From Rhizobium pisi (GTDB taxonomy: Bacteria > Pseudomonadota > Alphaproteobacteria > Rhizobiales > Rhizobiaceae), in the NCBI RefSeq assembly GCF_003938655.1, contig NZ_RJJT01000018.1:62001-126000 (forward strand): a DNA stretch of 64,000 nt. The letters are read 5' to 3'. The stretch's first letter is position 1. Every line of letters starts with the position of its first letter. Position numbers and translations under genes: made by a program. The notes beneath the pieces are model-generated. The model searched no databases. It was not told the DNA's origin and worked only from the letters and a program-made list of their open reading frames with translations. Shown here one piece after another: positions 1 to 64,000 of this stretch.

Positions 1-61
1 CACTGCCGATACGGGCGGCCACGGGCCGGATCTGGTCTGCTTGCCTCAGCACGGTGTTCAT
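1..61 (-). CDS. TauD/TfdA-like dioxygenase, N-terminal 20 residues (partial)
   Basis: Only the first 20 codons of a leftward gene lie in the window. The start codon is ATG (complement of 59-61), preceded by a GGAG Shine-Dalgarno about 7 bases upstream. The peptide starts MNTVLRQADQIRPVAARIGS. The IRPVAxRIG stretch is typical of the N-terminus of TauD/TfdA Fe(II)/2-oxoglutarate dioxygenases, which oxidise sulfonates and related compounds. The next gene, divergent, is a flavin monooxygenase of a family also used in organosulfur scavenging, which fits. The call rests on a short stretch and is tentative. Confidence 0.45.
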   Translation of the reverse strand, partial: MNTVLRQADQIRPVAARIGS

Positions 62-338
62 CGATGTCTCCAATTCTGACGATGCTATCGGTGAAAGAAA
101 TCGAACGCCGAGATAAGAGTACAAATTCTATAGATGTGGTCGAAAATAAAATGTGTTTGCTTATCGGCTTCTGGCTGCCGCGATTAGTGTCTCGGTCCGG
201 CGGTTTTGCGAAAACGTGGCCGGAAAAGCGCCGAAATCGCTACCGGAAATTAGCGGAGCCGGCCTCGATTTGAATTCGTCGAGTTCCTACGTAACCGCTA
301 TCCGATGCGTCGCCGCAGCGGTTCCAGACCGAACGCCA

Positions 339-1718
339 ATGCGGGGCAGGCCGCCGCCTTGCCCGATCCATGAGGAAAGTCATGACTCGTTCAGGCAGTT
401 GCGCCTCGGCGCTTTCATGCGTCCCGTCAGCCTGCACACCGGCGCGTGGCGCTATCCCGGTTCCTACCCCGACGCCAATTTCAATTTCGCGCATCTGAAG
501 TCCTTCGCGCAAGCGCTGGAACGGGCGAAATTCGACGCCTTCTTCATGGCCGATCACCTCGCCGTGCTCAACATGCCGGTCGAAGCACTCAGGCGCAGCC
601 ACACCGTGACCTCCTTCGAGCCTTTCACGTTGCTGTCGGCGCTGGCAGCGGTGACGGAGCGCATCGGCCTTGTCGCCACCGCTTCCACCACTTTCGACGA
701 GCCCTATCACATCGCCCGCCGCTTCGCCTCGCTCGACCATATCAGCGGCGGCCGCGCCGGCTGGAACATCGTCACCACATCGAACCCGGATGCGGCTCTC
801 AATTTCGGGCTGGACGAACATGTGGAGCATGGCGAGCGTTATCACCGGGCGCGAGAATTCTACGATGTCGTGACCGGGCTCTGGGACAGCTTCGCCGACG
901 ATGCCTTCATTCGCGACCGGGAAAGCGGCCTATTCTTCGATCCGGAGAAGATGCATGTGCTCGGGCACAAGGGCGAGGAACTCAGCGTGCGCGGACCGCT
1001 CAATATCGCCCGGCCGCCGCAGGGATGGCCCGTCATCGTCCAGGCCGGCCAGTCGGACCCCGGCCGCCAGCTTGCCGCGGAAACCGCCGAGATGGTCTTC
1101 TGTTCGCCGCGCGATCTTACCGCCGGCAAGGCGCTTTATGCCGATATCAAGGGTCGCATGGAAGCGATCGGCCGTGACCGCGATCACCTGAAGATTCTGC
1201 CGGCAGGCTTCGTCATCGTCGGCGACAGCATCGAGGAAGCGCGCGCCAAACGCGCCACGCTCGACAGCCTGGTCCATTACGACAGTGCCATCGCCTCGCT
1301 TTCGATCGCGCTCGGCCATGATGCGTCCGGCTTCGATCCCGACGCGCCGCTACCATCAGATATTCCCGACACCAATGCCAGCAAGACTGGTCGGGTGCAG
1401 GTGCTGAAGCTTGCTGCGGAAGAAAATCTGACCGTGCGTCAGCTGGCCCAGCGCTACGGCGGCTATGCCGGCCTTGCCTTCGTCGGTACGCCGGCCAGCA
1501 TCGCCGACGAGATGGAGCGGTGGCTGGATGAGGAGGGTTCTGATGGCTTCAACATCGTCTTCCCCTACCTGCCGCAGGGTCTCTTCGACGTCACCGAACG
1601 GCTGGTTCCCGAGCTTCAGCGCCGCGGCCTCTTTCGCAGCGAATACGAGGGCACGACGCTGCGCGAACACCTCGGATTGCCGCGGCCGGAAAACCGGTTT
1701 TTCGCCACCGGTAGGTAA
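339..1718 (+). CDS. LLM-class FMN-dependent monooxygenase (NtaA/SnaA/DszA family)
   Basis: This belongs to the bacterial luciferase-like family that uses reduced FMN supplied by a separate reductase to oxygenate amines, sulfur compounds or polyaminocarboxylates. Visible family features are HTGAWRYPGSYPDANFNF near the N-terminus, FDAFFMADHLAVLN, FASLDHISGGRAGWNIVTT, and the C-terminal PELQRRGLFRSEYEG followed by LREHLGLPRPENRF. The length of about 440 to 460 residues is normal for the family. The start is unclear. The conserved RQLRLGAF lies before the ATG at 417, the in-frame ATG at 339 has no good ribosome site, and the best ribosome site (GAGG at 372-375) serves an ATG at 382 in another frame. 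The gene may carry a one-base frameshift at its start (see findings). The substrate is not deducible; neighbours hint at sulfur scavenging. Confidence 0.85.
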   Translation: MRGRPPPCPIHEESHDSFRQLRLGAFMRPVSLHTGAWRYPGSYPDANFNFAHLKSFAQALERAKFDAFFMADHLAVLNMPVEALRRSHTVTSFEPFTLLSALAAVTERIGLVATASTTFDEPYHIARRFASLDHISGGRAGWNIVTTSNPDAALNFGLDEHVEHGERYHRAREFYDVVTGLWDSFADDAFIRDRESGLFFDPEKMHVLGHKGEELSVRGPLNIARPPQGWPVIVQAGQSDPGRQLAAETAEMVFCSPRDLTAGKALYADIKGRMEAIGRDRDHLKILPAGFVIVGDSIEEARAKRATLDSLVHYDSAIASLSIALGHDASGFDPDAPLPSDIPDTNASKTGRVQVLKLAAEENLTVRQLAQRYGGYAGLAFVGTPASIADEMERWLDEEGSDGFNIVFPYLPQGLFDVTERLVPELQRRGLFRSEYEGTTLREHLGLPRPENRFFATGR

Positions 1719-1762
1719 CACGCTGCGGGCAGCCCCGCGCGGAAAGACGATACAAGTAGCCG

Positions 1763-2023
1763 TCAGAATTCGACGATCCTGTTGTTGAAGCCCAGCCGCG
1801 CGGCTTCGAATTCCCTTTCATCACCGGAGGGATCGCGCAATGCCTCAAACAGCGTCTTCGGCGCTGTCCAGTTCGCTTGAAATTCAGCATAGCTGACAAG
1901 GACATAGGCTACTTCGCCGCGAGCAGTGATCAGCAGCGGCCGAGCGCTCGCTTCCTTCTTCGCGTTGCTCGGATTCCGGTTGAAGGCTGCGCCGGTCATG
2001 AAAGACATTTTCATCGAAACCAC
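1763..2023 (-). CDS. Phd/YefM-family antitoxin, orphan
   Basis: An 86-residue protein whose central LLITARGEVAYVLVSYAEFQ matches the Phd/YefM antitoxin fold, in which the N-terminal domain binds the operator and the C-terminal tail neutralises a toxin. The reading frame opens with GTG at 2023, with GGAG 5 bases upstream; an in-frame ATG lies at 2014. Type II antitoxins normally overlap a toxin gene just downstream. Here there are only about 40 bases before the end of the convergent monooxygenase gene, and no PIN, RelE or Doc reading frame is present. It is therefore an orphan antitoxin or a remnant of a lost toxin-antitoxin pair. Confidence 0.75.
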   Translation of the reverse strand: MVSMKMSFMTGAAFNRNPSNAKKEASARPLLITARGEVAYVLVSYAEFQANWTAPKTLFEALRDPSGDEREFEAARLGFNNRIVEF

Positions 2024-2064
2024 CCACTCTCCATCAAGCAGGGACTATACCCAACCAACCGCCT

Positions 2065-3108
2065 TCAGACTATGGCCCCGACATCGAACGCGTCGCTTTC
2101 TCCCGGCACCAGTTCGAGGGGCCAGATGATGTCGCGGCCGCTGTCCGGATAGAAATCGCGATACGCTGGCATGTTGGCGAGAAGCATCCGGCCGAGATCG
2201 ACGCCGAGATCGTACAGCGAAATTCGGAAGCAGCTCAGCGACGGCTGCAGGAACCGTGCGCGCGGAGCGTCGCGGAAGCCGATCACAGCAAGGTCGCGGC
2301 CAGGCAGGATGCCCGATTCCATCAGGCGGCGGTAAAGGCCGATCGCCATCAGCTCATAGATCAGGATCACCGCCGTCGGCCGCTCTTCGAGCTGCAGCAG
2401 TTCATGGGCCGCCTGATAGCCGCCCTGCTCGCTCGACTTGACACGGATGACGAGAGCCGGGTCGAAGGCAATATCGTGTCGCTCGAGCGCGCGGCGATAG
2501 CTTCCGACAAAGAGATAACCGAGATTGGCTTCGCTCGACGGCGCGGTGATCGCGATCCGACGGTGGCCGCGCGCAATCAGCCGTTCGACCGCGTGATCGG
2601 CCACGCCCTCGAAATCGAGATCGATCCATGGAAAATTCCCGGCCGAAAGGCTGCGGCCGAGCGCGACGAAGGGGATCTTGGCCCGCGATAGAAAGTCGAT
2701 ACGCCGGTCGACGCGTTGCGTATCCGAGATGATCATCGCATCGACGATGCGCCGCGCCACCATTCGCTTCAGATATTCGTGCGGGTCCTCATCGCTCGGG
2801 CAGGGCAGCATCACGAGGTCGAGCTTGTGGCGGGCAAAGACGCTCTGCAGACCGCTGGTGACGCCGAGGAAGAAGTTGTCGGCATTCTCAACCGTCTCTT
2901 TGCTGGATTCGATCATCAACCCGATGACCTTCGTCTCTCCTTGCCGCAGGCTCCGCCCAGACTGGTTGGCGACATAGCCAAGTTCCTCGGCCGCAGCCAG
3001 CACGCGCCGGCGGGTTTCCTCGTTCACGTCAGGTTTGCCGTTCAGCGCGCGGGAGACCGTGCCGATCGAAATATCCAGGTGTTCGGCAAGCTGGCGAATC
3101 CCTGTCAT
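2065..3108 (-). CDS. LacI-family transcriptional regulator
   Basis: A 347-residue LacI/GalR repressor. The N-terminal helix-turn-helix (residues 1-50) reads TGIRQLAEHLDISIGTVSRA followed by LNGKPDVNEETRRRVL. A periplasmic-binding-like effector domain follows, with KVIGLMIESS near residue 60 and the C-terminal strand DIIWPLELVPGES. ATG at 3108 is chosen because it gives the usual LacI start; an ATG at 3159 would add 17 unlikely residues. The gene is divergent from a sugar-type operon, and the shared intergenic region holds a perfect 14-bp palindrome (3183-3196). It most likely represses that operon and itself until a sugar or polyol ligand appears. Confidence 0.93.
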   Translation of the reverse strand: MTGIRQLAEHLDISIGTVSRALNGKPDVNEETRRRVLAAAEELGYVANQSGRSLRQGETKVIGLMIESSKETVENADNFFLGVTSGLQSVFARHKLDLVMLPCPSDEDPHEYLKRMVARRIVDAMIISDTQRVDRRIDFLSRAKIPFVALGRSLSAGNFPWIDLDFEGVADHAVERLIARGHRRIAITAPSSEANLGYLFVGSYRRALERHDIAFDPALVIRVKSSEQGGYQAAHELLQLEERPTAVILIYELMAIGLYRRLMESGILPGRDLAVIGFRDAPRARFLQPSLSCFRISLYDLGVDLGRMLLANMPAYRDFYPDSGRDIIWPLELVPGESDAFDVGAIV

Positions 3109-3182
3109 TGCTGACGATTTTCCTCCGATCCGCACTTTCGCATCGACCTCTATTGACATCTCAAAATATTTCCGCCTACATT

Positions 3183-3196
3183 CGTAAACGTTTACG
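3183..3196. promoter_or_regulatory. LacI-type operator palindrome
   Basis: CGTAAACGTTTACG is a perfect 14-bp palindrome with the central CG typical of LacI/GalR operators. It lies between the divergent LacI gene and the dehydrogenase, 48 bases upstream of the dehydrogenase start, where bound repressor would block both promoters. Confidence 0.75.
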
Positions 3197-3243
3197 GAGT
3201 GCGTGTCACCAGGAGAGTTGGCGCCATTCCCTCGGAGGAAATC

Positions 3244-4278
3244 GTGAAATTCAGAGCCATTTTGTGCGGGTGCGGAGCTATGTCCAAAGGTTGGTTGCGC
3301 GCCATTGCGTCCAACCCCGTCCTGGCAGATTCCATCGCCATCGTCGGCCTCGTCGACCTGAACCGGGAGACCGCGGAAAACCTCGCAGCCGAGTTCGGCC
3401 TTGAGGGTGCCGTCATTGGTTCGGACCTCTCCGACGTCATCGCCGCGACGAAGGCCGACCTGGTCTTCGACATCGTCATCCCGTCCGCTCGTTACGACGT
3501 CGTTTCGACGGCTCTCACGGCCGGCTGCCACGTACTCAGCGAAAAGCCGATGGCTGCTTCACTTGCCGAGGGCGCCGCGCTGATCGATCTCGCGGCAGAA
3601 ACCGGCCGCATTCACGCTGTCATCCAGAACCGCCGCTTCATATCGGGCATCCGGCGCCTGCGCCGTTTCGTCGAGAGTGGGGCGATCGGCGAACTCACCG
3701 GCATCCACTGCGACTTCTTCCTCGCGCCGCATTTCGGGGGCTTCCGCGATGAGATGGACAATGTGCTGCTTCTCGATATGGCGATCCACACTTTCGATGC
3801 GGCACGCTACGTTGCGGATAAGAAGCCGCTCGCCGTCTATTGCGTCGAGCGCAATCCGAAGGGTTCCTGGTACAGGCACGGCGCTTCGGCCAATGCCATC
3901 TTCGAATTTTCCGACGACGTCGTCTTCACCTATCGCGGCTCATGGTGCGCCGAGGGCGAGCGCACCAGCTGGGAAAGCCAGTGGCGGCTTGTCGGCTCGA
4001 AAGGAATGCTCACCTGGGACGGCGAGGAAGGCTTCAAGGCGGCCATTGCCGGCGAAGAGCCCGGCCTTCTGCGTGGCGTTACTTGCGTAAACGTTCCCGG
4101 TCCGGAACGTGACGGGGAAACCCACGGCCACGCCAGCGTCATCGCCGAATTCATCGCGGCGATCCGCAGCGGCAAACAGCCAGAGACCGTCAATTCCGAC
4201 AATATCAGAAGCCTTGCCATGGTCTTCGGCGCGATCGAAAGCGCCAAGAGCGGCCGGCGCATCGAAATTTCAGCATAG
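3244..4278 (+). CDS. Gfo/Idh/MocA-family oxidoreductase
   Basis: A 344-residue NAD(P)-dependent sugar or polyol dehydrogenase of the Gfo/Idh/MocA family. The N-terminal Rossmann fold is recognisable from ILCGCGAMSKGW and from VGLVDLN at the end of strand 2. The catalytic EKP motif is in HVLSEKPMA (near residue 100), and the C-terminal sheet domain includes HTFDAARY. The start is GTG at 3244, with GGAGGA 4 bases upstream; longer upstream frames lack a ribosome site. First gene of the LacI-controlled operon, 11 bases before the isomerase gene. It probably oxidises the imported sugar. Substrate unknown. Confidence 0.92.
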   Translation: MKFRAILCGCGAMSKGWLRAIASNPVLADSIAIVGLVDLNRETAENLAAEFGLEGAVIGSDLSDVIAATKADLVFDIVIPSARYDVVSTALTAGCHVLSEKPMAASLAEGAALIDLAAETGRIHAVIQNRRFISGIRRLRRFVESGAIGELTGIHCDFFLAPHFGGFRDEMDNVLLLDMAIHTFDAARYVADKKPLAVYCVERNPKGSWYRHGASANAIFEFSDDVVFTYRGSWCAEGERTSWESQWRLVGSKGMLTWDGEEGFKAAIAGEEPGLLRGVTCVNVPGPERDGETHGHASVIAEFIAAIRSGKQPETVNSDNIRSLAMVFGAIESAKSGRRIEISA

Positions 4279-4289
4279 GATGAAGTGAC

Positions 4290-5189
4290 GTGAGCAACCC
4301 TGCAAAATCCATTCGCATCGGCACCATGGTCAGCGGCAACAAGGGCGATGCCGCCGCGCGCATCGGCCAGATTGCCGACCTGGGCTTCGAGAGCTTCGAA
4401 CCCTTCTTCTGGCAGACGACGAAGGGCCAGAACCTCGCCGAACTCGGCAAGCGTTGCCTCGATGCGATCGGCGACCGCGACATCACCATTTCGACGCTTG
4501 GCATGTTCGGCAACCCGCTGGAAGAAGACGCAATCGACCTGGAGACCCTGCAGGGCTGGAAGGACTGCATCGACAATGCCCACCACTTCGGCGCCACCTG
4601 CGTCGCCGGCTTCACCGGCCGCGTCCGCGGCAAGCCGCTGACCGACAGCCTGCCGCGCTACAAGCAGATCTGGAGCGAACTCGCCAAGCGCGCCGCCGAC
4701 AAGGGCATCAAGATCGCCTTCGAAAATTGCGCCATGGACGGCAACTGGGCAAGTGGCGACTGGAACATCGCGCACAATCCCGATGCCTGGGAACTGATCT
4801 TCAACGAGACGCCGGATGACCACATCGGACTGGAATGGGAACCGTGTCATCAGATGGTCTATCTGATCGACCCCTTGCCGCAGATCCGCAAATGGGCGCA
4901 CAAGTTCTTCCACGTCCACGGCAAGGACGCGACCATCCGCTGGGAGGTCATCAAGGAACACGGCATCTTCGGCAAGGAGAAGTTCGTCTTCATGCGCACG
5001 CCGGGCTTCGGCGACAGCAACTGGACCGACATCATTTCCGAACTGCGCCTTGCCGGCTGGTCGGGCTCGATCGACATCGAAGGCTGGCACGACCCAGTCT
5101 ATCGCGACGAACTCGAAATGACTGGCCAGGTTCACGGGCTCAACTATCTAAAGAAATGCCGGGGCGGAGATTTCATTGTTGATCCCTGA
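4290..5189 (+). CDS. Sugar phosphate isomerase/epimerase (xylose isomerase-like TIM barrel)
   Basis: A 299-residue AP-endonuclease-family-2 TIM-barrel protein of the type that isomerises or epimerises sugars and inositol derivatives. Metal-site features are IAFENCAMDG, GLEWEPCH, KFFHVHGKDA and the final SIDIEGWHD, placing the acidic and histidine ligands at the ends of strands as in the family. The start is GTG at 4290 just after the dehydrogenase stop, with AGGA upstream. It presumably acts next to the Gfo/Idh/MocA dehydrogenase on the same substrate. A large hairpin and an intrinsic terminator follow before the transporter genes. Confidence 0.9.
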   Translation: MSNPAKSIRIGTMVSGNKGDAAARIGQIADLGFESFEPFFWQTTKGQNLAELGKRCLDAIGDRDITISTLGMFGNPLEEDAIDLETLQGWKDCIDNAHHFGATCVAGFTGRVRGKPLTDSLPRYKQIWSELAKRAADKGIKIAFENCAMDGNWASGDWNIAHNPDAWELIFNETPDDHIGLEWEPCHQMVYLIDPLPQIRKWAHKFFHVHGKDATIRWEVIKEHGIFGKEKFVFMRTPGFGDSNWTDIISELRLAGWSGSIDIEGWHDPVYRDELEMTGQVHGLNYLKKCRGGDFIVDP

Positions 5190-5204
5190 TCAACCGCCTA
5201 AGAT

Positions 5205-5239
5205 GCGCCGCCGCCGGGCTGGGAGGCCCGGCGGGGCGC
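5205..5239. repeat. Large GC-rich hairpin after the isomerase gene
   Basis: CCGCCGGGC (5211-5219) pairs with GCCCGGCGG (5226-5234) around a 6-base loop. With base 5210 bulged, the stem extends by five more pairs (5205-5209 with 5235-5239). No U-run follows directly, so this is more likely an RNA-stabilising or pausing hairpin than a terminator. Confidence 0.7.
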
Positions 5240-5263
5240 CATGACTGACTACTTGGTCTTTTC

Positions 5264-5282
5264 GCGGCGCAGCCGCTTTTTT
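5264..5282 (+). terminator. Intrinsic terminator or attenuator before the binding-protein gene
   Basis: GCGGC (5264-5268), a 3-base loop, GCCGC (5272-5276) and six T residues (5277-5282) form a short classical terminator. It sits directly before the GGGAGGA ribosome site of the binding-protein gene. It could attenuate read-through from the catabolic genes, or end an upstream transcript while the transporter has its own start. Confidence 0.6.
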
Positions 5283-5293
5283 GGGAGGAAAGC

Positions 5294-6556
5294 ATGAAAA
5301 GAATTGCAACACTTGCGCTAGCACTCGGCACGGCGATGCTGATGACATCGATCGGCCATGCCGAACAGAAGACCTTCAAGATCTGGTGGTTCGAGGAGCC
5401 GACCACGGCTCAGGGCATTGTCTGGAAGAAGGCGCTCGAGGAGTTCAAGGCGAAACATCCGGACATTAACGTCAGCTTCGAGCAGAAGACCTTTCAGCAG
5501 TTGCAGGCCTCAGGCGGCATGATCCTCAATTCCGATCAGGCCCCCGACGTGCTCGAGTACAACAAGGGCAATGCGACCGCTGGCTTGGTTGCAAGCCAGG
5601 GATTGCTGACCAATCTGGATGCCTATGTGAAGAAGGAAGGCTGGGACAAGATCCTTAACGAAGGCGATTTTGTCCTAAGCCGTTATGACGAAAAGGGCAT
5701 CTATGGCTCCGGCCCTGTTTGGGGCGTCTCGGTCTTCGGGGAATATGTTTCGTGCTTCTACAATATTGACATGTTCGAAAAGGCAGGCCTCAAGCCGCCG
5801 ACGACGCTCGAAGAGTGGGTCGCTGACTTGGAAGCCTTCAAGCAGAAGGGTCTCACGCCTCTCGCGCTCGGTGCCATCGACACCAGTGGCCAGCACTTGC
5901 TTGCCTCTCTCGCCTACACCAAGGCCGATGACGCCTGGGTCCAGAACTATCAGGGTTTGAAGACCCCCCTCGACGGCGCGCCCTACCTGTATGCGGCGCA
6001 GACATTGGTCGACTGGGTCAGCAAGGGCTACATCAACAAGGACTCCACGGGCATGAAGGACCCGGACGCAGCTCTGCTCTTTACCTCCGGCAAGGCACCG
6101 ATGTACGTCTCGGGCACGTGGAATCTTGGGACCTTTGCCTCCACCATCAAGGACTTCAAGTGGGGTCAGTTCGTCATTCCGACGCCGAAATTTTCAGTCG
6201 GCTCGACAGGCAATCTCTGGGTCGTTCCCAAGGGTAGCAAGAATCCCGATCTCGCCGCCGAGTGGATCAGCCTGACCTTGTCGCCGAAGTACCAAGCTGA
6301 ACTCGGCAATGCCGGCGGCGTGCCGATCGCCGCTGATCTTTCCGCCATCACCAACCCCATTGGCAAGAACGCCGCAGCGGTTTTCAAGCAGATCTCTGAC
6401 AAAAACGGCCTCGGCTTCTATCCTGACTGGCCGGTCCCCGGCTACTACGACGTGCTCAATCAGAAGGATACCGGTCTCTTCCAGGGCAGTCTGACTGCGG
6501 AACAGTTCGTCGAACAGATCAAGCAGGTTTACGACGACGCGCAGGAAAATCAGTAG
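5294..6556 (+). CDS. ABC sugar-binding protein (family 1 extracellular solute-binding)
   Basis: A 420-residue periplasmic solute-binding protein of the MalE/UgpB type. A signal peptide (about residues 1-23, MKRIATLALALGTAMLMTSI then GHA) precedes the mature start EQKTFKIWWFEE. Typical elements are FKAKHPDINVSFEQ, APDVLEYN, MYVSGTWN and NLWVVPKGSKNPDLAAEW. A GGGAGGA ribosome site lies about 4 bases before ATG. It is followed by two permeases and an ATPase, a complete carbohydrate importer in the LacI-controlled locus. The ligand is likely the sugar handled by the upstream dehydrogenase and isomerase, identity unknown. Confidence 0.95.
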   Translation: MKRIATLALALGTAMLMTSIGHAEQKTFKIWWFEEPTTAQGIVWKKALEEFKAKHPDINVSFEQKTFQQLQASGGMILNSDQAPDVLEYNKGNATAGLVASQGLLTNLDAYVKKEGWDKILNEGDFVLSRYDEKGIYGSGPVWGVSVFGEYVSCFYNIDMFEKAGLKPPTTLEEWVADLEAFKQKGLTPLALGAIDTSGQHLLASLAYTKADDAWVQNYQGLKTPLDGAPYLYAAQTLVDWVSKGYINKDSTGMKDPDAALLFTSGKAPMYVSGTWNLGTFASTIKDFKWGQFVIPTPKFSVGSTGNLWVVPKGSKNPDLAAEWISLTLSPKYQAELGNAGGVPIAADLSAITNPIGKNAAAVFKQISDKNGLGFYPDWPVPGYYDVLNQKDTGLFQGSLTAEQFVEQIKQVYDDAQENQ

Positions 6557-6622
6557 CGCGACCTTGAACGCTGGGCTGCGCCTCTGGCGCAGCCCATTCT
6601 GGGAGGCTGAAGGAAGAATAAT

Positions 6623-7531
6623 ATGGCCATATCCAGCCAGCGATCGAGCGACGGTTCTCGAAGCTATAGCCTCTACCTCATCCCGGGGGCGATCGGCTTC
6701 ATTCTGATCGTGCTCATACCGCAGCTTGCTAATATCGGGCTGAGTTTCACGGCATGGAAAGGCGTTGGCACGCCGCGACCGGTCGGCCTGCAGAACTATC
6801 ATCGCCTGCTTACGGACGATCAATTCTGGGGATCGATGTATCACACGCTGCTGTTCATCGTCTCGATGACCGTGATACCTGTGTGCATCGGCCTGGTGCT
6901 GGCCGCTCTGCTGTTCGACTACGTCAGGGACCAATTCGGGGAATGGGTCTCGAGCTTCTTCAGGGCCGGTTTTTACTTACCGCAGATTCTGCCCGTAACG
7001 GTCGCGGGCGTGCTCTGGGGCTGGATTCTCAATCCCGTCGGTGTCATCAACATCACGCTCAAGGCCATCGGCCTTGATAATCTCGCCCAGAACTGGATCG
7101 GCGATGCGACATACGCGCTTGCTTCCGTCTCGCTCGTTATTGTCTGGATACAGGTCGGCTATTGTCTGGTGGTTTTCATGGCCGGTCTTTCGCGCATCGA
7201 CCCTTCTCTCTACGAGGCTGCCGACCTCGACGGGGCAAACTGGTGGAGCCGGCTGGTGACACTCACCATTCCACTCCTGGCGCCGGAGATTTTCGTCGTT
7301 GTGCTGACCACGCTGATCGCAGCGCTTAAGGTCTTTGCGCCAATCTTTGTCATCACCGCCGGCGGCCCCGACAATTCCACCCTGGTGCCATCTTATCTGA
7401 CTTACTACCACTTCTTCACAACGCAACGCGTCGGCTATGCCGCAGCCATCGCGGTCGTGCAAACGACTCTGACGATCGCTTTGGCTGTGATTTTCCTACG
7501 CTTCCAGAGCCAGCAGGAGTCGAAGGAGTAG
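6623..7531 (+). CDS. ABC sugar transporter permease (MalF/UgpA type)
   Basis: A 302-residue inner-membrane protein with six predicted transmembrane segments, the first at about residues 15-40 (LIPGAIGFILIVLIPQL). The EAA loop that docks with the ATPase reads YEAADLDGANWWSRL, then TLTIPLL. It pairs with the next gene as the heterodimeric channel. ATG at 6623 has GGAGG about 15 bases upstream and a closer GAAGGA. It is 3 bases from the next permease gene, so it is co-translated. Confidence 0.95.
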   Translation: MAISSQRSSDGSRSYSLYLIPGAIGFILIVLIPQLANIGLSFTAWKGVGTPRPVGLQNYHRLLTDDQFWGSMYHTLLFIVSMTVIPVCIGLVLAALLFDYVRDQFGEWVSSFFRAGFYLPQILPVTVAGVLWGWILNPVGVINITLKAIGLDNLAQNWIGDATYALASVSLVIVWIQVGYCLVVFMAGLSRIDPSLYEAADLDGANWWSRLVTLTIPLLAPEIFVVVLTTLIAALKVFAPIFVITAGGPDNSTLVPSYLTYYHFFTTQRVGYAAAIAVVQTTLTIALAVIFLRFQSQQESKE

Positions 7532-7534
7532 ATC

Positions 7535-8422
7535 ATGGCTTACTCAGTTCTCAGCGATGGTAAGACCAAGGCAAAGGCGACGGCGGCAGCCGATCGCGCG
7601 CGACGCGATCCCATGCGGTGGGTGGTGCTGGCCATCCTTATTCTACTTCTCGCCTTTACGCTCTTTCCCTTTTTCCTTGCTCTGCTCAACGCCGTCAAGG
7701 CGAGCGCCGAATACGCAGTCGGCGGACCGCTTTCGATTCCTCGGTCGATCGATCTCACGGCGATCGAGAAATTCTGGACGGTGTCTGATTTCAGCCGCAA
7801 GCTCCTCAACAGCGTGGTGATCAGTCTCGCTGTGTCGGTGTTGGGGGTACTGATAAGCCTGTTCAACGCCTATGCGATTGGGGTCGGCAAGGTGCCGGGT
7901 TCGCGCGTGATTTTGGTGATCTTTCTTCTCGGCATTATGGTGCCGCAGGAGTCCATCATTTACCCGCTTTACTACATGGCGAAAGCGAGCGGCCTCTACG
8001 ATACGCAGCTTTCCGTGATCATCATTTTCGCGGTCCTGCAAAGCGCTTTCGGGACTTACCTGCTCTCGACCGTGCTGAGTACCTTTCCCAAGGAAATCCT
8101 CGAAGCGGCGGAGATGGATGGCTCGACCCACTGGAAAACGCTGTGGTTCGTAGTCGTCCCGGTGCTGAGGCCGACGCTCATGGTCCTGGGAACCTTCTTT
8201 TTCATCTGGACTTGGAACGAATTCTTGATCCCGCTCGTCATGCTGGTGTCCAACAACAACCAGACGGTCTCGGTCGCCATGGGCCTCACCCGCGGTCAGA
8301 ACATGTCGGACCCGGTGCTGCAGGCCTCGGCCGCTTTCCTGGGTATAATACCGACCGTGATCTTCTTCTTGATCTTCCAGCGCACGCTAACGCGCGGCAT
8401 CGCCGCTGGAGCAGTCAAGTGA
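7535..8422 (+). CDS. ABC sugar transporter permease (MalG/UgpE type)
   Basis: A 295-residue inner-membrane permease with a cytoplasmic charged N-terminus (residues 1-25), six hydrophobic segments starting VVLAILILLLAFTLF, and the EAA loop EAAEMDGSTHWKTLWFVVVP. It ends with FQRTLTRGIAAGAVK, the characteristic MalG-family C-terminus. It forms the channel with the preceding gene. About 60 bases separate it from the ATPase start. Confidence 0.95.
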   Translation: MAYSVLSDGKTKAKATAAADRARRDPMRWVVLAILILLLAFTLFPFFLALLNAVKASAEYAVGGPLSIPRSIDLTAIEKFWTVSDFSRKLLNSVVISLAVSVLGVLISLFNAYAIGVGKVPGSRVILVIFLLGIMVPQESIIYPLYYMAKASGLYDTQLSVIIIFAVLQSAFGTYLLSTVLSTFPKEILEAAEMDGSTHWKTLWFVVVPVLRPTLMVLGTFFFIWTWNEFLIPLVMLVSNNNQTVSVAMGLTRGQNMSDPVLQASAAFLGIIPTVIFFLIFQRTLTRGIAAGAVK

Positions 8423-8483
8423 CGACGTTTTTCACCCTTGACCATCTCATCGGTCCCGGTTGGGGACCAGCAAGGTTTTCGGT

Positions 8484-9560
8484 ATGAGCCACGACATCCA
8501 AATCGAACTCTCGGGCGTCGAGAAGCACTACGGCGCCTTTCACGCGCTTAAGAACGTCAACCTTTCAATTCCGAAGGGCACTTTCGTGGCGCTGGTCGGT
8601 CCGTCCGGATGCGGCAAGTCCACGTTGCTCCGTTCGCTTGCCGGGCTGGAAAAAATTACCGGCGGCACGCTGAAGATTGCCGGCAAGGTGATGAACGACG
8701 TGCCGCCGCGGGCACGCGATATCGCCATGGTTTTTCAGAGTTACGCCCTCTATCCGCATATGACGGTGGAACAGAACCTGACCTATTCGCTGAAGATGCA
8801 CCGCGTCCCCAAGGCTGAGGCAAAACAGAAAGCCGAGGAAGTCGCTGCCATCACCGGTCTTTCCCGGCTGCTCGACCGTTATCCGCGCCAGCTTTCGGGG
8901 GGCCAACGACAGCGCGTTGCCATGGGCCGCGCCATTATCCGCAACCCCCAGGCCTTCCTGTTCGACGAGCCGCTTTCCAACCTTGATGCCGCGTTGCGTG
9001 TCTCGATGCGCAAGGAAATCCGCGCCCTGCACGACCGGCTGGGCGCCACCTTCGTTTACGTCACGCACGACCAGGTCGAAGCGATGACGATGGCCGACCA
9101 TGTGGTGGTGATGCGCGACGGCGTCATCGAACAGCAGGGGGCACCACTTGATCTCTACGACCGGCCGGCAAACCGCTTCGTTGCCGGCTTCATCGGTTCG
9201 CCGGCGATGAATTTCATTCCCGCGATCGTTGGGGATGACGGAAAGAGCCTGATCCTGGATTTCGGCGCGGTAAAGCAGACGCTTGCGATAGCCCGCGCCG
9301 TCGAGCCGGGGCGCAAGCTCGTCGCGGGCATTCGGCCGGAGCATATCGAGGTCGTTGCCCCCGGCCATGGCAGCTTCGACGTACCGATCGCCTTCGTCGA
9401 ATCGACTGGTTCGTCGACCTTCATCGTCGCGGCGACCCAGCCGGAACTGACGATCGTCGAGTCGCGGCGCGACAGAGTCAAAACCGGAGAGACAATCGGG
9501 CTTTCGGTCGATCCGGCCCAGGTCCATCTCTTTGACGCATCAACCGAGCGCCTGATATAA
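8484..9560 (+). CDS. ABC sugar transporter ATP-binding protein (UgpC/MalK type)
   Basis: A 358-residue ATPase that energises the sugar importer. Walker A is GPSGCGKSTLLR, the signature LSGGQRQRVAMGRA, Walker B FLFDEPLSNLD, and the H-loop VTHDQVEAM. After about residue 235 comes the TOBE regulatory domain, with GIRPEHIEV. The start is taken at ATG 8484, which gives the standard SHDIQIELSGVEKHYG beginning; an upstream frame to 8460 would add eight unlikely residues. Confidence 0.95.
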   Translation: MSHDIQIELSGVEKHYGAFHALKNVNLSIPKGTFVALVGPSGCGKSTLLRSLAGLEKITGGTLKIAGKVMNDVPPRARDIAMVFQSYALYPHMTVEQNLTYSLKMHRVPKAEAKQKAEEVAAITGLSRLLDRYPRQLSGGQRQRVAMGRAIIRNPQAFLFDEPLSNLDAALRVSMRKEIRALHDRLGATFVYVTHDQVEAMTMADHVVVMRDGVIEQQGAPLDLYDRPANRFVAGFIGSPAMNFIPAIVGDDGKSLILDFGAVKQTLAIARAVEPGRKLVAGIRPEHIEVVAPGHGSFDVPIAFVESTGSSTFIVAATQPELTIVESRRDRVKTGETIGLSVDPAQVHLFDASTERLI

Positions 9561-9671
9561 TATCCGTCGGGCAAGGGTGCGGCCAGCTTCATAAAACCAT
9601 CATCGGCCTCTGCGAAGGGAGTGGCTCCGCACGATTACTCCCGCCATATTTGCAGCATCCGGATTTTTAAG

Positions 9672-10511
9672 ATGACATCCTCCCCGATTTCCGCGCGTCT
9701 TTCCCCGAACGCGTCGCCCCGCCTCGTGGTGCTTGCCGAAACCGTCTTGAAGGCGGGGGACACCGCCCGGACCTCGCTGCGCCGGCGAACGTCTCAGGAA
9801 ATGCTTGCCAAGGCGCCGCGCGACTATCAGACCGAGATCGATGTCGCCGTCGAGCGGATCATCGTCGAGGACGTGACCAGGGCCTTTCCCGATTATGCCA
9901 TCCAGGGCGAGGAAGCGGTCGGCAACCGCACGGGCAGGCCGGAGACGCCGATCATCTATATCGACCCGATCGACGGCACCACCAACTACGCCTGGGGCAT
10001 CCCGCATTTCGGCATGACGATCGCGATTGCCGAAGGCGGCAGGGTCGTCGCCGGCGTCGTCTATGACGCCATGCAGGACGAACTCTTCAGCGCCGAGATC
10101 GGCGGCGGCGCTTATCTCAATGGTGAGCGCATCCGCTGCGCCGATGTCGCCGACATCGAGAACGTGCTGGTCGGCGCCGGTCTGCCGATCCCCGGCCAGG
10201 TCAAGGCGATTGCGGAAGAGACTTATTTCGATGCCATCAAGCGCCTGATGGCCAACACGGCAGGCGTGCGTCGCCTCGGCTCGGCTGCGCTGTCGATCGC
10301 CTATGTCGCTTGCGGCCGGCTGGACGGATTCTTCGAAGATGGGCTCGCAATCCATGATTTCGGCGCCTCGGCGCTGATGGTCGAAGAGGCGGGCGGCATC
10401 GTCACCCGTTTCTCCGGCGCCAAAGTCGATGGGCGTGGCGATATCCTCGTCGCCAGCCAGGCGCTGCATCCGTGGCTGCTGGACGGTTTCCTCGTAAACG
10501 CGACCGCCTAG
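9672..10511 (+). CDS. Inositol monophosphatase-family phosphatase
   Basis: A 279-residue Mg-dependent phosphatase of the IMPase/CysQ/FBPase superfamily. Metal ligands are visible in QGEEAVG, in DPIDGTTNYAWGIPHF (motif A) and in IHDFGASALMVEEAGG. The last is motif B, normally W-D-x-x-A, and here has HD in place of WD. ATG 9672 is preferred over the open frame starting at 9621 because it gives the usual length. It follows the sugar importer by 111 bases and may dephosphorylate a sugar or polyol phosphate in that pathway. Its stop TAG shares a CTAG with the convergent ATPase gene, the two coding regions overlapping by 4 bases. Confidence 0.9.
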   Translation: MTSSPISARLSPNASPRLVVLAETVLKAGDTARTSLRRRTSQEMLAKAPRDYQTEIDVAVERIIVEDVTRAFPDYAIQGEEAVGNRTGRPETPIIYIDPIDGTTNYAWGIPHFGMTIAIAEGGRVVAGVVYDAMQDELFSAEIGGGAYLNGERIRCADVADIENVLVGAGLPIPGQVKAIAEETYFDAIKRLMANTAGVRRLGSAALSIAYVACGRLDGFFEDGLAIHDFGASALMVEEAGGIVTRFSGAKVDGRGDILVASQALHPWLLDGFLVNATA

Positions 10512-11587
10512 ATCCGCAGGAGTTCTTCGATCTCCGCAGCGCCGGTTGCCGGCGCCGACTGATGAACGAGCTGGTTGTCGCGGTAGACGAAGAAGCTGGA
10601 AAAACTCGGCTCGACCTTCATTCCGGCGCGGCTCCGATCACTTGGCGCCACCATCGCCTTCAGGCGGGTGCCGTCGGCAAGATCGATATCGACCATCTTG
10701 TGGGTGCCGAAATCGACGCTGCGGTGGACCGTTGCCGCGTCCGCCCGGTCGGAAGGGCGGATCGTCAGCGCTTCGGGGCGGGTGGCAAGCGTGACCGGCC
10801 CGTCCTCGACGGGAACGGCAAGCGGGAAGAGCGCGTGCTCGCAGACGCCGTTGCTGGTACGGCTCTGGACGAAATTCATCGAGCCGATGAAATCGGCGAC
10901 GAAAGCCGTCTGGGGCTGCCGGTAGATGATGCTTGGCGGCGCGATCTGTTCGGTGCGTCCGTCGCGCATGACGACGATGCGGTCGGCGAGTGCCAAGGCC
11001 TCGTCCTGGCCATGGGTGACGAACAACGTGGTGATGCCGAGGCGCTGCTGGATATCACGCACCTCTTCCCGCAGCCTTTCGCGCAGGTGCTGGTCGAGGC
11101 TGGCGAAGGGCTCGTCGAGCAACAGGATCTTCGGTTCGAGCACCAGCGAGCGGGCAAGCGCGACGCGCTGCTGCTGTCCGCCCGACAGCTGCGTCGTCAT
11201 CCGGCGCCCGTAATCGGCAAGGCCGACCAGATCAAGTGCGCTCTCGACTCGCGCACGGATTTCCGCTTTCGGCAGCCGGCGCAGCTTCAAGCCGAAAGCG
11301 ATGTTGTTGAAGACGTCCATATGCGTCCAGAGCGCGTGGCTCTGAAACACCATGCCGGTCGGCCGCCGCTCGGGCGGCAGACTCGTCACGTCTTTCGCGT
11401 CGATGCGGATCGTACCGCCGCTCGGGCGCTCGAAGCCGCCGATCATTCTGAGAAGCGTCGACTTGCCGGAACCGGAGGGGCCGAGCAGACAGACGAGTTC
11501 GCCGTCGCCCACCTCAAGCGAGAAGTCGCGAACGGCAAAGGCAGTTCCGAACAGCTTCGAAACGCCCTCGATCGCCAGATGTGCCAT
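10508..11587 (-). CDS. ABC transporter ATP-binding protein (iron/polyamine type)
   Basis: A 359-residue PotA/FbpC-type ATPase. Walker A GPSGSGKSTLLR, signature LSGGQQQRVALAR, Walker B LLLDEPFASLD, switch VTHGQDEAL. A TOBE-type C-terminal domain includes LATRPEALTIRPSD. The start is ATG 11587, and the reading frame upstream to 11674 has no family match. Last gene of a four-gene leftward operon (binding protein, two permeases, ATPase). The switch loop has HGQDEA in place of the more common HDQ/EEA. Confidence 0.93.
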   Translation of the reverse strand: MAHLAIEGVSKLFGTAFAVRDFSLEVGDGELVCLLGPSGSGKSTLLRMIGGFERPSGGTIRIDAKDVTSLPPERRPTGMVFQSHALWTHMDVFNNIAFGLKLRRLPKAEIRARVESALDLVGLADYGRRMTTQLSGGQQQRVALARSLVLEPKILLLDEPFASLDQHLRERLREEVRDIQQRLGITTLFVTHGQDEALALADRIVVMRDGRTEQIAPPSIIYRQPQTAFVADFIGSMNFVQSRTSNGVCEHALFPLAVPVEDGPVTLATRPEALTIRPSDRADAATVHRSVDFGTHKMVDIDLADGTRLKAMVAPSDRSRAGMKVEPSFSSFFVYRDNQLVHQSAPATGAAEIEELLRI

Positions 11588-11621
11588 TCTCAAATCCTTC
11601 CCTAAACTGGCAAGCGGCGGC

Positions 11622-12449
11622 TCACGCGCCGAAGCCTCGTGCAAAGGCCCCGGTGCCGACCACGCGGCGCGCAAACATCAGCGCGATGAAGGACGGCACC
11701 CAGAGCATCACGGAGAGCACGGCGCCGTACTGCACGACGATCTGATTGTTGATGAAGCTGATCATCAGCACCGGCATGGTGCGGATCTCAGGGGCGCCGA
11801 TCAGCCAGGCACCCTCGGTCTCGTAGAAAGTGCCGACGAAGGTGAGGAGCAGGGCTGCTGATATCGTCGGGGCGGCCTGCGGCAGCGTGATCGACCAGAA
11901 GACGCGGAGCGGCGTGGCACCGACATCGCGTGCCGCCTCTTCCATGCGCCGATCGACGTTCTGGAAGGCAGCGACCGGAATCCAGATCATCAGCATCAGC
12001 GTACCCACGAGCTGGATCAGCACGACGCCCCAGAAGGTGCTGATCAGGCCGAGCTGCAGGAAGATGCCGGCAATGGCGACAAGCAGGCCGAATTTCGGAA
12101 AGGCATGCGAGGCGAGGAACGACAGGAACAGGATGTTCCTGCCCGGAAAGCGCATGCGCGCGAAGGCATAAGCCGCGGGAAGGCAGATGACGGCAGAAAG
12201 GACGGTGACCGTCGTCGTCAGCCGCAGGCTGAGGAAGAGAGCGTCCCAGACATCCGCGCGCGCCAGGGTCTGACCCCAGAAACGCAGACCGAACTGCTGC
12301 GGAATCAGCGAGGGATAACGCCAGACCTCGGTGAAGGCCCATGTGCCGACGACGATGAGCGGCATCGCGATGAACAGTGTTAGCAGGCATGCGAAGAGCA
12401 TGCCGATCCAGTCAAAGCGGAGGCCGATGCCCAATCTGCCCGCGCTCAT
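11622..12449 (-). CDS. ABC transporter permease (PotC-type)
   Basis: A 275-residue inner-membrane permease that begins MSAGRLGIGLRFDWIGMLFA. Six hydrophobic segments are evident, and the EAA loop is EEAARDVGATPLRVFWSITL. The start codon overlaps the stop of the preceding permease by ATGA (12446-12449), so the two are translationally coupled and probably form a heterodimer. Confidence 0.93.
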   Translation of the reverse strand: MSAGRLGIGLRFDWIGMLFACLLTLFIAMPLIVVGTWAFTEVWRYPSLIPQQFGLRFWGQTLARADVWDALFLSLRLTTTVTVLSAVICLPAAYAFARMRFPGRNILFLSFLASHAFPKFGLLVAIAGIFLQLGLISTFWGVVLIQLVGTLMLMIWIPVAAFQNVDRRMEEAARDVGATPLRVFWSITLPQAAPTISAALLLTFVGTFYETEGAWLIGAPEIRTMPVLMISFINNQIVVQYGAVLSVMLWVPSFIALMFARRVVGTGAFARGFGA

Positions 12450-13336
12450 GGCCGGGCCTCGCGGCTGCGGGCGATCGACCTGATATAGAAGATGCCGAAG
12501 ACCAGGCAGAAGCCGAATGTAATGACGGCCTGCGTCATGGCGTTCAGCGGGTCGTTCATATCGGCGAAGGTACGCTGCATGAACGGTCCCATCATCTCCG
12601 GCGATGCCGGGCCGAGCACGTAGGGAAGGGTGAAGGCGGAGAAGATGCCGAGCACGGCGAAGGACGCGGTGACCAGCAGCGAATTGCCCATGCGCGGCAG
12701 GATAATCGAGATGAAGACCCGAAGCGGCCTCGCGCCGACATCGCGGGCGGCCTCGATCGAGCTGTTGGAAACGGAGGAAAGTCCGGCCGTGAGCATCAGC
12801 ACCGTGAGCGGAAGATTGTCCCAAACGAGGCCAATGACCGGTCCCCACGGCGTCAGATAGGGCGTGCGCAGCTTGGGCAGGCCGACCGAATTCAGCAGCA
12901 GGTCGACAGTGCCGTTCGGCCCGATGGTCCTGATCAGCGCATAGGCGAGGATGATCGACGGCACGAACATCGGAAAGATCGCCAGGCCCTGCACATAGGC
13001 GGCAAGACGTCCCTGCGAGAAACGAAGGTAAAGCGCAATCGGAAGGCCGATTGTGAGGAGCAGGATGCCGCAGACGGCGGTGGTCCAGAGCGTCACCCAT
13101 AGATTGCTGAGGCTGTAACCGTCGGTGAAGAAGAAGCGGTAGGAGGCAAGCGAGAATTCGGTCGCTCCGTCAGGACCCCTGACGAAGATAGTGCCGACGA
13201 CCGCCGAAAAGATCGGAAAGATGATCAGCCATGCGAGCAGGAAAACCGGCAGGGCGACGAGGAGGAGCCCGATCGAGCTCCCCCCTTTCATGGACCGGTG
13301 ACGGCGCAGTGCCGCCGGCGCAGCGTCGGCAGACAT
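12446..13336 (-). CDS. ABC transporter permease (PotB-type)
   Basis: A 296-residue permease beginning MSADAAPAALRRHRSMKG, with a first membrane segment GLLLVALPVFLLAWLIIFPI and the EAA loop EAARDVGARPLRVFISIILP. The start at 13336 overlaps the stop of the binding-protein gene (TGATG). A later in-frame ATG exists, but the overlap supports this one. Confidence 0.93.
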   Translation of the reverse strand: MSADAAPAALRRHRSMKGGSSIGLLLVALPVFLLAWLIIFPIFSAVVGTIFVRGPDGATEFSLASYRFFFTDGYSLSNLWVTLWTTAVCGILLLTIGLPIALYLRFSQGRLAAYVQGLAIFPMFVPSIILAYALIRTIGPNGTVDLLLNSVGLPKLRTPYLTPWGPVIGLVWDNLPLTVLMLTAGLSSVSNSSIEAARDVGARPLRVFISIILPRMGNSLLVTASFAVLGIFSAFTLPYVLGPASPEMMGPFMQRTFADMNDPLNAMTQAVITFGFCLVFGIFYIRSIARSREARP

Positions 13337-14481
13337 CAGGTGCGGCTGATGCCGGGAGCGACGTTGCGGTACCAGCCGTCGTTGATCGCCGTTTCCCAAT
13401 TGCCGCCCGGGAAGGTCGGGATGGTCGATGGAATGACGTCGGCATATTTCTTGCGGAGGTCGTCGGAGATGTGATCCCAGGAGACGGCCGGGAAGCCGCC
13501 GATCTCAATGATGATAGCTTCCTGCATTTCTCTGGTCAGCATGAAGGCCGCAAGCTTCAGCGCCGCATCCTTGTTGACGCCGTTCGAAAACACGGTGAAG
13601 CCGGAGAATCCGCCGCAAAGGGCGAGATCGCCGAGCTGGACCAGGCCGGTTGTCTCAGGCAACACGCCCTGGGAGATGGCCTGCAGCACCTGATCCGACC
13701 AGACCGGCACCATGGTGACGACGCCCTGTGCGAGCAGCTGGATCGACTGGGTGTTGCCCGATGTATAAGCGCCCTTGTCGTAAAGCGAGGGGGCGAGATC
13801 GTTAAGGATCTTCCAGGCCGGCGGCAGCGCTTCGGTAGCAAAATCGGCGGTGAAATTGTCGATCTTGAATTTTTTCGGATCGCGGCCGTTGACCTCATGA
13901 ATGGCGCGGCGAACGAAATTGCCACCCGAGCCGCCCTTGTCGGGTCTGTTATAGATGAACTGGCCCGGATTGGCCTTGATCCAGGTGGTGAGCTGATCCC
14001 AGCTCTTCGGCGCATCCTTCGGGTCGAGCTTGGTCTTGTCGTAGGCGAGCAGGACCTGCGAACCGCGATAGGGCAGGGAATAGGGCGTGTCGAAAGCGAG
14101 CGGGTTGATATTGTCGTAGCCTTCGACGTTCTCGGCCGAGAACTTGACCCAGAGGCCGGCGTCGATGCCGCCGGACGGCAGGCGCGGATCGAACACCTCG
14201 AAGAGATCGGCCTGGGGATCGGTCTTCGTCTTCAGCGCCGCGAGCGCACGGTCGGCGATGGCGCGCAGGCCATTGTTGTCGCCGGCATCGGTCACCTTCA
14301 GAACAACGCCCGGATGAGCCTTTTCGAAGGCGGGACGGATGATGTTGTTCCAGAGGTCGATGATGTTGGCATCCGAGCCGCTGTAGAGGTCGATCGTGCC
14401 GGCGGCGGCCGATGCGAAACGCGGAAGAGCCAGAAGACCGGCCGCAGCCGACGATGTGATCAGAAATTCACGCCTGTTCAT
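13336..14481 (-). CDS. ABC transporter periplasmic binding protein, Tat-type signal
   Basis: A 381-residue extracellular solute-binding protein of the iron/polyamine (family 1, PotD/FbpA-like) group. The N-terminus MNRREFLITSSAAAGLLALP then RFASA contains a twin-arginine-like RREFL followed by a hydrophobic stretch and an AxA cleavage site, so Tat export of a folded protein is likely. The body includes IDLYSGSDANIIDLWNN and the C-terminal FPGGNWETAINDGWY. First gene of the leftward importer operon. The ligand cannot be read from sequence; phosphonate, polyamine, iron or a sugar phosphate are all possible. Confidence 0.92.
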   Translation of the reverse strand: MNRREFLITSSAAAGLLALPRFASAAAGTIDLYSGSDANIIDLWNNIIRPAFEKAHPGVVLKVTDAGDNNGLRAIADRALAALKTKTDPQADLFEVFDPRLPSGGIDAGLWVKFSAENVEGYDNINPLAFDTPYSLPYRGSQVLLAYDKTKLDPKDAPKSWDQLTTWIKANPGQFIYNRPDKGGSGGNFVRRAIHEVNGRDPKKFKIDNFTADFATEALPPAWKILNDLAPSLYDKGAYTSGNTQSIQLLAQGVVTMVPVWSDQVLQAISQGVLPETTGLVQLGDLALCGGFSGFTVFSNGVNKDAALKLAAFMLTREMQEAIIIEIGGFPAVSWDHISDDLRKKYADVIPSTIPTFPGGNWETAINDGWYRNVAPGISRT

Positions 14482-14668
14482 AAGCCATCTCCATCAGGTG
14501 TCGAGGCCCTGCCTCGGAGGGTTGTCCAAGGCTTTGCTAGCCCCGCCGCGTAACATCGGCATGACAGGATGAAGGGTGCTTCAGAGAAATTGCACAGCTG
14601 TGCTTATTTCCGCCATATGGAAATCGGCGGCGGGAGACACTATCTTTCGGCAAACAAGGAGACACCCA

Positions 14669-15178
14669 ATGACCGAAGAACGTGCAGTGCTCGCCGGCGG
14701 CTGCTTCTGGGGCATGCAGGACCTCATCCGCCGATACAACGGCGTGATTTCGACCCGCGTCGGCTATACTGGCGGCGATGTGCCGAACGCCACCTACCGC
14801 AACCATGGAACCCATGCCGAGGCGATTGAAATCATCTTCGATCCCTCAAGGATCAGCTATCGGGACATCCTCGAATTCTTCTTCCAGATCCACGATCCGA
14901 GCACGCGCAACCGCCAGGGCAACGATGTCGGCACGAGCTATCGCTCTGCGATTTTCTACGTCAGCCCCGAACAGGAACGCGTCGCCAGGGATACGATCGC
15001 CGATGTCGACGCATCGGGCCTGTGGCCCGGCAAGGTCGTCACCGAAGTCGTGCCGGCCGGCGATTTCTGGGAAGCAGAACCAGAGCACCAGGACTATTTG
15101 GAGCGCATCCCGAACGGCTATACCTGCCACTTCGTCCGTCCCGGCTGGAAGCTGCCGGCCCGCCAGAAAATCGCCTGA
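14669..15178 (+). CDS. msrA: Peptide-methionine (S)-S-oxide reductase
   Basis: A 169-residue MsrA that repairs oxidised methionine. The catalytic motif GCFWGMQ (Cys at about residue 11) is intact. Family blocks [37 protein letters not shown] and TSYRSAIFY are present. ATG 14669 has AAGGAG 8 bases upstream; the open frame back to 14576 has no ribosome site. It stands alone between the ABC operon and a hydrolase gene. No recycling cysteine near the C-terminus is obvious, so it may be of the short thioredoxin-dependent form. Confidence 0.97.
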
Positions 15179-15263
15179 CACTCTTCATGCCTGCCGGCCC
15201 AAAGGCGGCATGCATGGGCTGGCCCGTCGCCTTTGCCGAGCGGCCTGAACGGACTTCCAAACG

Positions 15264-16175
15264 TCAAGACGCGGTATGGCCTGCGATAACGCGCGTCATC
15301 TCATCGATGTCCTGATCGTGGATTTCGTGTCCTCCGCCGGTAATTCGGTGCAGTTTTGCGTTCGCAACGTCACGGGTGAAGGCCTCTCCGTGCTCGATGG
15401 GGAACAGCGGATCTGATGTGCCGTGGATTGCAAGAACCGGCGCCTCTATTCGCGACGCATGCAGCTTGGCGCCGCCATCCTCACCCAACAGCATGAAGTG
15501 GTTCGTCGCACTGACAAAGGACGGCGCACGCTCCATGTCGCGCGCGATCAGGGTTTTGGCCGACCGGGCATCGTGAGGATGCCCGGTGCCGGCAAGCATG
15601 GCTGCGTCGCGACGCAGGAAATCGGCAATGGCTTCAAGGTCGGACCAGTCGATGCTTTCGGCAGCCGCAGAGTGTTCCTTGTAAGCTGCGGTGGAGGAGG
15701 GCAGGCCGTCAATCCCAACCGGCGACGAGCTGATCAGGGTGAGCGTCCGCACACGCTGGGGATAGCGCAACGCGGCCTCCTGTGCCACGAAACCGCCCAT
15801 CGACATGCCGACGAGATGCGCGGCTTCAATCCCATAGCCATCGAGAATGGCGACGGCATCGTTGGACAGATCGCTGAACGAGTAGTCGGGCTTACCCGGC
15901 GGATAATGCGTGGAAAGGCCAGTGTCACGCTGGTCGTAGCGGATGACGTAGCGCCCCTGGGCGGCGAGTTCCTCGCAGAACCTTTCCGGCCACCACAACA
16001 TCGAGGACATCACCCCCATGATCAGCAGCACAGGCGGGCTGGTCGGATTGCCGAATGCCTGGGTTCGCAGTTCTGCACCCTGGAGTTCGACAATCTTTTC
16101 GGTGACGAGAGGCGACTTCACAGGTTCCATGGCAGAGCTATCTGATTGCAAATTGAAACTGGTTCCATCTTGCAT
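15264..16175 (-). CDS. Alpha/beta-fold hydrolase
   Basis: A 303-residue hydrolase. The nucleophile elbow is GMSMGG, the acid is in IHGTSDPLFP and the histidine in GGGHEIHDQD, giving a complete Ser-Asp-His triad. The oxyanion region is VLLIMGVMSSMLWW. The start at ATG 16175 has GGGA 8 bases upstream; ATG 16130 is an alternative. It is divergent from a methyltransferase, the two starts being about 70 bases apart. Substrate unknown; the family spans esterases, haloperoxidase-like and C-C hydrolases. Confidence 0.9.
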   Translation of the reverse strand: MQDGTSFNLQSDSSAMEPVKSPLVTEKIVELQGAELRTQAFGNPTSPPVLLIMGVMSSMLWWPERFCEELAAQGRYVIRYDQRDTGLSTHYPPGKPDYSFSDLSNDAVAILDGYGIEAAHLVGMSMGGFVAQEAALRYPQRVRTLTLISSSPVGIDGLPSSTAAYKEHSAAAESIDWSDLEAIADFLRRDAAMLAGTGHPHDARSAKTLIARDMERAPSFVSATNHFMLLGEDGGAKLHASRIEAPVLAIHGTSDPLFPIEHGEAFTRDVANAKLHRITGGGHEIHDQDIDEMTRVIAGHTAS

Positions 16176-16246
16176 AACTGATCCCACTATGCAATCTGTT
16201 TTCGACGAAATCGAAAATGCACATGTCAGGCCAAGGGAGAGGGAAT

Positions 16247-17026
16247 ATGGCATTGGATCGTGCCGACTTTTACGACGCAGAATTGGCGCGACATAATCGG
16301 CACCTTCGGGTTGCTGCGAATGTCGGCACGGAGGATCGGGTGCTCGATATCGGCTGCGGCGCCGGGCAAACAACACGTGAGGCGGCCCGCGCCGCGGCGC
16401 AGGGAGAAGCGGTCGGCGTGGATACCTCTGGGGAGATGCTCGAGGTCGCAAGGCGACGGAGCGCCTCGGAGGGGTTGCGAAACGTGACGTTCGAACAGGG
16501 CGACGCGCAATTCCACGCATTCCCGACGGCCGGTTTCGACCTCTGCATCAGCCGGTTCGGCGTCATGTTTTTCGCCGATCCGGCGGCGGCCTTTGCCAAT
16601 ATCGGCCGGGCGATGCGTCCGGGCGCGCGCCTTGCGTGGATGGTGTGGCAAAGCCGGGAGCGTAACGGGTGGTCCGACGCCATCCGCCAAGCCCTGGCGC
16701 CCACAACTGCGGATTCTGCAGGCGGTCCCAATCCGTTTTCGCTTGGCGATCCCGCTATTGCGACCGGCCTTCTGAACGTGGCAGGCTTTACCTCGATCGC
16801 CTTCGTCGACGTGCGGGAACCGGTCTTCTATGGACCGGATGTCGATACGGCGTTTGATGCGCTTAGCAACCTCTATCTTGTGACGGATGCGCTCGCGCGC
16901 ACGAATGAACCGCCTGACAAACCGCGGCAGCGGCTGCGCGATTTGCTCGAGGTGCACATGACCCCCGAGGGCGTATTTTTCGACTCCCGCGCATGGATCA
17001 TCACCGCTCGCCGGGCCGACGGATAG
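16247..17026 (+). CDS. Class I SAM-dependent methyltransferase
   Basis: A 259-residue methyltransferase. SAM-binding motif I is VLDIGCGAGQTTREAA, the acidic ribose-binding loop VGVDTSGEML, and motif II FDLCISRFGVMFF. ATG 16247 has GGGAG upstream and gives a sensible length; the ATG at 16217 lacks a ribosome site. It is similar to UbiE/BioC-like methyltransferases, but the substrate cannot be told. It probably shares a promoter region with the divergent hydrolase. Confidence 0.9.
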   Translation: MALDRADFYDAELARHNRHLRVAANVGTEDRVLDIGCGAGQTTREAARAAAQGEAVGVDTSGEMLEVARRRSASEGLRNVTFEQGDAQFHAFPTAGFDLCISRFGVMFFADPAAAFANIGRAMRPGARLAWMVWQSRERNGWSDAIRQALAPTTADSAGGPNPFSLGDPAIATGLLNVAGFTSIAFVDVREPVFYGPDVDTAFDALSNLYLVTDALARTNEPPDKPRQRLRDLLEVHMTPEGVFFDSRAWIITARRADG

Positions 17027-17200
17027 CTCACAGATTGACCGCGCCGCGAATATCCGCTGATGCGCATCACTTCGTCCTGGCCACGAGCGTCCGGTGGAGA
17101 AATAGCCTCCGGGAAGACCTTGCCGAAGCCATTGCGCTGAAGCATCTTGGTGGCGTTCATAGCTCTGCGTCGCCAGAGCCATGAACCGGATATCCGCAAC

Positions 17201-17215
17201 GTGCCTTGAAGGCAC
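17201..17215. repeat. Inverted repeat before the lipid operon
   Basis: GTGCCTT-G-AAGGCAC is a 7-bp perfect inverted repeat with a single central base. It is flanked on both sides by GATATC within CCGGAT and GACCGG contexts. It lies about 40 bases before the CDP-alcohol transferase start. It may be an operator, or a weak terminator for the methyltransferase gene. Confidence 0.4.
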
Positions 17216-17254
17216 GATATCGACCGGATGCCGCAGAATCTTCGGGTGGGGAAA

Positions 17255-17890
17255 ATGAAAACGGGTGAAGAAGAAGGCGCCTCGCGGCGGCCGATCGCGA
17301 GCCGGTCGTCGTCCTGGGCGATTGGCATGAGCGCGTGGCTGGCGCACAACGGTGCGACGCCGAACGGCATTTCGCTGCTCTCGGTCGTATTTGCCGGCAT
17401 CGGCGCAGCGCTCATCCTGTTGACAGCACATCCGATCGCCATGGTCTGCGCCGCGATTTCAGTGCAGCTGCGGCTGGTCTGCAATCTGCTTGACGGAATG
17501 GTCGCAATCGAAGGCGGCAAGAAAACCAAGTGCGGGCCGATCTACAACGAGTTCCCCGACCGCATCGCCGACAGCCTGTTTCTCGTTGCGGCCGGTTATG
17601 CCTGCGGCCTTGGCTGGCTCGGCTGGCTGTCCGCACTGCTTGCCGCGCTCACCGCCTATATCAGGGTCTTCGGAGGATCGGTGGGCCTTCCCCAGGATTT
17701 CAGCGGCATCATGGCAAAGCAGCGCCGCATGGCGGTCTTGACGGCGGGCCTCCTCGCCCAGAGCCTGGAGACGCCGATATCGGCCAGCCGCTGGTCGCTG
17801 ATCTTCGCCTCGGTCATCATCGCGGCCGGAAGCCTCGTCACCTGCATCACGCGCACGATCAGGCTCAACCGCTCCCTGGAGAGATCATGA
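17255..17890 (+). CDS. CDP-alcohol phosphatidyltransferase family protein (atypical motif)
   Basis: A 211-residue integral membrane enzyme of the family that transfers phosphatidyl from CDP-diacylglycerol to an alcohol. The catalytic motif reads NLLDGMVAIEGGKKTKCG, then PIYNEFPDRIAD. Against the canonical D-x2-DG-x2-AR-x8-G-x3-D-x3-D, the first and third Asp are Asn and the Arg is Ile. Several hydrophobic segments follow. ATG 17255 has GGGG upstream. Its stop overlaps the acyltransferase start (ATGA, 17887-17890). It opens a three-gene lipid operon. The alcohol acceptor is unknown. Confidence 0.88.
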   Translation: MKTGEEEGASRRPIASRSSSWAIGMSAWLAHNGATPNGISLLSVVFAGIGAALILLTAHPIAMVCAAISVQLRLVCNLLDGMVAIEGGKKTKCGPIYNEFPDRIADSLFLVAAGYACGLGWLGWLSALLAALTAYIRVFGGSVGLPQDFSGIMAKQRRMAVLTAGLLAQSLETPISASRWSLIFASVIIAAGSLVTCITRTIRLNRSLERS

Positions 17891-18507
17891 TCGCACTCAT
17901 CCGTCGCCTTCTCGTGCTGTTCGTCCGTATCATGGTCGGCGCCCGAAGCGAGTGGCGAGGCTGCGCGCCCGACACTCGCCGCCGCATCTATTTCGCCAAT
18001 CACAACAGCCATGTCGATACCGTCGCCGTCATGGCCGCCCTGCCATGGCCGGTGCGGCGGCTAACCCATCCGATCGCGGCGCGCGACTATTGGGGAACGA
18101 GCGCTTTTCGCCGCTTCATCGCGGAGAAAGGCCTGCGCGCCGTCCTGATAGACCGCAAGCCTCTGCCTGACAGCAACCCTCTGGAACCGCTCGAGCGCCT
18201 GCTCGAGGAGGGACGTTCGATCCTGATCTTTCCTGAGGGAACCAGAAGCGCCACCGATGAGATCGCCCCGTTCCGCAGCGGCATCTATCGCCTTGCCTGC
18301 CGTTTTCCTGATGTCGATCTCGTGCCGGTCCATCTCGACAATCTTCAGCGCATCCTGCCCAAGGGAAGCATGCTGATCGTTCCGATCACCTGCACGGCAC
18401 GCTTCGGCACGCCGCTGCGCGTCGAACCGGGCGAGGGAAAGGACGCATTCCTGGCCCGCGCGCGCGCCGCGGTCATCGAGCTTGCGCCAGGGGGGCCTGC
18501 CGCATGA
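17887..18507 (+). CDS. 1-acyl-sn-glycerol-3-phosphate acyltransferase-like protein
   Basis: A 206-residue PlsC-family acyltransferase. The catalytic HX4D motif is NHNSHVD (near residue 40) and the substrate-binding motif FPEGTRS (near residue 118). A short N-terminal hydrophobic segment (LIRRLLVLFVRIMVG) would anchor it in the inner membrane. It is coupled on both sides by 4-base ATGA overlaps. It would make phosphatidic acid for the CdsA-type enzyme encoded next. A larger open frame starting at 17530 is an artefact of the overlapping gene. Confidence 0.93.
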   Translation: MIALIRRLLVLFVRIMVGARSEWRGCAPDTRRRIYFANHNSHVDTVAVMAALPWPVRRLTHPIAARDYWGTSAFRRFIAEKGLRAVLIDRKPLPDSNPLEPLERLLEEGRSILIFPEGTRSATDEIAPFRSGIYRLACRFPDVDLVPVHLDNLQRILPKGSMLIVPITCTARFGTPLRVEPGEGKDAFLARARAAVIELAPGGPAA

Positions 18508-19433
18508 CCAGCTTTTTCCCGCTCGTCCTTGCTGCGATCCTCGGCCTCCTTGCCGTCGCCTCGGCCATAGGTTTCATCCTGCAACGGCGCGCGACCGAGC
18601 CCGGCTCCGTCGCCACCGTCCACAACCTCAATGCCCGTATCCGCTCCTGGTGGATCATGGTCGCGGTGTTCGGCGGCGCGATCCTGCTTGGCGATACCGC
18701 AGTGGACATTCTGTTCGCACTTCTGTCGTTCATGGCGCTTCGCGAATTCTGGACGCTGACGCCGTCACGGCGCGGCGATCACCAGGCACTCTTCCTGTCC
18801 TTCTTCGTAGTGCTGCCGGTACAATATGTGCTGCTCGGAACGCAGTGGTACGGCCTGTTTTCAATCTTCATCCCGGTCTACGCCTTCCTGATCCTGCCGG
18901 CGGTGGCGACCTTGACGGGGGATGTCAACGAATTCCTGGCGCGCACCGCCAGGGTGCAATGGGGATTGATGCTGACGGTCTATTCGATCAGCCACGCGCC
19001 GGCACTCCTCATGCTGCAGACCGGCACGCCGTCCGCGCTTCTTCTCGTCTACCTCGTCATCGTCGTGCAGCTTAGCGACGTCTTCCAGTATGTCTGGGGC
19101 AAGCTCCTGGGAAAGCACCGCTTCTCGCCAAACATCAGCCCATCGAAGACGCTCGAAGGGCTGATCGGCGGCGGCGCCTCGGCCATCCTCGTGGGAACGC
19201 TGCTCTATCGCCTGACGCCGTTCTCACCCCTGCAGGCGGCGGCCGTCAGCACGGTCATCGTCGTCGCGGGCTTCTTCGGCGGCTTCGTGCTCTCGGCCAT
19301 CAAGCGCGATCTCAATGCCAAGGACTGGGGCTACGTGATCGAAGGCCATGGCGGCGTGCTCGACCGCCTGGACTCCATCACTTTCGCAGCGCCGCTGTTC
19401 TTCCACATCGTCCGCTACTGGTTCACCAGCTGA
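18504..19433 (+). CDS. Phosphatidate cytidylyltransferase (CdsA family, YnbB-like)
   Basis: A 309-residue multi-spanning membrane protein that would form CDP-diacylglycerol from phosphatidate and CTP. The CdsA signature is complete near the C-terminus: SAIKRDLNAKDWGYVIEGHG, then GVLDRLDS. The SPSKTLEG motif is also present. It overlaps the acyltransferase stop by ATGA. Because essential rhizobial CdsA genes usually sit beside uppS/frr, this accessory copy in a small operon is more like E. coli YnbB. A hairpin terminator follows at 19438. Confidence 0.92.
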   Translation: MTSFFPLVLAAILGLLAVASAIGFILQRRATEPGSVATVHNLNARIRSWWIMVAVFGGAILLGDTAVDILFALLSFMALREFWTLTPSRRGDHQALFLSFFVVLPVQYVLLGTQWYGLFSIFIPVYAFLILPAVATLTGDVNEFLARTARVQWGLMLTVYSISHAPALLMLQTGTPSALLLVYLVIVVQLSDVFQYVWGKLLGKHRFSPNISPSKTLEGLIGGGASAILVGTLLYRLTPFSPLQAAAVSTVIVVAGFFGGFVLSAIKRDLNAKDWGYVIEGHGGVLDRLDSITFAAPLFFHIVRYWFTS

Positions 19434-19437
19434 GGAT

Positions 19438-19459
19438 ACGGCCGGCATGTCCCGGCCGT
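19438..19459. terminator. Bidirectional hairpin between cdsA-like and cbpM genes
   Basis: ACGGCCGG (19438-19445), a 6-base loop and CCGGCCGT (19452-19459) form an 8-bp perfect stem in the 26 bases between two convergent genes. The T-rich tail is short on either strand. Confidence 0.55.
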
Positions 19460-19783
19460 TCAAAACCGGTCGATATCCTCGAGGCTCTCGAACAGCCGGC
19501 GCTGAACGTCCCGTTCCTGCCGGCTGATCGCTGTCATCAACTTGCCCATCGTTCCCCGCAGGCCATGAAGCTGGTCAACCAGATCCATGACGACATCGAC
19601 GCCGGCTTCGTTGACGCCCATATTGCCCATGAGATCCAGGATGAGCCGGGCGCGGGCGACGTCGGCGTCGCGAAACCTCCGTCCTCCGCTCGAGGTCTCC
19701 GGGATCAGCCAGCCCTGTTCGATCCACAAATCGAGCTGGACCACATCGATTTTCAAGTAAAGACGGAATTCGAGATCATCCAT
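19460..19783 (-). CDS. cbpM: Chaperone modulator CbpM
   Basis: A 107-residue MerR-like adaptor that binds and inhibits the J-domain of CbpA-type DnaJ proteins. The pattern fits the family: N-terminal MDDLEFRLYLKIDVVQLDLW, then WLIPETSSGGRRFRDADVAR, then a coiled, DLMGNMGVNEAGVDVVMDLV-type helix. ATG 19783 has GGAGG 7 bases upstream and lies 2 bases after the dnaJ-like stop. The pairing with a CbpA homologue directly upstream makes the identification secure. Confidence 0.92.
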   Translation of the reverse strand: MDDLEFRLYLKIDVVQLDLWIEQGWLIPETSSGGRRFRDADVARARLILDLMGNMGVNEAGVDVVMDLVDQLHGLRGTMGKLMTAISRQERDVQRRLFESLEDIDRF

Positions 19784-19785
19784 GA

Positions 19786-20700
19786 TCAGGCCTCCATGTT
19801 CTTTCTCGGATCGTATGGATTCGCCGTCGTCCATTCCTTCACCATGTCCGTCAGCCGCTCGTCGGGAGTATCAGGCAGCACGATCTTCAGGGAGACGTAA
19901 ACGTCGCCGTGCCCGCCACCCCGTTTGGCAACGCCCTTGCCTTTGAGGCGCAGCAACTTGCCGGTGTTGGAATGAGGAGGCAATGTCAGGCTGACAGGCC
20001 CGGAAGGCGTGGGCGCGCGAACCTTACCCCCAAGCACGGCCTCCGAGAGCGAAATCGGCAGTTCCAGGCGAATGTCGTCGCCGTCGCGCGTGAAGAAGCG
20101 GTGCGGACGCACATGGATGTCAATGAGGGCATCGCCTGCCGGCCCGCCTCCGATGCCCTGCTCGCCCTTGCCGCGCAGCCGCAAGGTCTGGCCGTCGCGG
20201 GTGCCCGGCGGAATCTGCACTTCGAGCGCGGGGCCATCGGGAAGCTTGATCTCCGTCCTGGTGCCGTTGACGGCTTCGAGAAAGCCGACCTCCATGGAGA
20301 AATGCCGGTCCTGTCCATGGCTGCGGGCCCGCCCGCCACCGGCGCGGCGCGAAAAGAAGTTCGCAAAGAGATCGTCGGCATCGCCAAAATCAGCGAAACC
20401 GGCGCTGTTGTGATAGGGATCTTCGGGACCTCTCGCCGAGGCATAGTCGCGGTAATAGTTGCGCTGCGCCCGCTCGGCGCCCGTCATATCGATCTCGCCG
20501 CGGTCAAAGCGGCCACGCTTTTCCTCGTCGCCCAAAATCTCGTAGGCGGTCGAAATTTCCTTGAACTTTTCCTCGGCCTTTTTGTCGCCGGGGTTAAGGT
20601 CGGGGTGAAGTTTCTTGGCAAGCTTGCGAAACGCGCCTTGAATATCTTTTTGCGTCGCGTCCCGTTTCACGCCCAGAAGCTCGTATGGATCCTGGCTCAT
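19786..20700 (-). CDS. cbpA: CbpA-type DnaJ co-chaperone
   Basis: A 304-residue type II J-protein. The J-domain (residues 3-68) carries the HPD motif in [14 protein letters not shown] Gly/Phe-containing linker follows, then two DnaJ C-terminal substrate-binding domains ([20 protein letters not shown] and [17 protein letters not shown]). No zinc-finger CxxCxGxG repeats are present, which separates it from DnaJ proper. ATG 20700 has GGAG 7 bases upstream. It works with DnaK in stress or stationary phase and would be held back by CbpM, encoded next. Confidence 0.93.
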
Positions 20701-20793
20701 GCACATCTCCGGTCAGGGCAGAAAATACTGCCGGTTATCTTGCTGGAGATATAGGTTCCCGGGCGGCCGCCGGGGAGGGGAGGCCGTGGAAGG

Positions 20794-21240
20794 TTAGAGC
20801 GGCGGCGTGTCTTCCTGCGCCTGGTTGGGACGCCGGTCGATGAGAACCGAGCATCCGGCATGACGCACGACCTTTTCGACGATCGAGGAGAAGACGTAGT
20901 CGGTGATGTCAGTCACGTGAGATGAAAGCAGGATGAGATCGGCCGACTTCTCCCTGGCAGCCGATACCAGCAGCGAGGCGGCAATGCCGATGCGGACCTC
21001 GACGGTCGCCGGCACGGCGAGCTCCTTGCAGAGCGACATGAGTTTCTTCTCCGCCTCGACGAGGGCGGTCGTTTCGAACTCCTCGGGAAGGTCGGTCAGA
21101 TGGCGGCGCGGAATATTCTCGACGACGTGCATGACGATGATGCTGCCGCCGTCATCCACCAGCGCCGCAGCCCGTCGCAGGAGGCGGTTTGCCGTTTCGC
21201 GGGAACCCATGCCGATGGCGCAGATGATCGTCCGATACAT
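20794..21240 (-). CDS. Universal stress protein (UspA family)
   Basis: A 148-residue single-domain Usp. It begins MYRTIICAIGMGSRETANRL and has the central IVMHVVENIP and the strand SADLILLSSHV. The ATP-binding G-2x-G-9x-G-S/T motif is not evident (the region reads SSHVTDITDYVFSSIVEKVV), so it is probably the non-nucleotide-binding UspA type. An FNR/FixK-like box lies 63 bases upstream of the start, suggesting oxygen-limited induction. The gene is immediately upstream of, and co-directional with, dnaJ-cbpM. Confidence 0.92.
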   Translation of the reverse strand: MYRTIICAIGMGSRETANRLLRRAAALVDDGGSIIVMHVVENIPRRHLTDLPEEFETTALVEAEKKLMSLCKELAVPATVEVRIGIAASLLVSAAREKSADLILLSSHVTDITDYVFSSIVEKVVRHAGCSVLIDRRPNQAQEDTPPL

Positions 21241-21600
21241 GCAGTCAATACCTTCGAGTAGGAATGGCCTCGTCGATCATACCGATATCGACTGCGCCTG
21301 CTTTGACCGATATCAAGCAGAAACCTTGCGATATCGCAATGGCGCTCCCCTCAAAGGAGGAGCCGGCACCTGGTGTGCGGCCGGTCCAAGCCGCGCTTAT
21401 ATCTTCGCCGCGTCAGGCAGGCACCTTCCCGAAGAGAGCGCCTGGAGCGGCTGTTTTCTTCAGGTTTGCCAAGGCTGTGACGATTGCGTGAAACCGCTCG
21501 TAACTTGTGACAAAACCTCATCGGCTCTGCTATGTCAGGAAAAATGCGGCAACCCCAACCTGCGCCGCACTCTGTCTGACCAATCCCAGGAGTTTGAAAG
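21241..21600. other. Intergenic region between usp and yghU
   Basis: This 360-base gap holds the usp promoter region with the FNR/FixK-like box at 21303-21316. GATATC occurs three times within about 50 bases (21284, 21309, 21330). No protein-coding frame has family resemblance. The right end carries the AGGAG ribosome site of the GST gene. Confidence 0.6.
21303..21316. promoter_or_regulatory. FNR/FixK-type box upstream of usp
   Basis: TTGACCGATATCAA matches the anaerobox consensus TTGA(T/C)-N4-(A/G)TCAA exactly. Its centre is about 70 bases upstream of the usp start codon, which allows the usual activating position near -41 with a leader of about 25 to 30 bases. Confidence 0.65.
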
Positions 21601-22476
21601 ATGAGCGGTTCTCCCGAGTATGTACCCCCGAAAGTCTGGACCTGGAACAAGGCGAATGGCGGTCAATTCGCCAACATCAACCGCCCGATCTCCGGGCCGA
21701 CGCATGACAAGGAGCTTCCGATCGGCCGCCATCCGCTGCAGCTCTATTCGCTCGGCACGCCGAACGGCCAGAAGGTCACGATCATGCTCGAGGAACTGCT
21801 GGCGCTTGGCCATAGCGGCGCGGAGTACGATGCCTGGCTGATCAGGATCGGCGAGGGCGACCAGTTTGGCAGCGGGTTCGTCGCCGTCAACCCCAACTCC
21901 AAGATCCCGGCACTGATGGACCGCAGCGGTCAAAAGCCGATCCGCGTCTTCGAATCCGGCGCCATCCTCACCTATCTCGCCGAAAAGTTCGACGCCTTCC
22001 TGCCGACCGAGCCGAGCGAGCGCGCCGAATGCCTGTCATGGCTGTTCTGGCAGATGGGAAGCGCGCCCTATCTCGGCGGCGGCTTCGGCCATTTCTACGC
22101 CTATGCGCCTGTCAAGATCGAGTATGCGATCGACCGCTTCGCTATGGAAGTGAAGCGCCAGCTCGACGTGCTCGATCGCCGCCTCGCCGAAAGCGAGTAT
22201 CTGGCAGGCAACCAGTACACGATCGCCGACATTGCCGTCTGGCCCTGGTATGGCGGCCTGGTGAAGGGCTGGACCTACGGCGCGGCCGAGTTTCTGCAGG
22301 TCGAGGACTATAAGAACGTGCTGCGCTGGGCCGACACCATCCTCAGCAGGCCGGCCGTGCAACGCGGGCGAATGGTCAATCGCCTCTCTGGCGATCCCGC
22401 GAGCCAGTTGCATGAACGTCACGACGCCAGCGACTTCGACACGAAGACGCAGGACAAGCTTGCGGCCGCCGAGTAA
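21601..22476 (+). CDS. yghU: Glutathione S-transferase, YghU type
   Basis: A 291-residue GST of the YghU/Nu class, which have glutathione-disulfide reductase and peroxidase activity. A long N-terminal extension (YVPPKVWTWNKANGGQFANI) precedes the thioredoxin-fold domain with the Nu-class LYSLGTPNGQKVTIMLEELL. The C-terminal helical domain includes YTIADIAVWPWYGGLV. ATG has AGGAG 8 bases upstream. Single gene, followed by a strong hairpin. Confidence 0.94.
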   Translation: MSGSPEYVPPKVWTWNKANGGQFANINRPISGPTHDKELPIGRHPLQLYSLGTPNGQKVTIMLEELLALGHSGAEYDAWLIRIGEGDQFGSGFVAVNPNSKIPALMDRSGQKPIRVFESGAILTYLAEKFDAFLPTEPSERAECLSWLFWQMGSAPYLGGGFGHFYAYAPVKIEYAIDRFAMEVKRQLDVLDRRLAESEYLAGNQYTIADIAVWPWYGGLVKGWTYGAAEFLQVEDYKNVLRWADTILSRPAVQRGRMVNRLSGDPASQLHERHDASDFDTKTQDKLAAAE

Positions 22477-22517
22477 ACAGCGGGAGCTACCAGTTTCGGC
22501 TCTCTCTGAAATGAATG

Positions 22518-22548
22518 ATGCTCTGCCGCCTTAAAGGCGGCGGAGCAT
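22518..22548 (+). terminator. Hairpin after yghU
   Basis: A 14-bp stem joins ATGCTCTGCCGCCT (22518-22531) to its complement (22535-22548) with one G-T wobble and a 3-base loop. No T-run follows, so it may act with Rho or stabilise the 3' end. Confidence 0.55.
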
Positions 22549-22621
22549 GGCGCCACTTCTTGCCGCGAGGACACCGCTTGCGGTAGTCTTCGTCCCATTC
22601 GAGAGCGAACGGAACGGACCG

Positions 22622-23479
22622 ATGAACGACCATCCGCAGACGGGGAGCGCGAGAATCCTCGCGTCGAGCAGGGGGCGTGGCTGGCGCGGTCTGGAGGCTG
22701 AAATGTTGCGCATTCCGCCCGGCCGCACGCATATTTCGGGCACACCCTATCATCGCCTGGGAATCCATGTCGGTCGGCCAGTGCGGGCGCAATGCCGCTG
22801 CGACGGGCGGGAACATCGCCGCTTGCAGAAGCATGGCGATATCGACGTGGTGCCGGCCGGGCTCGATGGCGTCTGGGAGGATGACCGCGAGTGCATGATT
22901 CTGCGGCTGGCGATCAGCAAGGATCTCCTCCGCCAAGCCACCATAGACCTCGGTCGCGATCCCTCGGAAGCGGTCGTGCCGAGATTTCAGCTCCGCGATC
23001 CGCGGCTCGAGGCAATCGCATGGGCAGTGAAAGCCGAAATCGAAGCGGATGTGCCGTCCGACAATCTCTATGCTGATACGCTGGCGACGGCCCTCGCATT
23101 TCGCCTGATCGAGGCCGGCAACGGCACCTCTCGGCCAACGGATATCGGCAGGGCGCTCTCGTCGCGCCAGAAACGGCTGCTTGCCGACTATATCGAGGAT
23201 AATCTCGACACGCCGCTTTCGCTTGCCGAACTGGCGGCTCTGGCCGGGCTCAGCCTTTCGCATCTGAAAACGCAGTTCCGCGAAAGTTTCAGCATGCCGC
23301 CGCATCAATATGTGCTGCACCGTCGGGTGACCCGCGCCGAGGCGCTGATCCGGAACTCCAGCATGCCACTCAGCCAGATCGCGCTCGAAGCCGGCTTTGC
23401 GCATCAAAGCCACATGGCAAACAGCATGAAACGGCTGCTCGGCATTAGCCCCGGCGCCATTACCCGCGCGCGCAATTGA
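22622..23479 (+). CDS. AraC-family transcriptional regulator
   Basis: A 285-residue regulator. The C-terminal AraC DNA-binding domain (about residues 185-285) has two helix-turn-helices: SLAELAALAGLSLSHLKTQF, then SQIALEAGFAHQSHMANSMK with RLLGISPGAI. The N-terminal part includes LRIPPGRTHISG and a poorly conserved sensing domain. ATG 22622 gives a normal length; the open frame starts earlier at 22547 without a good ribosome site. Only about 100 bases separate it from the NmrA-like gene, its likely target. Confidence 0.9.
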   Translation: MNDHPQTGSARILASSRGRGWRGLEAEMLRIPPGRTHISGTPYHRLGIHVGRPVRAQCRCDGREHRRLQKHGDIDVVPAGLDGVWEDDRECMILRLAISKDLLRQATIDLGRDPSEAVVPRFQLRDPRLEAIAWAVKAEIEADVPSDNLYADTLATALAFRLIEAGNGTSRPTDIGRALSSRQKRLLADYIEDNLDTPLSLAELAALAGLSLSHLKTQFRESFSMPPHQYVLHRRVTRAEALIRNSSMPLSQIALEAGFAHQSHMANSMKRLLGISPGAITRARN

Positions 23480-23579
23480 TGAATATTGGCCGATCCTGCA
23501 ACGGATCGGCCGAATGCGCAGGCAATACTCCTGGCGCCAGCGCATTCTCCTCCGACTGCGAACAGACGAAGGAATGATC

Positions 23580-24455
23580 ATGTTTGTCATCTTCGGCGCC
23601 ACCGGCAAGGTCGGCAAGGCAACGGTAACAAAACTTCGGGCCGAGGGCGTTCCCGTCAGGGCGGCGCTCCGCGACCCCGCCAAGGCAGCACCCCTTGCAG
23701 CGATCGGATGCGAGATCGCCATTGCGGAGATCGGCGATGTCGATGCCATGGCCGACGCCATGAGGGACGCGACGGCCGTTCAGCTCATCTGCCCCATCGA
23801 CCCACGCGCGGCGGATGCCGGCGGCCACATGCTGCAATCGATCGAGCGGATGGCGGAAGCGATCGATGCTGCCCGGCCGCCACGCGTCCTGGCGATCTCG
23901 GATTACGGCGCCCATCTTGCGATCGATACCGGCATTACCAGCATGTTCCGCGCGATGGAGGGGCGGTTCCAGCAGTGCAGCGCGGGTATGATCTTCCTGC
24001 GTTCGGCCGAACATATGGAAAACTGGGCACGCTACCTGAAGATCGCCGGTGAGACCGGCGTGATGCCGAGCATGCACCTGCCGCTGATACGACCCTTCCC
24101 GACCGTCTCCGCTGCCGATATCGGCGGCATGGCCGCCGAACTTTTGCTGGCCGACGAGGGTCACGGCCCTTCGCCGCGGATCGTCCATGGCGAGGGGCCG
24201 CGCGAATACACGGCGGTGGAGATCGCGGTAGCCTTGGGGCAGTTGTTGACCCGAAGCGTCGTCGCACGCGAACTGCCGCGCGCCGACTGGCAGGCAACGC
24301 TTATGCGCGCAGGGCTTTCGGAAAGTTATGCCGATCTGATCGTCAGGCTCAACGATGTGCACAACAAAGGCATGATAGGAGCCGAAGCCGGCGTCGGCGA
24401 ATTGCGCCATGGCCGCACCGATATTTCCGCCGCCCTTGAGCGATTTCGTCCTTGA
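23580..24455 (+). CDS. NmrA-like NAD(P)-binding protein
   Basis: A 291-residue atypical short-chain dehydrogenase of the NmrA/quinone-oxidoreductase-2 type. The N-terminal dinucleotide-binding loop is VIFGATGKVGKATV. The usual catalytic YxxxK is not obvious, so it may be a redox sensor, or a reductase using another mechanism. ATG 23580 has AAGGA 6 bases upstream; ATG 23574 overlaps the ribosome site. The AraC-type gene upstream is the likely regulator. Confidence 0.85.
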   Translation: MFVIFGATGKVGKATVTKLRAEGVPVRAALRDPAKAAPLAAIGCEIAIAEIGDVDAMADAMRDATAVQLICPIDPRAADAGGHMLQSIERMAEAIDAARPPRVLAISDYGAHLAIDTGITSMFRAMEGRFQQCSAGMIFLRSAEHMENWARYLKIAGETGVMPSMHLPLIRPFPTVSAADIGGMAAELLLADEGHGPSPRIVHGEGPREYTAVEIAVALGQLLTRSVVARELPRADWQATLMRAGLSESYADLIVRLNDVHNKGMIGAEAGVGELRHGRTDISAALERFRP

Positions 24456-24513
24456 GCCCAGCGGGGGCGTCCCGTGACGTTTCGCGTAAGCGCATTGCGC
24501 GATGATAGAGCCT

Positions 24514-25425
24514 CTACCGGCGAACCAGCCATTTCTTGGCAACACGGCAAGCCATCGTATAAGCCGGGTCGAAGACGTTGCCGACGTCGTAACGCACGAC
24601 CTGACCCAGCAGATGGCTGGCCGCCGTCCTGTCCAGGCCGTAGTCCGACGCCAGCCAGCTCAACATCTCACTGGTGGCATGCTGGAGCGCCTGATCGAGG
24701 GGGCGGGCATTGCCGATGGTGAAGATGTCTTCGGCGGTTTCCCCGCGCGGCCAGACCAGCCCGGCCTTCTTTTCCACGGTCAGCCGCACCGTGACTTCGA
24801 ACGTCGTTTCGATGCCGGTTCCGACGATCTCGCCATCCCCTTGCACGGCATGGCAGTCGCCGAGGAAAAAACGGGCGCCAGGGGCAGCGACCGGGAACCG
24901 GACCGTAGTCCCCGGACCGAACAACCGGTAATCCATGTTGCCGCCATATTCGCCGCTGGTCGCAGTCGATATCGCCTGGCCGAGACTGGGCGCCACGCCA
25001 AAACAGCCGATCATCGGGGCGAGGGGAAGGACGAAATCTTCAAGGCCGACGACCGGCTCGGAAAGCCGGACTGTCATTGCCTCGCGGTCGATGGCCCAGA
25101 TCGCCATATCGCCCGGCGGCAGGTCACGAACCGTCTCGGGATCGACGACATTGGCCGCGACGACACTGCGGGTAAATCCCGTATCCCTGGTCGGGATCAT
25201 GCTGACGATCTCAACCTTGAGCGCATCTCCGGGTTCCGCGCCCTCGACGAAGATCGGGCCGTTCATCGGGTTTGGGCCGGATGCTCGCTTGATGCCGTCC
25301 CTGTCGTACCCGATGGCATCGAGCGTCTGCGTGACGACGGTGTCGCCGTCGGCGACGTGCAGTGCCGGCGCAAGAGTGCCGATGACATTGTGATAGACCG
25401 TCGGAATGAAGCGGTGGGTGGTCAT
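24514..25425 (-). CDS. Acetamidase/formamidase family protein
   Basis: A 303-residue FmdA/AmdA-family amide hydrolase that would release ammonia from formamide or acetamide. Family blocks NPMNGPIFVEGAEPGD, APMIGCFGVAPS, GGNMDY and FFLGDCHAVQGDGEIVGTG are all present, the last containing the usual metal-binding Asp-x-His. ATG 25425 is taken as start because the conserved part begins close behind it. Convergent with the NmrA-like gene. Single transcription unit. Confidence 0.92.
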   Translation of the reverse strand: MTTHRFIPTVYHNVIGTLAPALHVADGDTVVTQTLDAIGYDRDGIKRASGPNPMNGPIFVEGAEPGDALKVEIVSMIPTRDTGFTRSVVAANVVDPETVRDLPPGDMAIWAIDREAMTVRLSEPVVGLEDFVLPLAPMIGCFGVAPSLGQAISTATSGEYGGNMDYRLFGPGTTVRFPVAAPGARFFLGDCHAVQGDGEIVGTGIETTFEVTVRLTVEKKAGLVWPRGETAEDIFTIGNARPLDQALQHATSEMLSWLASDYGLDRTAASHLLGQVVRYDVGNVFDPAYTMACRVAKKWLVRR

Positions 25426-25594
25426 GATACAGCTCTGCCTCGTTTCGCATCTCATTGGCCCGCGGCCGAACGCCCGGCGGAGCGTTGGAGAATAGATCAG
25501 AGATCGTTTGGGATGCCAACATCCGTAGCCCGCTCCGAATTGCTGTCGGCTATCAATTCGACGCGGCGCGGCAAGAGGCGCGGGCAGGCTACGA

Positions 25595-26131
25595 TTACGA
25601 CTCGTCACGCTGGGCGCGCAGATTGGCAACGACGCGCCGGTTCTGCACTTTGCAGGAGCGCTCCGTGCAGTCGCGAACTTCACGGTCGTTGCCGTAACCC
25701 CTGGCCCACATGCGCCTTGCATCTACGCCCTTCGAGGCGAGATAGGCCATCGTCGCATCGGCGCGCTGCTGCGACAGCGTTTTCATCTTGGACTCGGACC
25801 CGGAATCGTCGGCAAATCCCTGCAGCTTGATCAGCCAGCTCGGGTTCCTGTTGAGCCAGGCGGCCTGATTATCCAATGTCGCCATGGCGACGGAATCAAG
25901 CTTGGCGGAGTCCTGTGCGAAATAGATCCGCCTGCCGACGTTGAGGATAAAATCCTCTTCGCTGCCGGTCTTGACGCTCTCGAAACCAGGCGCGGGATCG
26001 TTGGTCTGGCCAGTCATCGGCGCGGCGGGAGGTTCCTCTACGGAAGCGACATCGGTGGTGGTGCAGGCGGTGAGCGCCAAAAGCATGGCCGCAGCGAGGA
26101 GGCGGCTCTTGTATCCGGTCGAAGCAGGCAT
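25595..26131 (-). CDS. OmpA-family lipoprotein
   Basis: A 178-residue outer-membrane lipoprotein. The signal peptide ends in the lipobox LTAC (Cys near residue 23). A short linker is followed by an OmpA C-terminal peptidoglycan-binding domain (about residues 65-170) with ISTYFAQDSAKL-like strand IYFAQDSAKLDSVAM, GFADDSGSESKM, LSQQRADATMAYLASKGVD and the final NRRVVANL. It would tether the outer membrane to peptidoglycan. It lies 13 bases after the L,D-transpeptidase gene in the same orientation, giving a small cell-envelope operon. Confidence 0.93.
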   Translation of the reverse strand: MPASTGYKSRLLAAAMLLALTACTTTDVASVEEPPAAPMTGQTNDPAPGFESVKTGSEEDFILNVGRRIYFAQDSAKLDSVAMATLDNQAAWLNRNPSWLIKLQGFADDSGSESKMKTLSQQRADATMAYLASKGVDARRMWARGYGNDREVRDCTERSCKVQNRRVVANLRAQRDES

Positions 26132-26144
26132 CAGGGCATATTCC

Positions 26145-26810
26145 TTATTCGACCGCGTTTACTTCTGTGACTGGAGGCGCCTGGTCGGCAATATGCGGCA
26201 GAACCTGCACGGCGGTGCCGATCGGGCAACGCTGATAAAGATCGATGGCGTCCTCGTTGAACATGCGGATACAGCCGCTGGAGGCATCCTTGCCAATGCT
26301 CCAGGGCTCCAGCGTGCCATGGAAACGATAGCCGGTGTCGACACCGTCGCGATGCAGATACATGGCTCGGGGGCCAAGTGGATTCTTGGGTGAACCTCCC
26401 GCCACGGACTCTGGCAGTTCGGGATGGCGCTTGCGCATCTCCGGCGGCGGTGTCCAGAGCGGCCAAAGCGATTTAGCGTCGATCGTGGCGCGGCCAAACC
26501 ACTTGAAGCCATCGCGGCCGACGCCGACGCCGTAGCGAATGGCTGTCTTGTTCTCCATGATCAGGTACAGGAAATGATGCCTGGTATCGACGACGACGGT
26601 GCCGATCGGCTCACTGCTGAAATATTTGACGACCTGGCGGTGCCACTGCTTGTCGATCTTGGCGAAGTTCGTCGCTCGAAACGTCACGCCGTTGTCGACG
26701 GCGGTGCCGGCAAAATAGGAAGACGCCTGCGCGTATACCGGCTTCTGGAAAGCGCCAGCGCCAAGTAACGCCAAACCGCCAAGCAAAATATTCCTGCGGG
26801 TCCACTCCAT
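26145..26810 (-). CDS. L,D-transpeptidase (YkuD domain)
   Basis: A 221-residue periplasmic enzyme forming 3-3 peptidoglycan cross-links or attaching proteins to peptidoglycan. The N-terminus MEWTRRNILLGGLALLGAGA with RR before a hydrophobic stretch looks Tat- or Sec-directed. The YkuD core runs from about residue 70 to 200, with YRFHGTLEP and the catalytic SSGCIRMFNEDA, in which Cys and Arg are kept and the usual His before Gly is Ser, as in many alphaproteobacteria. ATG 26810 is chosen because the upstream extension is not signal-like. Confidence 0.92.
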   Translation of the reverse strand: MEWTRRNILLGGLALLGAGAFQKPVYAQASSYFAGTAVDNGVTFRATNFAKIDKQWHRQVVKYFSSEPIGTVVVDTRHHFLYLIMENKTAIRYGVGVGRDGFKWFGRATIDAKSLWPLWTPPPEMRKRHPELPESVAGGSPKNPLGPRAMYLHRDGVDTGYRFHGTLEPWSIGKDASSGCIRMFNEDAIDLYQRCPIGTAVQVLPHIADQAPPVTEVNAVE

Positions 26811-26933
26811 CGGCAATATCCCCCAAAGCCAAGCAGCGAAATGGCAGTAAAACAGATTTTTCAATTGCCACAACAGAAAATTCCCCGGCACCGGTCCTTT
26901 TGCGGGACTGATGAGCAAAGAGCATCCTACTGG

Positions 26934-27539
26934 CTATCGGGCGGCCGCCTCGCGAATGCCGGCGCGGATACGGTTGATGATCGTCCACACGAGAAGTAGA
27001 GCCGCCACTGCCCAAAGCCACGAAGTCCATGCTGCAAATGGACCACCCGCCGCGACAAAGATACCGAGCGCGCCGAAGAGCACCGCACGGTCGCTCTTGC
27101 CCAATGGCCCGTCGTAGCGCCGGCTTGCGCCGACCGCCTGACCCAGAATGCCGGCAAATTCCGTCAGTGCCGAGAGGAATATGACGGCCATTGCCGGCAG
27201 CAAGCCATTCGGATCGATGAGCGCAAACGGCAGATACAGGGCGACATCCGACACGACGTCACCGATTTCGTTCAGATACGCGCCTAAAATGCTCTTCTGC
27301 CCATGTTCGCGGGCAAGCATGCCGTCGATGGCATTGAGGCCCATGCGCAGCAGAAACCACACGGGCACCAGCAGGAACCAATGCGGAAGCGGGGCGACGC
27401 TCAGAAAAAGGCCCAATGCAATCGAGACGACAGCGGAAACTGAAGTCACCTGATTGGCGGTGACGCCCCGTGCCGCAAGGGCGCGCACAAGAGGACGAAG
27501 AATATTCTGAAATCGGGACTTCAATTGATAGACAGACAT
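26934..27539 (-). CDS. CDP-alcohol phosphatidyltransferase family protein (YnbA-like)
   Basis: A 201-residue membrane enzyme, the same length as E. coli YnbA as I recall it. The motif reads NAIDGMLAREHGQKSILG, then AYLNEIGDVVSD. Against D-x2-DG-x2-AR-x8-G-x3-D-x3-D, the first and third Asp are Asn, exactly as in the paralogue at 17255, but here the Arg is kept. About six hydrophobic segments surround it. It is divergent from the YnbC-like hydrolase-methyltransferase gene across a 200-base gap. It would move phosphatidyl from CDP-diacylglycerol to an unknown alcohol. Confidence 0.88.
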   Translation of the reverse strand: MSVYQLKSRFQNILRPLVRALAARGVTANQVTSVSAVVSIALGLFLSVAPLPHWFLLVPVWFLLRMGLNAIDGMLAREHGQKSILGAYLNEIGDVVSDVALYLPFALIDPNGLLPAMAVIFLSALTEFAGILGQAVGASRRYDGPLGKSDRAVLFGALGIFVAAGGPFAAWTSWLWAVAALLLVWTIINRIRAGIREAAAR

Positions 27540-27739
27540 GCTACCTCAGTGGAATTTCGTGGCATCGGAAAAGTCTATCCCGGCTCGGGCGGTGCAGATC
27601 GTCGTACTCTTGAGGAAGGCCACACTTCATACCGTCTCTCGCAAAGGGCTTACATTTGCGACTAGACTTTTGCAATGAAGACAAATCACTGTTCCGCCAA
27701 TGGTTGCAACCCACCCACCAGTCAGAATTGGAGAAGACC

Positions 27740-29524
27740 GTGCTGCAGACTGCCGATAGTGTGCAACCGCCCTCGACGGCCAGACCAATGCGTGAATCCG
27801 AATTCGAGTCGCATGACGGCACCCGACTGTTTTATCGGACGTGGCCTTCGACGGGCGTCGCACCGAAGGGCGCAATCATTCTTCTCCATCGCGGGCACGA
27901 GCATAGCGGCCGCGTCGCCCATCTCGCCACCGAGCTCGGCCTCGATGATTTTTCCTTCTACGCCTGGGATGCACGCGGCCACGGGCGTTCACCGGGAGAG
28001 CGCGGCTATTCGCCATCCTTTGCTGCCTCGGCGCATGATCTCGATTGCTTTGTCCGCCATGTCAGCGAGACAAGCGGTATCTCAGTCGAAGACATCGCCG
28101 TCATTGCGCAGAGCGTCGGCGCGGTCCTCGCCACCACCTGGGTGCACGACTATGCACCGCCGATCCGTGCGCTCGTGCTTGCCTCACCGGCCTTCAGCGT
28201 CAAGCTCTACGTGCCTTTTGCCAAAGAAGGCATTGCGCTCTGGGAAAAGCTCAAGGGAACGTTCTTCGTCAATTCCTATGTCAAGGCAAAGTTCTTGACG
28301 CATGACCCCGAGCGCATCGCCTCCTACGAATCCGACCCATTGATATCTAGGCCGATTGCCTCCAACATCCTGGTGCAGCTCTATGAGGCGGCAGCCCGCG
28401 TCGTCGGCGACGCCCGCGCCATCACCGTTCCGACCCAGCTGCTGATCTCCGGCAGAGACTGGGTGGTGCGACACGCACCGCAGCACCGGTTTTACGAAAA
28501 CCTCGGCAGCCGCATCAAGGAACGGCATGTGCTTGCCGGCTTCTACCATGACACGCTTGGCGAAAAGGACCGTGCGATTGCGCTCGCCGAGGTCCGCCGT
28601 TTTATCGAGGCGCGTTTCGCCGAGCCCCGGGCACCTGCCGACCTTCGCACCGCCCATATCCAGGGCTACACCAAGGACGAAGCCGACCGGCTCGCGAGCC
28701 CGCTTGATGCCGCATCCCCACGGGGCATCTACTGGGTGCTCAGCCGCCTCAACATCAAGATCGGCGCCTTGGTGTCCGAAGGCATAAAGACCGGGGTCAA
28801 GACCGGTTTTGATTCGGGTTCGACGCTCGATTACGTCTACGAGAACAAGCCGCGCGGGCTCGGTCCCGGCGGGCGCATGATCGACAAGGTGTTCCTCGAG
28901 GCGATCGGCTGGCGCGGCATCAGGCAGCGCAAGCTGCACTTGCAGGAGCTGATCGACCGCGCGCTGCAGCGCCTGAAAGTAGCCGGCCGCAGTACCAATA
29001 TGCTCGACATAGCGGCCGGGCACGGCCGTTATGTCCTTGATGCCATCGAAATGGCTGCCGTGCGTCCCGACAGTGCACGTTTGCAGGACTATTCCTCCAT
29101 CAACGTCGACGCCGGCCGCAAGAGCATTGCCACACGTGGACTGAGTGATTTCGTGAGCTTCCGCCAACAGGATGCCTTTGACGGCGAGGGGCTGGCTGCA
29201 ATCACGCCGGCTCCGGATCTCGCGATCGTCTCCGGCCTTTACGAGTTGTTTTCCGACAATGCGATGATCGCCGCCTCGCTCAACGGGATCGCCCGCGCGA
29301 TGCGGCCGGGTGGTCTGCTTGTCTACACCAACCAGCCATGGCATCCGCAACTGGAGATGATCGCCCGCGCACTGACCTCCCACCGCGGCGGCGAGGCGTG
29401 GGTGATGCGGCGGCGGACGCAAGAGGAAATGGACCAGCTGGTCGCCGCAGCCGGTTTTCGCAAGATCGAACAGCGCATCGACCAGTGGGGCATTTTCACT
29501 GTCTCGCTGGCCGAGAGAGTCTGA
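27740..29524 (+). CDS. Alpha/beta hydrolase-methyltransferase fusion (YnbC-like)
   Basis: A two-domain protein of about 594 residues. The N-terminal half is a serine aminopeptidase/monoglyceride-lipase type hydrolase with AIILLHRGHEHSGRVAHL, WDARGHGRSPG and the nucleophile region VIAQSVGAVLATTWV. The C-terminal third is a class I methyltransferase with SAM motif NMLDIAAGHGRYVLDAIE. E. coli YnbC has about the same size and, as I recall, the same layout. GTG 27740 with GGAG 6 bases upstream is the preferred start; an open frame reaches back to 27656. The gene is 9 bases before the PAP2-phosphatase gene. It may trim an acyl chain and methylate a lipid headgroup or product (inference). Confidence 0.87.
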   Translation: MLQTADSVQPPSTARPMRESEFESHDGTRLFYRTWPSTGVAPKGAIILLHRGHEHSGRVAHLATELGLDDFSFYAWDARGHGRSPGERGYSPSFAASAHDLDCFVRHVSETSGISVEDIAVIAQSVGAVLATTWVHDYAPPIRALVLASPAFSVKLYVPFAKEGIALWEKLKGTFFVNSYVKAKFLTHDPERIASYESDPLISRPIASNILVQLYEAAARVVGDARAITVPTQLLISGRDWVVRHAPQHRFYENLGSRIKERHVLAGFYHDTLGEKDRAIALAEVRRFIEARFAEPRAPADLRTAHIQGYTKDEADRLASPLDAASPRGIYWVLSRLNIKIGALVSEGIKTGVKTGFDSGSTLDYVYENKPRGLGPGGRMIDKVFLEAIGWRGIRQRKLHLQELIDRALQRLKVAGRSTNMLDIAAGHGRYVLDAIEMAAVRPDSARLQDYSSINVDAGRKSIATRGLSDFVSFRQQDAFDGEGLAAITPAPDLAIVSGLYELFSDNAMIAASLNGIARAMRPGGLLVYTNQPWHPQLEMIARALTSHRGGEAWVMRRRTQEEMDQLVAAAGFRKIEQRIDQWGIFTVSLAERV

Positions 29525-29533
29525 GGGCAAAGC

Positions 29534-30862
29534 GTGGAGAAGGTACGTTCAACTTTTTCCCAGTCCGCGCTGGTCCCGAAGCGGGCGGCACTCTGGCTCG
29601 CCTTCCTGGCGCCGTTCTTCTATCTGAGCTATGGCGGCGCCAATTGGCTGGCATCGCAACGCGCTCATGTACCGAACGTCGCCTTCGCATGGGAAAGCGC
29701 CATTCCGTTCCTCGGATGGACTATCATTCCCTATTGGTCGATCAATCTGTTCTATGCGCTCTGCCTGTTCATCAACACGACACCGCGCGATGTGGATATG
29801 CTCGCGAGGCGTTACCTGACGATCCAGATAATAGCCGTCGCCTGCTTTATCGCATTTCCGCTCGAAGCGACCTTCGTGCGGCCGGCAACGAGCGGCTTGC
29901 CCGGTTTCATGTTCGCCGTCCTCGGTGGCTTCGATAAGCCGTTCAATCAAGCGCCGTCGCTCCATATCGCGCTCCTGGTGGTGATCTGGGATCATCTGCG
30001 CGGCCGGCTGCCGCGGAAGGTGCGGCTTCTCTGGCACCTCTGGTGCTTCCTGATCGGTGCCTCCGTGCTGACCACGTGGCAGCACCACGTCATCGACATA
30101 CCGACCGGCATGCTGCTGGGTCTGTTTGCCGTCTGGCTTTTTCCGCGCCATGCCGGTTCGCCTCTGGCGGCCTTTGCAATGGGCGACGATCCAAAGTCGC
30201 GCCGTCTCGGCATCTATTATCTGTGCGGTGCCGTCGCATTTCTCGGCCTTGCGGCGCTCTGCACTCCTCTCTCGCCAGCAGCGCTTCTATTGCTCTGGCC
30301 GGCTGTTGCCCTGGCGATCGTCGCAGTCGGATATTTCGGCGCCGGCCCGCGGATATTTCAGAAACGCGTCGATGGCCGGGCGACACTTGCCAGTCGCTGG
30401 CTACTGGCACCCTACCGGCTCGGCGCTTTTATCAACATTCGGCTCTGGACCTGGAGAATGCCGGAATCCGTGGTAATCGCTGACGGCGTCCATCTCGGTC
30501 GTTTTCCGCGTCGCCACGAGGCCAACCGTTTTGCCACGGTGATCGACATTACCGGCGAACTTCAGCGCCCGAGCGGGACGCTCGCGCGCTGGTGCAGCTT
30601 TCCCACCCTTGATCTTACAGCCCTCGACAAGATCCAGACGCTTGCCGCGGCGAACCTCCTCGAGGCTGTCCGCCAGCAGGGACCGGTCCTCGTCTGCTGT
30701 GCGCTCGGCTTCCAGCGGAGCGCCGGCGTCATCGTGCGTTGGCTGCTCATCAGCCGACGTTGCGACGATGCTGCCGAAGCGCTGCGACTGATCGAACGGG
30801 CGGGGTGGCGCGTTCATCTGCCCGTGGAAAGTCTCCATGCCGTGACGGAGGGCCTGCGATGA
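29534..30862 (+). CDS. PAP2-dual-specificity phosphatase fusion (YnbD-like)
   Basis: A 442-residue membrane protein. The N-terminal half has several transmembrane segments and a PAP2 phosphatase core with PSLHIALLVVIWDH and VLTTWQHHVIDIPTG, containing the two catalytic His. The C-terminal cytoplasmic part is a dual-specificity/tyrosine phosphatase with the CX5R loop in VLVCCALGFQRSAGV (Cys and Arg kept, the usual preceding His replaced by Cys). The layout matches E. coli YnbD. The start is GTG 29534, with GAGGG about 7 bases upstream. It could dephosphorylate a phosphatidyl-X-phosphate, as PgpB or PTPMT1-type enzymes do. Confidence 0.88.
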   Translation: MEKVRSTFSQSALVPKRAALWLAFLAPFFYLSYGGANWLASQRAHVPNVAFAWESAIPFLGWTIIPYWSINLFYALCLFINTTPRDVDMLARRYLTIQIIAVACFIAFPLEATFVRPATSGLPGFMFAVLGGFDKPFNQAPSLHIALLVVIWDHLRGRLPRKVRLLWHLWCFLIGASVLTTWQHHVIDIPTGMLLGLFAVWLFPRHAGSPLAAFAMGDDPKSRRLGIYYLCGAVAFLGLAALCTPLSPAALLLLWPAVALAIVAVGYFGAGPRIFQKRVDGRATLASRWLLAPYRLGAFINIRLWTWRMPESVVIADGVHLGRFPRRHEANRFATVIDITGELQRPSGTLARWCSFPTLDLTALDKIQTLAAANLLEAVRQQGPVLVCCALGFQRSAGVIVRWLLISRRCDDAAEALRLIERAGWRVHLPVESLHAVTEGLR

Positions 30863-31299
30863 CGCAGTGGAAGATGACAGCCTCGGCCGCCGCGCGAAAT
30901 CTCGGTCGCAATTCAATCTTCTCCGGGCTGACAGCGCTGCTCCCACTGATTGTCGGCCCGATCATCATAGGATATCGAGGCTTCGCTCCATCGTTCGGCT
31001 GGCTCTTGATGCTAGTTTTCTTCGTGATAGTCCTTGCGCTGGCTGTCCATCTCCTCTTCGATGCGCTGCTGTTTCGCCTCGCGTCGAGCCACGAGACGGA
31101 GACCGCCGGTCTTGCCGCCGTCGACGACCTGTTGTTCCGTATGCAGCTTCGCAAGCCTGACAGGACGCCGCCTGGCCTTGAGAGGCGTATTGCCGGATCG
31201 CGCCGCATCGTCTGGCAGCAGCGTATTGTGCTCGCCATCTATCTCGTGATTTTCGCGATCCTTCTGCTCGATGTGACCGACGGCCAGCCGCTATGCTGA
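30859..31299 (+). CDS. Small integral membrane protein of the lipid locus, unknown function
   Basis: A 146-residue protein starting MTQWKMTASAAARNLGRNSI. Three hydrophobic segments are visible: about residues 22-42 (SGLTALLPLIVGPIIIGYRG), 46-68 (GWLLMLVFFVIVLALAVHLL), and near the C-terminus (RIVLAIYLVIFAILLLDV). The ATG overlaps the phosphatase stop by ATGA (30859-30862), so it is translationally coupled and probably acts with it. No family is recognised. Confidence 0.75.
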   Translation: MTQWKMTASAAARNLGRNSIFSGLTALLPLIVGPIIIGYRGFAPSFGWLLMLVFFVIVLALAVHLLFDALLFRLASSHETETAGLAAVDDLLFRMQLRKPDRTPPGLERRIAGSRRIVWQQRIVLAIYLVIFAILLLDVTDGQPLC

Positions 31300-31539
31300 A
31301 TCGCAGGCCGTTGATGCAAGCGCTTGCCGGCGCGTGTCTGGCAGGTCTTGCCAGCACCATCACGGATGTCATCCCGATCTGGCGCAGACCAGCGACTTCG
31401 CTGCGCCGGCGGCGCGCATGCGACGCGACAGGCCGAGGCGCTGGTTTATTCCAACCGGGCCTGGCACGCGCTGGGTCCGGTGGTCGACGCCGCCTCGGCG
31501 CCGGTGCTGTTGTGGCCGGACGATTCTGCGACCTTCTGA
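31293..31539 (+). pseudogene. Possible broken secreted-protein gene after the lipid locus
   Basis: An ATG at 31293 overlaps the stop of the membrane protein (ATGCTGA). It opens a signal-like peptide, MLNRRPLMQALAGACLAGLA. The plausible continuation changes frame twice: PDLAQTSDFAAPA around 31370-31410 in another frame, then HATRQAEALVYSNRAWHALG and on to SATF, stopping at 31539, in the third. Such a pattern fits a small exported protein gene broken by two frameshifts, or sequencing errors. No family is recognised. The call rests on reading-frame pattern only. Confidence 0.3.
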
Positions 31540-31573
31540 GAAAAATGCCGGCGAATGCCCGCCGGCTTCCCCG

Positions 31574-32524
31574 CTACATGCCCCAGATCACGGACTGTTC
31601 GTGGCGCTTGATCAGATGCCTCAGATTCTCGAAACTCTTGCGAAGATGGGCCGAGAACGCCTCGATGGCGGGTGCCCCGGGATCGCCCGAGCGCCGGAGC
31701 AGGCCGAGCGCCCGCTCCGGGTGGGGGATTTCGACCGGCAGCGCGGTGATTGCCCTATCGTTGCGATAGGCGAAGACGACGCTATGCGGCAGGATCGTCA
31801 ATGCATCGCTTTCCTTCATGTAGTTGATCGCGCTCGTCAGCGAACCACCCGCATAGCGGATCTTGGTCTCGGTGGCGCCGAGCGAGAGAACCAGGCTGCG
31901 CAGATCGGCGAGCAATGGACTGCCGGGCGGCGGCGCTATCCAGGGAAAGTCGAGCAGTTCAGGACCCGCAAGCTTGCGCTTGAGCAGCAGCGGATGCGTG
32001 ACGCGGCAGGCCACGACATTGCGGCCCGGCAACAGTTCCTGGAAATGCATGCCGGAGCCCTCTTCGAGTATGTCGATCGGGCAGATGGCGAGATCGATCC
32101 GGTCCGCGACGATGGCGGCGCGCAGTTCGGAAAGATAGCCGTAGCTCTGCTCGACGCGGACGTCGGGAAAGGAATTCTGGAAGCCTGCGACCATGCCAGC
32201 AATCAGAGCATCCATGAAGAAAGGCGTGCCGCCGATGCGCACCAGCCCGGTGCGACCATGGCGAAAGCCTTCCACAAGGGTCGATGCCTTGCGGGCAGAG
32301 GTCAATATGGCCTGGCCGTGATCGGCCAGCGCCCGGCCGAGCGGCGTGGGTTGCAGCGGCCGTCTGCCCTTGAGGAAAAGCGGCTCGCCCAGACGCTTTT
32401 CCAGCATCGCAAGCGTGCGCGACACAGCCGGTTGGCTGAGCCCGAGCATGGTCGCCCCCTCAGTCACTCCGCCTGCCTGGACGACCGCTGCGAGCTGCGC
32501 AAGATGCCTTTCATCGATCTTCAT
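31574..32524 (-). CDS. LysR-family regulator (hydroxyquinol cluster, left)
   Basis: A 316-residue LysR-type activator. The winged helix (residues 5-65) contains GGVTEGATMLGLSQPAVSRT and LEKRLGEPLFLKGRRPLQPT. The co-inducer domain includes VRIGGTPFFMDALIAGMV. It is clearly paralogous to the regulator at 41914 (shared GRRPxQPTPLG, RIGGxPFFMDA, YPWIAPxPGSPL-type and ILPHSVVxAFR-type segments). It is divergent from the hydroxyquinol dioxygenase gene with 80 bases between starts, the normal LysR arrangement. A ring-cleavage intermediate is the likely inducer. Confidence 0.93.
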   Translation of the reverse strand: MKIDERHLAQLAAVVQAGGVTEGATMLGLSQPAVSRTLAMLEKRLGEPLFLKGRRPLQPTPLGRALADHGQAILTSARKASTLVEGFRHGRTGLVRIGGTPFFMDALIAGMVAGFQNSFPDVRVEQSYGYLSELRAAIVADRIDLAICPIDILEEGSGMHFQELLPGRNVVACRVTHPLLLKRKLAGPELLDFPWIAPPPGSPLLADLRSLVLSLGATETKIRYAGGSLTSAINYMKESDALTILPHSVVFAYRNDRAITALPVEIPHPERALGLLRRSGDPGAPAIEAFSAHLRKSFENLRHLIKRHEQSVIWGM

Positions 32525-32604
32525 AACAATAACGAATATAAATCGCCGAAAAAATTATCAAGCACTCTATTTCGGCCTGTTAGGTTCTCGTCATTGGAGG
32601 AGTC

Positions 32605-33465
32605 ATGCCAGACATATCGTTCAGTGAGCGCAACTCTGCGCAGCGTGTCGCCGAGCGGCTCGACAAGCACACCGCGGGACCGCTGCAAGCGTTCATGGTT
32701 CCTTTCATAGAGCATCTGCACAAGCTCGTTCGGGAGACCCGTCCGTCGCAAGCCGACTGGCGGCGGGCAATGGAATTCCTGACCGATGTCGGCCATGCCA
32801 GCGACGGCCGCCGGCAGGAATGGGTGCTGCTCTCCGACCTGCTCGGCGTCACCGCACTCGTCGAGGAAATAAACACGAACCGGCCGAAGGGCGCGACGCC
32901 CAATACGGTGCGCGGCCCCTTCTATCGGGCCGATGCGCCACGGCTGGCGCTCGATGCCAACATATCGCTCGACGGCGTCGGCCCGACGCTTGCCGTCAGC
33001 GGCCATGTGCAGGATCTCGACGGCAAGCCGATCGCCGGCGCCACGGTCGAGACCTGGCAGGCCAATAGCGAAGGCTTCTACGAAAACCAGCAGCCGGACC
33101 AGCAGCCGGAATTCAACCTTCGCGGCATCTTCACCACCGACGACCAGGGTTGCTTCCGCTACAAGACCGTGCGTCCGGGCGGCTATGCCGTGCCCGGCGA
33201 CGGCCCGGTCGGGCAGATGCTGGGAGGACTGGGCTTTGCCATGCGCCGTCCGGCACATCTCCATTTCCTGATCAAGGCCGATGGCTTTGAGACGATCAGC
33301 ACGCATGTCTATGACGGCAGCGATCCGCATCTCGGCCAGGACGCCTTGTTCGGCGTGAAGGACGAACTCATCGGGGAATTCAAACCGACCGGGAAGGGGG
33401 ATGCGTCGACGCTCGACTTCACCTTCGCCATGGCCAGGGCGAAGAAGGGACGAGGGACGACATGA
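32605..33465 (+). CDS. Hydroxyquinol 1,2-dioxygenase (intradiol), copy 1
   Basis: A 286-residue non-heme Fe(III) intradiol dioxygenase that opens 1,2,4-trihydroxybenzene (hydroxyquinol) to maleylacetate. The four iron ligands are in place: Tyr159 (EGFYEN), Tyr194 (GGYAVPGDGP), His218 and His220 (RPAHLHF). The N-terminal helical linker domain (residues 10-100) is the type that mediates dimerisation. GGAGG lies about 8 bases before ATG. Its stop overlaps the maleylacetate reductase start. Maleylacetate reductase next door supports hydroxyquinol rather than catechol as substrate. Confidence 0.93.
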   Translation: MPDISFSERNSAQRVAERLDKHTAGPLQAFMVPFIEHLHKLVRETRPSQADWRRAMEFLTDVGHASDGRRQEWVLLSDLLGVTALVEEINTNRPKGATPNTVRGPFYRADAPRLALDANISLDGVGPTLAVSGHVQDLDGKPIAGATVETWQANSEGFYENQQPDQQPEFNLRGIFTTDDQGCFRYKTVRPGGYAVPGDGPVGQMLGGLGFAMRRPAHLHFLIKADGFETISTHVYDGSDPHLGQDALFGVKDELIGEFKPTGKGDASTLDFTFAMARAKKGRGTT

Positions 33466-34526
33466 CCCTATCCTTCACCTATCAGGGCAGCGCAGCGCGC
33501 ATCGTCTTCGGCAACGGGACGAGTGGCGATGTTGGCAAATGGGTGGAGGCCCTGGAATGCCGCCGCGCGCTTGTGCTGTCGACGCCGCACCAGGCATCCG
33601 ATGCGCAAGCCATGTCGAAGCGGCTCGGAAATCTCTCGGTCGGCACCTTCACCGAGGCGACCATGCATACGCCGGTCGACGTCACCGAACGCGCCGTCGC
33701 ACGCGCGGCCGAGCTCGGCGCGGATTGTGTCGTCTCGCTCGGCGGCGGCTCGACGACCGGGCTTGGAAAGGCCATGGCCTATCGCACCGATATCCAGCAG
33801 ATCGTCGTTGCCACGACCTATGCCGGCTCCGAAGTCACGCCGATCCTCGGCCAGACGGAGAACGGCGCCAAGACCACGCTGCGCAGCCCGAAGGTCACGC
33901 CCGAAGTCGTGATCTATGATCCGCAACTCACGCTCGGCCTGCCGGTCGGCATGAGCATCACCAGCGGCCTGAATGCGATTGCGCATGCCGCCGAAGGGCT
34001 CTACGCGCCCGATCGCAATCCCATGACGACGATGATGAGCATCGATGGCATGCGCGCGCTCAAGGACGCGTTGCCCGTCCTTATCGACAGTCCGCACGAC
34101 GGCGCCGCACGTGAAAAGGCGCTTTACGGCGCATGGCTCTGCGGGACCGTTCTCGGCCAGATTTCGATGTCGCTGCATCACAAGATCTGCCACACTTTGG
34201 GCGGCAGTTTCGACACGCCGCATGCCGAAACCCATTCGGTGATGCTGCCGCATACAATCGGATTCAATGCGTCGGCCGTACCGGACCTGATGACGCCGAT
34301 CTCCGACATTTTCGGTGACGCGACGCCCGGACAGGCACTTTACGACTTCGCCAAATCCATCGGCTCGCCGATGGCGCTGAGCGATTTCGGCCTCAGCGAG
34401 GCCGATCTCGACCGGGCGGCCGACATCGCGACCAAGAACCCCTATTCCAATCCGCGAACGATCGACCGGACGGCGATCCGCGCACTGTTACAGGACGCCT
34501 GGAGCGGAACACGACCGCCATATTGA
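33462..34526 (+). CDS. Maleylacetate reductase
   Basis: A 354-residue iron-alcohol-dehydrogenase-family enzyme that reduces maleylacetate to 3-oxoadipate with NAD(P)H. The nucleotide-binding GGGSTTGLGKAMA and the metal/active-site histidine region NAIAHAAEGLYAPDRNP and HHKICHTLGGSFDTPHAETH are present. The family hallmark ATTYAGSEVTPILGQTE, specific to maleylacetate reductases, is clear. The ATG overlaps the dioxygenase stop by ATGA. Confidence 0.94.
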   Translation: MTLSFTYQGSAARIVFGNGTSGDVGKWVEALECRRALVLSTPHQASDAQAMSKRLGNLSVGTFTEATMHTPVDVTERAVARAAELGADCVVSLGGGSTTGLGKAMAYRTDIQQIVVATTYAGSEVTPILGQTENGAKTTLRSPKVTPEVVIYDPQLTLGLPVGMSITSGLNAIAHAAEGLYAPDRNPMTTMMSIDGMRALKDALPVLIDSPHDGAAREKALYGAWLCGTVLGQISMSLHHKICHTLGGSFDTPHAETHSVMLPHTIGFNASAVPDLMTPISDIFGDATPGQALYDFAKSIGSPMALSDFGLSEADLDRAADIATKNPYSNPRTIDRTAIRALLQDAWSGTRPPY

Positions 34527-34550
34527 ATTCTTTTGGGAGGAGGAATGAAT

Positions 34551-35828
34551 ATGATTACGAGACGTGACTTGCTGAAGTCCGCCGCCGCCACGGGTGCATT
34601 GGCGGCGACATCCGGCCTCGCCATGCCGGCGGTCGCCCAGGGCGCCCCAATCAAGCTCGGTTATATCAGCCCGCAGACCGGCCCACTCGCCGCTTTCGCC
34701 GAGGCGGACAAGTTCATCATCGATGGTTTCATGGCCGCCGCCAAGGCGGCCGGCCTGAATTACGAAGTCGTGGTGAAGGACAGTCAGTCCAATCCGAACC
34801 GCGCCGCCGAAGTTGCCAAGGAACTGATCGTCAGCGACGAGGTCAATCTCGTCCTCGTGGCATCGACGCCGGAAACGACCAATCCGGTGGCCACGACCTG
34901 CGAGGCGGAAGAGGTGCCCTGCATTTCGACGGCAGCCCCCTGGCAGCCCTGGTTCATCGGCCAGCAGGCAAATCCGGGCGATCCGGGATCGTGGAAACCG
35001 TTCAACAGCGCCTTCCACTTTTTCTGGGGACTTGAGGACGTCATTGCGGTCTATACCAATATGTGGGGCCAGCTCGAGACCAACAAGAAGGTCGGCGGCC
35101 TGTTTCCAAATGACGGCGATGGTAATGCCTGGGGCGACAAGGTCGTCGGCTTCCCGCCGGTTCTGGAGAAGCTCGGCTATACGCTCAAGGATCCGGGCCG
35201 ATACCAGAATCTGACCGACGACTTTTCCGCCCAGATCAACGCCTTCAAGTCCGACGGCAGCGACATCATCACCGGCGTGATGATCCCTCCGGATTTCACC
35301 ACATTCTGGAATCAGGCGCAGCAGCAGAGTTTCAAGCCCAAGGTCGCTTCCATCGGCAAGGCGATCCTGTTCCCGCAGGCGGTCGAGGCGCTCGGCAAGA
35401 ACGGGCATAACCTTTCCTGCGAAGTCTGGTGGTCGGCGAGCCATCCGTTCAAGTCGTCGCTGACCGGCCAGAGTGCCGGTGAGCTCGCTGAAGGCTTCAC
35501 CAAGGTCACCGGCCGGCCCTGGACCCAGCCCATCGGTTTCGTCCATGCGCTGTTCGAGGTCGCCGTCGACGTGATGAAGCGTGCCGGCGCGACCGACAGC
35601 AAAGCGGTTATCGCCGCCATCGCCGCCTCGAACATCGAAACGATCGTCGGCAAGGTGGCTTGGGACGGTGCCAATGTGCCGCCCTTTGCCGCCAGGAACA
35701 TCGCCAAGACGCCGCTGGTCGGCGGTCAGTGGCGCCTCAAGGACGGCGGCGGCTACGACCTTGTCATCGTCGACAATCAGACCGCGCCGAACATTCCGAC
35801 GGGCGGCAAGATGGAAGCTATCGGCTGA
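34551..35828 (+). CDS. ABC substrate-binding protein (branched-chain amino acid/aromatic type)
   Basis: A 425-residue periplasmic binding protein of the LivJ/aromatic-acid group (type 1 fold). The N-terminus MITRRDLLKSAAATGALAAT has a twin-arginine RRDLLK motif and an AxA-type cleavage near PAVAQG. It begins IKLGYISPQTGPLA and includes KVGGLFPNDGDGNAWG. ATG 34551 has GGAGG 7 bases upstream; ATG 34545 is possible. It starts a complete Liv-type importer inside the hydroxyquinol operon, so the ligand is probably an aromatic compound or aromatic acid rather than leucine. Confidence 0.92.
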   Translation: MITRRDLLKSAAATGALAATSGLAMPAVAQGAPIKLGYISPQTGPLAAFAEADKFIIDGFMAAAKAAGLNYEVVVKDSQSNPNRAAEVAKELIVSDEVNLVLVASTPETTNPVATTCEAEEVPCISTAAPWQPWFIGQQANPGDPGSWKPFNSAFHFFWGLEDVIAVYTNMWGQLETNKKVGGLFPNDGDGNAWGDKVVGFPPVLEKLGYTLKDPGRYQNLTDDFSAQINAFKSDGSDIITGVMIPPDFTTFWNQAQQQSFKPKVASIGKAILFPQAVEALGKNGHNLSCEVWWSASHPFKSSLTGQSAGELAEGFTKVTGRPWTQPIGFVHALFEVAVDVMKRAGATDSKAVIAAIAASNIETIVGKVAWDGANVPPFAARNIAKTPLVGGQWRLKDGGGYDLVIVDNQTAPNIPTGGKMEAIG

Positions 35829-35831
35829 GCC

Positions 35832-36551
35832 ATGCCCATACTCGCCCTCGACCAGGTATCGAAAAGCTTCGGCGCCCTGAAGGTCGCCGACCAGATTTCG
35901 TTTGCGCTGGAAAAGGGCGAGGCGCTCGGCGTGATCGGGCCAAACGGCGCCGGCAAGTCGACGCTATTCAACCTCATCACCGGCAATATCCGCGTCGATG
36001 CCGGCACCATCCGGCTCGACGGCAACGACATGACGCGACAGCCGCCGATGGCGCGCTGCCTCGCCGGGATCGGCAGGACGTTCCAGATCCCGCAGCCCTT
36101 CGAAAAGCTGACAGTATTCGAGAACCTGCTGGTTGCCGGCGCCTTCGGATCGCGCAAGGTCGAACGAGAGGTCGGCGACCGCTGTGCCGACATCCTTGTC
36201 GAGACCGGGCTTTATTCCAAGGCGAACCAGCTGGCCGGAAGCCTGGGGCTCCTTCAGCGCAAGCGCCTCGAACTGGCCCGCGCGCTTGCGACGGACCCGA
36301 AGATCCTGCTGCTTGACGAAATTGCCGGTGGGTTAACGGAAGGAGAATGCCAGGAACTGGTGGAAACGATCCGCGACATCCATGGGCGCGGTGTTTCCAT
36401 CATCTGGGTCGAGCATGTGCTGCATGCCCTGAATTCGGTCGTCAGCCGGCTCATCGTCCTGCACTTCGGTCGGGTGATCGGGGACGGTGATCCCGACACG
36501 ATCATGGCTTCAAAGGACGTGCGCGAAATTTATCTCGGGATCGATGTCTGA
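35832..36551 (+). CDS. livG: Liv-type ABC ATPase 1
   Basis: A 239-residue LivG-type ATPase. Walker A GPNGAGKSTLFN, the LivG-specific GIGRTFQIPQPF, and Walker B ILLLDEIAGGLTEGE (the family usually has DEPxAGL; here Ile replaces Pro). The signature reads GSLGLLQRKRLELARAL. The C-terminal IIWVEHVLHA is the H-loop. The start is 3 bases after the binding-protein stop, and the stop overlaps the next ATPase start. Confidence 0.93.
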   Translation: MPILALDQVSKSFGALKVADQISFALEKGEALGVIGPNGAGKSTLFNLITGNIRVDAGTIRLDGNDMTRQPPMARCLAGIGRTFQIPQPFEKLTVFENLLVAGAFGSRKVEREVGDRCADILVETGLYSKANQLAGSLGLLQRKRLELARALATDPKILLLDEIAGGLTEGECQELVETIRDIHGRGVSIIWVEHVLHALNSVVSRLIVLHFGRVIGDGDPDTIMASKDVREIYLGIDV

Positions 36552-37261
36552 TGGCGCTGCTCGAGACACATGGTCTGACGGCCTTCTATGGCGACTTCCA
36601 GGCGCTGTTCGGCGTCGATATCACCTTGAATGAAAGCGAGACGGTCGCCGTGATCGGCGCCAATGGCGCGGGCAAATCGACCCTGCTGCGATCGATCTCC
36701 GGCCTGATCCGCAATGTGCCCGGACATATTCGGTTCGACGGCGGGGAGATCGGCGCGCTGGCCGCTCCGGATGTCCTGCAACTCGGCATCACCATGGTGC
36801 CGGAAGGCCGTCGGCTCTTTCCTTCCCTCTCCGTCGAGGAGAACCTGTTGATCGGCAAATACGGCCGGGTTGGCAACGGTGCGTGGTCGCTCGACACCAT
36901 CTACGATCTTTTTCCGGTGCTGAAGGAGCACCGCCACCGTCCCGGCACGGCGCTGTCGGGCGGACAACAGCAGATGGTCGCGATCGGCCGCGCGCTGATC
37001 TCCAATCCGCGTGTGCTGCTCTGCGACGAAGTGAGCCTCGGCCTCGCCCCCGTGGTCGTCAGGGACATCTACGCGGCCTTTCCGAAAATTCGCGCGACGG
37101 GCGCATCGATCGTCATCATCGAACAGGACATCGGCCAGGCGCTGAAAGTGGCCGACCGGGTCTACTGCATGATGGAGGGAAGGGTGACGCTGACAGGCGC
37201 ACCGACAACGCTGAGCCGCGAGGATATCCACGCCGCCTATTTCGGAGCGCATGCGCGATGA
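36551..37261 (+). CDS. livF: Liv-type ABC ATPase 2
   Basis: A 236-residue LivF-type ATPase that pairs with the preceding LivG-type subunit. Walker A GANGAGKSTLLR, the LivF motif MVPEGRRLFPSLSVEENL, signature LSGGQQQMVAIGRAL, Walker B VLLCDEVSLGLAP (again without the usual DEP proline) and the H-loop VIIIEQDIGQAL. Its start shares a base with the livG stop (TGATG), and its stop overlaps the permease start (ATGA, 37258-37261). Confidence 0.94.
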   Translation: MALLETHGLTAFYGDFQALFGVDITLNESETVAVIGANGAGKSTLLRSISGLIRNVPGHIRFDGGEIGALAAPDVLQLGITMVPEGRRLFPSLSVEENLLIGKYGRVGNGAWSLDTIYDLFPVLKEHRHRPGTALSGGQQQMVAIGRALISNPRVLLCDEVSLGLAPVVVRDIYAAFPKIRATGASIVIIEQDIGQALKVADRVYCMMEGRVTLTGAPTTLSREDIHAAYFGAHAR

Positions 37262-38121
37262 GCTGGCTCGACACGATCATTCAGGGGATATTGCTCGGCG
37301 GCCTTTACGCACTCTTCGCGGCGGGTCTCAGCCTCGTCTTCGGCATCATGCGGCTGGTCAATCTCGCCCATGGCGATCTGATCGTGCTGGCCGCCTTTCT
37401 GGTCCTGCTGCTGGTCTCGGCGCTCGGTCTCAATCCATTCGCCGCCGCCGCGGTCGCGCTGCCCGTGATGTTCGCACTCGGCTGGGCACTGCAATTCCTT
37501 GTGCTCAACCGGACGCTTGGCAACGATATACTTCCGCCCCTGCTCGTGACCTTCGGCCTTTCGGTCGTGATCCAGAACGGCCTGCTCGAGGGCTTTTCGG
37601 CCGACAGCCGCAGGATTTCGGTGGGCGCCTTGGAAACGGCATCGCTGAAGATCGGTCCCGTCAGCATCGGCGCCATGCCGCTGCTCACCTTCTTGTCGGC
37701 GGTGGGCGTCATCGTCGCGCTCAACCTCGTCTTCTACCGCACCCCGCTCGGCCGTGCCTTCCGCGCCACCTCGGACGACAGCGCCACGGCGGGCCTGATG
37801 GGCATTCGCGCCGAGCGCATATTCGCCACGGCCACCGGGCTTGCCATGATGGTGGTGACGATCGCAGCACTCTATCTCGGCACACGCGCCAATTTCGATC
37901 CGACCATGGGACCAGCACGGTTGATCTACGCCTTCGAGGCCGTGATCATCGGCGGGCTCGGCTCCTTCTGGGGGACGCTGGCCGGTGGCATCATCATAGG
38001 TGTGGCGCAGACCGTGGGCGCCGCGATCAATCCGGAATGGCAGATCCTCGCGGGCCATATTGCCTTCTTGCTGGTGCTGGTAGTCAGGCCGCGCGGCCTT
38101 TTCCCACGGGCGGTGGATTGA
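37258..38121 (+). CDS. livH: Liv-type ABC permease 1
   Basis: A 287-residue membrane permease with the LivH N-terminus IIQGILLGGLYALFAAGLSL and VFGIMRLVNLAHGDL. Further features are FYRTPLGRAFRATSDDSATA and the C-terminal IIGGLGSFWGTLAGGIIIGV. About eight hydrophobic segments. The true start is ATG 37258; longer frames reaching to 36883 run antisense or out of frame to livF. Confidence 0.94.
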   Translation: MSWLDTIIQGILLGGLYALFAAGLSLVFGIMRLVNLAHGDLIVLAAFLVLLLVSALGLNPFAAAAVALPVMFALGWALQFLVLNRTLGNDILPPLLVTFGLSVVIQNGLLEGFSADSRRISVGALETASLKIGPVSIGAMPLLTFLSAVGVIVALNLVFYRTPLGRAFRATSDDSATAGLMGIRAERIFATATGLAMMVVTIAALYLGTRANFDPTMGPARLIYAFEAVIIGGLGSFWGTLAGGIIIGVAQTVGAAINPEWQILAGHIAFLLVLVVRPRGLFPRAVD

Positions 38122-38122
38122 T

Positions 38123-39205
38123 ATGAGCGATCACCTTTCCCCCTCTTGGACCATCTCGACTCGCACGGGACGCTCCTCCGCATCCATGCTGGTGATCCTC
38201 ATCTTGGTGGTGCTGGCCATCGCCGCGCCGCTCTTCGTCTCGCGCTCGGTCGTCCAGGACCTGTTCTTCATCATGACCATGCTGGTGCTGACGCAGTGCT
38301 GGAACCTACTCGCCGGCTATGCCGGCCTGGTCTCCGTCGGCCAGCAGGCCTTTGTCGGCTTTGGTGCCTATGCGATGTTTGCCGGCGTCAGCCTGCTCGG
38401 AATGGATCCGATGGCGGCCATCATGCTCGGCGGGCTTGCGGCGCTGGCGCTGTCGGTGCCCACGGCCTTCTTCGTCTTCCGCCTGCAAGGCGCCTATTTC
38501 GCCATCGGCACCTGGGTCATCGCCGAGATCGTGCGGCTGTCGCTCGCGCAGTGGAAAGCGCTGGGTGGCGGAACCGGCACGTCGCTGCCGTCAGGCGCAA
38601 CCCGCGACATGCTCGGCGTGCGCTTCGTCGCGGACCTGCTCGGCGTGCGTGGGCCGCAGGCCACCGATATCATTTGCTACTGGCTGGCGTTACTTTTGGC
38701 CGTGGTCACCATCGGTTCGATCTACAAGCTGCTTCGCTCGAAGCAGGGCCTGGGGCTCGCCGCGGTGCGCGACAACCGCGAGGCCGCGCGCTCGGTCGGT
38801 GTCGATCCACTCTTGACGAAGTCCTTCGTCTATCTGGTCGCGGCACTGGCGACAGGCCTTACCGGCGCGCTGATCTATGTGCAGAAGGCGCGCATCTCGC
38901 CGGATGCCGCCTTCTCCGTTCCGGACTGGACGGCCTATGTGATCTTCATCGTGGTGATCGGCGGCATCGGCACGATCGAGGGGCCGATCATCGGCGTGAT
39001 CGTGTTCTACATCCTGCGGAGCCTGCTGGCCGACTACGGTTCCTGGTATCTGCTGATTCTCGGCTTGATCGGCATCCTGATCATGCTGTTTGCGCCGCGC
39101 GGCCTCTGGGGCCTGTTCACGGACCACACCGGATTCCAGCTCTTTCCCGTCCGCCGTATCCTGGCGGGCCAGCCCAAAACCAAAGACATCAGAGGGAGTG
39201 ACTGA
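38123..39205 (+). CDS. livM: Liv-type ABC permease 2
   Basis: A 360-residue membrane permease of the LivM type. The N-terminus is cytoplasmic (about 20 residues), then MLVILILVVLAIAAPLF. Core features are QCWNLLAGYAGLVSVGQQAF, GLGLAAVRDNREAARSVGVD and VIGGIGTIEGPIIG. It starts 1 base after the livH stop and ends on the TGATG that starts the hydroxylase, so transport and hydroxylation genes are translationally linked. Confidence 0.94.
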   Translation: MSDHLSPSWTISTRTGRSSASMLVILILVVLAIAAPLFVSRSVVQDLFFIMTMLVLTQCWNLLAGYAGLVSVGQQAFVGFGAYAMFAGVSLLGMDPMAAIMLGGLAALALSVPTAFFVFRLQGAYFAIGTWVIAEIVRLSLAQWKALGGGTGTSLPSGATRDMLGVRFVADLLGVRGPQATDIICYWLALLLAVVTIGSIYKLLRSKQGLGLAAVRDNREAARSVGVDPLLTKSFVYLVAALATGLTGALIYVQKARISPDAAFSVPDWTAYVIFIVVIGGIGTIEGPIIGVIVFYILRSLLADYGSWYLLILGLIGILIMLFAPRGLWGLFTDHTGFQLFPVRRILAGQPKTKDIRGSD

Positions 39206-40959
39206 TGGCCGACATTGAAACCGACGTCCTGATCATTGGAACCGGCCCGGCGGGCTCGGCGACCGCGGCACTGCTTGCGACTTACGGCGTCGAGAACATG
39301 GCGATCAACCGTTATCGCTGGCTGGCCAATACGCCGCGCGCCCACATCACCAACCAGCGCACCATGGAAGTGCTGCGCGATCTCGGTCAGGAGGTCGAGG
39401 CGGAGGCCTACCTCCATTGCAGCCCGCAGGACATCATGGGCGAGAACGTGTTCTGCACCGCGCTCGCCGGCGAGGAACTCGGCCGTCTCAAGACCTGGGG
39501 CACCCATCCGAAGTCCAAGGCCGAGCATCTGCTCTCCTCGCCCGCTGAAATGAACGACCTGCCGCAAACCTTCATGGAGCCGCTGCTGTTCAAGACGGCA
39601 TGCGCGCGGGGGACGCAGGCGCGGATGTCCACCGAATATGTGAGCCACGTGCAGGATGCCGATGGCGTGACGACCACCTGCCGGGACCGCCTGACCGGCA
39701 AGGACATCACCATCCGCTCGAAGTACCTGGTCGGCGCTGACGGCGGCAATTCGCTGGTGGCGCAGCATCTCGGCCTGCCTTTCGAGGGCAAAATGGGCGT
39801 GGCCGGTTCGATGAACATCCTGTTCAAGGCTGATCTCACCCGCTACGTCGCCCACCGCCCGTCGGTCCTCTACTGGGTGCTGCAGCCGGGCTCGAATGTC
39901 GGCGGCATCGGCATGGGGCTGGTGCGCATGATCCGGCCATGGAACGAGTGGCTGATCAACTGGGGCTATGACATCAGCCAGGGTGTGCCGGAAGTCGACA
40001 ACGCCTTTGCCGAGGGCGTGGCCCGAGACCTGATCGGCGATCCCGATATCGACATCGAGATCACCTCGGTCTCCACGTGGACGGTCAACAACTGTTACGC
40101 CACGAGCACCCAAATGGGCCGCGTCTTCTGCATGGGCGATGCGATCCACCGCCATCCGCCGTCGAACGGGCTTGGTTCCAACACCTCGATCCAGGACGCC
40201 TTCAACCTCGCCTGGAAGCTCGCCATGGTCATCAAGGGCCATGCCGGCGCCGGCCTGCTCGAAACCTATACCGAGGAGCGCGCGCCGATCGCAAAGCAGA
40301 TCGTCACACGCGCCAACCAGTCGATCGAGGAGTTCGGCCCGATCTTCGGCGCGCTCGGCCTGCTCGATTCCATCGACCCGGTGAAGATGCAGGAAAACAT
40401 GGATCGTCGCTGCGATGACAGCACGGTCGCCGAGAACCAGCGCGCGGCGCTGCGCGAGGCGATCGCCTTCAAGGTCTATGAATTCGACGCCCATGGCGTA
40501 GAGATGAACCACCGCTACAAATCCTCAGCGGTCGCAGCCGACGGTCAGCCCGAGCCCCCATTCACCCGCAATCAGGAACTGCATTTCGAGCAGACGACCT
40601 GGCCCGGCGCGCGCCTGCCGCATGCCTGGCTGTTCGGCGAGGGTAACCGGAAGGCCTCAACGCTCGATCTCTGCGGTCACGGCAAGTTCACCCTCCTGAC
40701 CGGTATCGGCGGCCGGGCCTGGGTCGATGCAGCAGAAGTCCTGTCGGCGGAACTCGGCCTGCCGCTCGCAACCCATATCATCGGGCCACGACAAACATGG
40801 CAGGATCACTATGGCGACTGGGCGCGTGCCCGCGAGGTGGGCGATGCCGGCGCCGTCCTGGTGCGGCCGGACCACCACGTCGTATGGCGCTGCGAACGGC
40901 TGGCCGTTGACCCAGCAGCCGAGTTGCGCCGCGTTTTGACAACAATTCTGGATCGGTGA
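39205..40959 (+). CDS. FAD-dependent phenol hydroxylase (TfdB/resorcinol hydroxylase type)
   Basis: A 584-residue group A flavoprotein monooxygenase. FAD/NADPH motifs are VLIIGTGPAGSATAALLA, the DG-type YLVGADGGNSLVA, and RVFCMGDAIHRHPPSNGLGS (GD motif). A thioredoxin-like C-terminal domain is present (FTLLTGIGGRAWVDAA). This layout is shared by 2,4-dichlorophenol 6-monooxygenase and related phenol hydroxylases. Given two hydroxyquinol dioxygenases beside it, it likely hydroxylates a resorcinol, hydroquinone or chlorophenol derivative to hydroxyquinol (inference). The first gene product acting on the substrate brought in by the upstream importer. Confidence 0.9.
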   Translation: MADIETDVLIIGTGPAGSATAALLATYGVENMAINRYRWLANTPRAHITNQRTMEVLRDLGQEVEAEAYLHCSPQDIMGENVFCTALAGEELGRLKTWGTHPKSKAEHLLSSPAEMNDLPQTFMEPLLFKTACARGTQARMSTEYVSHVQDADGVTTTCRDRLTGKDITIRSKYLVGADGGNSLVAQHLGLPFEGKMGVAGSMNILFKADLTRYVAHRPSVLYWVLQPGSNVGGIGMGLVRMIRPWNEWLINWGYDISQGVPEVDNAFAEGVARDLIGDPDIDIEITSVSTWTVNNCYATSTQMGRVFCMGDAIHRHPPSNGLGSNTSIQDAFNLAWKLAMVIKGHAGAGLLETYTEERAPIAKQIVTRANQSIEEFGPIFGALGLLDSIDPVKMQENMDRRCDDSTVAENQRAALREAIAFKVYEFDAHGVEMNHRYKSSAVAADGQPEPPFTRNQELHFEQTTWPGARLPHAWLFGEGNRKASTLDLCGHGKFTLLTGIGGRAWVDAAEVLSAELGLPLATHIIGPRQTWQDHYGDWARAREVGDAGAVLVRPDHHVVWRCERLAVDPAAELRRVLTTILDR

Positions 40960-40963
40960 GGCG

Positions 40964-41851
40964 ATGATGGGAGCGGATGAGAAGGGCTATTTCACCGAGG
41001 GGAACTCGGTCGAGGTCGTGACCGGCCGCAATGCCGGGGCCAAGGACGAGCGCTTGAAGGAGGTGATGGACGTCATCACCCGCAAGCTGCATGAGGCGGT
41101 GAAGGAACTGGAGCCGACACAGGAGGAATGGATGCAGGCCATCCTCTTCCTCACCCGAACCGGCCAGATGTGCAACGAGTGGCGGCAGGAATTTATCCTG
41201 CTGTCGGACGTGCTCGGCGTGTCGATGCTGGTTGATGCGATCAACAACCGAAAGCCCTCGGGCGCGTCCGAAAGCACGGTGCTCGGCCCGTTCCACGTTG
41301 CTGATGCTCCGGAACTGCCGATGGGCGCCAATATCTGCCTCGACAGCAAGGGCGAGGACATGGTCATTGAGGGCCGTATCCTCGACACTGAGGGCAAGCC
41401 GATCGCCAATGCCGTCATCGATGTCTGGCAGGCCAATGACGAAGGCTTCTATGACGTACAGCAGAAGGGCATCCAGCCCGACTTCAATCTGCGCGGCATC
41501 TTCCGGACCGGTCCGAATGGACATTATTGGTTCCGCGCCGTGAAGCCGAAATACTACCCGATCCCGGATGACGGCCCCGTCGGGCAGTTGCTCGGCCATC
41601 TCGGCCGCCACCCCTACCGCCCGGCTCATCTGCACTACATCATCAGCGCCGACGGTTTCGAGACGCTGACGACGCATATCTTCGATCCCGACGATCCCTA
41701 TATCCACTCGGACGCAGTTTTCGGGGTCAAGAAAAGCCTGCTGGCGAAATTCAACCGGGTGAATGATCCGGGGCGCGCGAAAAGATACGAATTCGCCGGC
41801 GATTTCTGGGAAGTGGCGCATAACTTCGTGCTGGCGAGAAGCCGCACCTGA
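40964..41851 (+). CDS. Hydroxyquinol 1,2-dioxygenase (intradiol), copy 2
   Basis: A 295-residue intradiol dioxygenase paralogous to the one at 32605. Iron ligands Tyr163 (EGFYDV), Tyr198 (YYPIPDDGP), His222 and His224 (RPAHLHY) are intact. It differs from copy 1 in the active-site surroundings (PDFNLRGIFRTGPNGHYWFR) and has a longer C-terminus (EFAGDFWEVAHNFVLARSRT), as in chlorocatechol/chlorohydroxyquinol enzymes. Starts 4 bases after the hydroxylase stop. Last gene of the operon, followed by a strong terminator. Confidence 0.92.
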   Translation: MMGADEKGYFTEGNSVEVVTGRNAGAKDERLKEVMDVITRKLHEAVKELEPTQEEWMQAILFLTRTGQMCNEWRQEFILLSDVLGVSMLVDAINNRKPSGASESTVLGPFHVADAPELPMGANICLDSKGEDMVIEGRILDTEGKPIANAVIDVWQANDEGFYDVQQKGIQPDFNLRGIFRTGPNGHYWFRAVKPKYYPIPDDGPVGQLLGHLGRHPYRPAHLHYIISADGFETLTTHIFDPDDPYIHSDAVFGVKKSLLAKFNRVNDPGRAKRYEFAGDFWEVAHNFVLARSRT

Positions 41852-41861
41852 CATAATGACG

Positions 41862-41896
41862 ACAGGAGAGGATGCGTGCACCGCATCCTCTCCTGT
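41862..41896. terminator. Perfect 15-bp hairpin terminator
   Basis: ACAGGAGAGGATGCG (41862-41876), a 5-base loop and its exact complement (41882-41896), followed by GCGTTTT. It ends the hydroxyquinol operon and, on the other strand, the convergent LysR gene. Confidence 0.9.
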
Positions 41897-41913
41897 GCGT
41901 TTTCAGCACCGTA

Positions 41914-42906
41914 TCAGTCGGCGGATAAGATACGCTCGCGCTCGCCCATGAACGGTCCTTGTACCCACTGGATTGTCTTTTCGTGTTTCTCGACCGCTCG
42001 CCGGAGTTCAGCGAATTCCCGCCGGATATGGCCGACAAACTTGCGGCCGGCCGGGTTTGAATAGGGCTTCTTGCGCGTCATAACGCCGAGCACGCGCTCG
42101 GGCTGCGGAATATCAAGCGGAATGATGCTGATCTTATTCTCGCCGCGGAAGGCATGAACGACGGAATGCGGCAGAATGGCGAGTGCATCGGTGCCCGCGA
42201 GGTAATTGACGACGCTCAACAGCGACCCGCCGGCATAGCGTAGCGACACCTCCGCCAGCCCCAGCGTCAGCAGAATATTGTGCAGGTCGAGCACCAGCGG
42301 AGACCCGGGCAACGGCGCGATCCAGGGATAATTGACGATGTCCTCGGTCGTGAGGTTGCGCTTGCGGACCAACGGATGGCCGGCGCCGCAGGTCAGGACA
42401 TTGCGCGCCGTCAGGATCGGCTCGAAGTGCAAGTCAGCGCGCAGATCCACCGATCCGGTCGGGGTCACTGCGAGGTCGATCTGACCGGAATCCAGTTCGG
42501 CGACGAGGTCGGGATAGTTGCCATAGGACTGGTGCACCATGATGCCCGGCTCGCCGCGCTGGAACGAGGCGATCATCGGCGACACAACCGCATCCATGAA
42601 GAAGGGCACACCGCCGATCCGCACCCGCCCCGACGAGCCGGACTTGAAGCTGCGGATGATCTCCATCGCCTTGCGCGACGATGCCAGGATGACCTTGCCC
42701 TGCTGGCCGAGCTGCTCACCGAGCGGTGTCGGCTGCATCGGCCGCCGGCCGGAAACGAAGAGCGGCTCGCCGATGCGCTTTTCCAGGATCGAGAGAGTGC
42801 GCGACACCGCCGACTGCGTCATGCCGAGCATGGCGGCCGCTTCGGTGACACCGCCGGTCTCGATGACGGCGGCGAGCTGGACGAGGTGCGCTTCGACGAT
42901 CTTCAT
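41914..42906 (-). CDS. LysR-family regulator (hydroxyquinol cluster, right)
   Basis: A 330-residue LysR protein paralogous to that at 31574. The helix-turn-helix is GGVTEAAAMLGMTQSAVSRT, then LSILEKRIGEPLFVSGRRPM. The effector domain shares RIGGVPFFMDAVVSPM with its paralogue. The gene is convergent with the hydroxyquinol operon and divergent from the VOC dioxygenase gene. A T-N11-A palindrome overlaps its start codon, pointing to autoregulation. It may control the right-hand VOC dioxygenase/hydrolase pair, the main operon, or both. Confidence 0.93.
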   Translation of the reverse strand: MKIVEAHLVQLAAVIETGGVTEAAAMLGMTQSAVSRTLSILEKRIGEPLFVSGRRPMQPTPLGEQLGQQGKVILASSRKAMEIIRSFKSGSSGRVRIGGVPFFMDAVVSPMIASFQRGEPGIMVHQSYGNYPDLVAELDSGQIDLAVTPTGSVDLRADLHFEPILTARNVLTCGAGHPLVRKRNLTTEDIVNYPWIAPLPGSPLVLDLHNILLTLGLAEVSLRYAGGSLLSVVNYLAGTDALAILPHSVVHAFRGENKISIIPLDIPQPERVLGVMTRKKPYSNPAGRKFVGHIRREFAELRRAVEKHEKTIQWVQGPFMGERERILSAD

Positions 42907-42918
42907 AGCAAATTGCTA
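42906..42918. promoter_or_regulatory. T-N11-A LysR-type box at the lysR start
   Basis: TAGCAA-A-TTGCTA is a 13-bp interrupted palindrome with the T-N11-A form of LysR binding sites (15 bp counting the outer A/T pair). It directly abuts the ATG of the LysR gene and faces the divergent dioxygenase gene. Confidence 0.6.
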
Positions 42919-43074
42919 TAGCTTGCATGAACAATGTCAATCAGGAGCGGAGTGGATCGGCTATAGTCGGCACATTCACGGGATGTTTGCGACACGCAGG
43001 CTGCGCCGTGGTTCCGGATGACAACGGTGGAGGAACCGCATCCGGAATTCGCAACGTCTTTGGAGGAGGACGAC

Positions 43075-44031
43075 ATGGCCCTTGTTAGCGGCTATCACCA
43101 TCTGACGCTCTGCACCGACGGTGTGCAGGAGGATTACGACTTCTACACCAAGGTGCTCGGGCTCTATTCGGTCAAGCGCACGGTGCTGTTCGACGGTACC
43201 ATCCCCGTCTATCACCTTTACTACGGCTCGCGGAACGGCGACGCCTCGACTATCATCACCACTTTCCCCTTCCGCAAGCCGGCCGTCTTCGGCAAGCGCG
43301 GCACCAACCAGTCGAAGATCATCCAGCAGGCCATCCCGGTCGGTTCGGCCGACTATTGGATCGACCGGCTGAACGGCAAGGGTGTCGATGCCGCCAAGAT
43401 TTCGCGCTTCGGCATTACCCGCGTCGCTTTCAAGCATCCATGCGGCATTCCGCATGAACTGGTCGAAAGCCCGGCCGACAACCGTCCGGCGATCGTCAAT
43501 GAAGCGCAGCACGTGAACGCCGCCCATGGCATCAAGGGCATCTATGGCGCGGCCATCGCCGTCTTCGACCGCACCGCGATGGACGAGTTCCTCGGCGTCG
43601 GCATGTCGATGAAGAAGGAAGCCGACAGCGACGAGGGCCTGATGTTCTCCGTGCCGAATGCCGGCGGGCCGAGCAGCATCGTCGAGGTGCTGCACGAATC
43701 CACCGGCCCGCAGGGCACCTGGACGCTGGCCGGCGGCACGATCCATCACCTCGCCCTCAACACCGGCAACGAGGAAAACCAGCTCGAGCTCAAGGCGCAT
43801 CTCGAAGGCCTCGGCTTTACCGACGTCTCGGATCAAAAGGATCGCAACTATTTCAAGTCCTGCTATGTCCGCTCGCCCGGCGGGGCGTTGTTCGAGATCG
43901 CCTGGTCGGTCGAAGGCGGTTGGGCGCTCGACGAACCGGCGGGCCAGATCGGCACGACGCTGGTGTTCCCACCATGGTTCGAAGATCGCCGGCAGGAACT
44001 GATTGCAGGTCTCGAACCCGCGACATTCTGA
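43075..44031 (+). CDS. VOC-family ring-cleaving dioxygenase (MhqO/PcpA-like)
   Basis: A 318-residue two-module vicinal-oxygen-chelate protein. Probable metal ligands are His in SGYHHLTLCT (module 1), His in GGTIHHLALNTGN and Glu in GGALFEIAWS (module 2). Such proteins (MhqO, LinE, PcpA) open hydroquinone or chlorohydroquinone rings. ATG 43075 has GGAGGAGG upstream; an open frame to 43018 is not needed. It is coupled to a MhqD-like hydrolase 10 bases downstream, the same pair as in quinone-response loci of Bacillus. Regulated probably by the divergent LysR. Confidence 0.88.
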   Translation: MALVSGYHHLTLCTDGVQEDYDFYTKVLGLYSVKRTVLFDGTIPVYHLYYGSRNGDASTIITTFPFRKPAVFGKRGTNQSKIIQQAIPVGSADYWIDRLNGKGVDAAKISRFGITRVAFKHPCGIPHELVESPADNRPAIVNEAQHVNAAHGIKGIYGAAIAVFDRTAMDEFLGVGMSMKKEADSDEGLMFSVPNAGGPSSIVEVLHESTGPQGTWTLAGGTIHHLALNTGNEENQLELKAHLEGLGFTDVSDQKDRNYFKSCYVRSPGGALFEIAWSVEGGWALDEPAGQIGTTLVFPPWFEDRRQELIAGLEPATF

Positions 44032-44041
44032 GTCCGGCGCC

Positions 44042-44686
44042 ATGTCGAACCACGACACACCGCTCCTCCGCGGCGCGAGCCCCGAGGAGGCCCTGGTGCA
44101 CTGCGTCTTCATCCACGGGCGTACCCAGTCGCCAGAGGACATGCAGGAACAGGTGATCTCGAAGCTCAAGGTGCCCGGCGTCGCCTTCGTGCTGCCGCGG
44201 GCCCGGGGCAACAGCTGGTATGACGCGCGCGCGACCGACGTGCTGACGGATCCCACCCGGCAACAGCTCGAGCAGGCGATCGCTTATGTCAGGCAACTGA
44301 TCGGCGACCTTCCCGGGGCGAACAACCACCCGAAACCGCTCGTCATCGGCGGCTTCAGCCAAGGCGCCTGCCTCGCGGTCGAGTATGCGATGCGGCACGG
44401 TCCGTGGAACGGCGCCCTGGCAAGCTTGACCGGTTGCCGCGTCGGCACGCCGGCTTGCGACAGGCCCTTTGCCGATCTCGACCGGCTGCCGGTCTACCTA
44501 ACCGGTTCCGACAAGGACCCGTGGATACCCGTCGATGCCTTCGCCCAGACTGCTGCGGCCCTCGCCCGGGCTCGGGCGCGGCTCCATTGCGACATACTGC
44601 CGGATAGGTCACACGAGGTCTCCGCTACCGAAATTGCGCAGCTTGAGAAGGTCCTGTGCGGGCTTTCGAACCGGAGCTGGTGGTAG
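44042..44686 (+). CDS. Phospholipase/carboxylesterase-family hydrolase (MhqD-like)
   Basis: A 214-residue alpha/beta hydrolase. The nucleophile motif is GGFSQGACLA, the acid lies in YLTGSDKDPWIP, and the His in PDRSHEVSATE. The N-terminal HCVFIHGRTQSPEDM is the oxyanion strand. ATG 44042 is 10 bases after the dioxygenase stop. In mhq-type loci such hydrolases act with ring-cleaving dioxygenases on quinone-derived compounds; the exact substrate is unknown. Confidence 0.9.
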   Translation: MSNHDTPLLRGASPEEALVHCVFIHGRTQSPEDMQEQVISKLKVPGVAFVLPRARGNSWYDARATDVLTDPTRQQLEQAIAYVRQLIGDLPGANNHPKPLVIGGFSQGACLAVEYAMRHGPWNGALASLTGCRVGTPACDRPFADLDRLPVYLTGSDKDPWIPVDAFAQTAAALARARARLHCDILPDRSHEVSATEIAQLEKVLCGLSNRSWW

Positions 44687-44882
44687 TGCAGGCAAACCGG
44701 GGCTTATCGCAAAGATACTTCGGAAGTCCAAGTGCAGATTGGCTTCACGGAAGATGACTAGCGTGACCGACGGCTTCGGTCGATACCAGGATCCGAACGT
44801 CGCAGGCGGATGGCCCTCGGGGCCTCCTTGGTTCATCTGGCTGCAGGTGCCACCCTGTCGCATTGGTGCGGGCAAAGGCGGT

Positions 44883-45509
44883 CTACTGTGTACTCGGGAG
44901 GGATTGCGGTAGGCCGAATATCGGGAGGACGGTGTCTTCGAAGCGGGTCATGGCGCTGATTCGGTCGCCGGAGAGAGTGAGAACGAAGAGGCCCACTCCG
45001 TGGATACCGGTGGAGGTTTGTCGGTAGACCCCGAAAGCCGGCTGGCCGTTGGCTCGCGTCCGCACCAAATGGAACCCTTGCACCGAGCCGAAAATGAATG
45101 CGAAGAAGCGGGCCACGCTGTCTCGTCCCTGGTATTCCAGCGGTATCGGTGGCATCGACAGGAAGACGTCACCGGTCAATAGAGCCACCAACGCGTCGAT
45201 GTCGGCAGATTCGTAGGCGCTGACGAACTTCGCGAAGATCGCGTCCTCTGCAGGTGAGGCGCTACCAGGCGGCGGCTCCATGGCAGTGGTCACCGGCAGT
45301 CGGCGCTGCATTCCTGCACGCGCGCGTTTGAGGGCGCTTTTGACCGATTCGACGGTCGTGTCCAGCATGCCGCCTACTTCGTTAGCGTGGAATCCGAGGA
45401 CATCGCGCAGGATCAGGACGACGAGTTGGCGAGGCGGCAAGATCTGCAGGGCGGTCACAAAAGCCAGGGAAATGGATTCGGTTTGCTCATAGCGCGCCTC
45501 CGGGCTCAC
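44883..45509 (-). pseudogene. Truncated sigma-70-like factor (region 4 plus SnoaL domain)
   Basis: The minus-strand frame has a clear sigma region 4 (ILPPRQLVVLILRDVLGFHA, then NEVGGMLDTTVESVKSALKR) followed by a SnoaL-like domain (SAYESADIDALVALLTGDVF, TRANGQPAFGVY). This is the C-terminal two thirds of a SigJ/ECF41-type factor. The N-terminal region 2 is missing: homology starts at PEARYEQTES near 45505 and upstream frame is antisense to a GST fragment. The open frame extends to 45806 by chance. With region 2 absent it cannot act as a sigma factor. Confidence 0.8.
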
Positions 45510-45902
45510 TGGGATGCGGAATCGTGGGGCATGGTCGCATTCGAAAAGACCTCCAAGGCCGTGCTGGGTCTGGGACCGCCGGACGCCGCGTTCATTGCTC
45601 GCGGGGAGCAGAACTTCGCGCGCTTCGCCGCCGTGCTCGACCGGTCGCTGAACGGACGGACGTGGCTGACGGGCGAGGCTCTGACCGTCGCCGATTTCTC
45701 GGTTGGCGCGATCATACCCTCGGCGGCGCGGATTGGGCTTTCCATAGCCCCGTACCCTGAAATCGCTCTCTGGTACGCTCGTCTCGCCGCCCTCCCGCCC
45801 TGGCAAGTCGCTCTGGCTCAGCAGGCCTCAGCTGCGGCGGCCTGGCAGGCCGAGCGCCAGGCAGGAACGGCGATTGATCTCGGACCTGGCGCTGGCGCCT
45901 AG
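45504..45902 (+). pseudogene. Truncated glutathione S-transferase (C-terminal domain only)
   Basis: About 132 residues match the helical C-terminal domain of a GST: AHWDAESWGMVAFEKTSKAV, then ARGEQNFARFAAVLDRSLNG, then TWLTGEALTVADFSVGA. The N-terminal thioredoxin fold with the glutathione site is gone. Homology starts at 45504, within a few bases of where the divergent sigma-factor remnant begins, so one deletion removed both 5' ends. The open frame runs back to 45387 in antisense to the sigma gene. Confidence 0.8.
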
Positions 45903-46110
45903 GCCGGCGATGCCCCGCCGTCGGATAGGCCTCTGGTCTTGGGCGATTCGGTGGGTCAGCCCCGTGTTGCCCGTACCACCGACATACCGTCGACCAACCG
46001 AGATGAGGGTTACAGCTCCGGCATGGACGGCATTATAAGCAACTTGATCTCGAGCGCTAGCGCGTCACGCCGCACACCTAACCTAACTATATGCTTTTAG
46101 AGAACTTTTG
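45903..46110. other. Intergenic region without a recognisable gene
   Basis: I see no coding frame with family resemblance here. Its right end is AT-richer (TAACCTAACTATATGCTTTTAG near 46080-46100), a possible promoter for the following small frame and aminotransferase. Confidence 0.4.
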
Positions 46111-46374
46111 ATGTCAGTCGCTCGCGAGCTCTTATACGAAATAGCGGCAGCATTGGTCATCGCGATTGTCGGTGGTGCCGGATTGCTCTGGCAGATCGCG
46201 GGCGGTTACGGTTTCAATAGCCCAGCTCTTCGTCCAGGCGCAGCTGTTCGAGCCGCATTTTGTGCGCACACCACCCGCATGCGTCTCCGCTTCAGTTTCG
46301 TCTCACCCAACAAAGAGGTTGAGAAAGCCATTGCTATCGTTGTAGCAATCGGGATCAAAGAGAAATCGTTATGA
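46111..46374 (+). CDS. Possible small membrane protein
   Basis: An 87-residue frame starting MSVARELLYEIAAALVIAIV with one hydrophobic segment. Its stop overlaps the aminotransferase start by ATGA (46371-46374), which argues for coupling. The second half (CAHTTRMRLRFSFVSP) has no typical protein character and contains an inverted repeat, so this may be non-coding leader. No family recognised. Confidence 0.3.
   Translation: MSVARELLYEIAAALVIAIVGGAGLLWQIAGGYGFNSPALRPGAAVRAAFCAHTTRMRLRFSFVSPNKEVEKAIAIVVAIGIKEKSL
46330..46349. promoter_or_regulatory. Inverted repeat upstream of the aminotransferase
   Basis: ATTGCTA-N6-TAGCAAT, a perfect 7-bp inverted repeat with a 6-base spacer, lies 22 bases before the aminotransferase ATG. 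The same half-site occurs in the palindrome at 42906. It could be a regulator site or a small hairpin. Confidence 0.4.
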
Positions 46375-47534
46375 CCACCGCAAAGTCCAATTCGCTCGTT
46401 TCCCGCCTTTCTGCCCCGCCCATTCCGTCCGTCGTTGCCTGGAGCCGCGAATACAGCGGAGAAAAAGGGCCGCTCATCGATCTGTCGCAAGCCGTGCCCG
46501 GCTATCCCGCGCATCCGGTGATGCTGCGGCTTCTTGCCGAGGCGGCCGGACAACAGGCTATGACGGGATACGGGCCAATCGAGGGCGAGCCTTTATTGCG
46601 CAAGACCTACGCTGCCCATGTTGCCGAGCTTTACGACACCGATCTTTCGGCTGCCAATATCCACATCACCGCCGGCTGCAATCAGGCGTTCATGTGTACG
46701 GCGATTGCGCTTGCTGGCGCGGGCGATACCGTAGCGCTCACCAATCCCTTCTATTTCAATCATGACACGACGCTGTCGATGCTGGGGATCGGGCGGCAAT
46801 TGGTCGACTGCGATCCTGCCAACGGGTTCTTTCCCGATCCGCGTTCGGCCGAGGCGGCACTTGCGGCCGGCGCGAAGATGCTTGCCGTCGTTACGCCCAA
46901 CAACCCCACAGGGGCGGTGTATTCGCCAAGCTTGCTTCATGAGCTTTTTGCTCTCTGCCGGAAATATGGCGCCTGGCTGATCCTCGATGAGACCTATCGC
47001 GATTTCCTTGGCGAGGATTACGGACGGCCGCACTCTCTGCTGTCCCAGCCGGGCTGGGAGGACACGCTCGTTCTTCTCTACAGCTTCTCGAAATCCTTCT
47101 GCATTCCTGGCCACAGGCTGGGTGCGATCACGGCAGGCCCCAAACTCGTCGCCGACATCGCCAAGGTGATGGACAACATGCAGATCTGCGCGCCGCGTTC
47201 GGCTCAGATCGCCGTTGCATCGGCTCTCCCGGCGCTCGCCGATTGGCGGGCCGGAAACCGGCTGGAGATCGCCCGAAGGGCTCACGCGTTGAGGCAGGTC
47301 TTTTCCGGGCTACCGGATTGGGAGATCGGAGCGATCGGCGCCTATTTCGCCTTTGTCCGCCATCCCCACGCAGATCGATCGTCGTCAGAGGTTGCCGAAA
47401 AGCTCGCTAGGGAAGCCGGCATTGTTTCTTTGCCCGGCGCCTATTTCGGGGAGGGACAGGAGCGCTACCTCAGACTCGCCTTTGCCAATGCGGATGTCGC
47501 CTCGATTGGGCTATTGTCCGAGCGCCTTCGCTAG
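46371..47534 (+). CDS. PLP-dependent aminotransferase, class I/II
   Basis: A 387-residue fold-type I aminotransferase. The PLP lysine is in YSFSKSFCIPGHRLG, substrate and cofactor residues in NNPTGAVYSP and LILDETYRDF, and ITAGCNQAF forms the phosphate loop. The C-terminal RLAFANAD places the carboxylate-binding Arg. It overlaps by 24 bases, tail to tail, with the flavin reductase gene on the other strand. It may process the amine product of the monooxygenase system next to it (inference). Confidence 0.92.
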   Translation: MTTAKSNSLVSRLSAPPIPSVVAWSREYSGEKGPLIDLSQAVPGYPAHPVMLRLLAEAAGQQAMTGYGPIEGEPLLRKTYAAHVAELYDTDLSAANIHITAGCNQAFMCTAIALAGAGDTVALTNPFYFNHDTTLSMLGIGRQLVDCDPANGFFPDPRSAEAALAAGAKMLAVVTPNNPTGAVYSPSLLHELFALCRKYGAWLILDETYRDFLGEDYGRPHSLLSQPGWEDTLVLLYSFSKSFCIPGHRLGAITAGPKLVADIAKVMDNMQICAPRSAQIAVASALPALADWRAGNRLEIARRAHALRQVFSGLPDWEIGAIGAYFAFVRHPHADRSSSEVAEKLAREAGIVSLPGAYFGEGQERYLRLAFANADVASIGLLSERLR

Positions 47535-48050
47535 GCCGCTGCGATCGACCTCCGCCGGAAGTTGGTGATAGCCACCGCGCCAGTAAAGCAGCGGTCCTAT
47601 GCCTTGCCGGATTTCGATCGCGCAGACATGTCCGACCAAAATCGCATGGGAACGGTAGTGGAATGCCGTTTCGAGCTTGCAGTCCAGGACGGTCAGGGCA
47701 TTTTCAAGGGCGGCCGCGCCGGTCTTGAGATGATACCATCCCGCATCGCCGTAGCGCTCCGTGCCCTTTCGCCCGTCAAAACCGGCAAAGGATTGCGCTA
47801 CCTGCTGCTGGTCGGCGGCGAGCACATTGACACAGAAGCAGCCGTATCGCCGCAGCGCCGGCCATGAGGAAGACGCCCGATTGACGCTGACGATCACGGA
47901 AGGCAGTTCCGCCGACAGCGACGAGACCGACGTTGCGGTGAAGCCGGTGCGGTCTTGCCCGTCGCCGACCGTAATCACGCTCACCGCACCGGCAAGATGA
48001 CGCATCGAAAGCTTGAAGTCCGCTTCGCTGATCAGAGCCTCGGCACTCAT
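47511..48050 (-). CDS. Flavin reductase (HpaC-like)
   Basis: A 179-residue flavin reductase-domain protein supplying reduced FMN. Features are SMRHLAGAVSVITVGDGQDR, GFTATSVSSLSAELPSVIVS, the loop CFCVNVLAADQQ, and the closing GPLLYWRGGYHQL. Its start overlaps the stop of the LLM monooxygenase by ATGA (48047-48050), so the two form a classical two-component monooxygenase. Its 3' end overlaps the convergent aminotransferase. Confidence 0.92.
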   Translation of the reverse strand: MSAEALISEADFKLSMRHLAGAVSVITVGDGQDRTGFTATSVSSLSAELPSVIVSVNRASSSWPALRRYGCFCVNVLAADQQQVAQSFAGFDGRKGTERYGDAGWYHLKTGAAALENALTVLDCKLETAFHYRSHAILVGHVCAIEIRQGIGPLLYWRGGYHQLPAEVDRSGLAKALGQ

Positions 48051-49402
48051 CGGGCCGGCGCCGGCGTTTTGGCAAAGCGGTTTACAGGCATGGAAAGACC
48101 GAGGTTTTCACGCAAGGTCTTGCCTTCGTATTCCTCGCGGAATAGCCCGCGGCGGCGAAGCTCCGGCAGAACGAGCCGCACGAAGTCGTCGAGACTGGAC
48201 GGCAGGGTCGGGAACATCAGGATGAAGCCATCGGCGGCGCGTGTCTCGAACCATTCCTCCATGTAGTCGGCGATCTGGGCCGGCGTGCCCGTCATGCCAT
48301 TTCCGGTATGCTTCTCGGCATAGTGCCGGATGAGTTCGCCGACGGTACGGCCGCTTCTGACGAAATCGACCAACTCGTCGAACAGGGCGCGCGATCCCTT
48401 GGGCGCCGCCGGCAGACGATCCATGGGGAAGGGCTTGTCGAGAGCCACGTCGCGCAGGTCCGCTTCCAGGAATTCGGAAAGCATCAGGCGGCCGACATCG
48501 GGATGCATCTTGTCGATCAGATAATCCACCTTCGCCTTTGCCTCGGCCTCGGTTTCACCGACGTTGGTGACGATGCCCGGCATGATTTTCAGGTCGTCCG
48601 GATCGCGCCCATAGGCCGGCATCCGGCTTTTGACGTTTTCGTAGAAGGCGCGGTTCCGATCGATATTCGATGCGAGGCTGAAAACGATCTCGGCGGTGCG
48701 TGCCGCCATGTCCATGCCGGGTTCTGAACCGCCCGCCTGGGCGATGACAGGGCGGCCCTGGGGCGTTCGCGCGATGTTGAGGGGGCCGCGAACCTGGAAG
48801 TGCTTGCCTTTGTGGTTGAGCGTATGGTGCTTGTCCTTGTCATAATAGACACCGTTTTCACGGTCGAGAAGCAGTGCGCCCTCCTCGAAGCTGTCCCAGA
48901 GGCCGAAGACGACATCGACGAACTCGTTGCCGCGCTCGTAGCGCAGCACATGCGGATCGAGCCCCTCGCGATTGAAGTTGTAGCCGGTTTCGTCATGATC
49001 TGACGTGACGACATTCCAGCAGACGCGGCCCTTGCTCAGATGGTCGATCGAGGCGAACAGACGCGCGACATTGAAAGGCTCGTAGTAACTCGTCGACACC
49101 GTCGCGACGAGACCGAGATCCCTGGTGGTGACCGCCAGTGCCGAGAGCAGCGAGAGGGGTTCGAAACGGTTCATCTTTGTGGGAATACGGGCAAGCGCAC
49201 TCGGATCGCCGACGGCGGCGGCGGGAGAATCCGCCATGAACATGAAATCGAATTTGGCCGCCTCGGATCGTTTGGCGACATCGAGCAGATGAGCGAAGTC
49301 GTTGGCGCCGTTGACGTCGCTTGCCGGATGCAGCCAGGAGGCGGGATGAAAACCGAACGTATAGACGAAAGTTCCGAGTTTCATCTTGTCGGTTCGTGCC
49401 AT
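48047..49402 (-). CDS. LLM-class FMN-dependent monooxygenase (NtaA/SnaA/DszA family)
   Basis: A 451-residue oxygenase partner of the flavin reductase encoded next. Family blocks are WLHPASDVNGANDFAHLLD, FDFMFMADSPAA, FASIDHLSKGRVCWNVVTS and the C-terminal LPELRRRGLFREEYEGKTLR, then ENLGL. It is clearly of the same family as the gene at 339 but not a close copy. ATG 49402 with a GGAG upstream. The substrate may be an organosulfur compound or an N-substituted amino acid; a PLP aminotransferase and a LysR regulator lie beside it. Confidence 0.92.
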   Translation of the reverse strand: MARTDKMKLGTFVYTFGFHPASWLHPASDVNGANDFAHLLDVAKRSEAAKFDFMFMADSPAAAVGDPSALARIPTKMNRFEPLSLLSALAVTTRDLGLVATVSTSYYEPFNVARLFASIDHLSKGRVCWNVVTSDHDETGYNFNREGLDPHVLRYERGNEFVDVVFGLWDSFEEGALLLDRENGVYYDKDKHHTLNHKGKHFQVRGPLNIARTPQGRPVIAQAGGSEPGMDMAARTAEIVFSLASNIDRNRAFYENVKSRMPAYGRDPDDLKIMPGIVTNVGETEAEAKAKVDYLIDKMHPDVGRLMLSEFLEADLRDVALDKPFPMDRLPAAPKGSRALFDELVDFVRSGRTVGELIRHYAEKHTGNGMTGTPAQIADYMEEWFETRAADGFILMFPTLPSSLDDFVRLVLPELRRRGLFREEYEGKTLRENLGLSMPVNRFAKTPAPAR

Positions 49403-49515
49403 CGAGCTCTCCTGCCATGTCGGTCACGCCACCCCACGGGAAACCGCCCTGCGCAAGTTATCGTCAGGCACAAGTTTTCATCAATATTGCGCAGCTGTGT
49501 TCCGTTTTAGTTTTT

Positions 49516-50457
49516 CTAAAGTGTTGGCCTGGGCGCGGACGCCAGGGCCTGCTGACGGGAAACAGCCATGAGCCAATCGCGGAATTCACGCCCATGCGGC
49601 TTCTGCAACGCCGCACGGTCCCAGGCGAGATAATAGCTTTCGGCCAGTGCTATGCGTATGTCGACGGGAATGACGAGCGTCTGTGCCTCGAGCTCATCTG
49701 ATATCATCGACATCTGCGCGAGGACGACGCCGCGCTTGTTGACGGCTGCGTCAATCGCACTGCTCGACAGAGTGAAGGAAAGACCGGCTGTGCTCTCCTC
49801 GAACCTGGTGCCCGTCTTAGCAGCAAACTCGCGCCAGCTTGGATAGGGTGTGAAATGCCGCTCCCATTCAACATGCAGGAGTGGATATTCGAGAAGCCGC
49901 GCGACGGAGGGCGCCTTGCCCTTGATCAGCGCCGGCGAGCAGGCCGGCACAACCCAATCGCGGAACAGTTCGGTATAGTGTTCATGCTGCAGCACATCCG
50001 ATCCATAGCTTATGCGGAAATCGACGTCGTCGAAGCCCATGCGCGGTTCCTTGTCGCGGCCGACAATCCTGACATGAGCCTTCGGATGAAGGGCCTGCCA
50101 GTCAAAGATCCGGCGCCCTATCCATTTGTTGACGACGGAAGACAGGGCGCTGAGAACCAGAGCATTCTCATTGCGTGCGCGTTCCAAAATCTGTTCCGCA
50201 AGCGCGAATTGCTCGAAACCCTTCGATATCTCCTGGTGATAGAGCCGCCCCCATTGGGTGAGCTCCACAGTGCGGCCGTTGCGCTCCAGCAAGGTGACGC
50301 CGAGAAAGCTCTCGATCTTGCGGATCTGCTGACTTATTGCGCCGGGGGAAACCTTCAGCTCGAGGGCCGCGGCGCTTACGCCGCCACAGCGACCGACGGC
50401 TTCGAACGCCTGCAAGCCCTTGAGCGGCACTGTCCGGATAGCCTGTTTCTCGGTCAA
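49516..50457 (-). CDS. LysR-family regulator (GcvA-like)
   Basis: A 313-residue LysR protein of the GcvA/AmpR type. The N-terminus is VPLKGLQAFEAVGRCGGVSA, with helix-turn-helix AAALELKVSPGAISQQIRKI. The effector domain includes DFRISYGSDV. The start appears to be TTG 50457 (MTEKQAIRTV), with GGAG 9 bases upstream; no ATG is close. It lies upstream of, and co-directional with, the monooxygenase pair and is a likely regulator of it. Its start overlaps a GntR remnant. Confidence 0.9.
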   Translation of the reverse strand: MTEKQAIRTVPLKGLQAFEAVGRCGGVSAAALELKVSPGAISQQIRKIESFLGVTLLERNGRTVELTQWGRLYHQEISKGFEQFALAEQILERARNENALVLSALSSVVNKWIGRRIFDWQALHPKAHVRIVGRDKEPRMGFDDVDFRISYGSDVLQHEHYTELFRDWVVPACSPALIKGKAPSVARLLEYPLLHVEWERHFTPYPSWREFAAKTGTRFEESTAGLSFTLSSSAIDAAVNKRGVVLAQMSMISDELEAQTLVIPVDIRIALAESYYLAWDRAALQKPHGREFRDWLMAVSRQQALASAPRPTL

Positions 50458-50755
50458 GAGGCGGTTCTCCGCGGCAGTTGATCCTTGGCGCTTTTTTTAC
50501 TCGGATGAAAGTCGCCGGCAAACTGGAAACGGTCGCCGGGATGGATGATCTCGACATAGGTGACCGTGCGGCTGTTCTGGCCATGTCTGCCGGATGAGGG
50601 TCAGGCAGGCCTTACCACGCTCGGTCTCAAGCAGGCGTGCCGTGGCGGCATCGGCCCGAAACGGCGCGAATGACATGCCTTGCCTTCGACCAGGGCAAGC
50701 CGCCCTTCGGCAAAAAATCCTATTTCGGCTTTATCGGCCTGAAGTGGCTTGGCAA
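50454..50755 (-). pseudogene. GntR/HutC-family regulator remnant (UTRA domain, frameshifted)
   Basis: The minus strand holds pieces of a UTRA effector domain in different frames. One frame gives ADAATARLLETERGKACLTL, then IRQTW. A one-frame jump near 50580 gives QNSRTVTYVEIIHPGDRFQF followed by AGDF, the usual end of the domain. Upstream fragments (KAEIGFFAEGRLALVEGKAC) are in yet another frame. The DNA-binding domain is absent. The right limit is approximate. HutC-type repressors often control amino-acid ABC genes such as the one next to it. Confidence 0.6.
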
Positions 50756-50797
50756 CCTTGCTGAAACGAAACTTTCCAGATTCAGGTTTTTCAACGC

Positions 50798-51589
50798 ATG
50801 AGCGTCCCCGCAATAGCAGTCAGGAATCTCATCAAGACTTTCGGAGAGACCACGGTCCTTCATGGTATCGATCTCGCCATCGAGCCCGGACGGGTTTCCT
50901 GCCTCATTGGCCCTTCCGGTTCCGGCAAGAGCACCCTATTGCGCTGTATGGCTTTCCTTGAGGAGGCAACGCGCGGGACGATCTCCATCAACGGCGAGGT
51001 GCTTGGCTTCACCGAGGATTCTCAGGGACGGCGCGAGCGCGTCTCGGCCGCCACCAACCGGGCGATCCGTGCCCAAATCGGCATGGTGTTCCAGCAGTTC
51101 AATCTCTGGCCGCACATGACGGCCCTCGGCAATGTCAGCGAAGCATTGAAGACGGTTCACAAGATGAGCCGCAAGGATGCAGAGGAGCGGGCAATGGCCC
51201 AGCTCGTCAAGGTTGGCCTCGAGGGCCGGGCCGGGCACTATCCCTCGCAGCTATCAGGCGGACAGCAGCAGCGCGTGGCGATCGCCCGTGCTCTGGCGCT
51301 GAAGCCCAAGATCATGCTGTTTGACGAGCCGACCTCGTCGCTTGATCCAGAGTTGACCGGCGAAGTCTTGAACGTCATGCGCGATCTGGCCGCCGAGGGC
51401 ATGACCATGGTTGTTGTCTCGCATGAGATAGGTTTTGCCGCGACCGTCGGCCAGCAGATCATCTTTCTCGACCATGGCAAGGTGCTCTTCAGCGGATCGC
51501 CCCAGGAGGTCTTTAAGAAGCCGCGAAATCCCCGTCTTGAACAATTCCTCGATACCTATCTCGACCGTGGTGCCTCGATGTTGCTGTAG
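50798..51589 (+). CDS. Polar amino acid-type ABC ATP-binding protein, orphan
   Basis: A 263-residue HisP/GlnQ-type ATPase. Walker A GPSGSGKSTLLR, Q-loop MVFQQFNLWPHMT, signature LSGGQQQRVAIARAL, Walker B IMLFDEPTSSLDPE and the H-loop VVSHEIGFA are intact. No permease or binding-protein gene adjoins; upstream is a broken regulator and downstream non-coding DNA. It may serve permeases encoded elsewhere, or be left from a deletion. Weak ribosome site before ATG 50798. Confidence 0.92.
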   Translation: MSVPAIAVRNLIKTFGETTVLHGIDLAIEPGRVSCLIGPSGSGKSTLLRCMAFLEEATRGTISINGEVLGFTEDSQGRRERVSAATNRAIRAQIGMVFQQFNLWPHMTALGNVSEALKTVHKMSRKDAEERAMAQLVKVGLEGRAGHYPSQLSGGQQQRVAIARALALKPKIMLFDEPTSSLDPELTGEVLNVMRDLAAEGMTMVVVSHEIGFAATVGQQIIFLDHGKVLFSGSPQEVFKKPRNPRLEQFLDTYLDRGASMLL

Positions 51590-51953
51590 TGTCCATGTCC
51601 TTCCAGATCCTCAGGCAGACTAAGTCGAGCAGCTAGAATCTCCCCCAAATCTGATCTGCATTCACGCCGGGGAAAACGACTTATAGGTTCCGCAAGCTAT
51701 TCAACGGCCTGTTCGTCGTGAATTGTTTTGACGATCGAAAAATGGCGGAAGCGGCGGCAGATGGGGAGGTCACCGGTTCGACTCCGTTCAAGAGCAGTCA
51801 TAGCCGGTGCGCAGGGTAAAGATCCTGTCGAACCGTCTTTCGGAAGGCCAAGATTGCCTGCGGGGAGGGCTTCTACCTAAATTGCGGGCAAGCGCCTTGT
51901 CCAGGCGTAGATGGAGCAACGTGACATCGCCTTCGGGACTGTTGTGAACTGCC
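51590..51953. other. Intergenic region with a tRNA-like fragment
   Basis: This 364-base gap between the ABC ATPase and the curlin gene has no recognisable protein frame. It contains a tRNA-like 3' fragment at 51764-51799, annotated separately. I see no promoter pattern that I would defend. Confidence 0.5.
51764..51799 (+). other. tRNA-like 3'-end fragment (T-arm)
   Basis: GGAGGTCACCGGTTCGACTC then CGTTCAAGAGCA resembles a variable-loop/T-arm/acceptor end, with the hallmark GGTTCGACTCC. The T-stem has one mismatch, and no matching D-arm, anticodon arm or 5' acceptor is found; a GCGGAAG-like stretch at 51745 is only suggestive. It looks like a tRNA remnant or an attachment-site duplicate. Confidence 0.4.
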
Positions 51954-52367
51954 TTACCAGCCATAGCTGAAGGTAGCGCCACTGCCGTTATCCCCATCTT
52001 GCACCACGTCGGTTTCAGTATTTCGCCCATACTGGAAAATGCCATAAGCATTGTAGTTGCCATTCTGCCGCAAGGTTGCGGAATGACCATTGCCCCTCTG
52101 CCGGATGAAGCCGAGATTGCCACGGCCAGCCTGAGCGATGCCAGCCGCATTGCCCCGGCCCAGCTGCCGAATGTCGGCGTCTTTCAGGCCGCGGTAGAGC
52201 GAATAGACGCGCAGTCCGGTTGAAAAAAGATCCGCATCCTCGGCATTGCCCGGGGCGAGATTGACCGAGATTCGGCCGCCGGCATAGGCTGGAGCAGACA
52301 AGGCTACCAGCCCTAGGCTCCCGGCAAGAAGAGTGACGGTAAGCATCTTAAACACGTTGCGGGTCAT
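51954..52367 (-). CDS. Curlin (CsgA/CsgB-like) repeat protein 2
   Basis: A 137-residue secreted amyloid subunit. A signal peptide (TVTLLAGSLGLVALSAPAYA) is followed by an N-terminal region and curlin repeats of the form Ix(Q)xGxxNxAxIxQxGxxN: IRQLGRGNAAGIAQAGRGNL, then GFIRQRGNGHSATLRQNGNY, then NAYGIFQYGRNTETDVVQDG. The Gln/Asn spacing is typical. ATG 52367 has GGAG upstream. It would form extracellular fibres with the other curlin (52979) under control of a secretion system encoded elsewhere. Confidence 0.88.
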   Translation of the reverse strand: MTRNVFKMLTVTLLAGSLGLVALSAPAYAGGRISVNLAPGNAEDADLFSTGLRVYSLYRGLKDADIRQLGRGNAAGIAQAGRGNLGFIRQRGNGHSATLRQNGNYNAYGIFQYGRNTETDVVQDGDNGSGATFSYGW

Positions 52368-52483
52368 CCTGATCTCCATTTGCCGGCTGCCTTGGCCGAT
52401 GATCAACCTTCGCATCTTTCAGCTGAACCCAGTCGGAATTGCCCGTTCAGTTGTTGTTCAGTCGTTTCAGCCTGATCGAAAGC

Positions 52484-52512
52484 AAAAGGGCGCCGAAAGC
52501 CGGCGCCCTTTT
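52484..52512. terminator. Intrinsic terminator, symmetrical
   Basis: AAAAGGGCGCC (52484-52494), a 7-base loop and GGCGCCCTTTT (52502-52512) form an 11-bp perfect stem whose A/T ends give a T-run on both strands. It terminates the leftward csgH transcript and could stop antisense reads. Confidence 0.85.
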
Positions 52513-52540
52513 AGAGGGATTTGCAAAGTGTGGAGGCCGT

Positions 52541-52939
52541 TCAGTTGCCACCGATCTGCTTCGTGCAGCTGAAACTCTTGCCCCCGATCACGACATCCAG
52601 TGTCGCCCTGTATTCGGCTCCCTTGGAGTCGAGCGAGACGGAGCTGAGAATTGCCGCATGTCCCGCTGTGGCATCAAAATCGCCACTCTGGTTGACCGCG
52701 GAGCTTCCAGCGCCTCCTGATTTCTCGACATGGAAGGTGTAAGTCCCGCCGACATGCTTGTCGGCGTGGATGAGTGCATCCAGTCTGACCATACCTGCTC
52801 CAGGCGTTGCTTTGATTTCACAAAGCTGCGCTCCGTCAGATTGGTTGGCAGTCGTCATGGCCGCAACGGCACCGACGGGAAGCAGAACCAGCGCAAGAAT
52901 GGCCATCAGGCGGCGTGGATGTTTGATGCTATTTGGCAT
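52541..52939 (-). CDS. csgH: CsgH-like curli chaperone
   Basis: A 132-residue exported protein with a signal peptide ending GAVAA (residues 8-28). The mature part, with CEIKATPGAGMVRLDALIHA, then GGTYTFHVEKSGGAGSS and a Cys near the C-terminus (FSCTKQIGGN), fits CsgH, the alphaproteobacterial periplasmic protein that holds CsgA unfolded before secretion. The two Cys residues could form a disulfide closing the beta sandwich. It lies between two curlin genes in the same orientation, which strongly supports the call. Confidence 0.85.
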   Translation of the reverse strand: MPNSIKHPRRLMAILALVLLPVGAVAAMTTANQSDGAQLCEIKATPGAGMVRLDALIHADKHVGGTYTFHVEKSGGAGSSAVNQSGDFDATAGHAAILSSVSLDSKGAEYRATLDVVIGGKSFSCTKQIGGN

Positions 52940-52978
52940 GGGTCGTCTCCCTTGATGGTCTGATCACCGAGCAGCCGC

Positions 52979-53416
52979 TTACGGGCAGGCCTGGACGAAG
53001 GCCGCGACATTGCCGTTGCCACCCTGATTGACATTGGCGCTGCAACCATGGCCGACCTGAACGCCAGCTGCGATGTTGCCATTGCCGTCCTGGGTAAGGA
53101 TGGTCGTGTGGTTGGAGCCAAACTGGCCGATGCCGGCTACGTTGCGGTCGCCGTTCTGATAGGTGGCGCCGTAGTTGTCATTGCCTTCCTGACCCACAGC
53201 CGAAAGATTATGGCGGCCATATTGACGGCCGACAATCCGGTTGTAGCCACCGTTCTGGTAGGTTCTGATCCGGTTTCCGTATCCTTCCTGCGCACCACCG
53301 GCAGAGTTCGACCAGCCATATTGTTCGATACGCACTTCGTTGGCCATGGCGGGGGCTGCGGCGGTGAGGCCAACGAGAGCGACGAGTGCGGTTGCAATGA
53401 AAGACGTGCGGATCAT
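52979..53416 (-). CDS. Curlin (CsgA/CsgB-like) repeat protein 1
   Basis: A 145-residue curlin. Signal peptide MIRTSFIATALVALVGLTAA to AMA, then repeats such as VRIEQYGWSNSAGGAQEGYG, NRIRTYQNGGYNRIVGRQYG and ILTQDGNGNIAAGVQVGHG. Repeats follow the 20-22 residue x-Q-x-G-x2-N pattern. Two Cys occur in the last repeats. The start is ATG 53416, with GAGGAG about 9 bases upstream; the longer open frame to 53503 is not signal-like. First gene of the curli mini-locus. Confidence 0.88.
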   Translation of the reverse strand: MIRTSFIATALVALVGLTAAAPAMANEVRIEQYGWSNSAGGAQEGYGNRIRTYQNGGYNRIVGRQYGRHNLSAVGQEGNDNYGATYQNGDRNVAGIGQFGSNHTTILTQDGNGNIAAGVQVGHGCSANVNQGGNGNVAAFVQACP

Positions 53417-53711
53417 GACTGTGTGTCTCCTCAGGCGGATAGGACCGCGGTTGAACGTCTTTCTTTTAGAACCGCCCTTTGCAACGGAAGCTGAAGGCAC
53501 CATTCAGTCGGGGTTCATTCGCAGAGATCGGCGCCCGCCTCCTCGCAATTGAATCGGTAAACAGGCCTATTTCAAATGGGATGCTCCAGCGGTCGCTTTC
53601 GATTGTTCATTTTCACGTGCCCGCACCAAATAGGCCTCCGTGACTGAAACTGCTAAACTCCTCTCGCGAATTTTACCTGGCGATTTCATGCTCGGGGCAG
53701 GGGAGGGCTTC

Positions 53712-53860
53712 TCAAAGCCCCGAGGCCTTAGTGAGATTGATCTGGAAGCGATGGCACGTAGCGCTCTCGTCGACTTTGGCCGAGGAGGCAAGGCCGGCAT
53801 GCAGGGCGTGGCCTGAAAATTTCTGCTCCTGTTCGCTCTCGGAAAGATCGTCGTAAAGCT
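53712..53860 (-). pseudogene. Tyrosine recombinase (integrase) C-terminal remnant
   Basis: The minus-strand frame ends YDDLSESEQEQKFSGHALHA, then GLASSAKVDE and HRFQINLTKASGL. This resembles the end of a phage-type integrase, where the GHSLRAGLA block carries the catalytic His and Arg and the protein ends in NLTKASGL. The stretch between, holding the catalytic Tyr, is missing, so the gene is internally deleted. Its 5' end meets the resolvase remnant. Confidence 0.65.
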
Positions 53861-53864
53861 TCAG

Positions 53865-54040
53865 TTGGCAGAACTTGCCACTCGGTTGGGCGTGCATCTA
53901 TCGCCTTGCTCGGCATGCACGGTGGCTATGCAGGTGCTCAATGCCGTCGCGCAGTTCGAAAGGGATTTGCTGATCGTGCGGACGCAATCTGGTTCTCAGG
54001 CGCGTAAAGTCGGAAGGAAGGGTTCTCGGCCATCCGCAGC
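53865..54040 (+). pseudogene. Serine resolvase/invertase remnant
   Basis: The frame reads LGVHLSPCSACTVAMQVLNA, then [16 protein letters not shown], matching the core of transposon resolvases (consensus near ...[41 protein letters not shown]). Here the linker after RTQSG is shortened to SQARKVGRKGSRPS. The catalytic N-terminal Ser domain and a proper helix-turn-helix are absent. A transposon scar, next to the integrase remnant and just upstream of vapBC. Confidence 0.65.
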
Positions 54041-54294
54041 ATGGGATCCCGCGGGCGGCGATCATGTCGCGCGCCGCGGCGAGATTGATGTAGTCCGGCA
54101 TGGTCAGCTCAGTCGGATAGCGAGAGGTCGATCGACATGACGAGTGGCTCCGGCATGTTCCATAATATCTATTACGCCGCATTTTGAGCTGATATAACAT
54201 TACATATAGGTGCATTCCAACCGCGAAACGCGCTCGAGCCTTTTCAAAGGCAGCGGAAGGCATAGACCACGCTTGAAACCTTCGCCGGCGCCTA
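54041..54294. other. Non-coding or decayed region upstream of vapBC
   Basis: No intact gene. A minus-strand piece MPDYINLAAARDMIAARGIP (near 54100-54040) looks protein-like and may be a further gene fragment, unidentified. The stretch 54160-54210 is AT-richer (CATAATATCTATTACGCCGC, ATAACATTACATATAGG) and may hold promoter elements. Confidence 0.35.
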
Positions 54295-54314
54295 GTATAT
54301 GCACGTGTATATAC
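54295..54314. promoter_or_regulatory. vapBC operator palindrome
   Basis: GTATATGCACGTGTATATAC is a 20-bp near-perfect palindrome (one mismatch) centred on CACGTG, ending 13 bases before the vapB ATG. VapB-VapC complexes bind such sites to repress their own promoter. Confidence 0.65.
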
Positions 54315-54327
54315 ATGAGAGCCCAAT

Positions 54328-54597
54328 ATGCCCAATTTCCGACATCAAGAGCCTATCTCCCCACGGGAGGCCAAGCTTTTCAGGAACAACAAGAGTCAGG
54401 CTGTACGAATCCCGGCTGACTTTGAGCTACCCGGCGACCGGGTGATGATCCACCGCGACGGCAATCGGCTCATTATAGAGCCTGTGCACCGCAAGAACCT
54501 CCTGGAAGTACTGGCAGGTTTGGAGCCGCTTGGTCCTGAGGATCAATTTCCCGAGGTCGACGATACCCTGCTTCCTGTGAAGGCAATCGACCTGTGA
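54328..54597 (+). CDS. vapB: Antitoxin VapB (AbrB/SpoVT fold)
   Basis: An 89-residue antitoxin. The swapped-hairpin DNA-binding core is KLFRNNKSQAVRIPADFELP, then GDRVMIHRDGNRLIIEPV, and a flexible C-terminal tail (FPEVDDTLLPVKAIDL) would cover the VapC active site. ATG 54328 is taken as start; it follows an operator-like palindrome. The stop overlaps the vapC start by GTGA (54594-54597), the normal toxin-antitoxin coupling. Confidence 0.93.
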   Translation: MPNFRHQEPISPREAKLFRNNKSQAVRIPADFELPGDRVMIHRDGNRLIIEPVHRKNLLEVLAGLEPLGPEDQFPEVDDTLLPVKAIDL

Positions 54598-54998
54598 GCA
54601 GGCTTTATATGCTGGACACCAATATCGTGTCTGAGCTTGCCCGAAACCCGAGGGGCGTCGTCGCTGAACGCATCGCCGAGGTTGGACCCGATGCAATCTG
54701 CGTCAGCATTATCACGGCGTCGGAATTGCGCTACCGGTGCGCCAAGAAGAGATCGCCCAAACTTCTCGCACAAATCGAAGCTATCCTTGGCAGCGTAGCG
54801 GTCCTTGCGCTGGATGTGCCCGCAGACGCAGAGTACGGCGGCATCCGAGCTGAACTGGAGGCCGCTGGCAAGCCAATCCGTCCGAATGATCTGTTCATCG
54901 CCGCCCACGCCTTTGCCGTCGGAGCAGTCCTGGTGACGGCGAACACGGACGAGTTCACGCGTATTCGCGCTTTGCAGGTCGAGAACTGGTTGGCTTGA
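54594..54998 (+). CDS. vapC: Toxin VapC (PIN-domain ribonuclease)
   Basis: A 134-residue PIN-domain endoribonuclease. Acidic metal ligands are in YMLDTNIVSELA (Asp8), ITASELRYRC (Glu near 43), IRPNDLFIAAHA (Asp near 98) and VTANTDEFTR (Asp near 117). VapC toxins cleave initiator tRNA or other RNAs. The start is GTG 54594, overlapping vapB. The module is complete and intact, in contrast to the decayed genes to its left. Confidence 0.94.
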   Translation: MSRLYMLDTNIVSELARNPRGVVAERIAEVGPDAICVSIITASELRYRCAKKRSPKLLAQIEAILGSVAVLALDVPADAEYGGIRAELEAAGKPIRPNDLFIAAHAFAVGAVLVTANTDEFTRIRALQVENWLA

Positions 54999-55145
54999 AT
55001 GGGCCATAGGTCATTGGAAATTCTGATGCCGACTTGGCGCATCGTTCTTGCCTCAATCCGGCCTCACAACCCGGAGCCATCGGTAGGATCGTTCGCCGAT
55101 GCAACGTGGGGCAACCGATGGAATTCAGAGTAGAACATGCGGGCA

Positions 55146-55817
55146 TCAAAGATCGTGGCATTCAAGAGCGTACCCCGCCCCGTAAACGGTGCGAATCCTC
55201 AGATTGCTGAGTCCTGCAAACGCTTTTCGTAGCCGGCCGATATGCACGTCGACCGTCCGGCTTTCCACAGCGCACGGATCCGGCCAAACGGCCTCGATGA
55301 GTTGCGCGCGGGTACTGATCTGCCCCTGCCTTTCCAATAGGAATTTAAGGATTCTCATCTCCATTGGCGAAAGCGCAATTCTCTTGCCTGAAACCACAAC
55401 GGCATGCGTCGCGAAGACAATCTCGGCGGCCGCAGCACAGTTTGGCAGAGGGGAAACCTCCGATCGCGAGCTTATGCCTTGCAGAAAAGCGAGAAGCTTT
55501 GAAGGCGACAAAGGACGCGCGATGCCTTCGTCGAGCCCCGCCTTGATCAATTGCAGGTGCTGGGTCCGCGTGTTCTCGCCGATAAGTGCACCCACCGGAA
55601 GGCCGGAATCCTTCAAGAGCTGACATAGCGGCGCAACATCACTCAGCCAGGCTGCACAATCGAGGATGACGGCGGAAAGCTCTCCTGATGCGCAGGCGTC
55701 CACGACATCGTCGTCATTTACAGCAAGATGCGCCTCGAACCCCTCACTACGCAGGATATGCGCGAGGAGCAGATAAAGCTCGGCGTTCTGCGAGCAAACC
55801 AGAATGACAGCAGCCAT
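55146..55817 (-). CDS. OmpR/PhoB-type response regulator with degenerate receiver
   Basis: A 223-residue regulator. The C-terminal winged helix (about residues 130-220) is canonical: IALSPMEMRILKFLLERQGQ, TRAQLIEAVWPDPCAVESRT, VDVHIGRLRKAF and the final VYGAGYALE. The N-terminal receiver fold lacks the acidic pair (VCSQNAE in place of xDDD/E) and the loop Lys (ARPLSP in place of KP), though an Asp at the phospho-site position (ILDCAAW) remains. It is probably phosphorylation-independent. No histidine kinase gene adjoins. It precedes, in the same direction, nothing but non-coding DNA, and follows the SDR gene by 35 bases, so it may be in that operon. Confidence 0.88.
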   Translation of the reverse strand: MAAVILVCSQNAELYLLLAHILRSEGFEAHLAVNDDDVVDACASGELSAVILDCAAWLSDVAPLCQLLKDSGLPVGALIGENTRTQHLQLIKAGLDEGIARPLSPSKLLAFLQGISSRSEVSPLPNCAAAAEIVFATHAVVVSGKRIALSPMEMRILKFLLERQGQISTRAQLIEAVWPDPCAVESRTVDVHIGRLRKAFAGLSNLRIRTVYGAGYALECHDL

Positions 55818-55852
55818 GTCGATTGCCTTTTCCTTGCCTTACGAACGCAAGC

Positions 55853-56626
55853 TCAACTCGGCGCGAACTCGCCACCGTTGACATCTATGATGGCGCCATT
55901 GACGAACCCGGCATCCTCCGATGCCAGGAACGCGATCACTGCGGCGACGTCGTCCGAAGCACCGAGGCGACCGGCCGGAATACGGGCGAGCGCGTCGATG
56001 TTGGCCTTGCTTTGCGGGGAGCCGGTCAGAGGCGTCAGGATGCGACCTGGCGCCACGACATTCGATGTTATGCCATAGGGGCCATATTGAGAAGCCAGTA
56101 CGCGGGATAGTCCTGAAAGTGCGGCTTTGGACGTCGCATAGCTCGCGCCGGCGATCCGTGGTCTTGTCCGGCCTGCAAGAGATCCGACGAATATGACGCG
56201 CCCATAACCTTTTTCCTTCATCGCAGGCAGAACTGCCCGACAACACAGCATCGCCCCCGTCAGGTTGACGGCGAGCACGTCGTTCCACTCTTCAAGGGTA
56301 AGGTCGGCGACGTGAAGAGGGCCATCGGGACCTTTTGGCGATATTCCCGCGTTGCAGACGAGGATCCCAGGCGTGCCCAAGACATGGACGACTACGTCGA
56401 AAAAGGAGTTAATTGCCGCCGGTTCGCGGAGATCAACCTTTCTTGCAAGCGACCGTTCCGGTCCAAAAGTCTTGGCAAGCGCGGCGCCTGCGGCCATCAC
56501 GCTTGCTTCGCCATGGCTGAAGACGGCAACCCGATGACCGGCCCTGAGCAGACGAAACGCAGTGGCAAGACCGATCCCGGTCGTGCCACCACTGATGACC
56601 GCAACACGCGGTATGCCCGGGCTCAT
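55853..56626 (-). CDS. Short-chain dehydrogenase/reductase
   Basis: A 257-residue classical SDR. The NAD(P) loop is VISGGTTGIGLATAF, the stabilising NAG is VCNAGIS, and the catalytic residues are Ser in VGSLAG and Tyr/Lys in ASYATSKAAL. The C-terminal VNGAIIDVNGGEF is typical. Its start overlaps the stop of the ThDP enzyme gene by ATGA (56623-56626). It may reduce the hydroxyketone made by that enzyme, or oxidise an alcohol feeding the aminotransferase (inference). Confidence 0.93.
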   Translation of the reverse strand: MSPGIPRVAVISGGTTGIGLATAFRLLRAGHRVAVFSHGEASVMAAGAALAKTFGPERSLARKVDLREPAAINSFFDVVVHVLGTPGILVCNAGISPKGPDGPLHVADLTLEEWNDVLAVNLTGAMLCCRAVLPAMKEKGYGRVIFVGSLAGRTRPRIAGASYATSKAALSGLSRVLASQYGPYGITSNVVAPGRILTPLTGSPQSKANIDALARIPAGRLGASDDVAAVIAFLASEDAGFVNGAIIDVNGGEFAPS

Positions 56627-58338
56627 GCTGCCTGATCCATTGCAGCAAATAGCGAAATGGGTGGATGGGCATCGGCCTCCGTTATCACCTCGATCAATAA
56701 GGGGCCTTCTTCATGCAGACCGCGCTCGAGGTATCGAGGAAGATCGGCAGGATCGGAGATACGGACTGCCGAGCAGCCGCAAGCTTCGGCAATCTGCCGA
56801 TGATCGACATCCGCGAAGCTGCAGGCGGTCGTGAAGCTGCCGAACTTGACAGTTTCAGCATCACGCTGGAAGCCGAGGATACCGTTGTTCAAAACGATGA
56901 TGAGTATGGGAAGCTTGCATCGCACCATAGTCTCCAACTCCGCCCAGCTGTGGGCGAAGCCGCCATCCCCTACGATGGTGACGACCGGCTTATCCGGCTT
57001 TGCCGCTTTCGCGCCGAGGGCAAGTGGCAGGCCCCACCCAAGTCCGGCAAGGCCCCGCGGCGACAGGAAGCGCATACCGGGAGAAAGGGCCCGCAACTGG
57101 CCGGCTATCCACATCGAGGAGTAGCTCGCATCGGAAACAACGGTCGTTTCTGCTGTCAGCACTTGCTGCAGTTCGGACATGACGCGCTCGGGACGTATCG
57201 GACTGTTCTCCGAGCCAGCGACGGATTGCCGCTCCGTGTCAAACGCGCGCCAGAAACCAGCGATCCGAGCCGTCAACTCGTCGCGCTGCGATGCGCGGTA
57301 CGAGAGATCGCGTCCGGCAAGCGCGCTTCGAAGCGCGCTGATGGTTTCGGCCGCGTCGCCTGTCAACCTGAGCGCCTCGTAAGTACGCCCGATCTCGGTG
57401 GGGTCGACATCGATGTGGATGACGGATGCGGAAAAGGGAATTTGGCGCCAACTATCGGTGCCATTCTGGTTGGTTCGTGTCCCGACCAGAATGACGAGAT
57501 CGGCTTCTTCGACGAGCGCGAGTGTGTGCCGTCCAAGCGATCTCGGCCCGACGAGAGCGCCGAGAACGCCAGCCGACAGCGGGTGGAATTCGTCGACCGC
57601 GCCTTTTCCCATATTGGTCGTCAGCACGGGAAGCGAGGCTTCGTCCTGCAGCGCCGAAAGCTCGCCGGCGGCATGGCTTGCATGGACGCCCCCTCCGGCA
57701 ATGACGATAGGCGCGTGGGCAGCGGCAATCATCGAGGCCGCGCGCTCGATCTCGCGATCGCGCGGACGCAGCCGATCGAGCGGCCAGTGGCCGAGGACAG
57801 CCTCGCGCCGAAAAGCCGAAGGGGCTACCTGCTCCCGCAAGAGGTCGGCAGGGAGCAGGAGAGCTGCCGGTCCTGGCCGGCCCGAGGCGGCCGCCGTGAA
57901 GGCGGCATCGACATAATCGTCGATGCGCTCCCCAACGATCACCTTGCGAACCCACTTCGTGCAGGATTGGAACAGGGTAAGATGATCGAGCTCCTGGAAT
58001 GCATTGCGGTCAGCCTGATCTCGTTCGACATCCTGGACGAGAGCAACGACCGGAACGCTTGCCTTCAGCGCTTCGGCCAGCGGCGGAACGAGAAGCGTTG
58101 CGGCAGGTCCGTTCTGTGCTGCTACCACGCCGATCTTGCCGGACAGGCGTGCGTAGCCGTCGGCCATGGTCCCTCCCATGTTTTCCTGGCGATAGGCGAC
58201 CTGACGGATGCCGATTGCTTCGGCCGCGAGGATAACCGCCGAAGGCAGGCTCTGAGCAAAGATATGGGTGACGTCGTGCCTCTTCAGGGAAAGGGCGATC
58301 CGCTCGGCGACGGTTAGATGATCAGTTGCCATGGTCAC
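56623..58338 (-). CDS. Thiamine diphosphate-dependent enzyme (acetolactate synthase-like)
   Basis: A 571-residue ThDP enzyme of the acetohydroxyacid synthase/POX family. The catalytic Glu is in AYRQENMGGTMADGYARLSG (residue near 52). The ThDP/Mg motif is GDGGFAHSWAELETMVRCKL, then PILIIVLNNGILGFQ. The central FAD-like domain has VLTTNMGKGAVDE. Whether FAD is bound cannot be told. The GTG 58338 overlaps the aminotransferase stop; ATG 58332 is the alternative. A large antisense frame on the other strand is a shadow. Its reaction may be a decarboxylation or carboligation of a 2-keto acid made by the neighbouring aminotransferase. Confidence 0.92.
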   Translation of the reverse strand: MTMATDHLTVAERIALSLKRHDVTHIFAQSLPSAVILAAEAIGIRQVAYRQENMGGTMADGYARLSGKIGVVAAQNGPAATLLVPPLAEALKASVPVVALVQDVERDQADRNAFQELDHLTLFQSCTKWVRKVIVGERIDDYVDAAFTAAASGRPGPAALLLPADLLREQVAPSAFRREAVLGHWPLDRLRPRDREIERAASMIAAAHAPIVIAGGGVHASHAAGELSALQDEASLPVLTTNMGKGAVDEFHPLSAGVLGALVGPRSLGRHTLALVEEADLVILVGTRTNQNGTDSWRQIPFSASVIHIDVDPTEIGRTYEALRLTGDAAETISALRSALAGRDLSYRASQRDELTARIAGFWRAFDTERQSVAGSENSPIRPERVMSELQQVLTAETTVVSDASYSSMWIAGQLRALSPGMRFLSPRGLAGLGWGLPLALGAKAAKPDKPVVTIVGDGGFAHSWAELETMVRCKLPILIIVLNNGILGFQRDAETVKFGSFTTACSFADVDHRQIAEACGCSAVRISDPADLPRYLERGLHEEGPLLIEVITEADAHPPISLFAAMDQAA

Positions 58339-59696
58339 ATGCCTGCTTCGGTTGGGGTTGCTTCAAGGATTGAAAGGAAGTCTGCAAAGGCTGAGATGAC
58401 CGCGTCACCGTCAGCAGTCGTCATTGCCGTCGAAAGGCACGCCGCAGCACCATTGGGAAGCAGGATGCCGCAGTTGAGGAAATGCCTGGAGAGGCGGCCC
58501 ATCAACTCGGCCTCTCCCGGCGCGAGATACGCTTCGCGGAAGTCCGTTGGCTGCTTTCCTTTCGGGTGGATGCGAAACAAGGATGCAGCCCCCGTCACGC
58601 TGAAGGCTGCACCGTGGCGCTCGATTTCCCTTCGAAGCCCGGCGCGGATGCGATCGCCAAGACTCTCGAGTGAAGCGAAAGCACCATCCGTCATCGCTTC
58701 CATGGCGACCCGGCCGGCGACCATCGACACGGGATTTGCCGAAAACGTGCCGCCTTGCGGCAGCAGCGGCTTACCGCTGTCGCTTGCGAACACGCGCATT
58801 ACCTCTTTGCGGCCGCCGATCGCCCCGACAGGAAACCCTCCACCGATGATTTTGCCGGCCGCGATCAGGTCGGGGTGGAGACCATAGCGGGCTGAAGCCC
58901 CCAAATATGACTGCCGCAGATTGAGGACCTCATCGGCTACGATGAGAATTCCGTATTGCTTCGCAATCGCCTCGACAGCAGCAAAAAAGCTCGGCTCCGG
59001 AGCAATCAGCCCGGCGCGGCTTGGCATCGGATCAATCAGGATACAGGCCAGCGACGGGGCAGCCGCAGCGATCCGGCGCTCCAGATCCGCGATATCGTTG
59101 AAGCGGATCACGGTTACCTCCTCACCTACCGAAGGTGGCATACCGCGATAGGCGGGTACGGCCAGCGACTGCGGTGGGTCGTTCCACATGGCCGGCGACA
59201 CCGCCTGCCCCGTTTCCGCCCAATCGTAAGCGCCGTGATAGGCACCTTCGATCCGGGCGATGCCTGGCCGGCACGTAAAGGCGCGAGCAGCCTTGATCGC
59301 AAACATCACAGCCTCGGTCCCGCTGTTGACGAAGCGAATATGCTCGAGCGCTGGAATGCGCTCGATCAACAGCTCGGCCAGAGTGATCTCGTGCTCAGTC
59401 GGGTTGGCGAAACACGTTCCGCGATGAAGCAGATCCGCAACCGCATCGGCAACTGGAAGAAAGCCATGGCCGTGTATCAGCGTCGTGAAATTATTGTTGA
59501 GGTCGAGAAGGCGATTGCCGTCGACGTCGATGAGATAGGCGCCTTCCCCGCGTGAAATGTATAGCGGGCTGGGCTCGTGATCGACCGTGACCCGCGTGAT
59601 CCCGGTCGGAAATACGCGACGACCCCGTTTGAAGAAATGTTCGGATCTCGACCGGGGAAATCCCCGGCCGCTGCGAAAGACATCTGGGTGAAACAT
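58335..59696 (-). CDS. Class III PLP-dependent aminotransferase (GSA-aminotransferase-like)
   Basis: A 453-residue fold-type I class III aminotransferase. The PLP Lys is in AAGKIIGGGFPVGAIGG. Other blocks are NNNFTTLIHGHGF, FVNSGTEAVMFAIKAARA, IEGAYHGAYDW and the Asp in LIVADEVLNLRQ. Such enzymes act on omega-amino groups or the amino-ketone glutamate-1-semialdehyde. ATG 59696 gives MFHPDVFRSG. First gene of the leftward operon with the ThDP enzyme and SDR; a GntR operator-like palindrome (59743-59758 core) lies just upstream. Confidence 0.93.
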   Translation of the reverse strand: MFHPDVFRSGRGFPRSRSEHFFKRGRRVFPTGITRVTVDHEPSPLYISRGEGAYLIDVDGNRLLDLNNNFTTLIHGHGFLPVADAVADLLHRGTCFANPTEHEITLAELLIERIPALEHIRFVNSGTEAVMFAIKAARAFTCRPGIARIEGAYHGAYDWAETGQAVSPAMWNDPPQSLAVPAYRGMPPSVGEEVTVIRFNDIADLERRIAAAAPSLACILIDPMPSRAGLIAPEPSFFAAVEAIAKQYGILIVADEVLNLRQSYLGASARYGLHPDLIAAGKIIGGGFPVGAIGGRKEVMRVFASDSGKPLLPQGGTFSANPVSMVAGRVAMEAMTDGAFASLESLGDRIRAGLRREIERHGAAFSVTGAASLFRIHPKGKQPTDFREAYLAPGEAELMGRLSRHFLNCGILLPNGAAACLSTAMTTADGDAVISAFADFLSILEATPTEAGM

Positions 59697-59741
59697 TCTG
59701 ATCTTCTCCGGCCAACGCGGGTCGCGGCGCAACCCTTCATA

Positions 59742-59760
59742 ATTTTGTTATAACAAAAAT
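59742..59760. promoter_or_regulatory. GntR operator-like palindrome 2
   Basis: The core TTTTGTTATAACAAAA (59743-59758) is a perfect 16-bp palindrome, 47 bases upstream of the aminotransferase start and downstream of the gntR gene. It shares TTTTGTT and AACAAAA half-sites with the larger palindrome at 60533. Confidence 0.7.
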
Positions 59761-59775
59761 CATGAACCCGAAGAA

Positions 59776-59788
59776 GTTGCAACAAAAT
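59776..59788. promoter_or_regulatory. Degenerate GntR half-site
   Basis: GTTGCAACAAAAT matches the right half and centre of the 60533 palindrome (GTTGCAACAAAAAT) with a degraded left arm. It lies between the gntR stop and palindrome 2, so it may add cooperative binding. Confidence 0.4.
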
Positions 59789-59804
59789 AATCTGGCTGCC
59801 TTTG

Positions 59805-60503
59805 CTATTGCCGCCTGAGACGCTCCTGCGCGGCCTTCTTCAGGCGCCGGTAGCCGTCTCGAATGTCGTTTTCCATTGCGGCACGGACTGCAGAAGGGTC
59901 TTTGTCCACCAAGCCCTCTATCGCGGCCAAGTGGTTGTGGACACCGTATTTTGCTTCCGCGAACTCGGGATAGAGGTCGTGGAACGAGGCCCCCACCCTT
60001 AACCACAGGGCTTCAATGGTCGAAAGGAGGTGCGGCATCTCGCACAGCCGATAGATCGTGAAGTGGAATTCCTTATTGTCGTGAAGAGCGTCGGAGTAGC
60101 GCTTTTCGTCGAGCGAGAACGTGATTTTCTCCTGCAGCGCCAGGAGCTTGTCAACGACGTCATTGGTTGCGCGAAGCGCGCCTTTTTCGGTCGCCAACCC
60201 TTCGAGAGCAAGCCGCATCTGCGTGACTTCATAAAGCGCCGCAAGATCGAGATGCGGGACGATGACAGTTTTAGGACCCACCATGACGAGCGCGCCCTCG
60301 AAGACCAGGCGGTTGATCGCCTCGCGCGCAGGCGTGGCGCCAACATTCAACATCTCGGCAACCGAGCGGATGGGCAACTTATGACCGGGCTTGTAGGCAC
60401 CACGTGTGAGTTGCTCCTTGATCGATGAATAGGCGAAATCGCTGAGACGTCCAGACTGCAGATCCGACGCCGGCGATTCCTCTCCGGTTGTAGTTTCGTT
60501 CAA
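59805..60503 (-). CDS. GntR-family regulator (FCD subfamily)
   Basis: A regulator of about 232 residues. The GntR winged helix (about residues 20-85) has IKEQLTRGAYKPGHKLPIRS, then VAEMLNVGATPAREAINRLV. The C-terminal all-helical FCD domain carries typical HxxxH-type positions in KEFHFTIY and HNHLAAIEGLV, where a metal may bind. The open frame reaches 60602, but TTG 60503 with a GGGGGT ribosome site is preferred and leaves the operator at 60533 outside the gene. It most likely represses the catabolic operon, itself and the divergent importer. Confidence 0.92.
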   Translation of the reverse strand: MNETTTGEESPASDLQSGRLSDFAYSSIKEQLTRGAYKPGHKLPIRSVAEMLNVGATPAREAINRLVFEGALVMVGPKTVIVPHLDLAALYEVTQMRLALEGLATEKGALRATNDVVDKLLALQEKITFSLDEKRYSDALHDNKEFHFTIYRLCEMPHLLSTIEALWLRVGASFHDLYPEFAEAKYGVHNHLAAIEGLVDKDPSAVRAAMENDIRDGYRRLKKAAQERLRRQ

Positions 60504-60532
60504 TTTTGACCCCCAAGCGTTGACATCTTCAC

Positions 60533-60552
60533 ATTTTTGTTGCAACAAAAAT
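60533..60552. promoter_or_regulatory. GntR operator-like palindrome 1
   Basis: ATTTTTGTTGCAACAAAAAT is a perfect 20-bp palindrome between the gntR start and the divergent importer genes. With palindrome 2 and the half-site it defines the consensus TTTTGTTryAACAAAA. Confidence 0.8.
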
Positions 60553-60713
60553 GGAATAGACGAAAAACGATGCCGTAATGTGACAGCATAACGGTATCGC
60601 AACTATTCGCAACGCCCTGGCCCCGGAAGGCCACGCCCGAAACAAGCTGCCGGTCTTGCCGGCATGACACCCACAGCACCCGGCGCCGCACGAGCGGAGC
60701 CGGGAGGTTTCAA

Positions 60714-60731
60714 TGCGTGCCAAAGCACGCA
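60714..60731 (+). repeat. Small hairpin before the ABC ATPase ribosome site
   Basis: TGCGTGC-CAAA-GCACGCA forms a 7-bp stem directly upstream of the GAGGAG ribosome site of the importer ATPase, which has a TTG start. It could tune translation or mark mRNA processing. Confidence 0.4.
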
Positions 60732-60748
60732 AATGAGGAGATATCATT

Positions 60749-61858
60749 TTGATTGGTGCGCCTGTTTTTATCGATCGCATAGGCAAGGTCTACGGCAGCC
60801 AGACTGCCGTTGGCGCAGTGACCTTGGACATTTCGGCAGGCGAATTCCTGTCGATCCTCGGGCCGTCGGGATCAGGCAAGACGACGCTTCTGACAATGAT
60901 CGCCGGTTTCGAAAGCCCATCTGCCGGACGTCTCGTCATTGGTGGGCGCGATGTCACGGCCATATCGCCCGATCGCCGTAATATCGGGATGGTCTTCCAG
61001 CGTTATGCCCTGTTCCCGCATCTGACCGTCGCCGAAAACATAGCCTTCCCGCTGAAGATGCGCGGCATCCGCAAAGACCTCAGGGCCGAACGCGTTGGCC
61101 GGGCGCTCGACCTCGTTCAACTTCCAGACTACGCCAAGCGCTACCCTCACGAACTGTCCGGCGGCCAGCAGCAGCGAGTGGCAGTCGCGCGAGCAATCGT
61201 GTTCGAACCGCCTGTTCTCTTGATGGACGAGCCACTCGGAGCGCTCGACAAGAAGCTGCGCGAATCCATGCAGATCGAGATCAAGCAGTTGCAGCGGCGC
61301 CTCGGCGCGACGGTCATTTACGTGACGCACGATCAGGAGGAGGCGTTGACGATGTCCGACCGGATCGCGGTTATGGCAAAGGGACAACTCGCGCAGCTTG
61401 GAACCCCGGCGGACCTTTACTGCAATCCGCAGAGTGCCTTTGTCGCCGATTTCATCGGCAAGATGAACTTCCTGACCGGAGAATTCCTGGGGGAGACCGC
61501 CGACAGCCGGACGATCAGACTGGGTGACGACGTGGTCATCGATACGCCGGGCGCTGTAAATGGTTTCGAGAGTTTGGCAAAAGCAGGCGATCACGTTCGG
61601 CTCGCGTTGCGGCCAGAGCGCCTCGGCCTTGCATTGCGAGGCACCGGGGGAAAGAACGCCCTTCCCGGCCGGATCGAAACGTCGGTCTTTGCCGGCTCCT
61701 TCGACCTCCATCTCGTTCGCACCGATTTCGGAAGCGGAGAGATCATTCAGGTGCAGATCCCTGCCGATGGAAAGAGGATGCCCTTTGCAATGGGGACACC
61801 GGTGGATGTCATCGCCGAACGGGACGGCCTACGGCTCTTTGCGGTCGCGGAGGCATGA
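60749..61858 (+). CDS. ABC importer ATP-binding protein (PotA-type)
   Basis: A 369-residue ATPase. Walker A GPSGSGKTTLLT, Q-loop MVFQRYALFPHLT, signature LSGGQQQRVAVARAI, Walker B VLLMDEPLGALD and H-loop VTHDQEEAL. The TOBE domain follows after residue 240 (LALRPERLGLALRG). The start is TTG 60749, with GGAG about 9 bases before it. Begins the rightward importer operon divergent from gntR. Confidence 0.94.
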   Translation: MIGAPVFIDRIGKVYGSQTAVGAVTLDISAGEFLSILGPSGSGKTTLLTMIAGFESPSAGRLVIGGRDVTAISPDRRNIGMVFQRYALFPHLTVAENIAFPLKMRGIRKDLRAERVGRALDLVQLPDYAKRYPHELSGGQQQRVAVARAIVFEPPVLLMDEPLGALDKKLRESMQIEIKQLQRRLGATVIYVTHDQEEALTMSDRIAVMAKGQLAQLGTPADLYCNPQSAFVADFIGKMNFLTGEFLGETADSRTIRLGDDVVIDTPGAVNGFESLAKAGDHVRLALRPERLGLALRGTGGKNALPGRIETSVFAGSFDLHLVRTDFGSGEIIQVQIPADGKRMPFAMGTPVDVIAERDGLRLFAVAEA

Positions 61859-61859
61859 G

Positions 61860-62726
61860 ATGACCATGGCCGTCGACAATCTACCCCTTGCACCAACCCG
61901 TCCAGCAAGCTGGTTTTTCTCACGCTCGGCACGCCGGTATTCGCACGCGCTGACGCTCCTCTTGATTTCGCCGTTGATGCTCTTGCTGGCCGGAGGCTTC
62001 ATCTATCCGATCGGGCGGCTTGTCTCTCTGAGTTTCATGGCGTCCGGATTCACGCTGGAGCACTACGAGCGGATCGTCACGCTTCGCTGGTATGTCGACT
62101 TTCTCTCCGATCCGGACTGGTGCGCGGCAACGATCTTCAGTCTGAAGATTGCACTGGCGACGACGATTGCCTCGACGGTCATCGGGACATTGGCGGCCAT
62201 CGGGCTCGTGCGCGGCAATCTGCCGGGAAAGACCCTTCTGCAGGCATTGTCGCTAGGGCCGATGATCGTTCCCCATGTTGTCTTTGGCGTTGCCCTCTAT
62301 CTGGTTTTTTCCCCGCTCAGCTTGACCGGTAATTTCTCAGGCTTCCTCACCGCGCACACCGTGCTTGCGGTACCCTACGTGATCATCACCGTGTCGGCGG
62401 CACTCGAGCGCTTCGATACGTCGCTCGAGCTTGCCGCACTGAATTGTGGGGCAAGCCGGAGCCGCGCCTTTTTCAGCATTGTGCTTCCTAATATCGCGCC
62501 GGCGGTGGCTGCGGCTTCGGTCTTTGCGTTTCTGGCGTCATTCGATGAGGCGACCGTCGCCTTCTTCATTTCCGATACCGGCGGCAAAACAATCAGCCGC
62601 AAGATGTTCGAGGACATCGATTTCAATCTCACCCCGGTCATAGCAGCGGTTTCGACACTGCTCGTTGCAGTATCGCTGCTTCTCATGGGGACCATTCATC
62701 TCCTTACCGGCCGCGGGGAGGATTAA
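61860..62726 (+). CDS. ABC importer permease (PotC-type), single copy
   Basis: A 288-residue membrane permease with six hydrophobic segments, the first LTLLLISPLMLLLAGGFIYP. The EAA loop is LELAALNCGASRSRAFFSIV. Polyamine/iron importers normally have two permease genes; here only this one lies between the ATPase and the binding protein, with no gap for a second. Either it acts as a homodimer or the partner is elsewhere. The start, ATG 61860, is 1 base after the ATPase stop. Confidence 0.92.
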   Translation: MTMAVDNLPLAPTRPASWFFSRSARRYSHALTLLLISPLMLLLAGGFIYPIGRLVSLSFMASGFTLEHYERIVTLRWYVDFLSDPDWCAATIFSLKIALATTIASTVIGTLAAIGLVRGNLPGKTLLQALSLGPMIVPHVVFGVALYLVFSPLSLTGNFSGFLTAHTVLAVPYVIITVSAALERFDTSLELAALNCGASRSRAFFSIVLPNIAPAVAAASVFAFLASFDEATVAFFISDTGGKTISRKMFEDIDFNLTPVIAAVSTLLVAVSLLLMGTIHLLTGRGED

Positions 62727-62757
62727 CGTGGCCCATAATCGGACGAAGGAATACGCG

Positions 62758-63816
62758 ATGATAGAGCGAACCAAGATCAAGCCTTTGCTGCTTGCGGCTT
62801 GCCTCGTGTTTGGAGGTGCGGCGGCGGCGCAAGCCGGGGAACAGGTCATCGTTGCGACCACAGGCGGCGCCTATGATGCGGCGCTTCGAAAATTCTGGTT
62901 CGAACCGTTCACCGAAAAGACCGGCATCAAGGTTGTTTCGGTCGCAGCAACGAATGCCGAGATGCGGGCGAAAGCTGCGGCTATGGTGAAGACCGGCAAT
63001 GTAACCTGGGACCTTTACCCGGACGGCGAGATCCAGGCGAGTGCTGAGGCGCATCGGCTGACATCTGAAGACCTGACCGAGTTCTGCAAATCCTTCCAGG
63101 GCCGTCCGGACCTGGTCGGGGATGCCTGCATCAGCGGCGGGGCCAGGCTGTTTTCCACCGCAACGCTGATGGCCTACGACCCGACTGCCTTCAAGGACGG
63201 AAATCCGTCGAGTTGGGCCGATATGTGGGACCAGACAAAATTTCCCGGTGGTCGCTCGTTTCCAAACTTCGACGATCCATGGCGGGTCATGGCTGCCGCA
63301 CTGCTGGCCGATGGTGTTCCCCGCGATAAGCTCTTTCCGCTCGACGTTGAACGCGCCCTCAATAAGCTCGACGAGATCCGCCCGGCTATATCGCTCTGGT
63401 GGAAGACCGGCGACCAGAGCGTTCAGGGCTTTCGCAACGGCGACTACAGCATCGGGCAGATCTGGCTGACACGCGCAAATACACTGAAGGCGGAAGGACG
63501 CCAGATCGGCTGGTCCAAGCAGGCCTCGTTCCTCGTCGGCGATCGCCTGACAATCATCAAGGATGCACCGAACCGCGCAAACGCTTTGAAGTTGGTCGGC
63601 TACTGGCTTGACCATCCGGAGGCGCAGGCCGGGGTGTGCGACGAACTCCTTTGCACGCCGCCGAGCCGCAAGGCGATTGACTTGATGTCGCCGGCTGCAC
63701 GCGCGGCACTGCCGAGTGATGATGATATCCGGAATTACATCGTCATCCCGGACGCCAAATGGATCAACGACAACGCCGCGATGATGCTCGAGCGTTGGAA
63801 CGCCTGGATCCGATGA
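62758..63816 (+). CDS. ABC importer periplasmic binding protein (PotD/opine-type)
   Basis: A 352-residue family 1 binding protein. A signal peptide (IKPLLLAACLVFGGAAAAQA) precedes EQVIVATTGGAYDAALRKFW, then FEPFTEKTGIKVV, typical of polyamine/opine/spermidine binders. ATG 62758 has AAGGA 8 bases upstream; GTG 62728 is possible. Last gene of the importer operon, followed by a hairpin. Ligand probably an amine or amino acid matching the aminotransferase pathway (inference). Confidence 0.93.
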   Translation: MIERTKIKPLLLAACLVFGGAAAAQAGEQVIVATTGGAYDAALRKFWFEPFTEKTGIKVVSVAATNAEMRAKAAAMVKTGNVTWDLYPDGEIQASAEAHRLTSEDLTEFCKSFQGRPDLVGDACISGGARLFSTATLMAYDPTAFKDGNPSSWADMWDQTKFPGGRSFPNFDDPWRVMAAALLADGVPRDKLFPLDVERALNKLDEIRPAISLWWKTGDQSVQGFRNGDYSIGQIWLTRANTLKAEGRQIGWSKQASFLVGDRLTIIKDAPNRANALKLVGYWLDHPEAQAGVCDELLCTPPSRKAIDLMSPAARAALPSDDDIRNYIVIPDAKWINDNAAMMLERWNAWIR

Positions 63817-63825
63817 TCCATCCAT

Positions 63826-63850
63826 CTCCGGGCGGCGTTACCGCCCGGAG
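63826..63850. terminator. Hairpin between convergent genes
   Basis: CTCCGGGCGG (63826-63835), a 5-base loop and CCGCCCGGAG (63841-63850): a perfect 10-bp stem between the importer operon and a convergent gene. No clear T-run follows on either strand. Confidence 0.7.
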
Positions 63851-63866
63851 GGGTGGAAATGGTTCC

Positions 63867-64000
63867 TTACCCCTTGAGAGCACGGTTGATGGCAACAGCG
63901 ACGGCGCGTACTTCGGCAGCCGTGTGGCCGGCCGTCGGGCATATCCGCAGCCCCGCCCTTCCCTTGGCCACCGTTGGAAAGAAAATGGCCGACGTGTAGT
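63867..64000 (-). CDS. Alpha-oxoamine synthase-like protein, C-terminal part (partial)
   Basis: The last 43 codons of a leftward gene, reading YTSAIFFPTVAKGRAGLRIC and PTAGHTAAEVRAVAVAINRA before the stop at 63867. The FPTVxxGxAxLRxxxTAxHT pattern is the C-terminal block of alpha-oxoamine synthases (8-amino-7-oxononanoate synthase, 2-amino-3-ketobutyrate CoA ligase), which join an amino acid to an acyl-CoA using PLP. The partner of the amine-related cluster cannot be judged from the fragment. Confidence 0.7.
   Translation of the reverse strand, partial: YTSAIFFPTVAKGRAGLRICPTAGHTAAEVRAVAVAINRALKG

Follow-up and report, generated by a model that had tools for sequence, protein, structure and literature searches.

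Two loci in a 64,000-nucleotide stretch of Rhizobium pisi DNA (the window) together carry the gene content of the Ynb/Arc1 cluster, and we judge it somewhat better than an even bet that they constitute a trans-split accessory phospholipid pathway for membrane defence. YnbA, YnbC, YnbD, the small membrane protein, PlsC and YnbB are all encoded in the genome, although not contiguously, as a gap of 7.5 kb separates the two loci in the window.

Gene Content of the Two Loci

Locus 1 consists of three forward-strand genes, namely PT1, a CDP-alcohol-transferase-like protein (17255..17890; PF01066, CDP-OH_P_transf, 22.2 bits, with the cut-off at 22), a PlsC-type acyltransferase (17881..18507; PF01553, 63 bits), and a YnbB-type CDP-diacylglycerol synthase (18504..19433; PF01148, 213 bits), with the start of ynbB overlapping the plsC stop by 4 nt. 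An apparent PlsC-YnbB fusion ORF was rejected as an alternate-frame artefact, the two being separate ORFs in different frames. Locus 2 comprises ynbA on the reverse strand (26934..27539; CDP-alcohol-transferase-like, 31 bits), a divergent intergenic region of 200 bp (27540..27739), and three forward-strand genes: ynbC, a hydrolase fused to a Methyltransf_20 domain (27740..29524; PF12146, 233 bits; PF12147, 476 bits), ynbD, a PAP2-like membrane domain fused to a dual-specificity phosphatase (29534..30862), and a gene for a small membrane protein (30859..31299; 146 aa, some three hydrophobic helices), which follows ynbD in the conserved set. The ORF list and the profile searches placed all seven genes where a previous sequence-only reading of this DNA had put them. 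No edge repeats of 11 bases or more were found around the 26934-31315 block in the stretches compared.

The close homologues of PT1 are mostly 209-211 aa long, in agreement with the ATG at 17255. The conserved start of ynbC at 27740 is GTG in the relatives and ATG in one, and 10 of 25 relatives have in-frame stops (+33 to +78) 5' of it, so that the first in-frame start, TTG at 27656, is unlikely to be used. Within the clade, an alignment revealed a conserved block near TTTGCxxCTAGACTTTTGCAA 5' of ynbC.

The likeness to E. coli YnbABCD proposed in that reading was borne out by BLASTP against E. coli K-12, which gave identities of 47% over 193 aa for YnbA, 40% over 302 aa for YnbB, 55% over 575 aa for YnbC, and 37% over 413 aa for YnbD. 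Homologues of all four proteins of E. coli ynbABCD (b1408-b1411) are thus present, at similar sizes (201, 298, 585 and 430 aa in E. coli; 201, 309, 594 and 442 aa in the window). PT1 was ruled out as the YnbA orthologue, as its match to YnbA covers only 79 aa at 35% identity; the gene at 26934 encodes YnbA. The E. coli locus differs in that it has neither PlsC nor the small membrane protein and in that its ynbB stands between ynbA and ynbC; in the window, ynbA is divergent, and ynbB is found next to plsC and PT1 at a distance of 7.5 kb. A match to ynbC of the E. coli operon occurs in 4559 of 5426 complete genomes. We found no product assignment for ynbABCD or arc1 in the literature searched, which was largely open-access. 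The accessory nature suggested in that reading is supported. Other members of both enzyme families lie elsewhere, the whole genome having five genes with PF01066 and two with CTP_transf_1.

A Usually Single Cluster Elsewhere and Its Likeness to arc1

In other bacteria, these genes usually form a single cluster. As counted with true-frame PlsC and YnbB queries, plsC-ynbB adjoin ynbAC in 57 of 80 Rhizobiales loci and all six genes are present in 53; 22 loci are split, and one is ended by a contig boundary. Among 14 further loci of the phylum, 12 share the five enzymes and their order with these. The order in the Pseudomonas-type loci is YnbA-YnbC-YnbD-small protein-PlsC-YnbB; we call this family (f34) Pseudomonas-like because the homologues of its small protein that bear species names are nearly all from Pseudomonas. 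The small protein itself, which had no match in Pfam or NCBIfam, has homologues in 32 of 35 loci in one set and, in another, in 75 of the 80 Rhizobiales and 10 of the 14 further loci, as well as in Pseudomonas. PlsC and the small membrane protein are therefore usual members of the cluster. The sequence-only reading had described the acyltransferase and a second transferase as additions, which holds for PT1, a gene foreign to the set, and fails for PlsC.

The conserved six-gene order fits that of P. aeruginosa arc1A-F (PA2541-PA2536), the PAO1 locus being compared by gene descriptions: PA2540 is described as a putative phospholipase and PA2536 as a probable phosphatidate cytidylyltransferase. 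The published PAO1 arc1 primers had no good match among the loci sampled here. The name arc1 stands for antagonism resistance cluster 1, which has a published phenotype: six genes, five of them predicted to be phospholipid-related, which defend against type VI secretion attack under Gac/Rsm control (PMC8926400). Unlike this one Gac/Rsm-controlled cluster, the window has two loci, which include an additional transferase and a plsC-ynbB pair distinct from the one there.

Pairing of the Two Loci and Loss of PT1

The ynb cluster of the R. leguminosarum/etli clade lacks plsC-ynbB, and a separate, mostly plasmid-borne PT1-plsC-ynbB cassette is found instead. Among 148 Rhizobium genomes sampled, 42 carried ynbC and 50 the cassette. 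All 42 ynbC genomes had the cassette, with a cassette YnbB of at least 93% identity, and the claim that the two loci belong together therefore passed the co-occurrence test. The loci lie on different contigs in 40 of these 42 genomes. In the YnbB tree, the window YnbB has a clade of its own (support 97), and 25 in-cluster copies from Rhizobiales form another (support 100), so the cassette plsC-ynbB pair is not orthologous to the in-cluster copies; the deeper placement of the window clade is unsure because of long branches.

We considered whether the loci are functionally unrelated and co-occur merely through inheritance by one clade. Such independence would suit the occurrence of locus 1 on plasmids (116 PLSDB records), the location of locus 2 at one site in about 20 of the 32 loci compared (including one on a finished chromosome), and the 8 of 50 cassette genomes that lack locus 2. 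Set against it are the adjacency of plsC and ynbB to ynbACD outside the clade, the absence of ynbC from all 98 cassette-free genomes, and the persistence of plsC-ynbB through every PT1 deletion seen, and we regard it as improbable.

Of the 42 ynbC-positive genomes, 18 have lost PT1 by deletion. The deletions differ in size, with at least six sizes seen; 12 of the 18 are in frame, and the tree implies no fewer than 6 changes. By content, the 50 cassette genomes divide into 24 with PT1 and ynbC, 18 with ynbC only, 8 with PT1 only and none with neither. In two of the 32 genomes counted as retaining PT1 (G109 and G155), a stop codon interrupts the window frame at residue 11, indicating either that a later start is used or that the gene is damaged. 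Loss in 0 of 8 genomes without ynbC versus 18 of 42 with it gave p of about 0.02 in a one-sided hypergeometric calculation; the tree lends no independent support to the idea that PT1 loss follows from ynbC as a statistically independent effect, and we accordingly claim repeated loss rather than a proven correlation with ynbC. In contrast, plsC and ynbB are stop-free in all 50 cassette genomes (plsC over the aligned part), and the median dN/dS of ynbB is 0.037-0.063, with 0.046 in genomes without PT1. The repeated deletion of PT1 alongside intact plsC and ynbB suggests that plsC-ynbB probably serve YnbA, although the contrast is confounded by descent.

The Transferase Motif of YnbA and PT1

YnbA and PT1 have the six-helix CDP-alcohol phosphotransferase fold and depart from the family signature D1xxD2GxxAR...GxxxD3xxxD4 in the same way: D2 and D4 are kept, while Asn replaces D1 and D3 in 94 of 94 YnbA and 120 of 120 PT1 homologues listed, the latter reading NxxDG...GxxxN. 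E. coli YnbA has the same Asn motif. We therefore label both proteins CDP-alcohol-transferase-like.

In the fold comparison of YnbA, phosphatidylinositol phosphate (PIP) synthases ranked first. Arg151, paired in the alignment with Arg155, a phosphate-binding residue of PIP synthase, is invariant (94/94), and Arg190 is present in 93 of 94. The scores against the NCBIfam PIP-synthase equivalogs, 69.8 and 46.6 bits, were below the cut-offs of 180 and 170, and bacterial PIP synthase (PgsA1/PIPS) has Asp at motif positions 1 and 3, where YnbA has Asn. Inositol phosphate is an unlikely acceptor, since neither this genome nor the E. coli control gave a match to inositol-1-phosphate synthase (PF01658), although inositol phosphate may come from a different source.

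The Asn residues raise the question of whether YnbA and PT1 are not the usual catalysts and instead bind CDP-diacylglycerol with one metal, in a regulatory or channelling role, or take a different donor. All 7 B-type cassettes examined likewise have Asn at both positions, whereas a further two PF01066 proteins encoded in the genome (presumed PgsA and PssA by their motifs) keep Asp, and the eight canonical residues are called absolutely conserved in PMC4634129. The second Asp, the presumed catalytic base and Arg151 are invariant, however, which is not expected in a dead enzyme, and we hold a non-catalytic or otherwise altered role to be unlikely. The earlier statement that every step of the pathway is encoded is weakened, since it presupposes ordinary CDP-alcohol chemistry and two of the four metal-binding Asp are absent from both transferases.

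Features of the Other Enzymes

PlsC retains the HX4D and FPEGTR motifs of 1-acylglycerol-3-phosphate acyltransferase and would convert lysophosphatidate to phosphatidate; its score against NCBIfam TIGR00530 (54 bits) is under the cut-off of 103. YnbB, a CTP_transf_1 protein, conserves the C-terminal CdsA signature, SAIKRD...KDxG...GHGGxxDRxDS. As for the link of YnbB to a membrane glycolipid that the sequence-only reading mentioned for E. coli, overproduction of YnbB raised the glycolipid MPIase there, and deletion of ynbB caused no significant change (PMC6362211). A role of YnbB as a backup route to an MPIase-like glycolipid, which would also leave YnbA, YnbC and YnbD unexplained, is accordingly very improbable.

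In YnbC, Ser153, Asp268 and His298 (numbered from TTG 27656) are invariant in 95 of 95 loci, and the best matches of the hydrolase domain among solved structures are monoacylglycerol lipases. This triad, together with PlsC in the set, could point to acyl-chain repair, in which the YnbC lipase strips chains and PlsC re-adds them, so that lysophospholipids are removed or phospholipids remodelled after phospholipase or pore damage, with YnbA and YnbD only recycling headgroups. Antagonism resistance by arc1 is in keeping with this, one gene exceeding the cut-off against the Tle3 phospholipase and one against ColA, although no single B. thailandensis effector mutation relieved the arc1 defect (PMC8926400). 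Repair further leaves the dedicated CDP-diacylglycerol synthase and the conserved methyltransferase unexplained, and the E. coli ynb locus yielded no PlsC; we consider this explanation doubtful.

YnbD has the CX5R active site and the fold of a dual-specificity phosphatase, with a DSPc score of 25.4 bits, below the Pfam cut-off of 33.5. Its PAP2 region scores weakly (22.0 and 20.9 bits, under the Pfam cut-offs), and parts of the membrane region have a pLDDT below 50. Relative to the PAP2 motifs KX6RP-PSGH-SRX5HX3D, PSLH and HisxxxAsp are invariant and the first motif is variable. The structure comparison rows (Foldseek, VIA-align) span residues 304-442 only and barely cover the membrane part; within them, the Z of PTPMT1 is level with that of many protein phosphatases. 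PTPMT1 is the phosphatidylglycerophosphate phosphatase that removes the terminal phosphate in mitochondria, and YnbD differs from it in carrying the fused PAP2-like membrane domain.

A Proposed Pathway and Its Significance

In the trans-split pathway that we favour, PlsC and YnbB, encoded by overlapping genes, would turn lysophosphatidate into a dedicated CDP-diacylglycerol pool, from which the PIP-synthase-like YnbA would transfer the phosphatidyl group to a phosphorylated polyol. YnbD, through its dual-specificity phosphatase domain, would take off the terminal phosphate, as PTPMT1 does; YnbC may trim or methylate the lipid, and the small membrane protein may be a scaffold holding the enzymes together. 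By analogy with arc1, the lipid is probably made under envelope attack. In this clade, the original plsC-ynbB would have been replaced by the pair from the plasmid-borne PT1-plsC-ynbB cassette, whose own transferase, PT1, would have turned dispensable, with its loss now under way.

More tentatively, YnbA and PT1 may represent an unrecognised branch of CDP-alcohol phosphotransferases with two invariant Asn, which, with the dedicated PlsC-YnbB, the phosphatase and the methyltransferase, could make an undescribed, methylated or otherwise modified, envelope-shielding phospholipid in E. coli, Pseudomonas and rhizobia. The replacement of Asp by Asn calls into question a signature that has been called absolutely conserved. 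The proposed pathway would link three orphan observations, the E. coli ynbABCD operon, the Pseudomonas arc1 defence cluster and the rhizobial locus. Rhizobium would provide a natural experiment in which the CDP-diacylglycerol-making half has been swapped and the competing transferase repeatedly deleted, giving a genetic handle on which transferase takes the PlsC-YnbB product.

Gene identities and the single-cluster form

Sequence and profile matches bore out all seven genes that the sequence-only reading had described at 17255-19433 (locus 1) and 26934-31299 (locus 2), whose closest named homologues belong to the R. leguminosarum/etli group. By comparison with the E. coli K-12 ynb locus, the gene at 26934 is YnbA (47% over 193 aa), the gene at 18504 is YnbB (40% over 302 aa), the fusion gene is YnbC (55% over 575 aa), and the PAP2-phosphatase gene is YnbD (37% over 413 aa). 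PT1, the second CDP-alcohol-transferase-like gene (17255..17890, + strand), showed a distant likeness to YnbA (35% over 79 aa). A whole-genome search detected more transferases and a second CTP_transf_1 gene outside these loci, presumably housekeeping copies. The likely start of ynbC is GTG 27740, preceded by GGAGAA, rather than TTG 27656, because in-frame stops follow the latter, as far as +78, in 10 of 25 relatives. In Rhizobium hidalgonense (L017), ynbC carries an in-frame TGA at +573, reflecting a pseudogene or a sequence error. Upstream of ynbC (27540-27739), a clade-conserved block near TTTGCxxCTAGACTTTTGCAATGAA was largely kept in loci L024-L035, not further out, and is possibly a regulator site or promoter. 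The genes at 31574-34526 (a LysR regulator, an intradiol dioxygenase, and an iron alcohol dehydrogenase family gene) resemble an aromatic (hydroxyquinol-type) degradation cluster.

With YnbC as the query, 80 named Rhizobiales loci (the best of 453) were compared: plsC-ynbB adjoined ynbA-ynbC in 57, with ynbA divergent in 33 and all six genes detected in 53; three of the remaining four were without a recognised small protein, and one without ynbD. Another 22, all named Rhizobium, comprised ynbA-ynbC-ynbD-small protein without plsC-ynbB, and one was interrupted by a contig end. Across the phylum, a Methyltransf_20 protein was present in 17 of 299 sampled genomes. Longer stretches were examined for 14 of these (the other three belong to the window's genus), and the order YnbA, YnbC, YnbD, PlsC, YnbB was observed in 12, 10 of them with a recognised small protein; the exceptions were L119, without YnbD, and L118, in which only YnbA and YnbC were seen. 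The L110 family was taken as Pseudomonas because the named homologues of its small protein are nearly all from that genus.

The arc1A-F cluster of P. aeruginosa (PA2541-PA2536) fits this order, the PAO1 side being known here from gene descriptions, where a probable phosphatidate cytidylyltransferase is assigned to PA2536 and a putative phospholipase to PA2540. In the parts of PMC8926400 consulted, arc1 is a Gac/Rsm-controlled antagonism-resistance cluster identified by Tn-seq, five of its six genes relate to phospholipid metabolism, and no mechanism is given. The E. coli ynb locus holds four of the six cluster genes. A ynbC match was obtained in 4559 of 5426 E. coli genomes (867 had none at the search sensitivity used); in NZ_CM146015.1 (H21), an IS5 element separates the two parts of the match.

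Split and replacement of plsC-ynbB

ynbC and ynbA occurred in the same 42 of 148 Rhizobium genomes, and all 42 carried a YnbB sharing 93% identity or more with that of the window, supporting the earlier proposal that the two loci belong together. Eight further genomes had window-type YnbB without ynbC, 91 had a YnbB at 55-60% and no ynbC, and seven had neither ynbC nor a YnbB above threshold. The loci lay on separate contigs in 40 of the 42 genomes, which in drafts does not prove separate replicons, and on one contig only in the window genome and in G245, taken to be R. vallis. Locus 1 had matches in 116 plasmid records, of which 114 are from Rhizobium, and locus 2 was covered at 80% or more in only two. 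Relative to a finished chromosome (L021), the left flank of the 4.4-kb ynb block was common to 20 and the right flank to 21 of 32 named loci. The block is sited elsewhere in the window (26934-31315, near locus 1) and in R. vallis (L030, same contig as locus 1); no repeats of 11 bases or more were found in the edge stretches compared for 26934-31315.

In a survey of YnbB copies in 29 genomes, the single split genome had the window type, and 27 of the 28 non-split genomes had one YnbB each, at 54-58%; the other, G252, had an additional, broken copy. In the tree, window-type YnbB formed its own clade (97*), distinct from both the clade of in-cluster copies (100*) and that of the 55-60% type (100*), with long branches making its deeper placement unsure. 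The separate clade and the single copies indicate that the plsC-ynbB pair was replaced, not merely relocated. A second cassette type, PlsC-YnbB-small ORF-PT1B, was read at seven loci (L134-L140) in genomes without ynbC; its YnbB type is present in 91 of the 148 Rhizobium genomes.

Loss of PT1 and the transferase motif

The window genes were aligned to the locus in all 50 genomes with the window-type PT1-plsC-ynbB cassette. No stop was present in plsC or ynbB in any of them. A complete or almost complete PT1 remained in 32, two of which have a stop at residue 11, and the gene was deleted in 18, with at least six deletion size classes (569, 492, 411, 387, 366/369, and two compound); 12 of the 18 deletions kept the reading frame, and the 569-base deletion overlaps the plsC alignment by about 5 bases. 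At least six changes of PT1 state were required on the plsC-ynbB tree. Median dN/dS in the PT1-less genomes was 0.046 for YnbB and 0.100 for PlsC, indicating purifying selection, as in other genomes. These data suggest that PT1 is dispensable. ynbC was present in all 18 genomes lacking PT1; PT1 occurred with ynbC in 24 and alone in eight, and no genome lacked both. Counting against this reading, the contrast is confounded by descent, because the eight ynbC-less genomes fall within a 14-genome clade without any PT1 loss, whether ynbC is present or absent.

The family motif, D1xxD2GxxAR...GxxxD3xxxD4, is called absolutely conserved in PMC4634129 and PMC6506517, with metal bound by the first three aspartates and the fourth serving as the base. 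Asn occupied D1 and D3 in YnbA at all 94 loci with a match, including E. coli, in 120 of 120 PT1 homologues among the matches listed, and at 7/7 loci of the second cassette type. Alignment to the structure 6h53 placed N69 on D68 and N90 on D89. Asp is retained in two further transferases encoded by this genome, the presumed PgsA and PssA. No mention of Asn at these positions of YnbA or PT1 was found in the literature searched, which left most subscription papers outside its scope.

Taken together, the two-locus observation holds and the two loci go together, but they make up an already known, undeciphered system, called Ynb in E. coli and Arc1 in Pseudomonas. New here are its trans-split form with a plsC-ynbB pair that was replaced, a competing transferase lost repeatedly, the link drawn between arc1 and ynbABCD, and the Asn-for-Asp motif.
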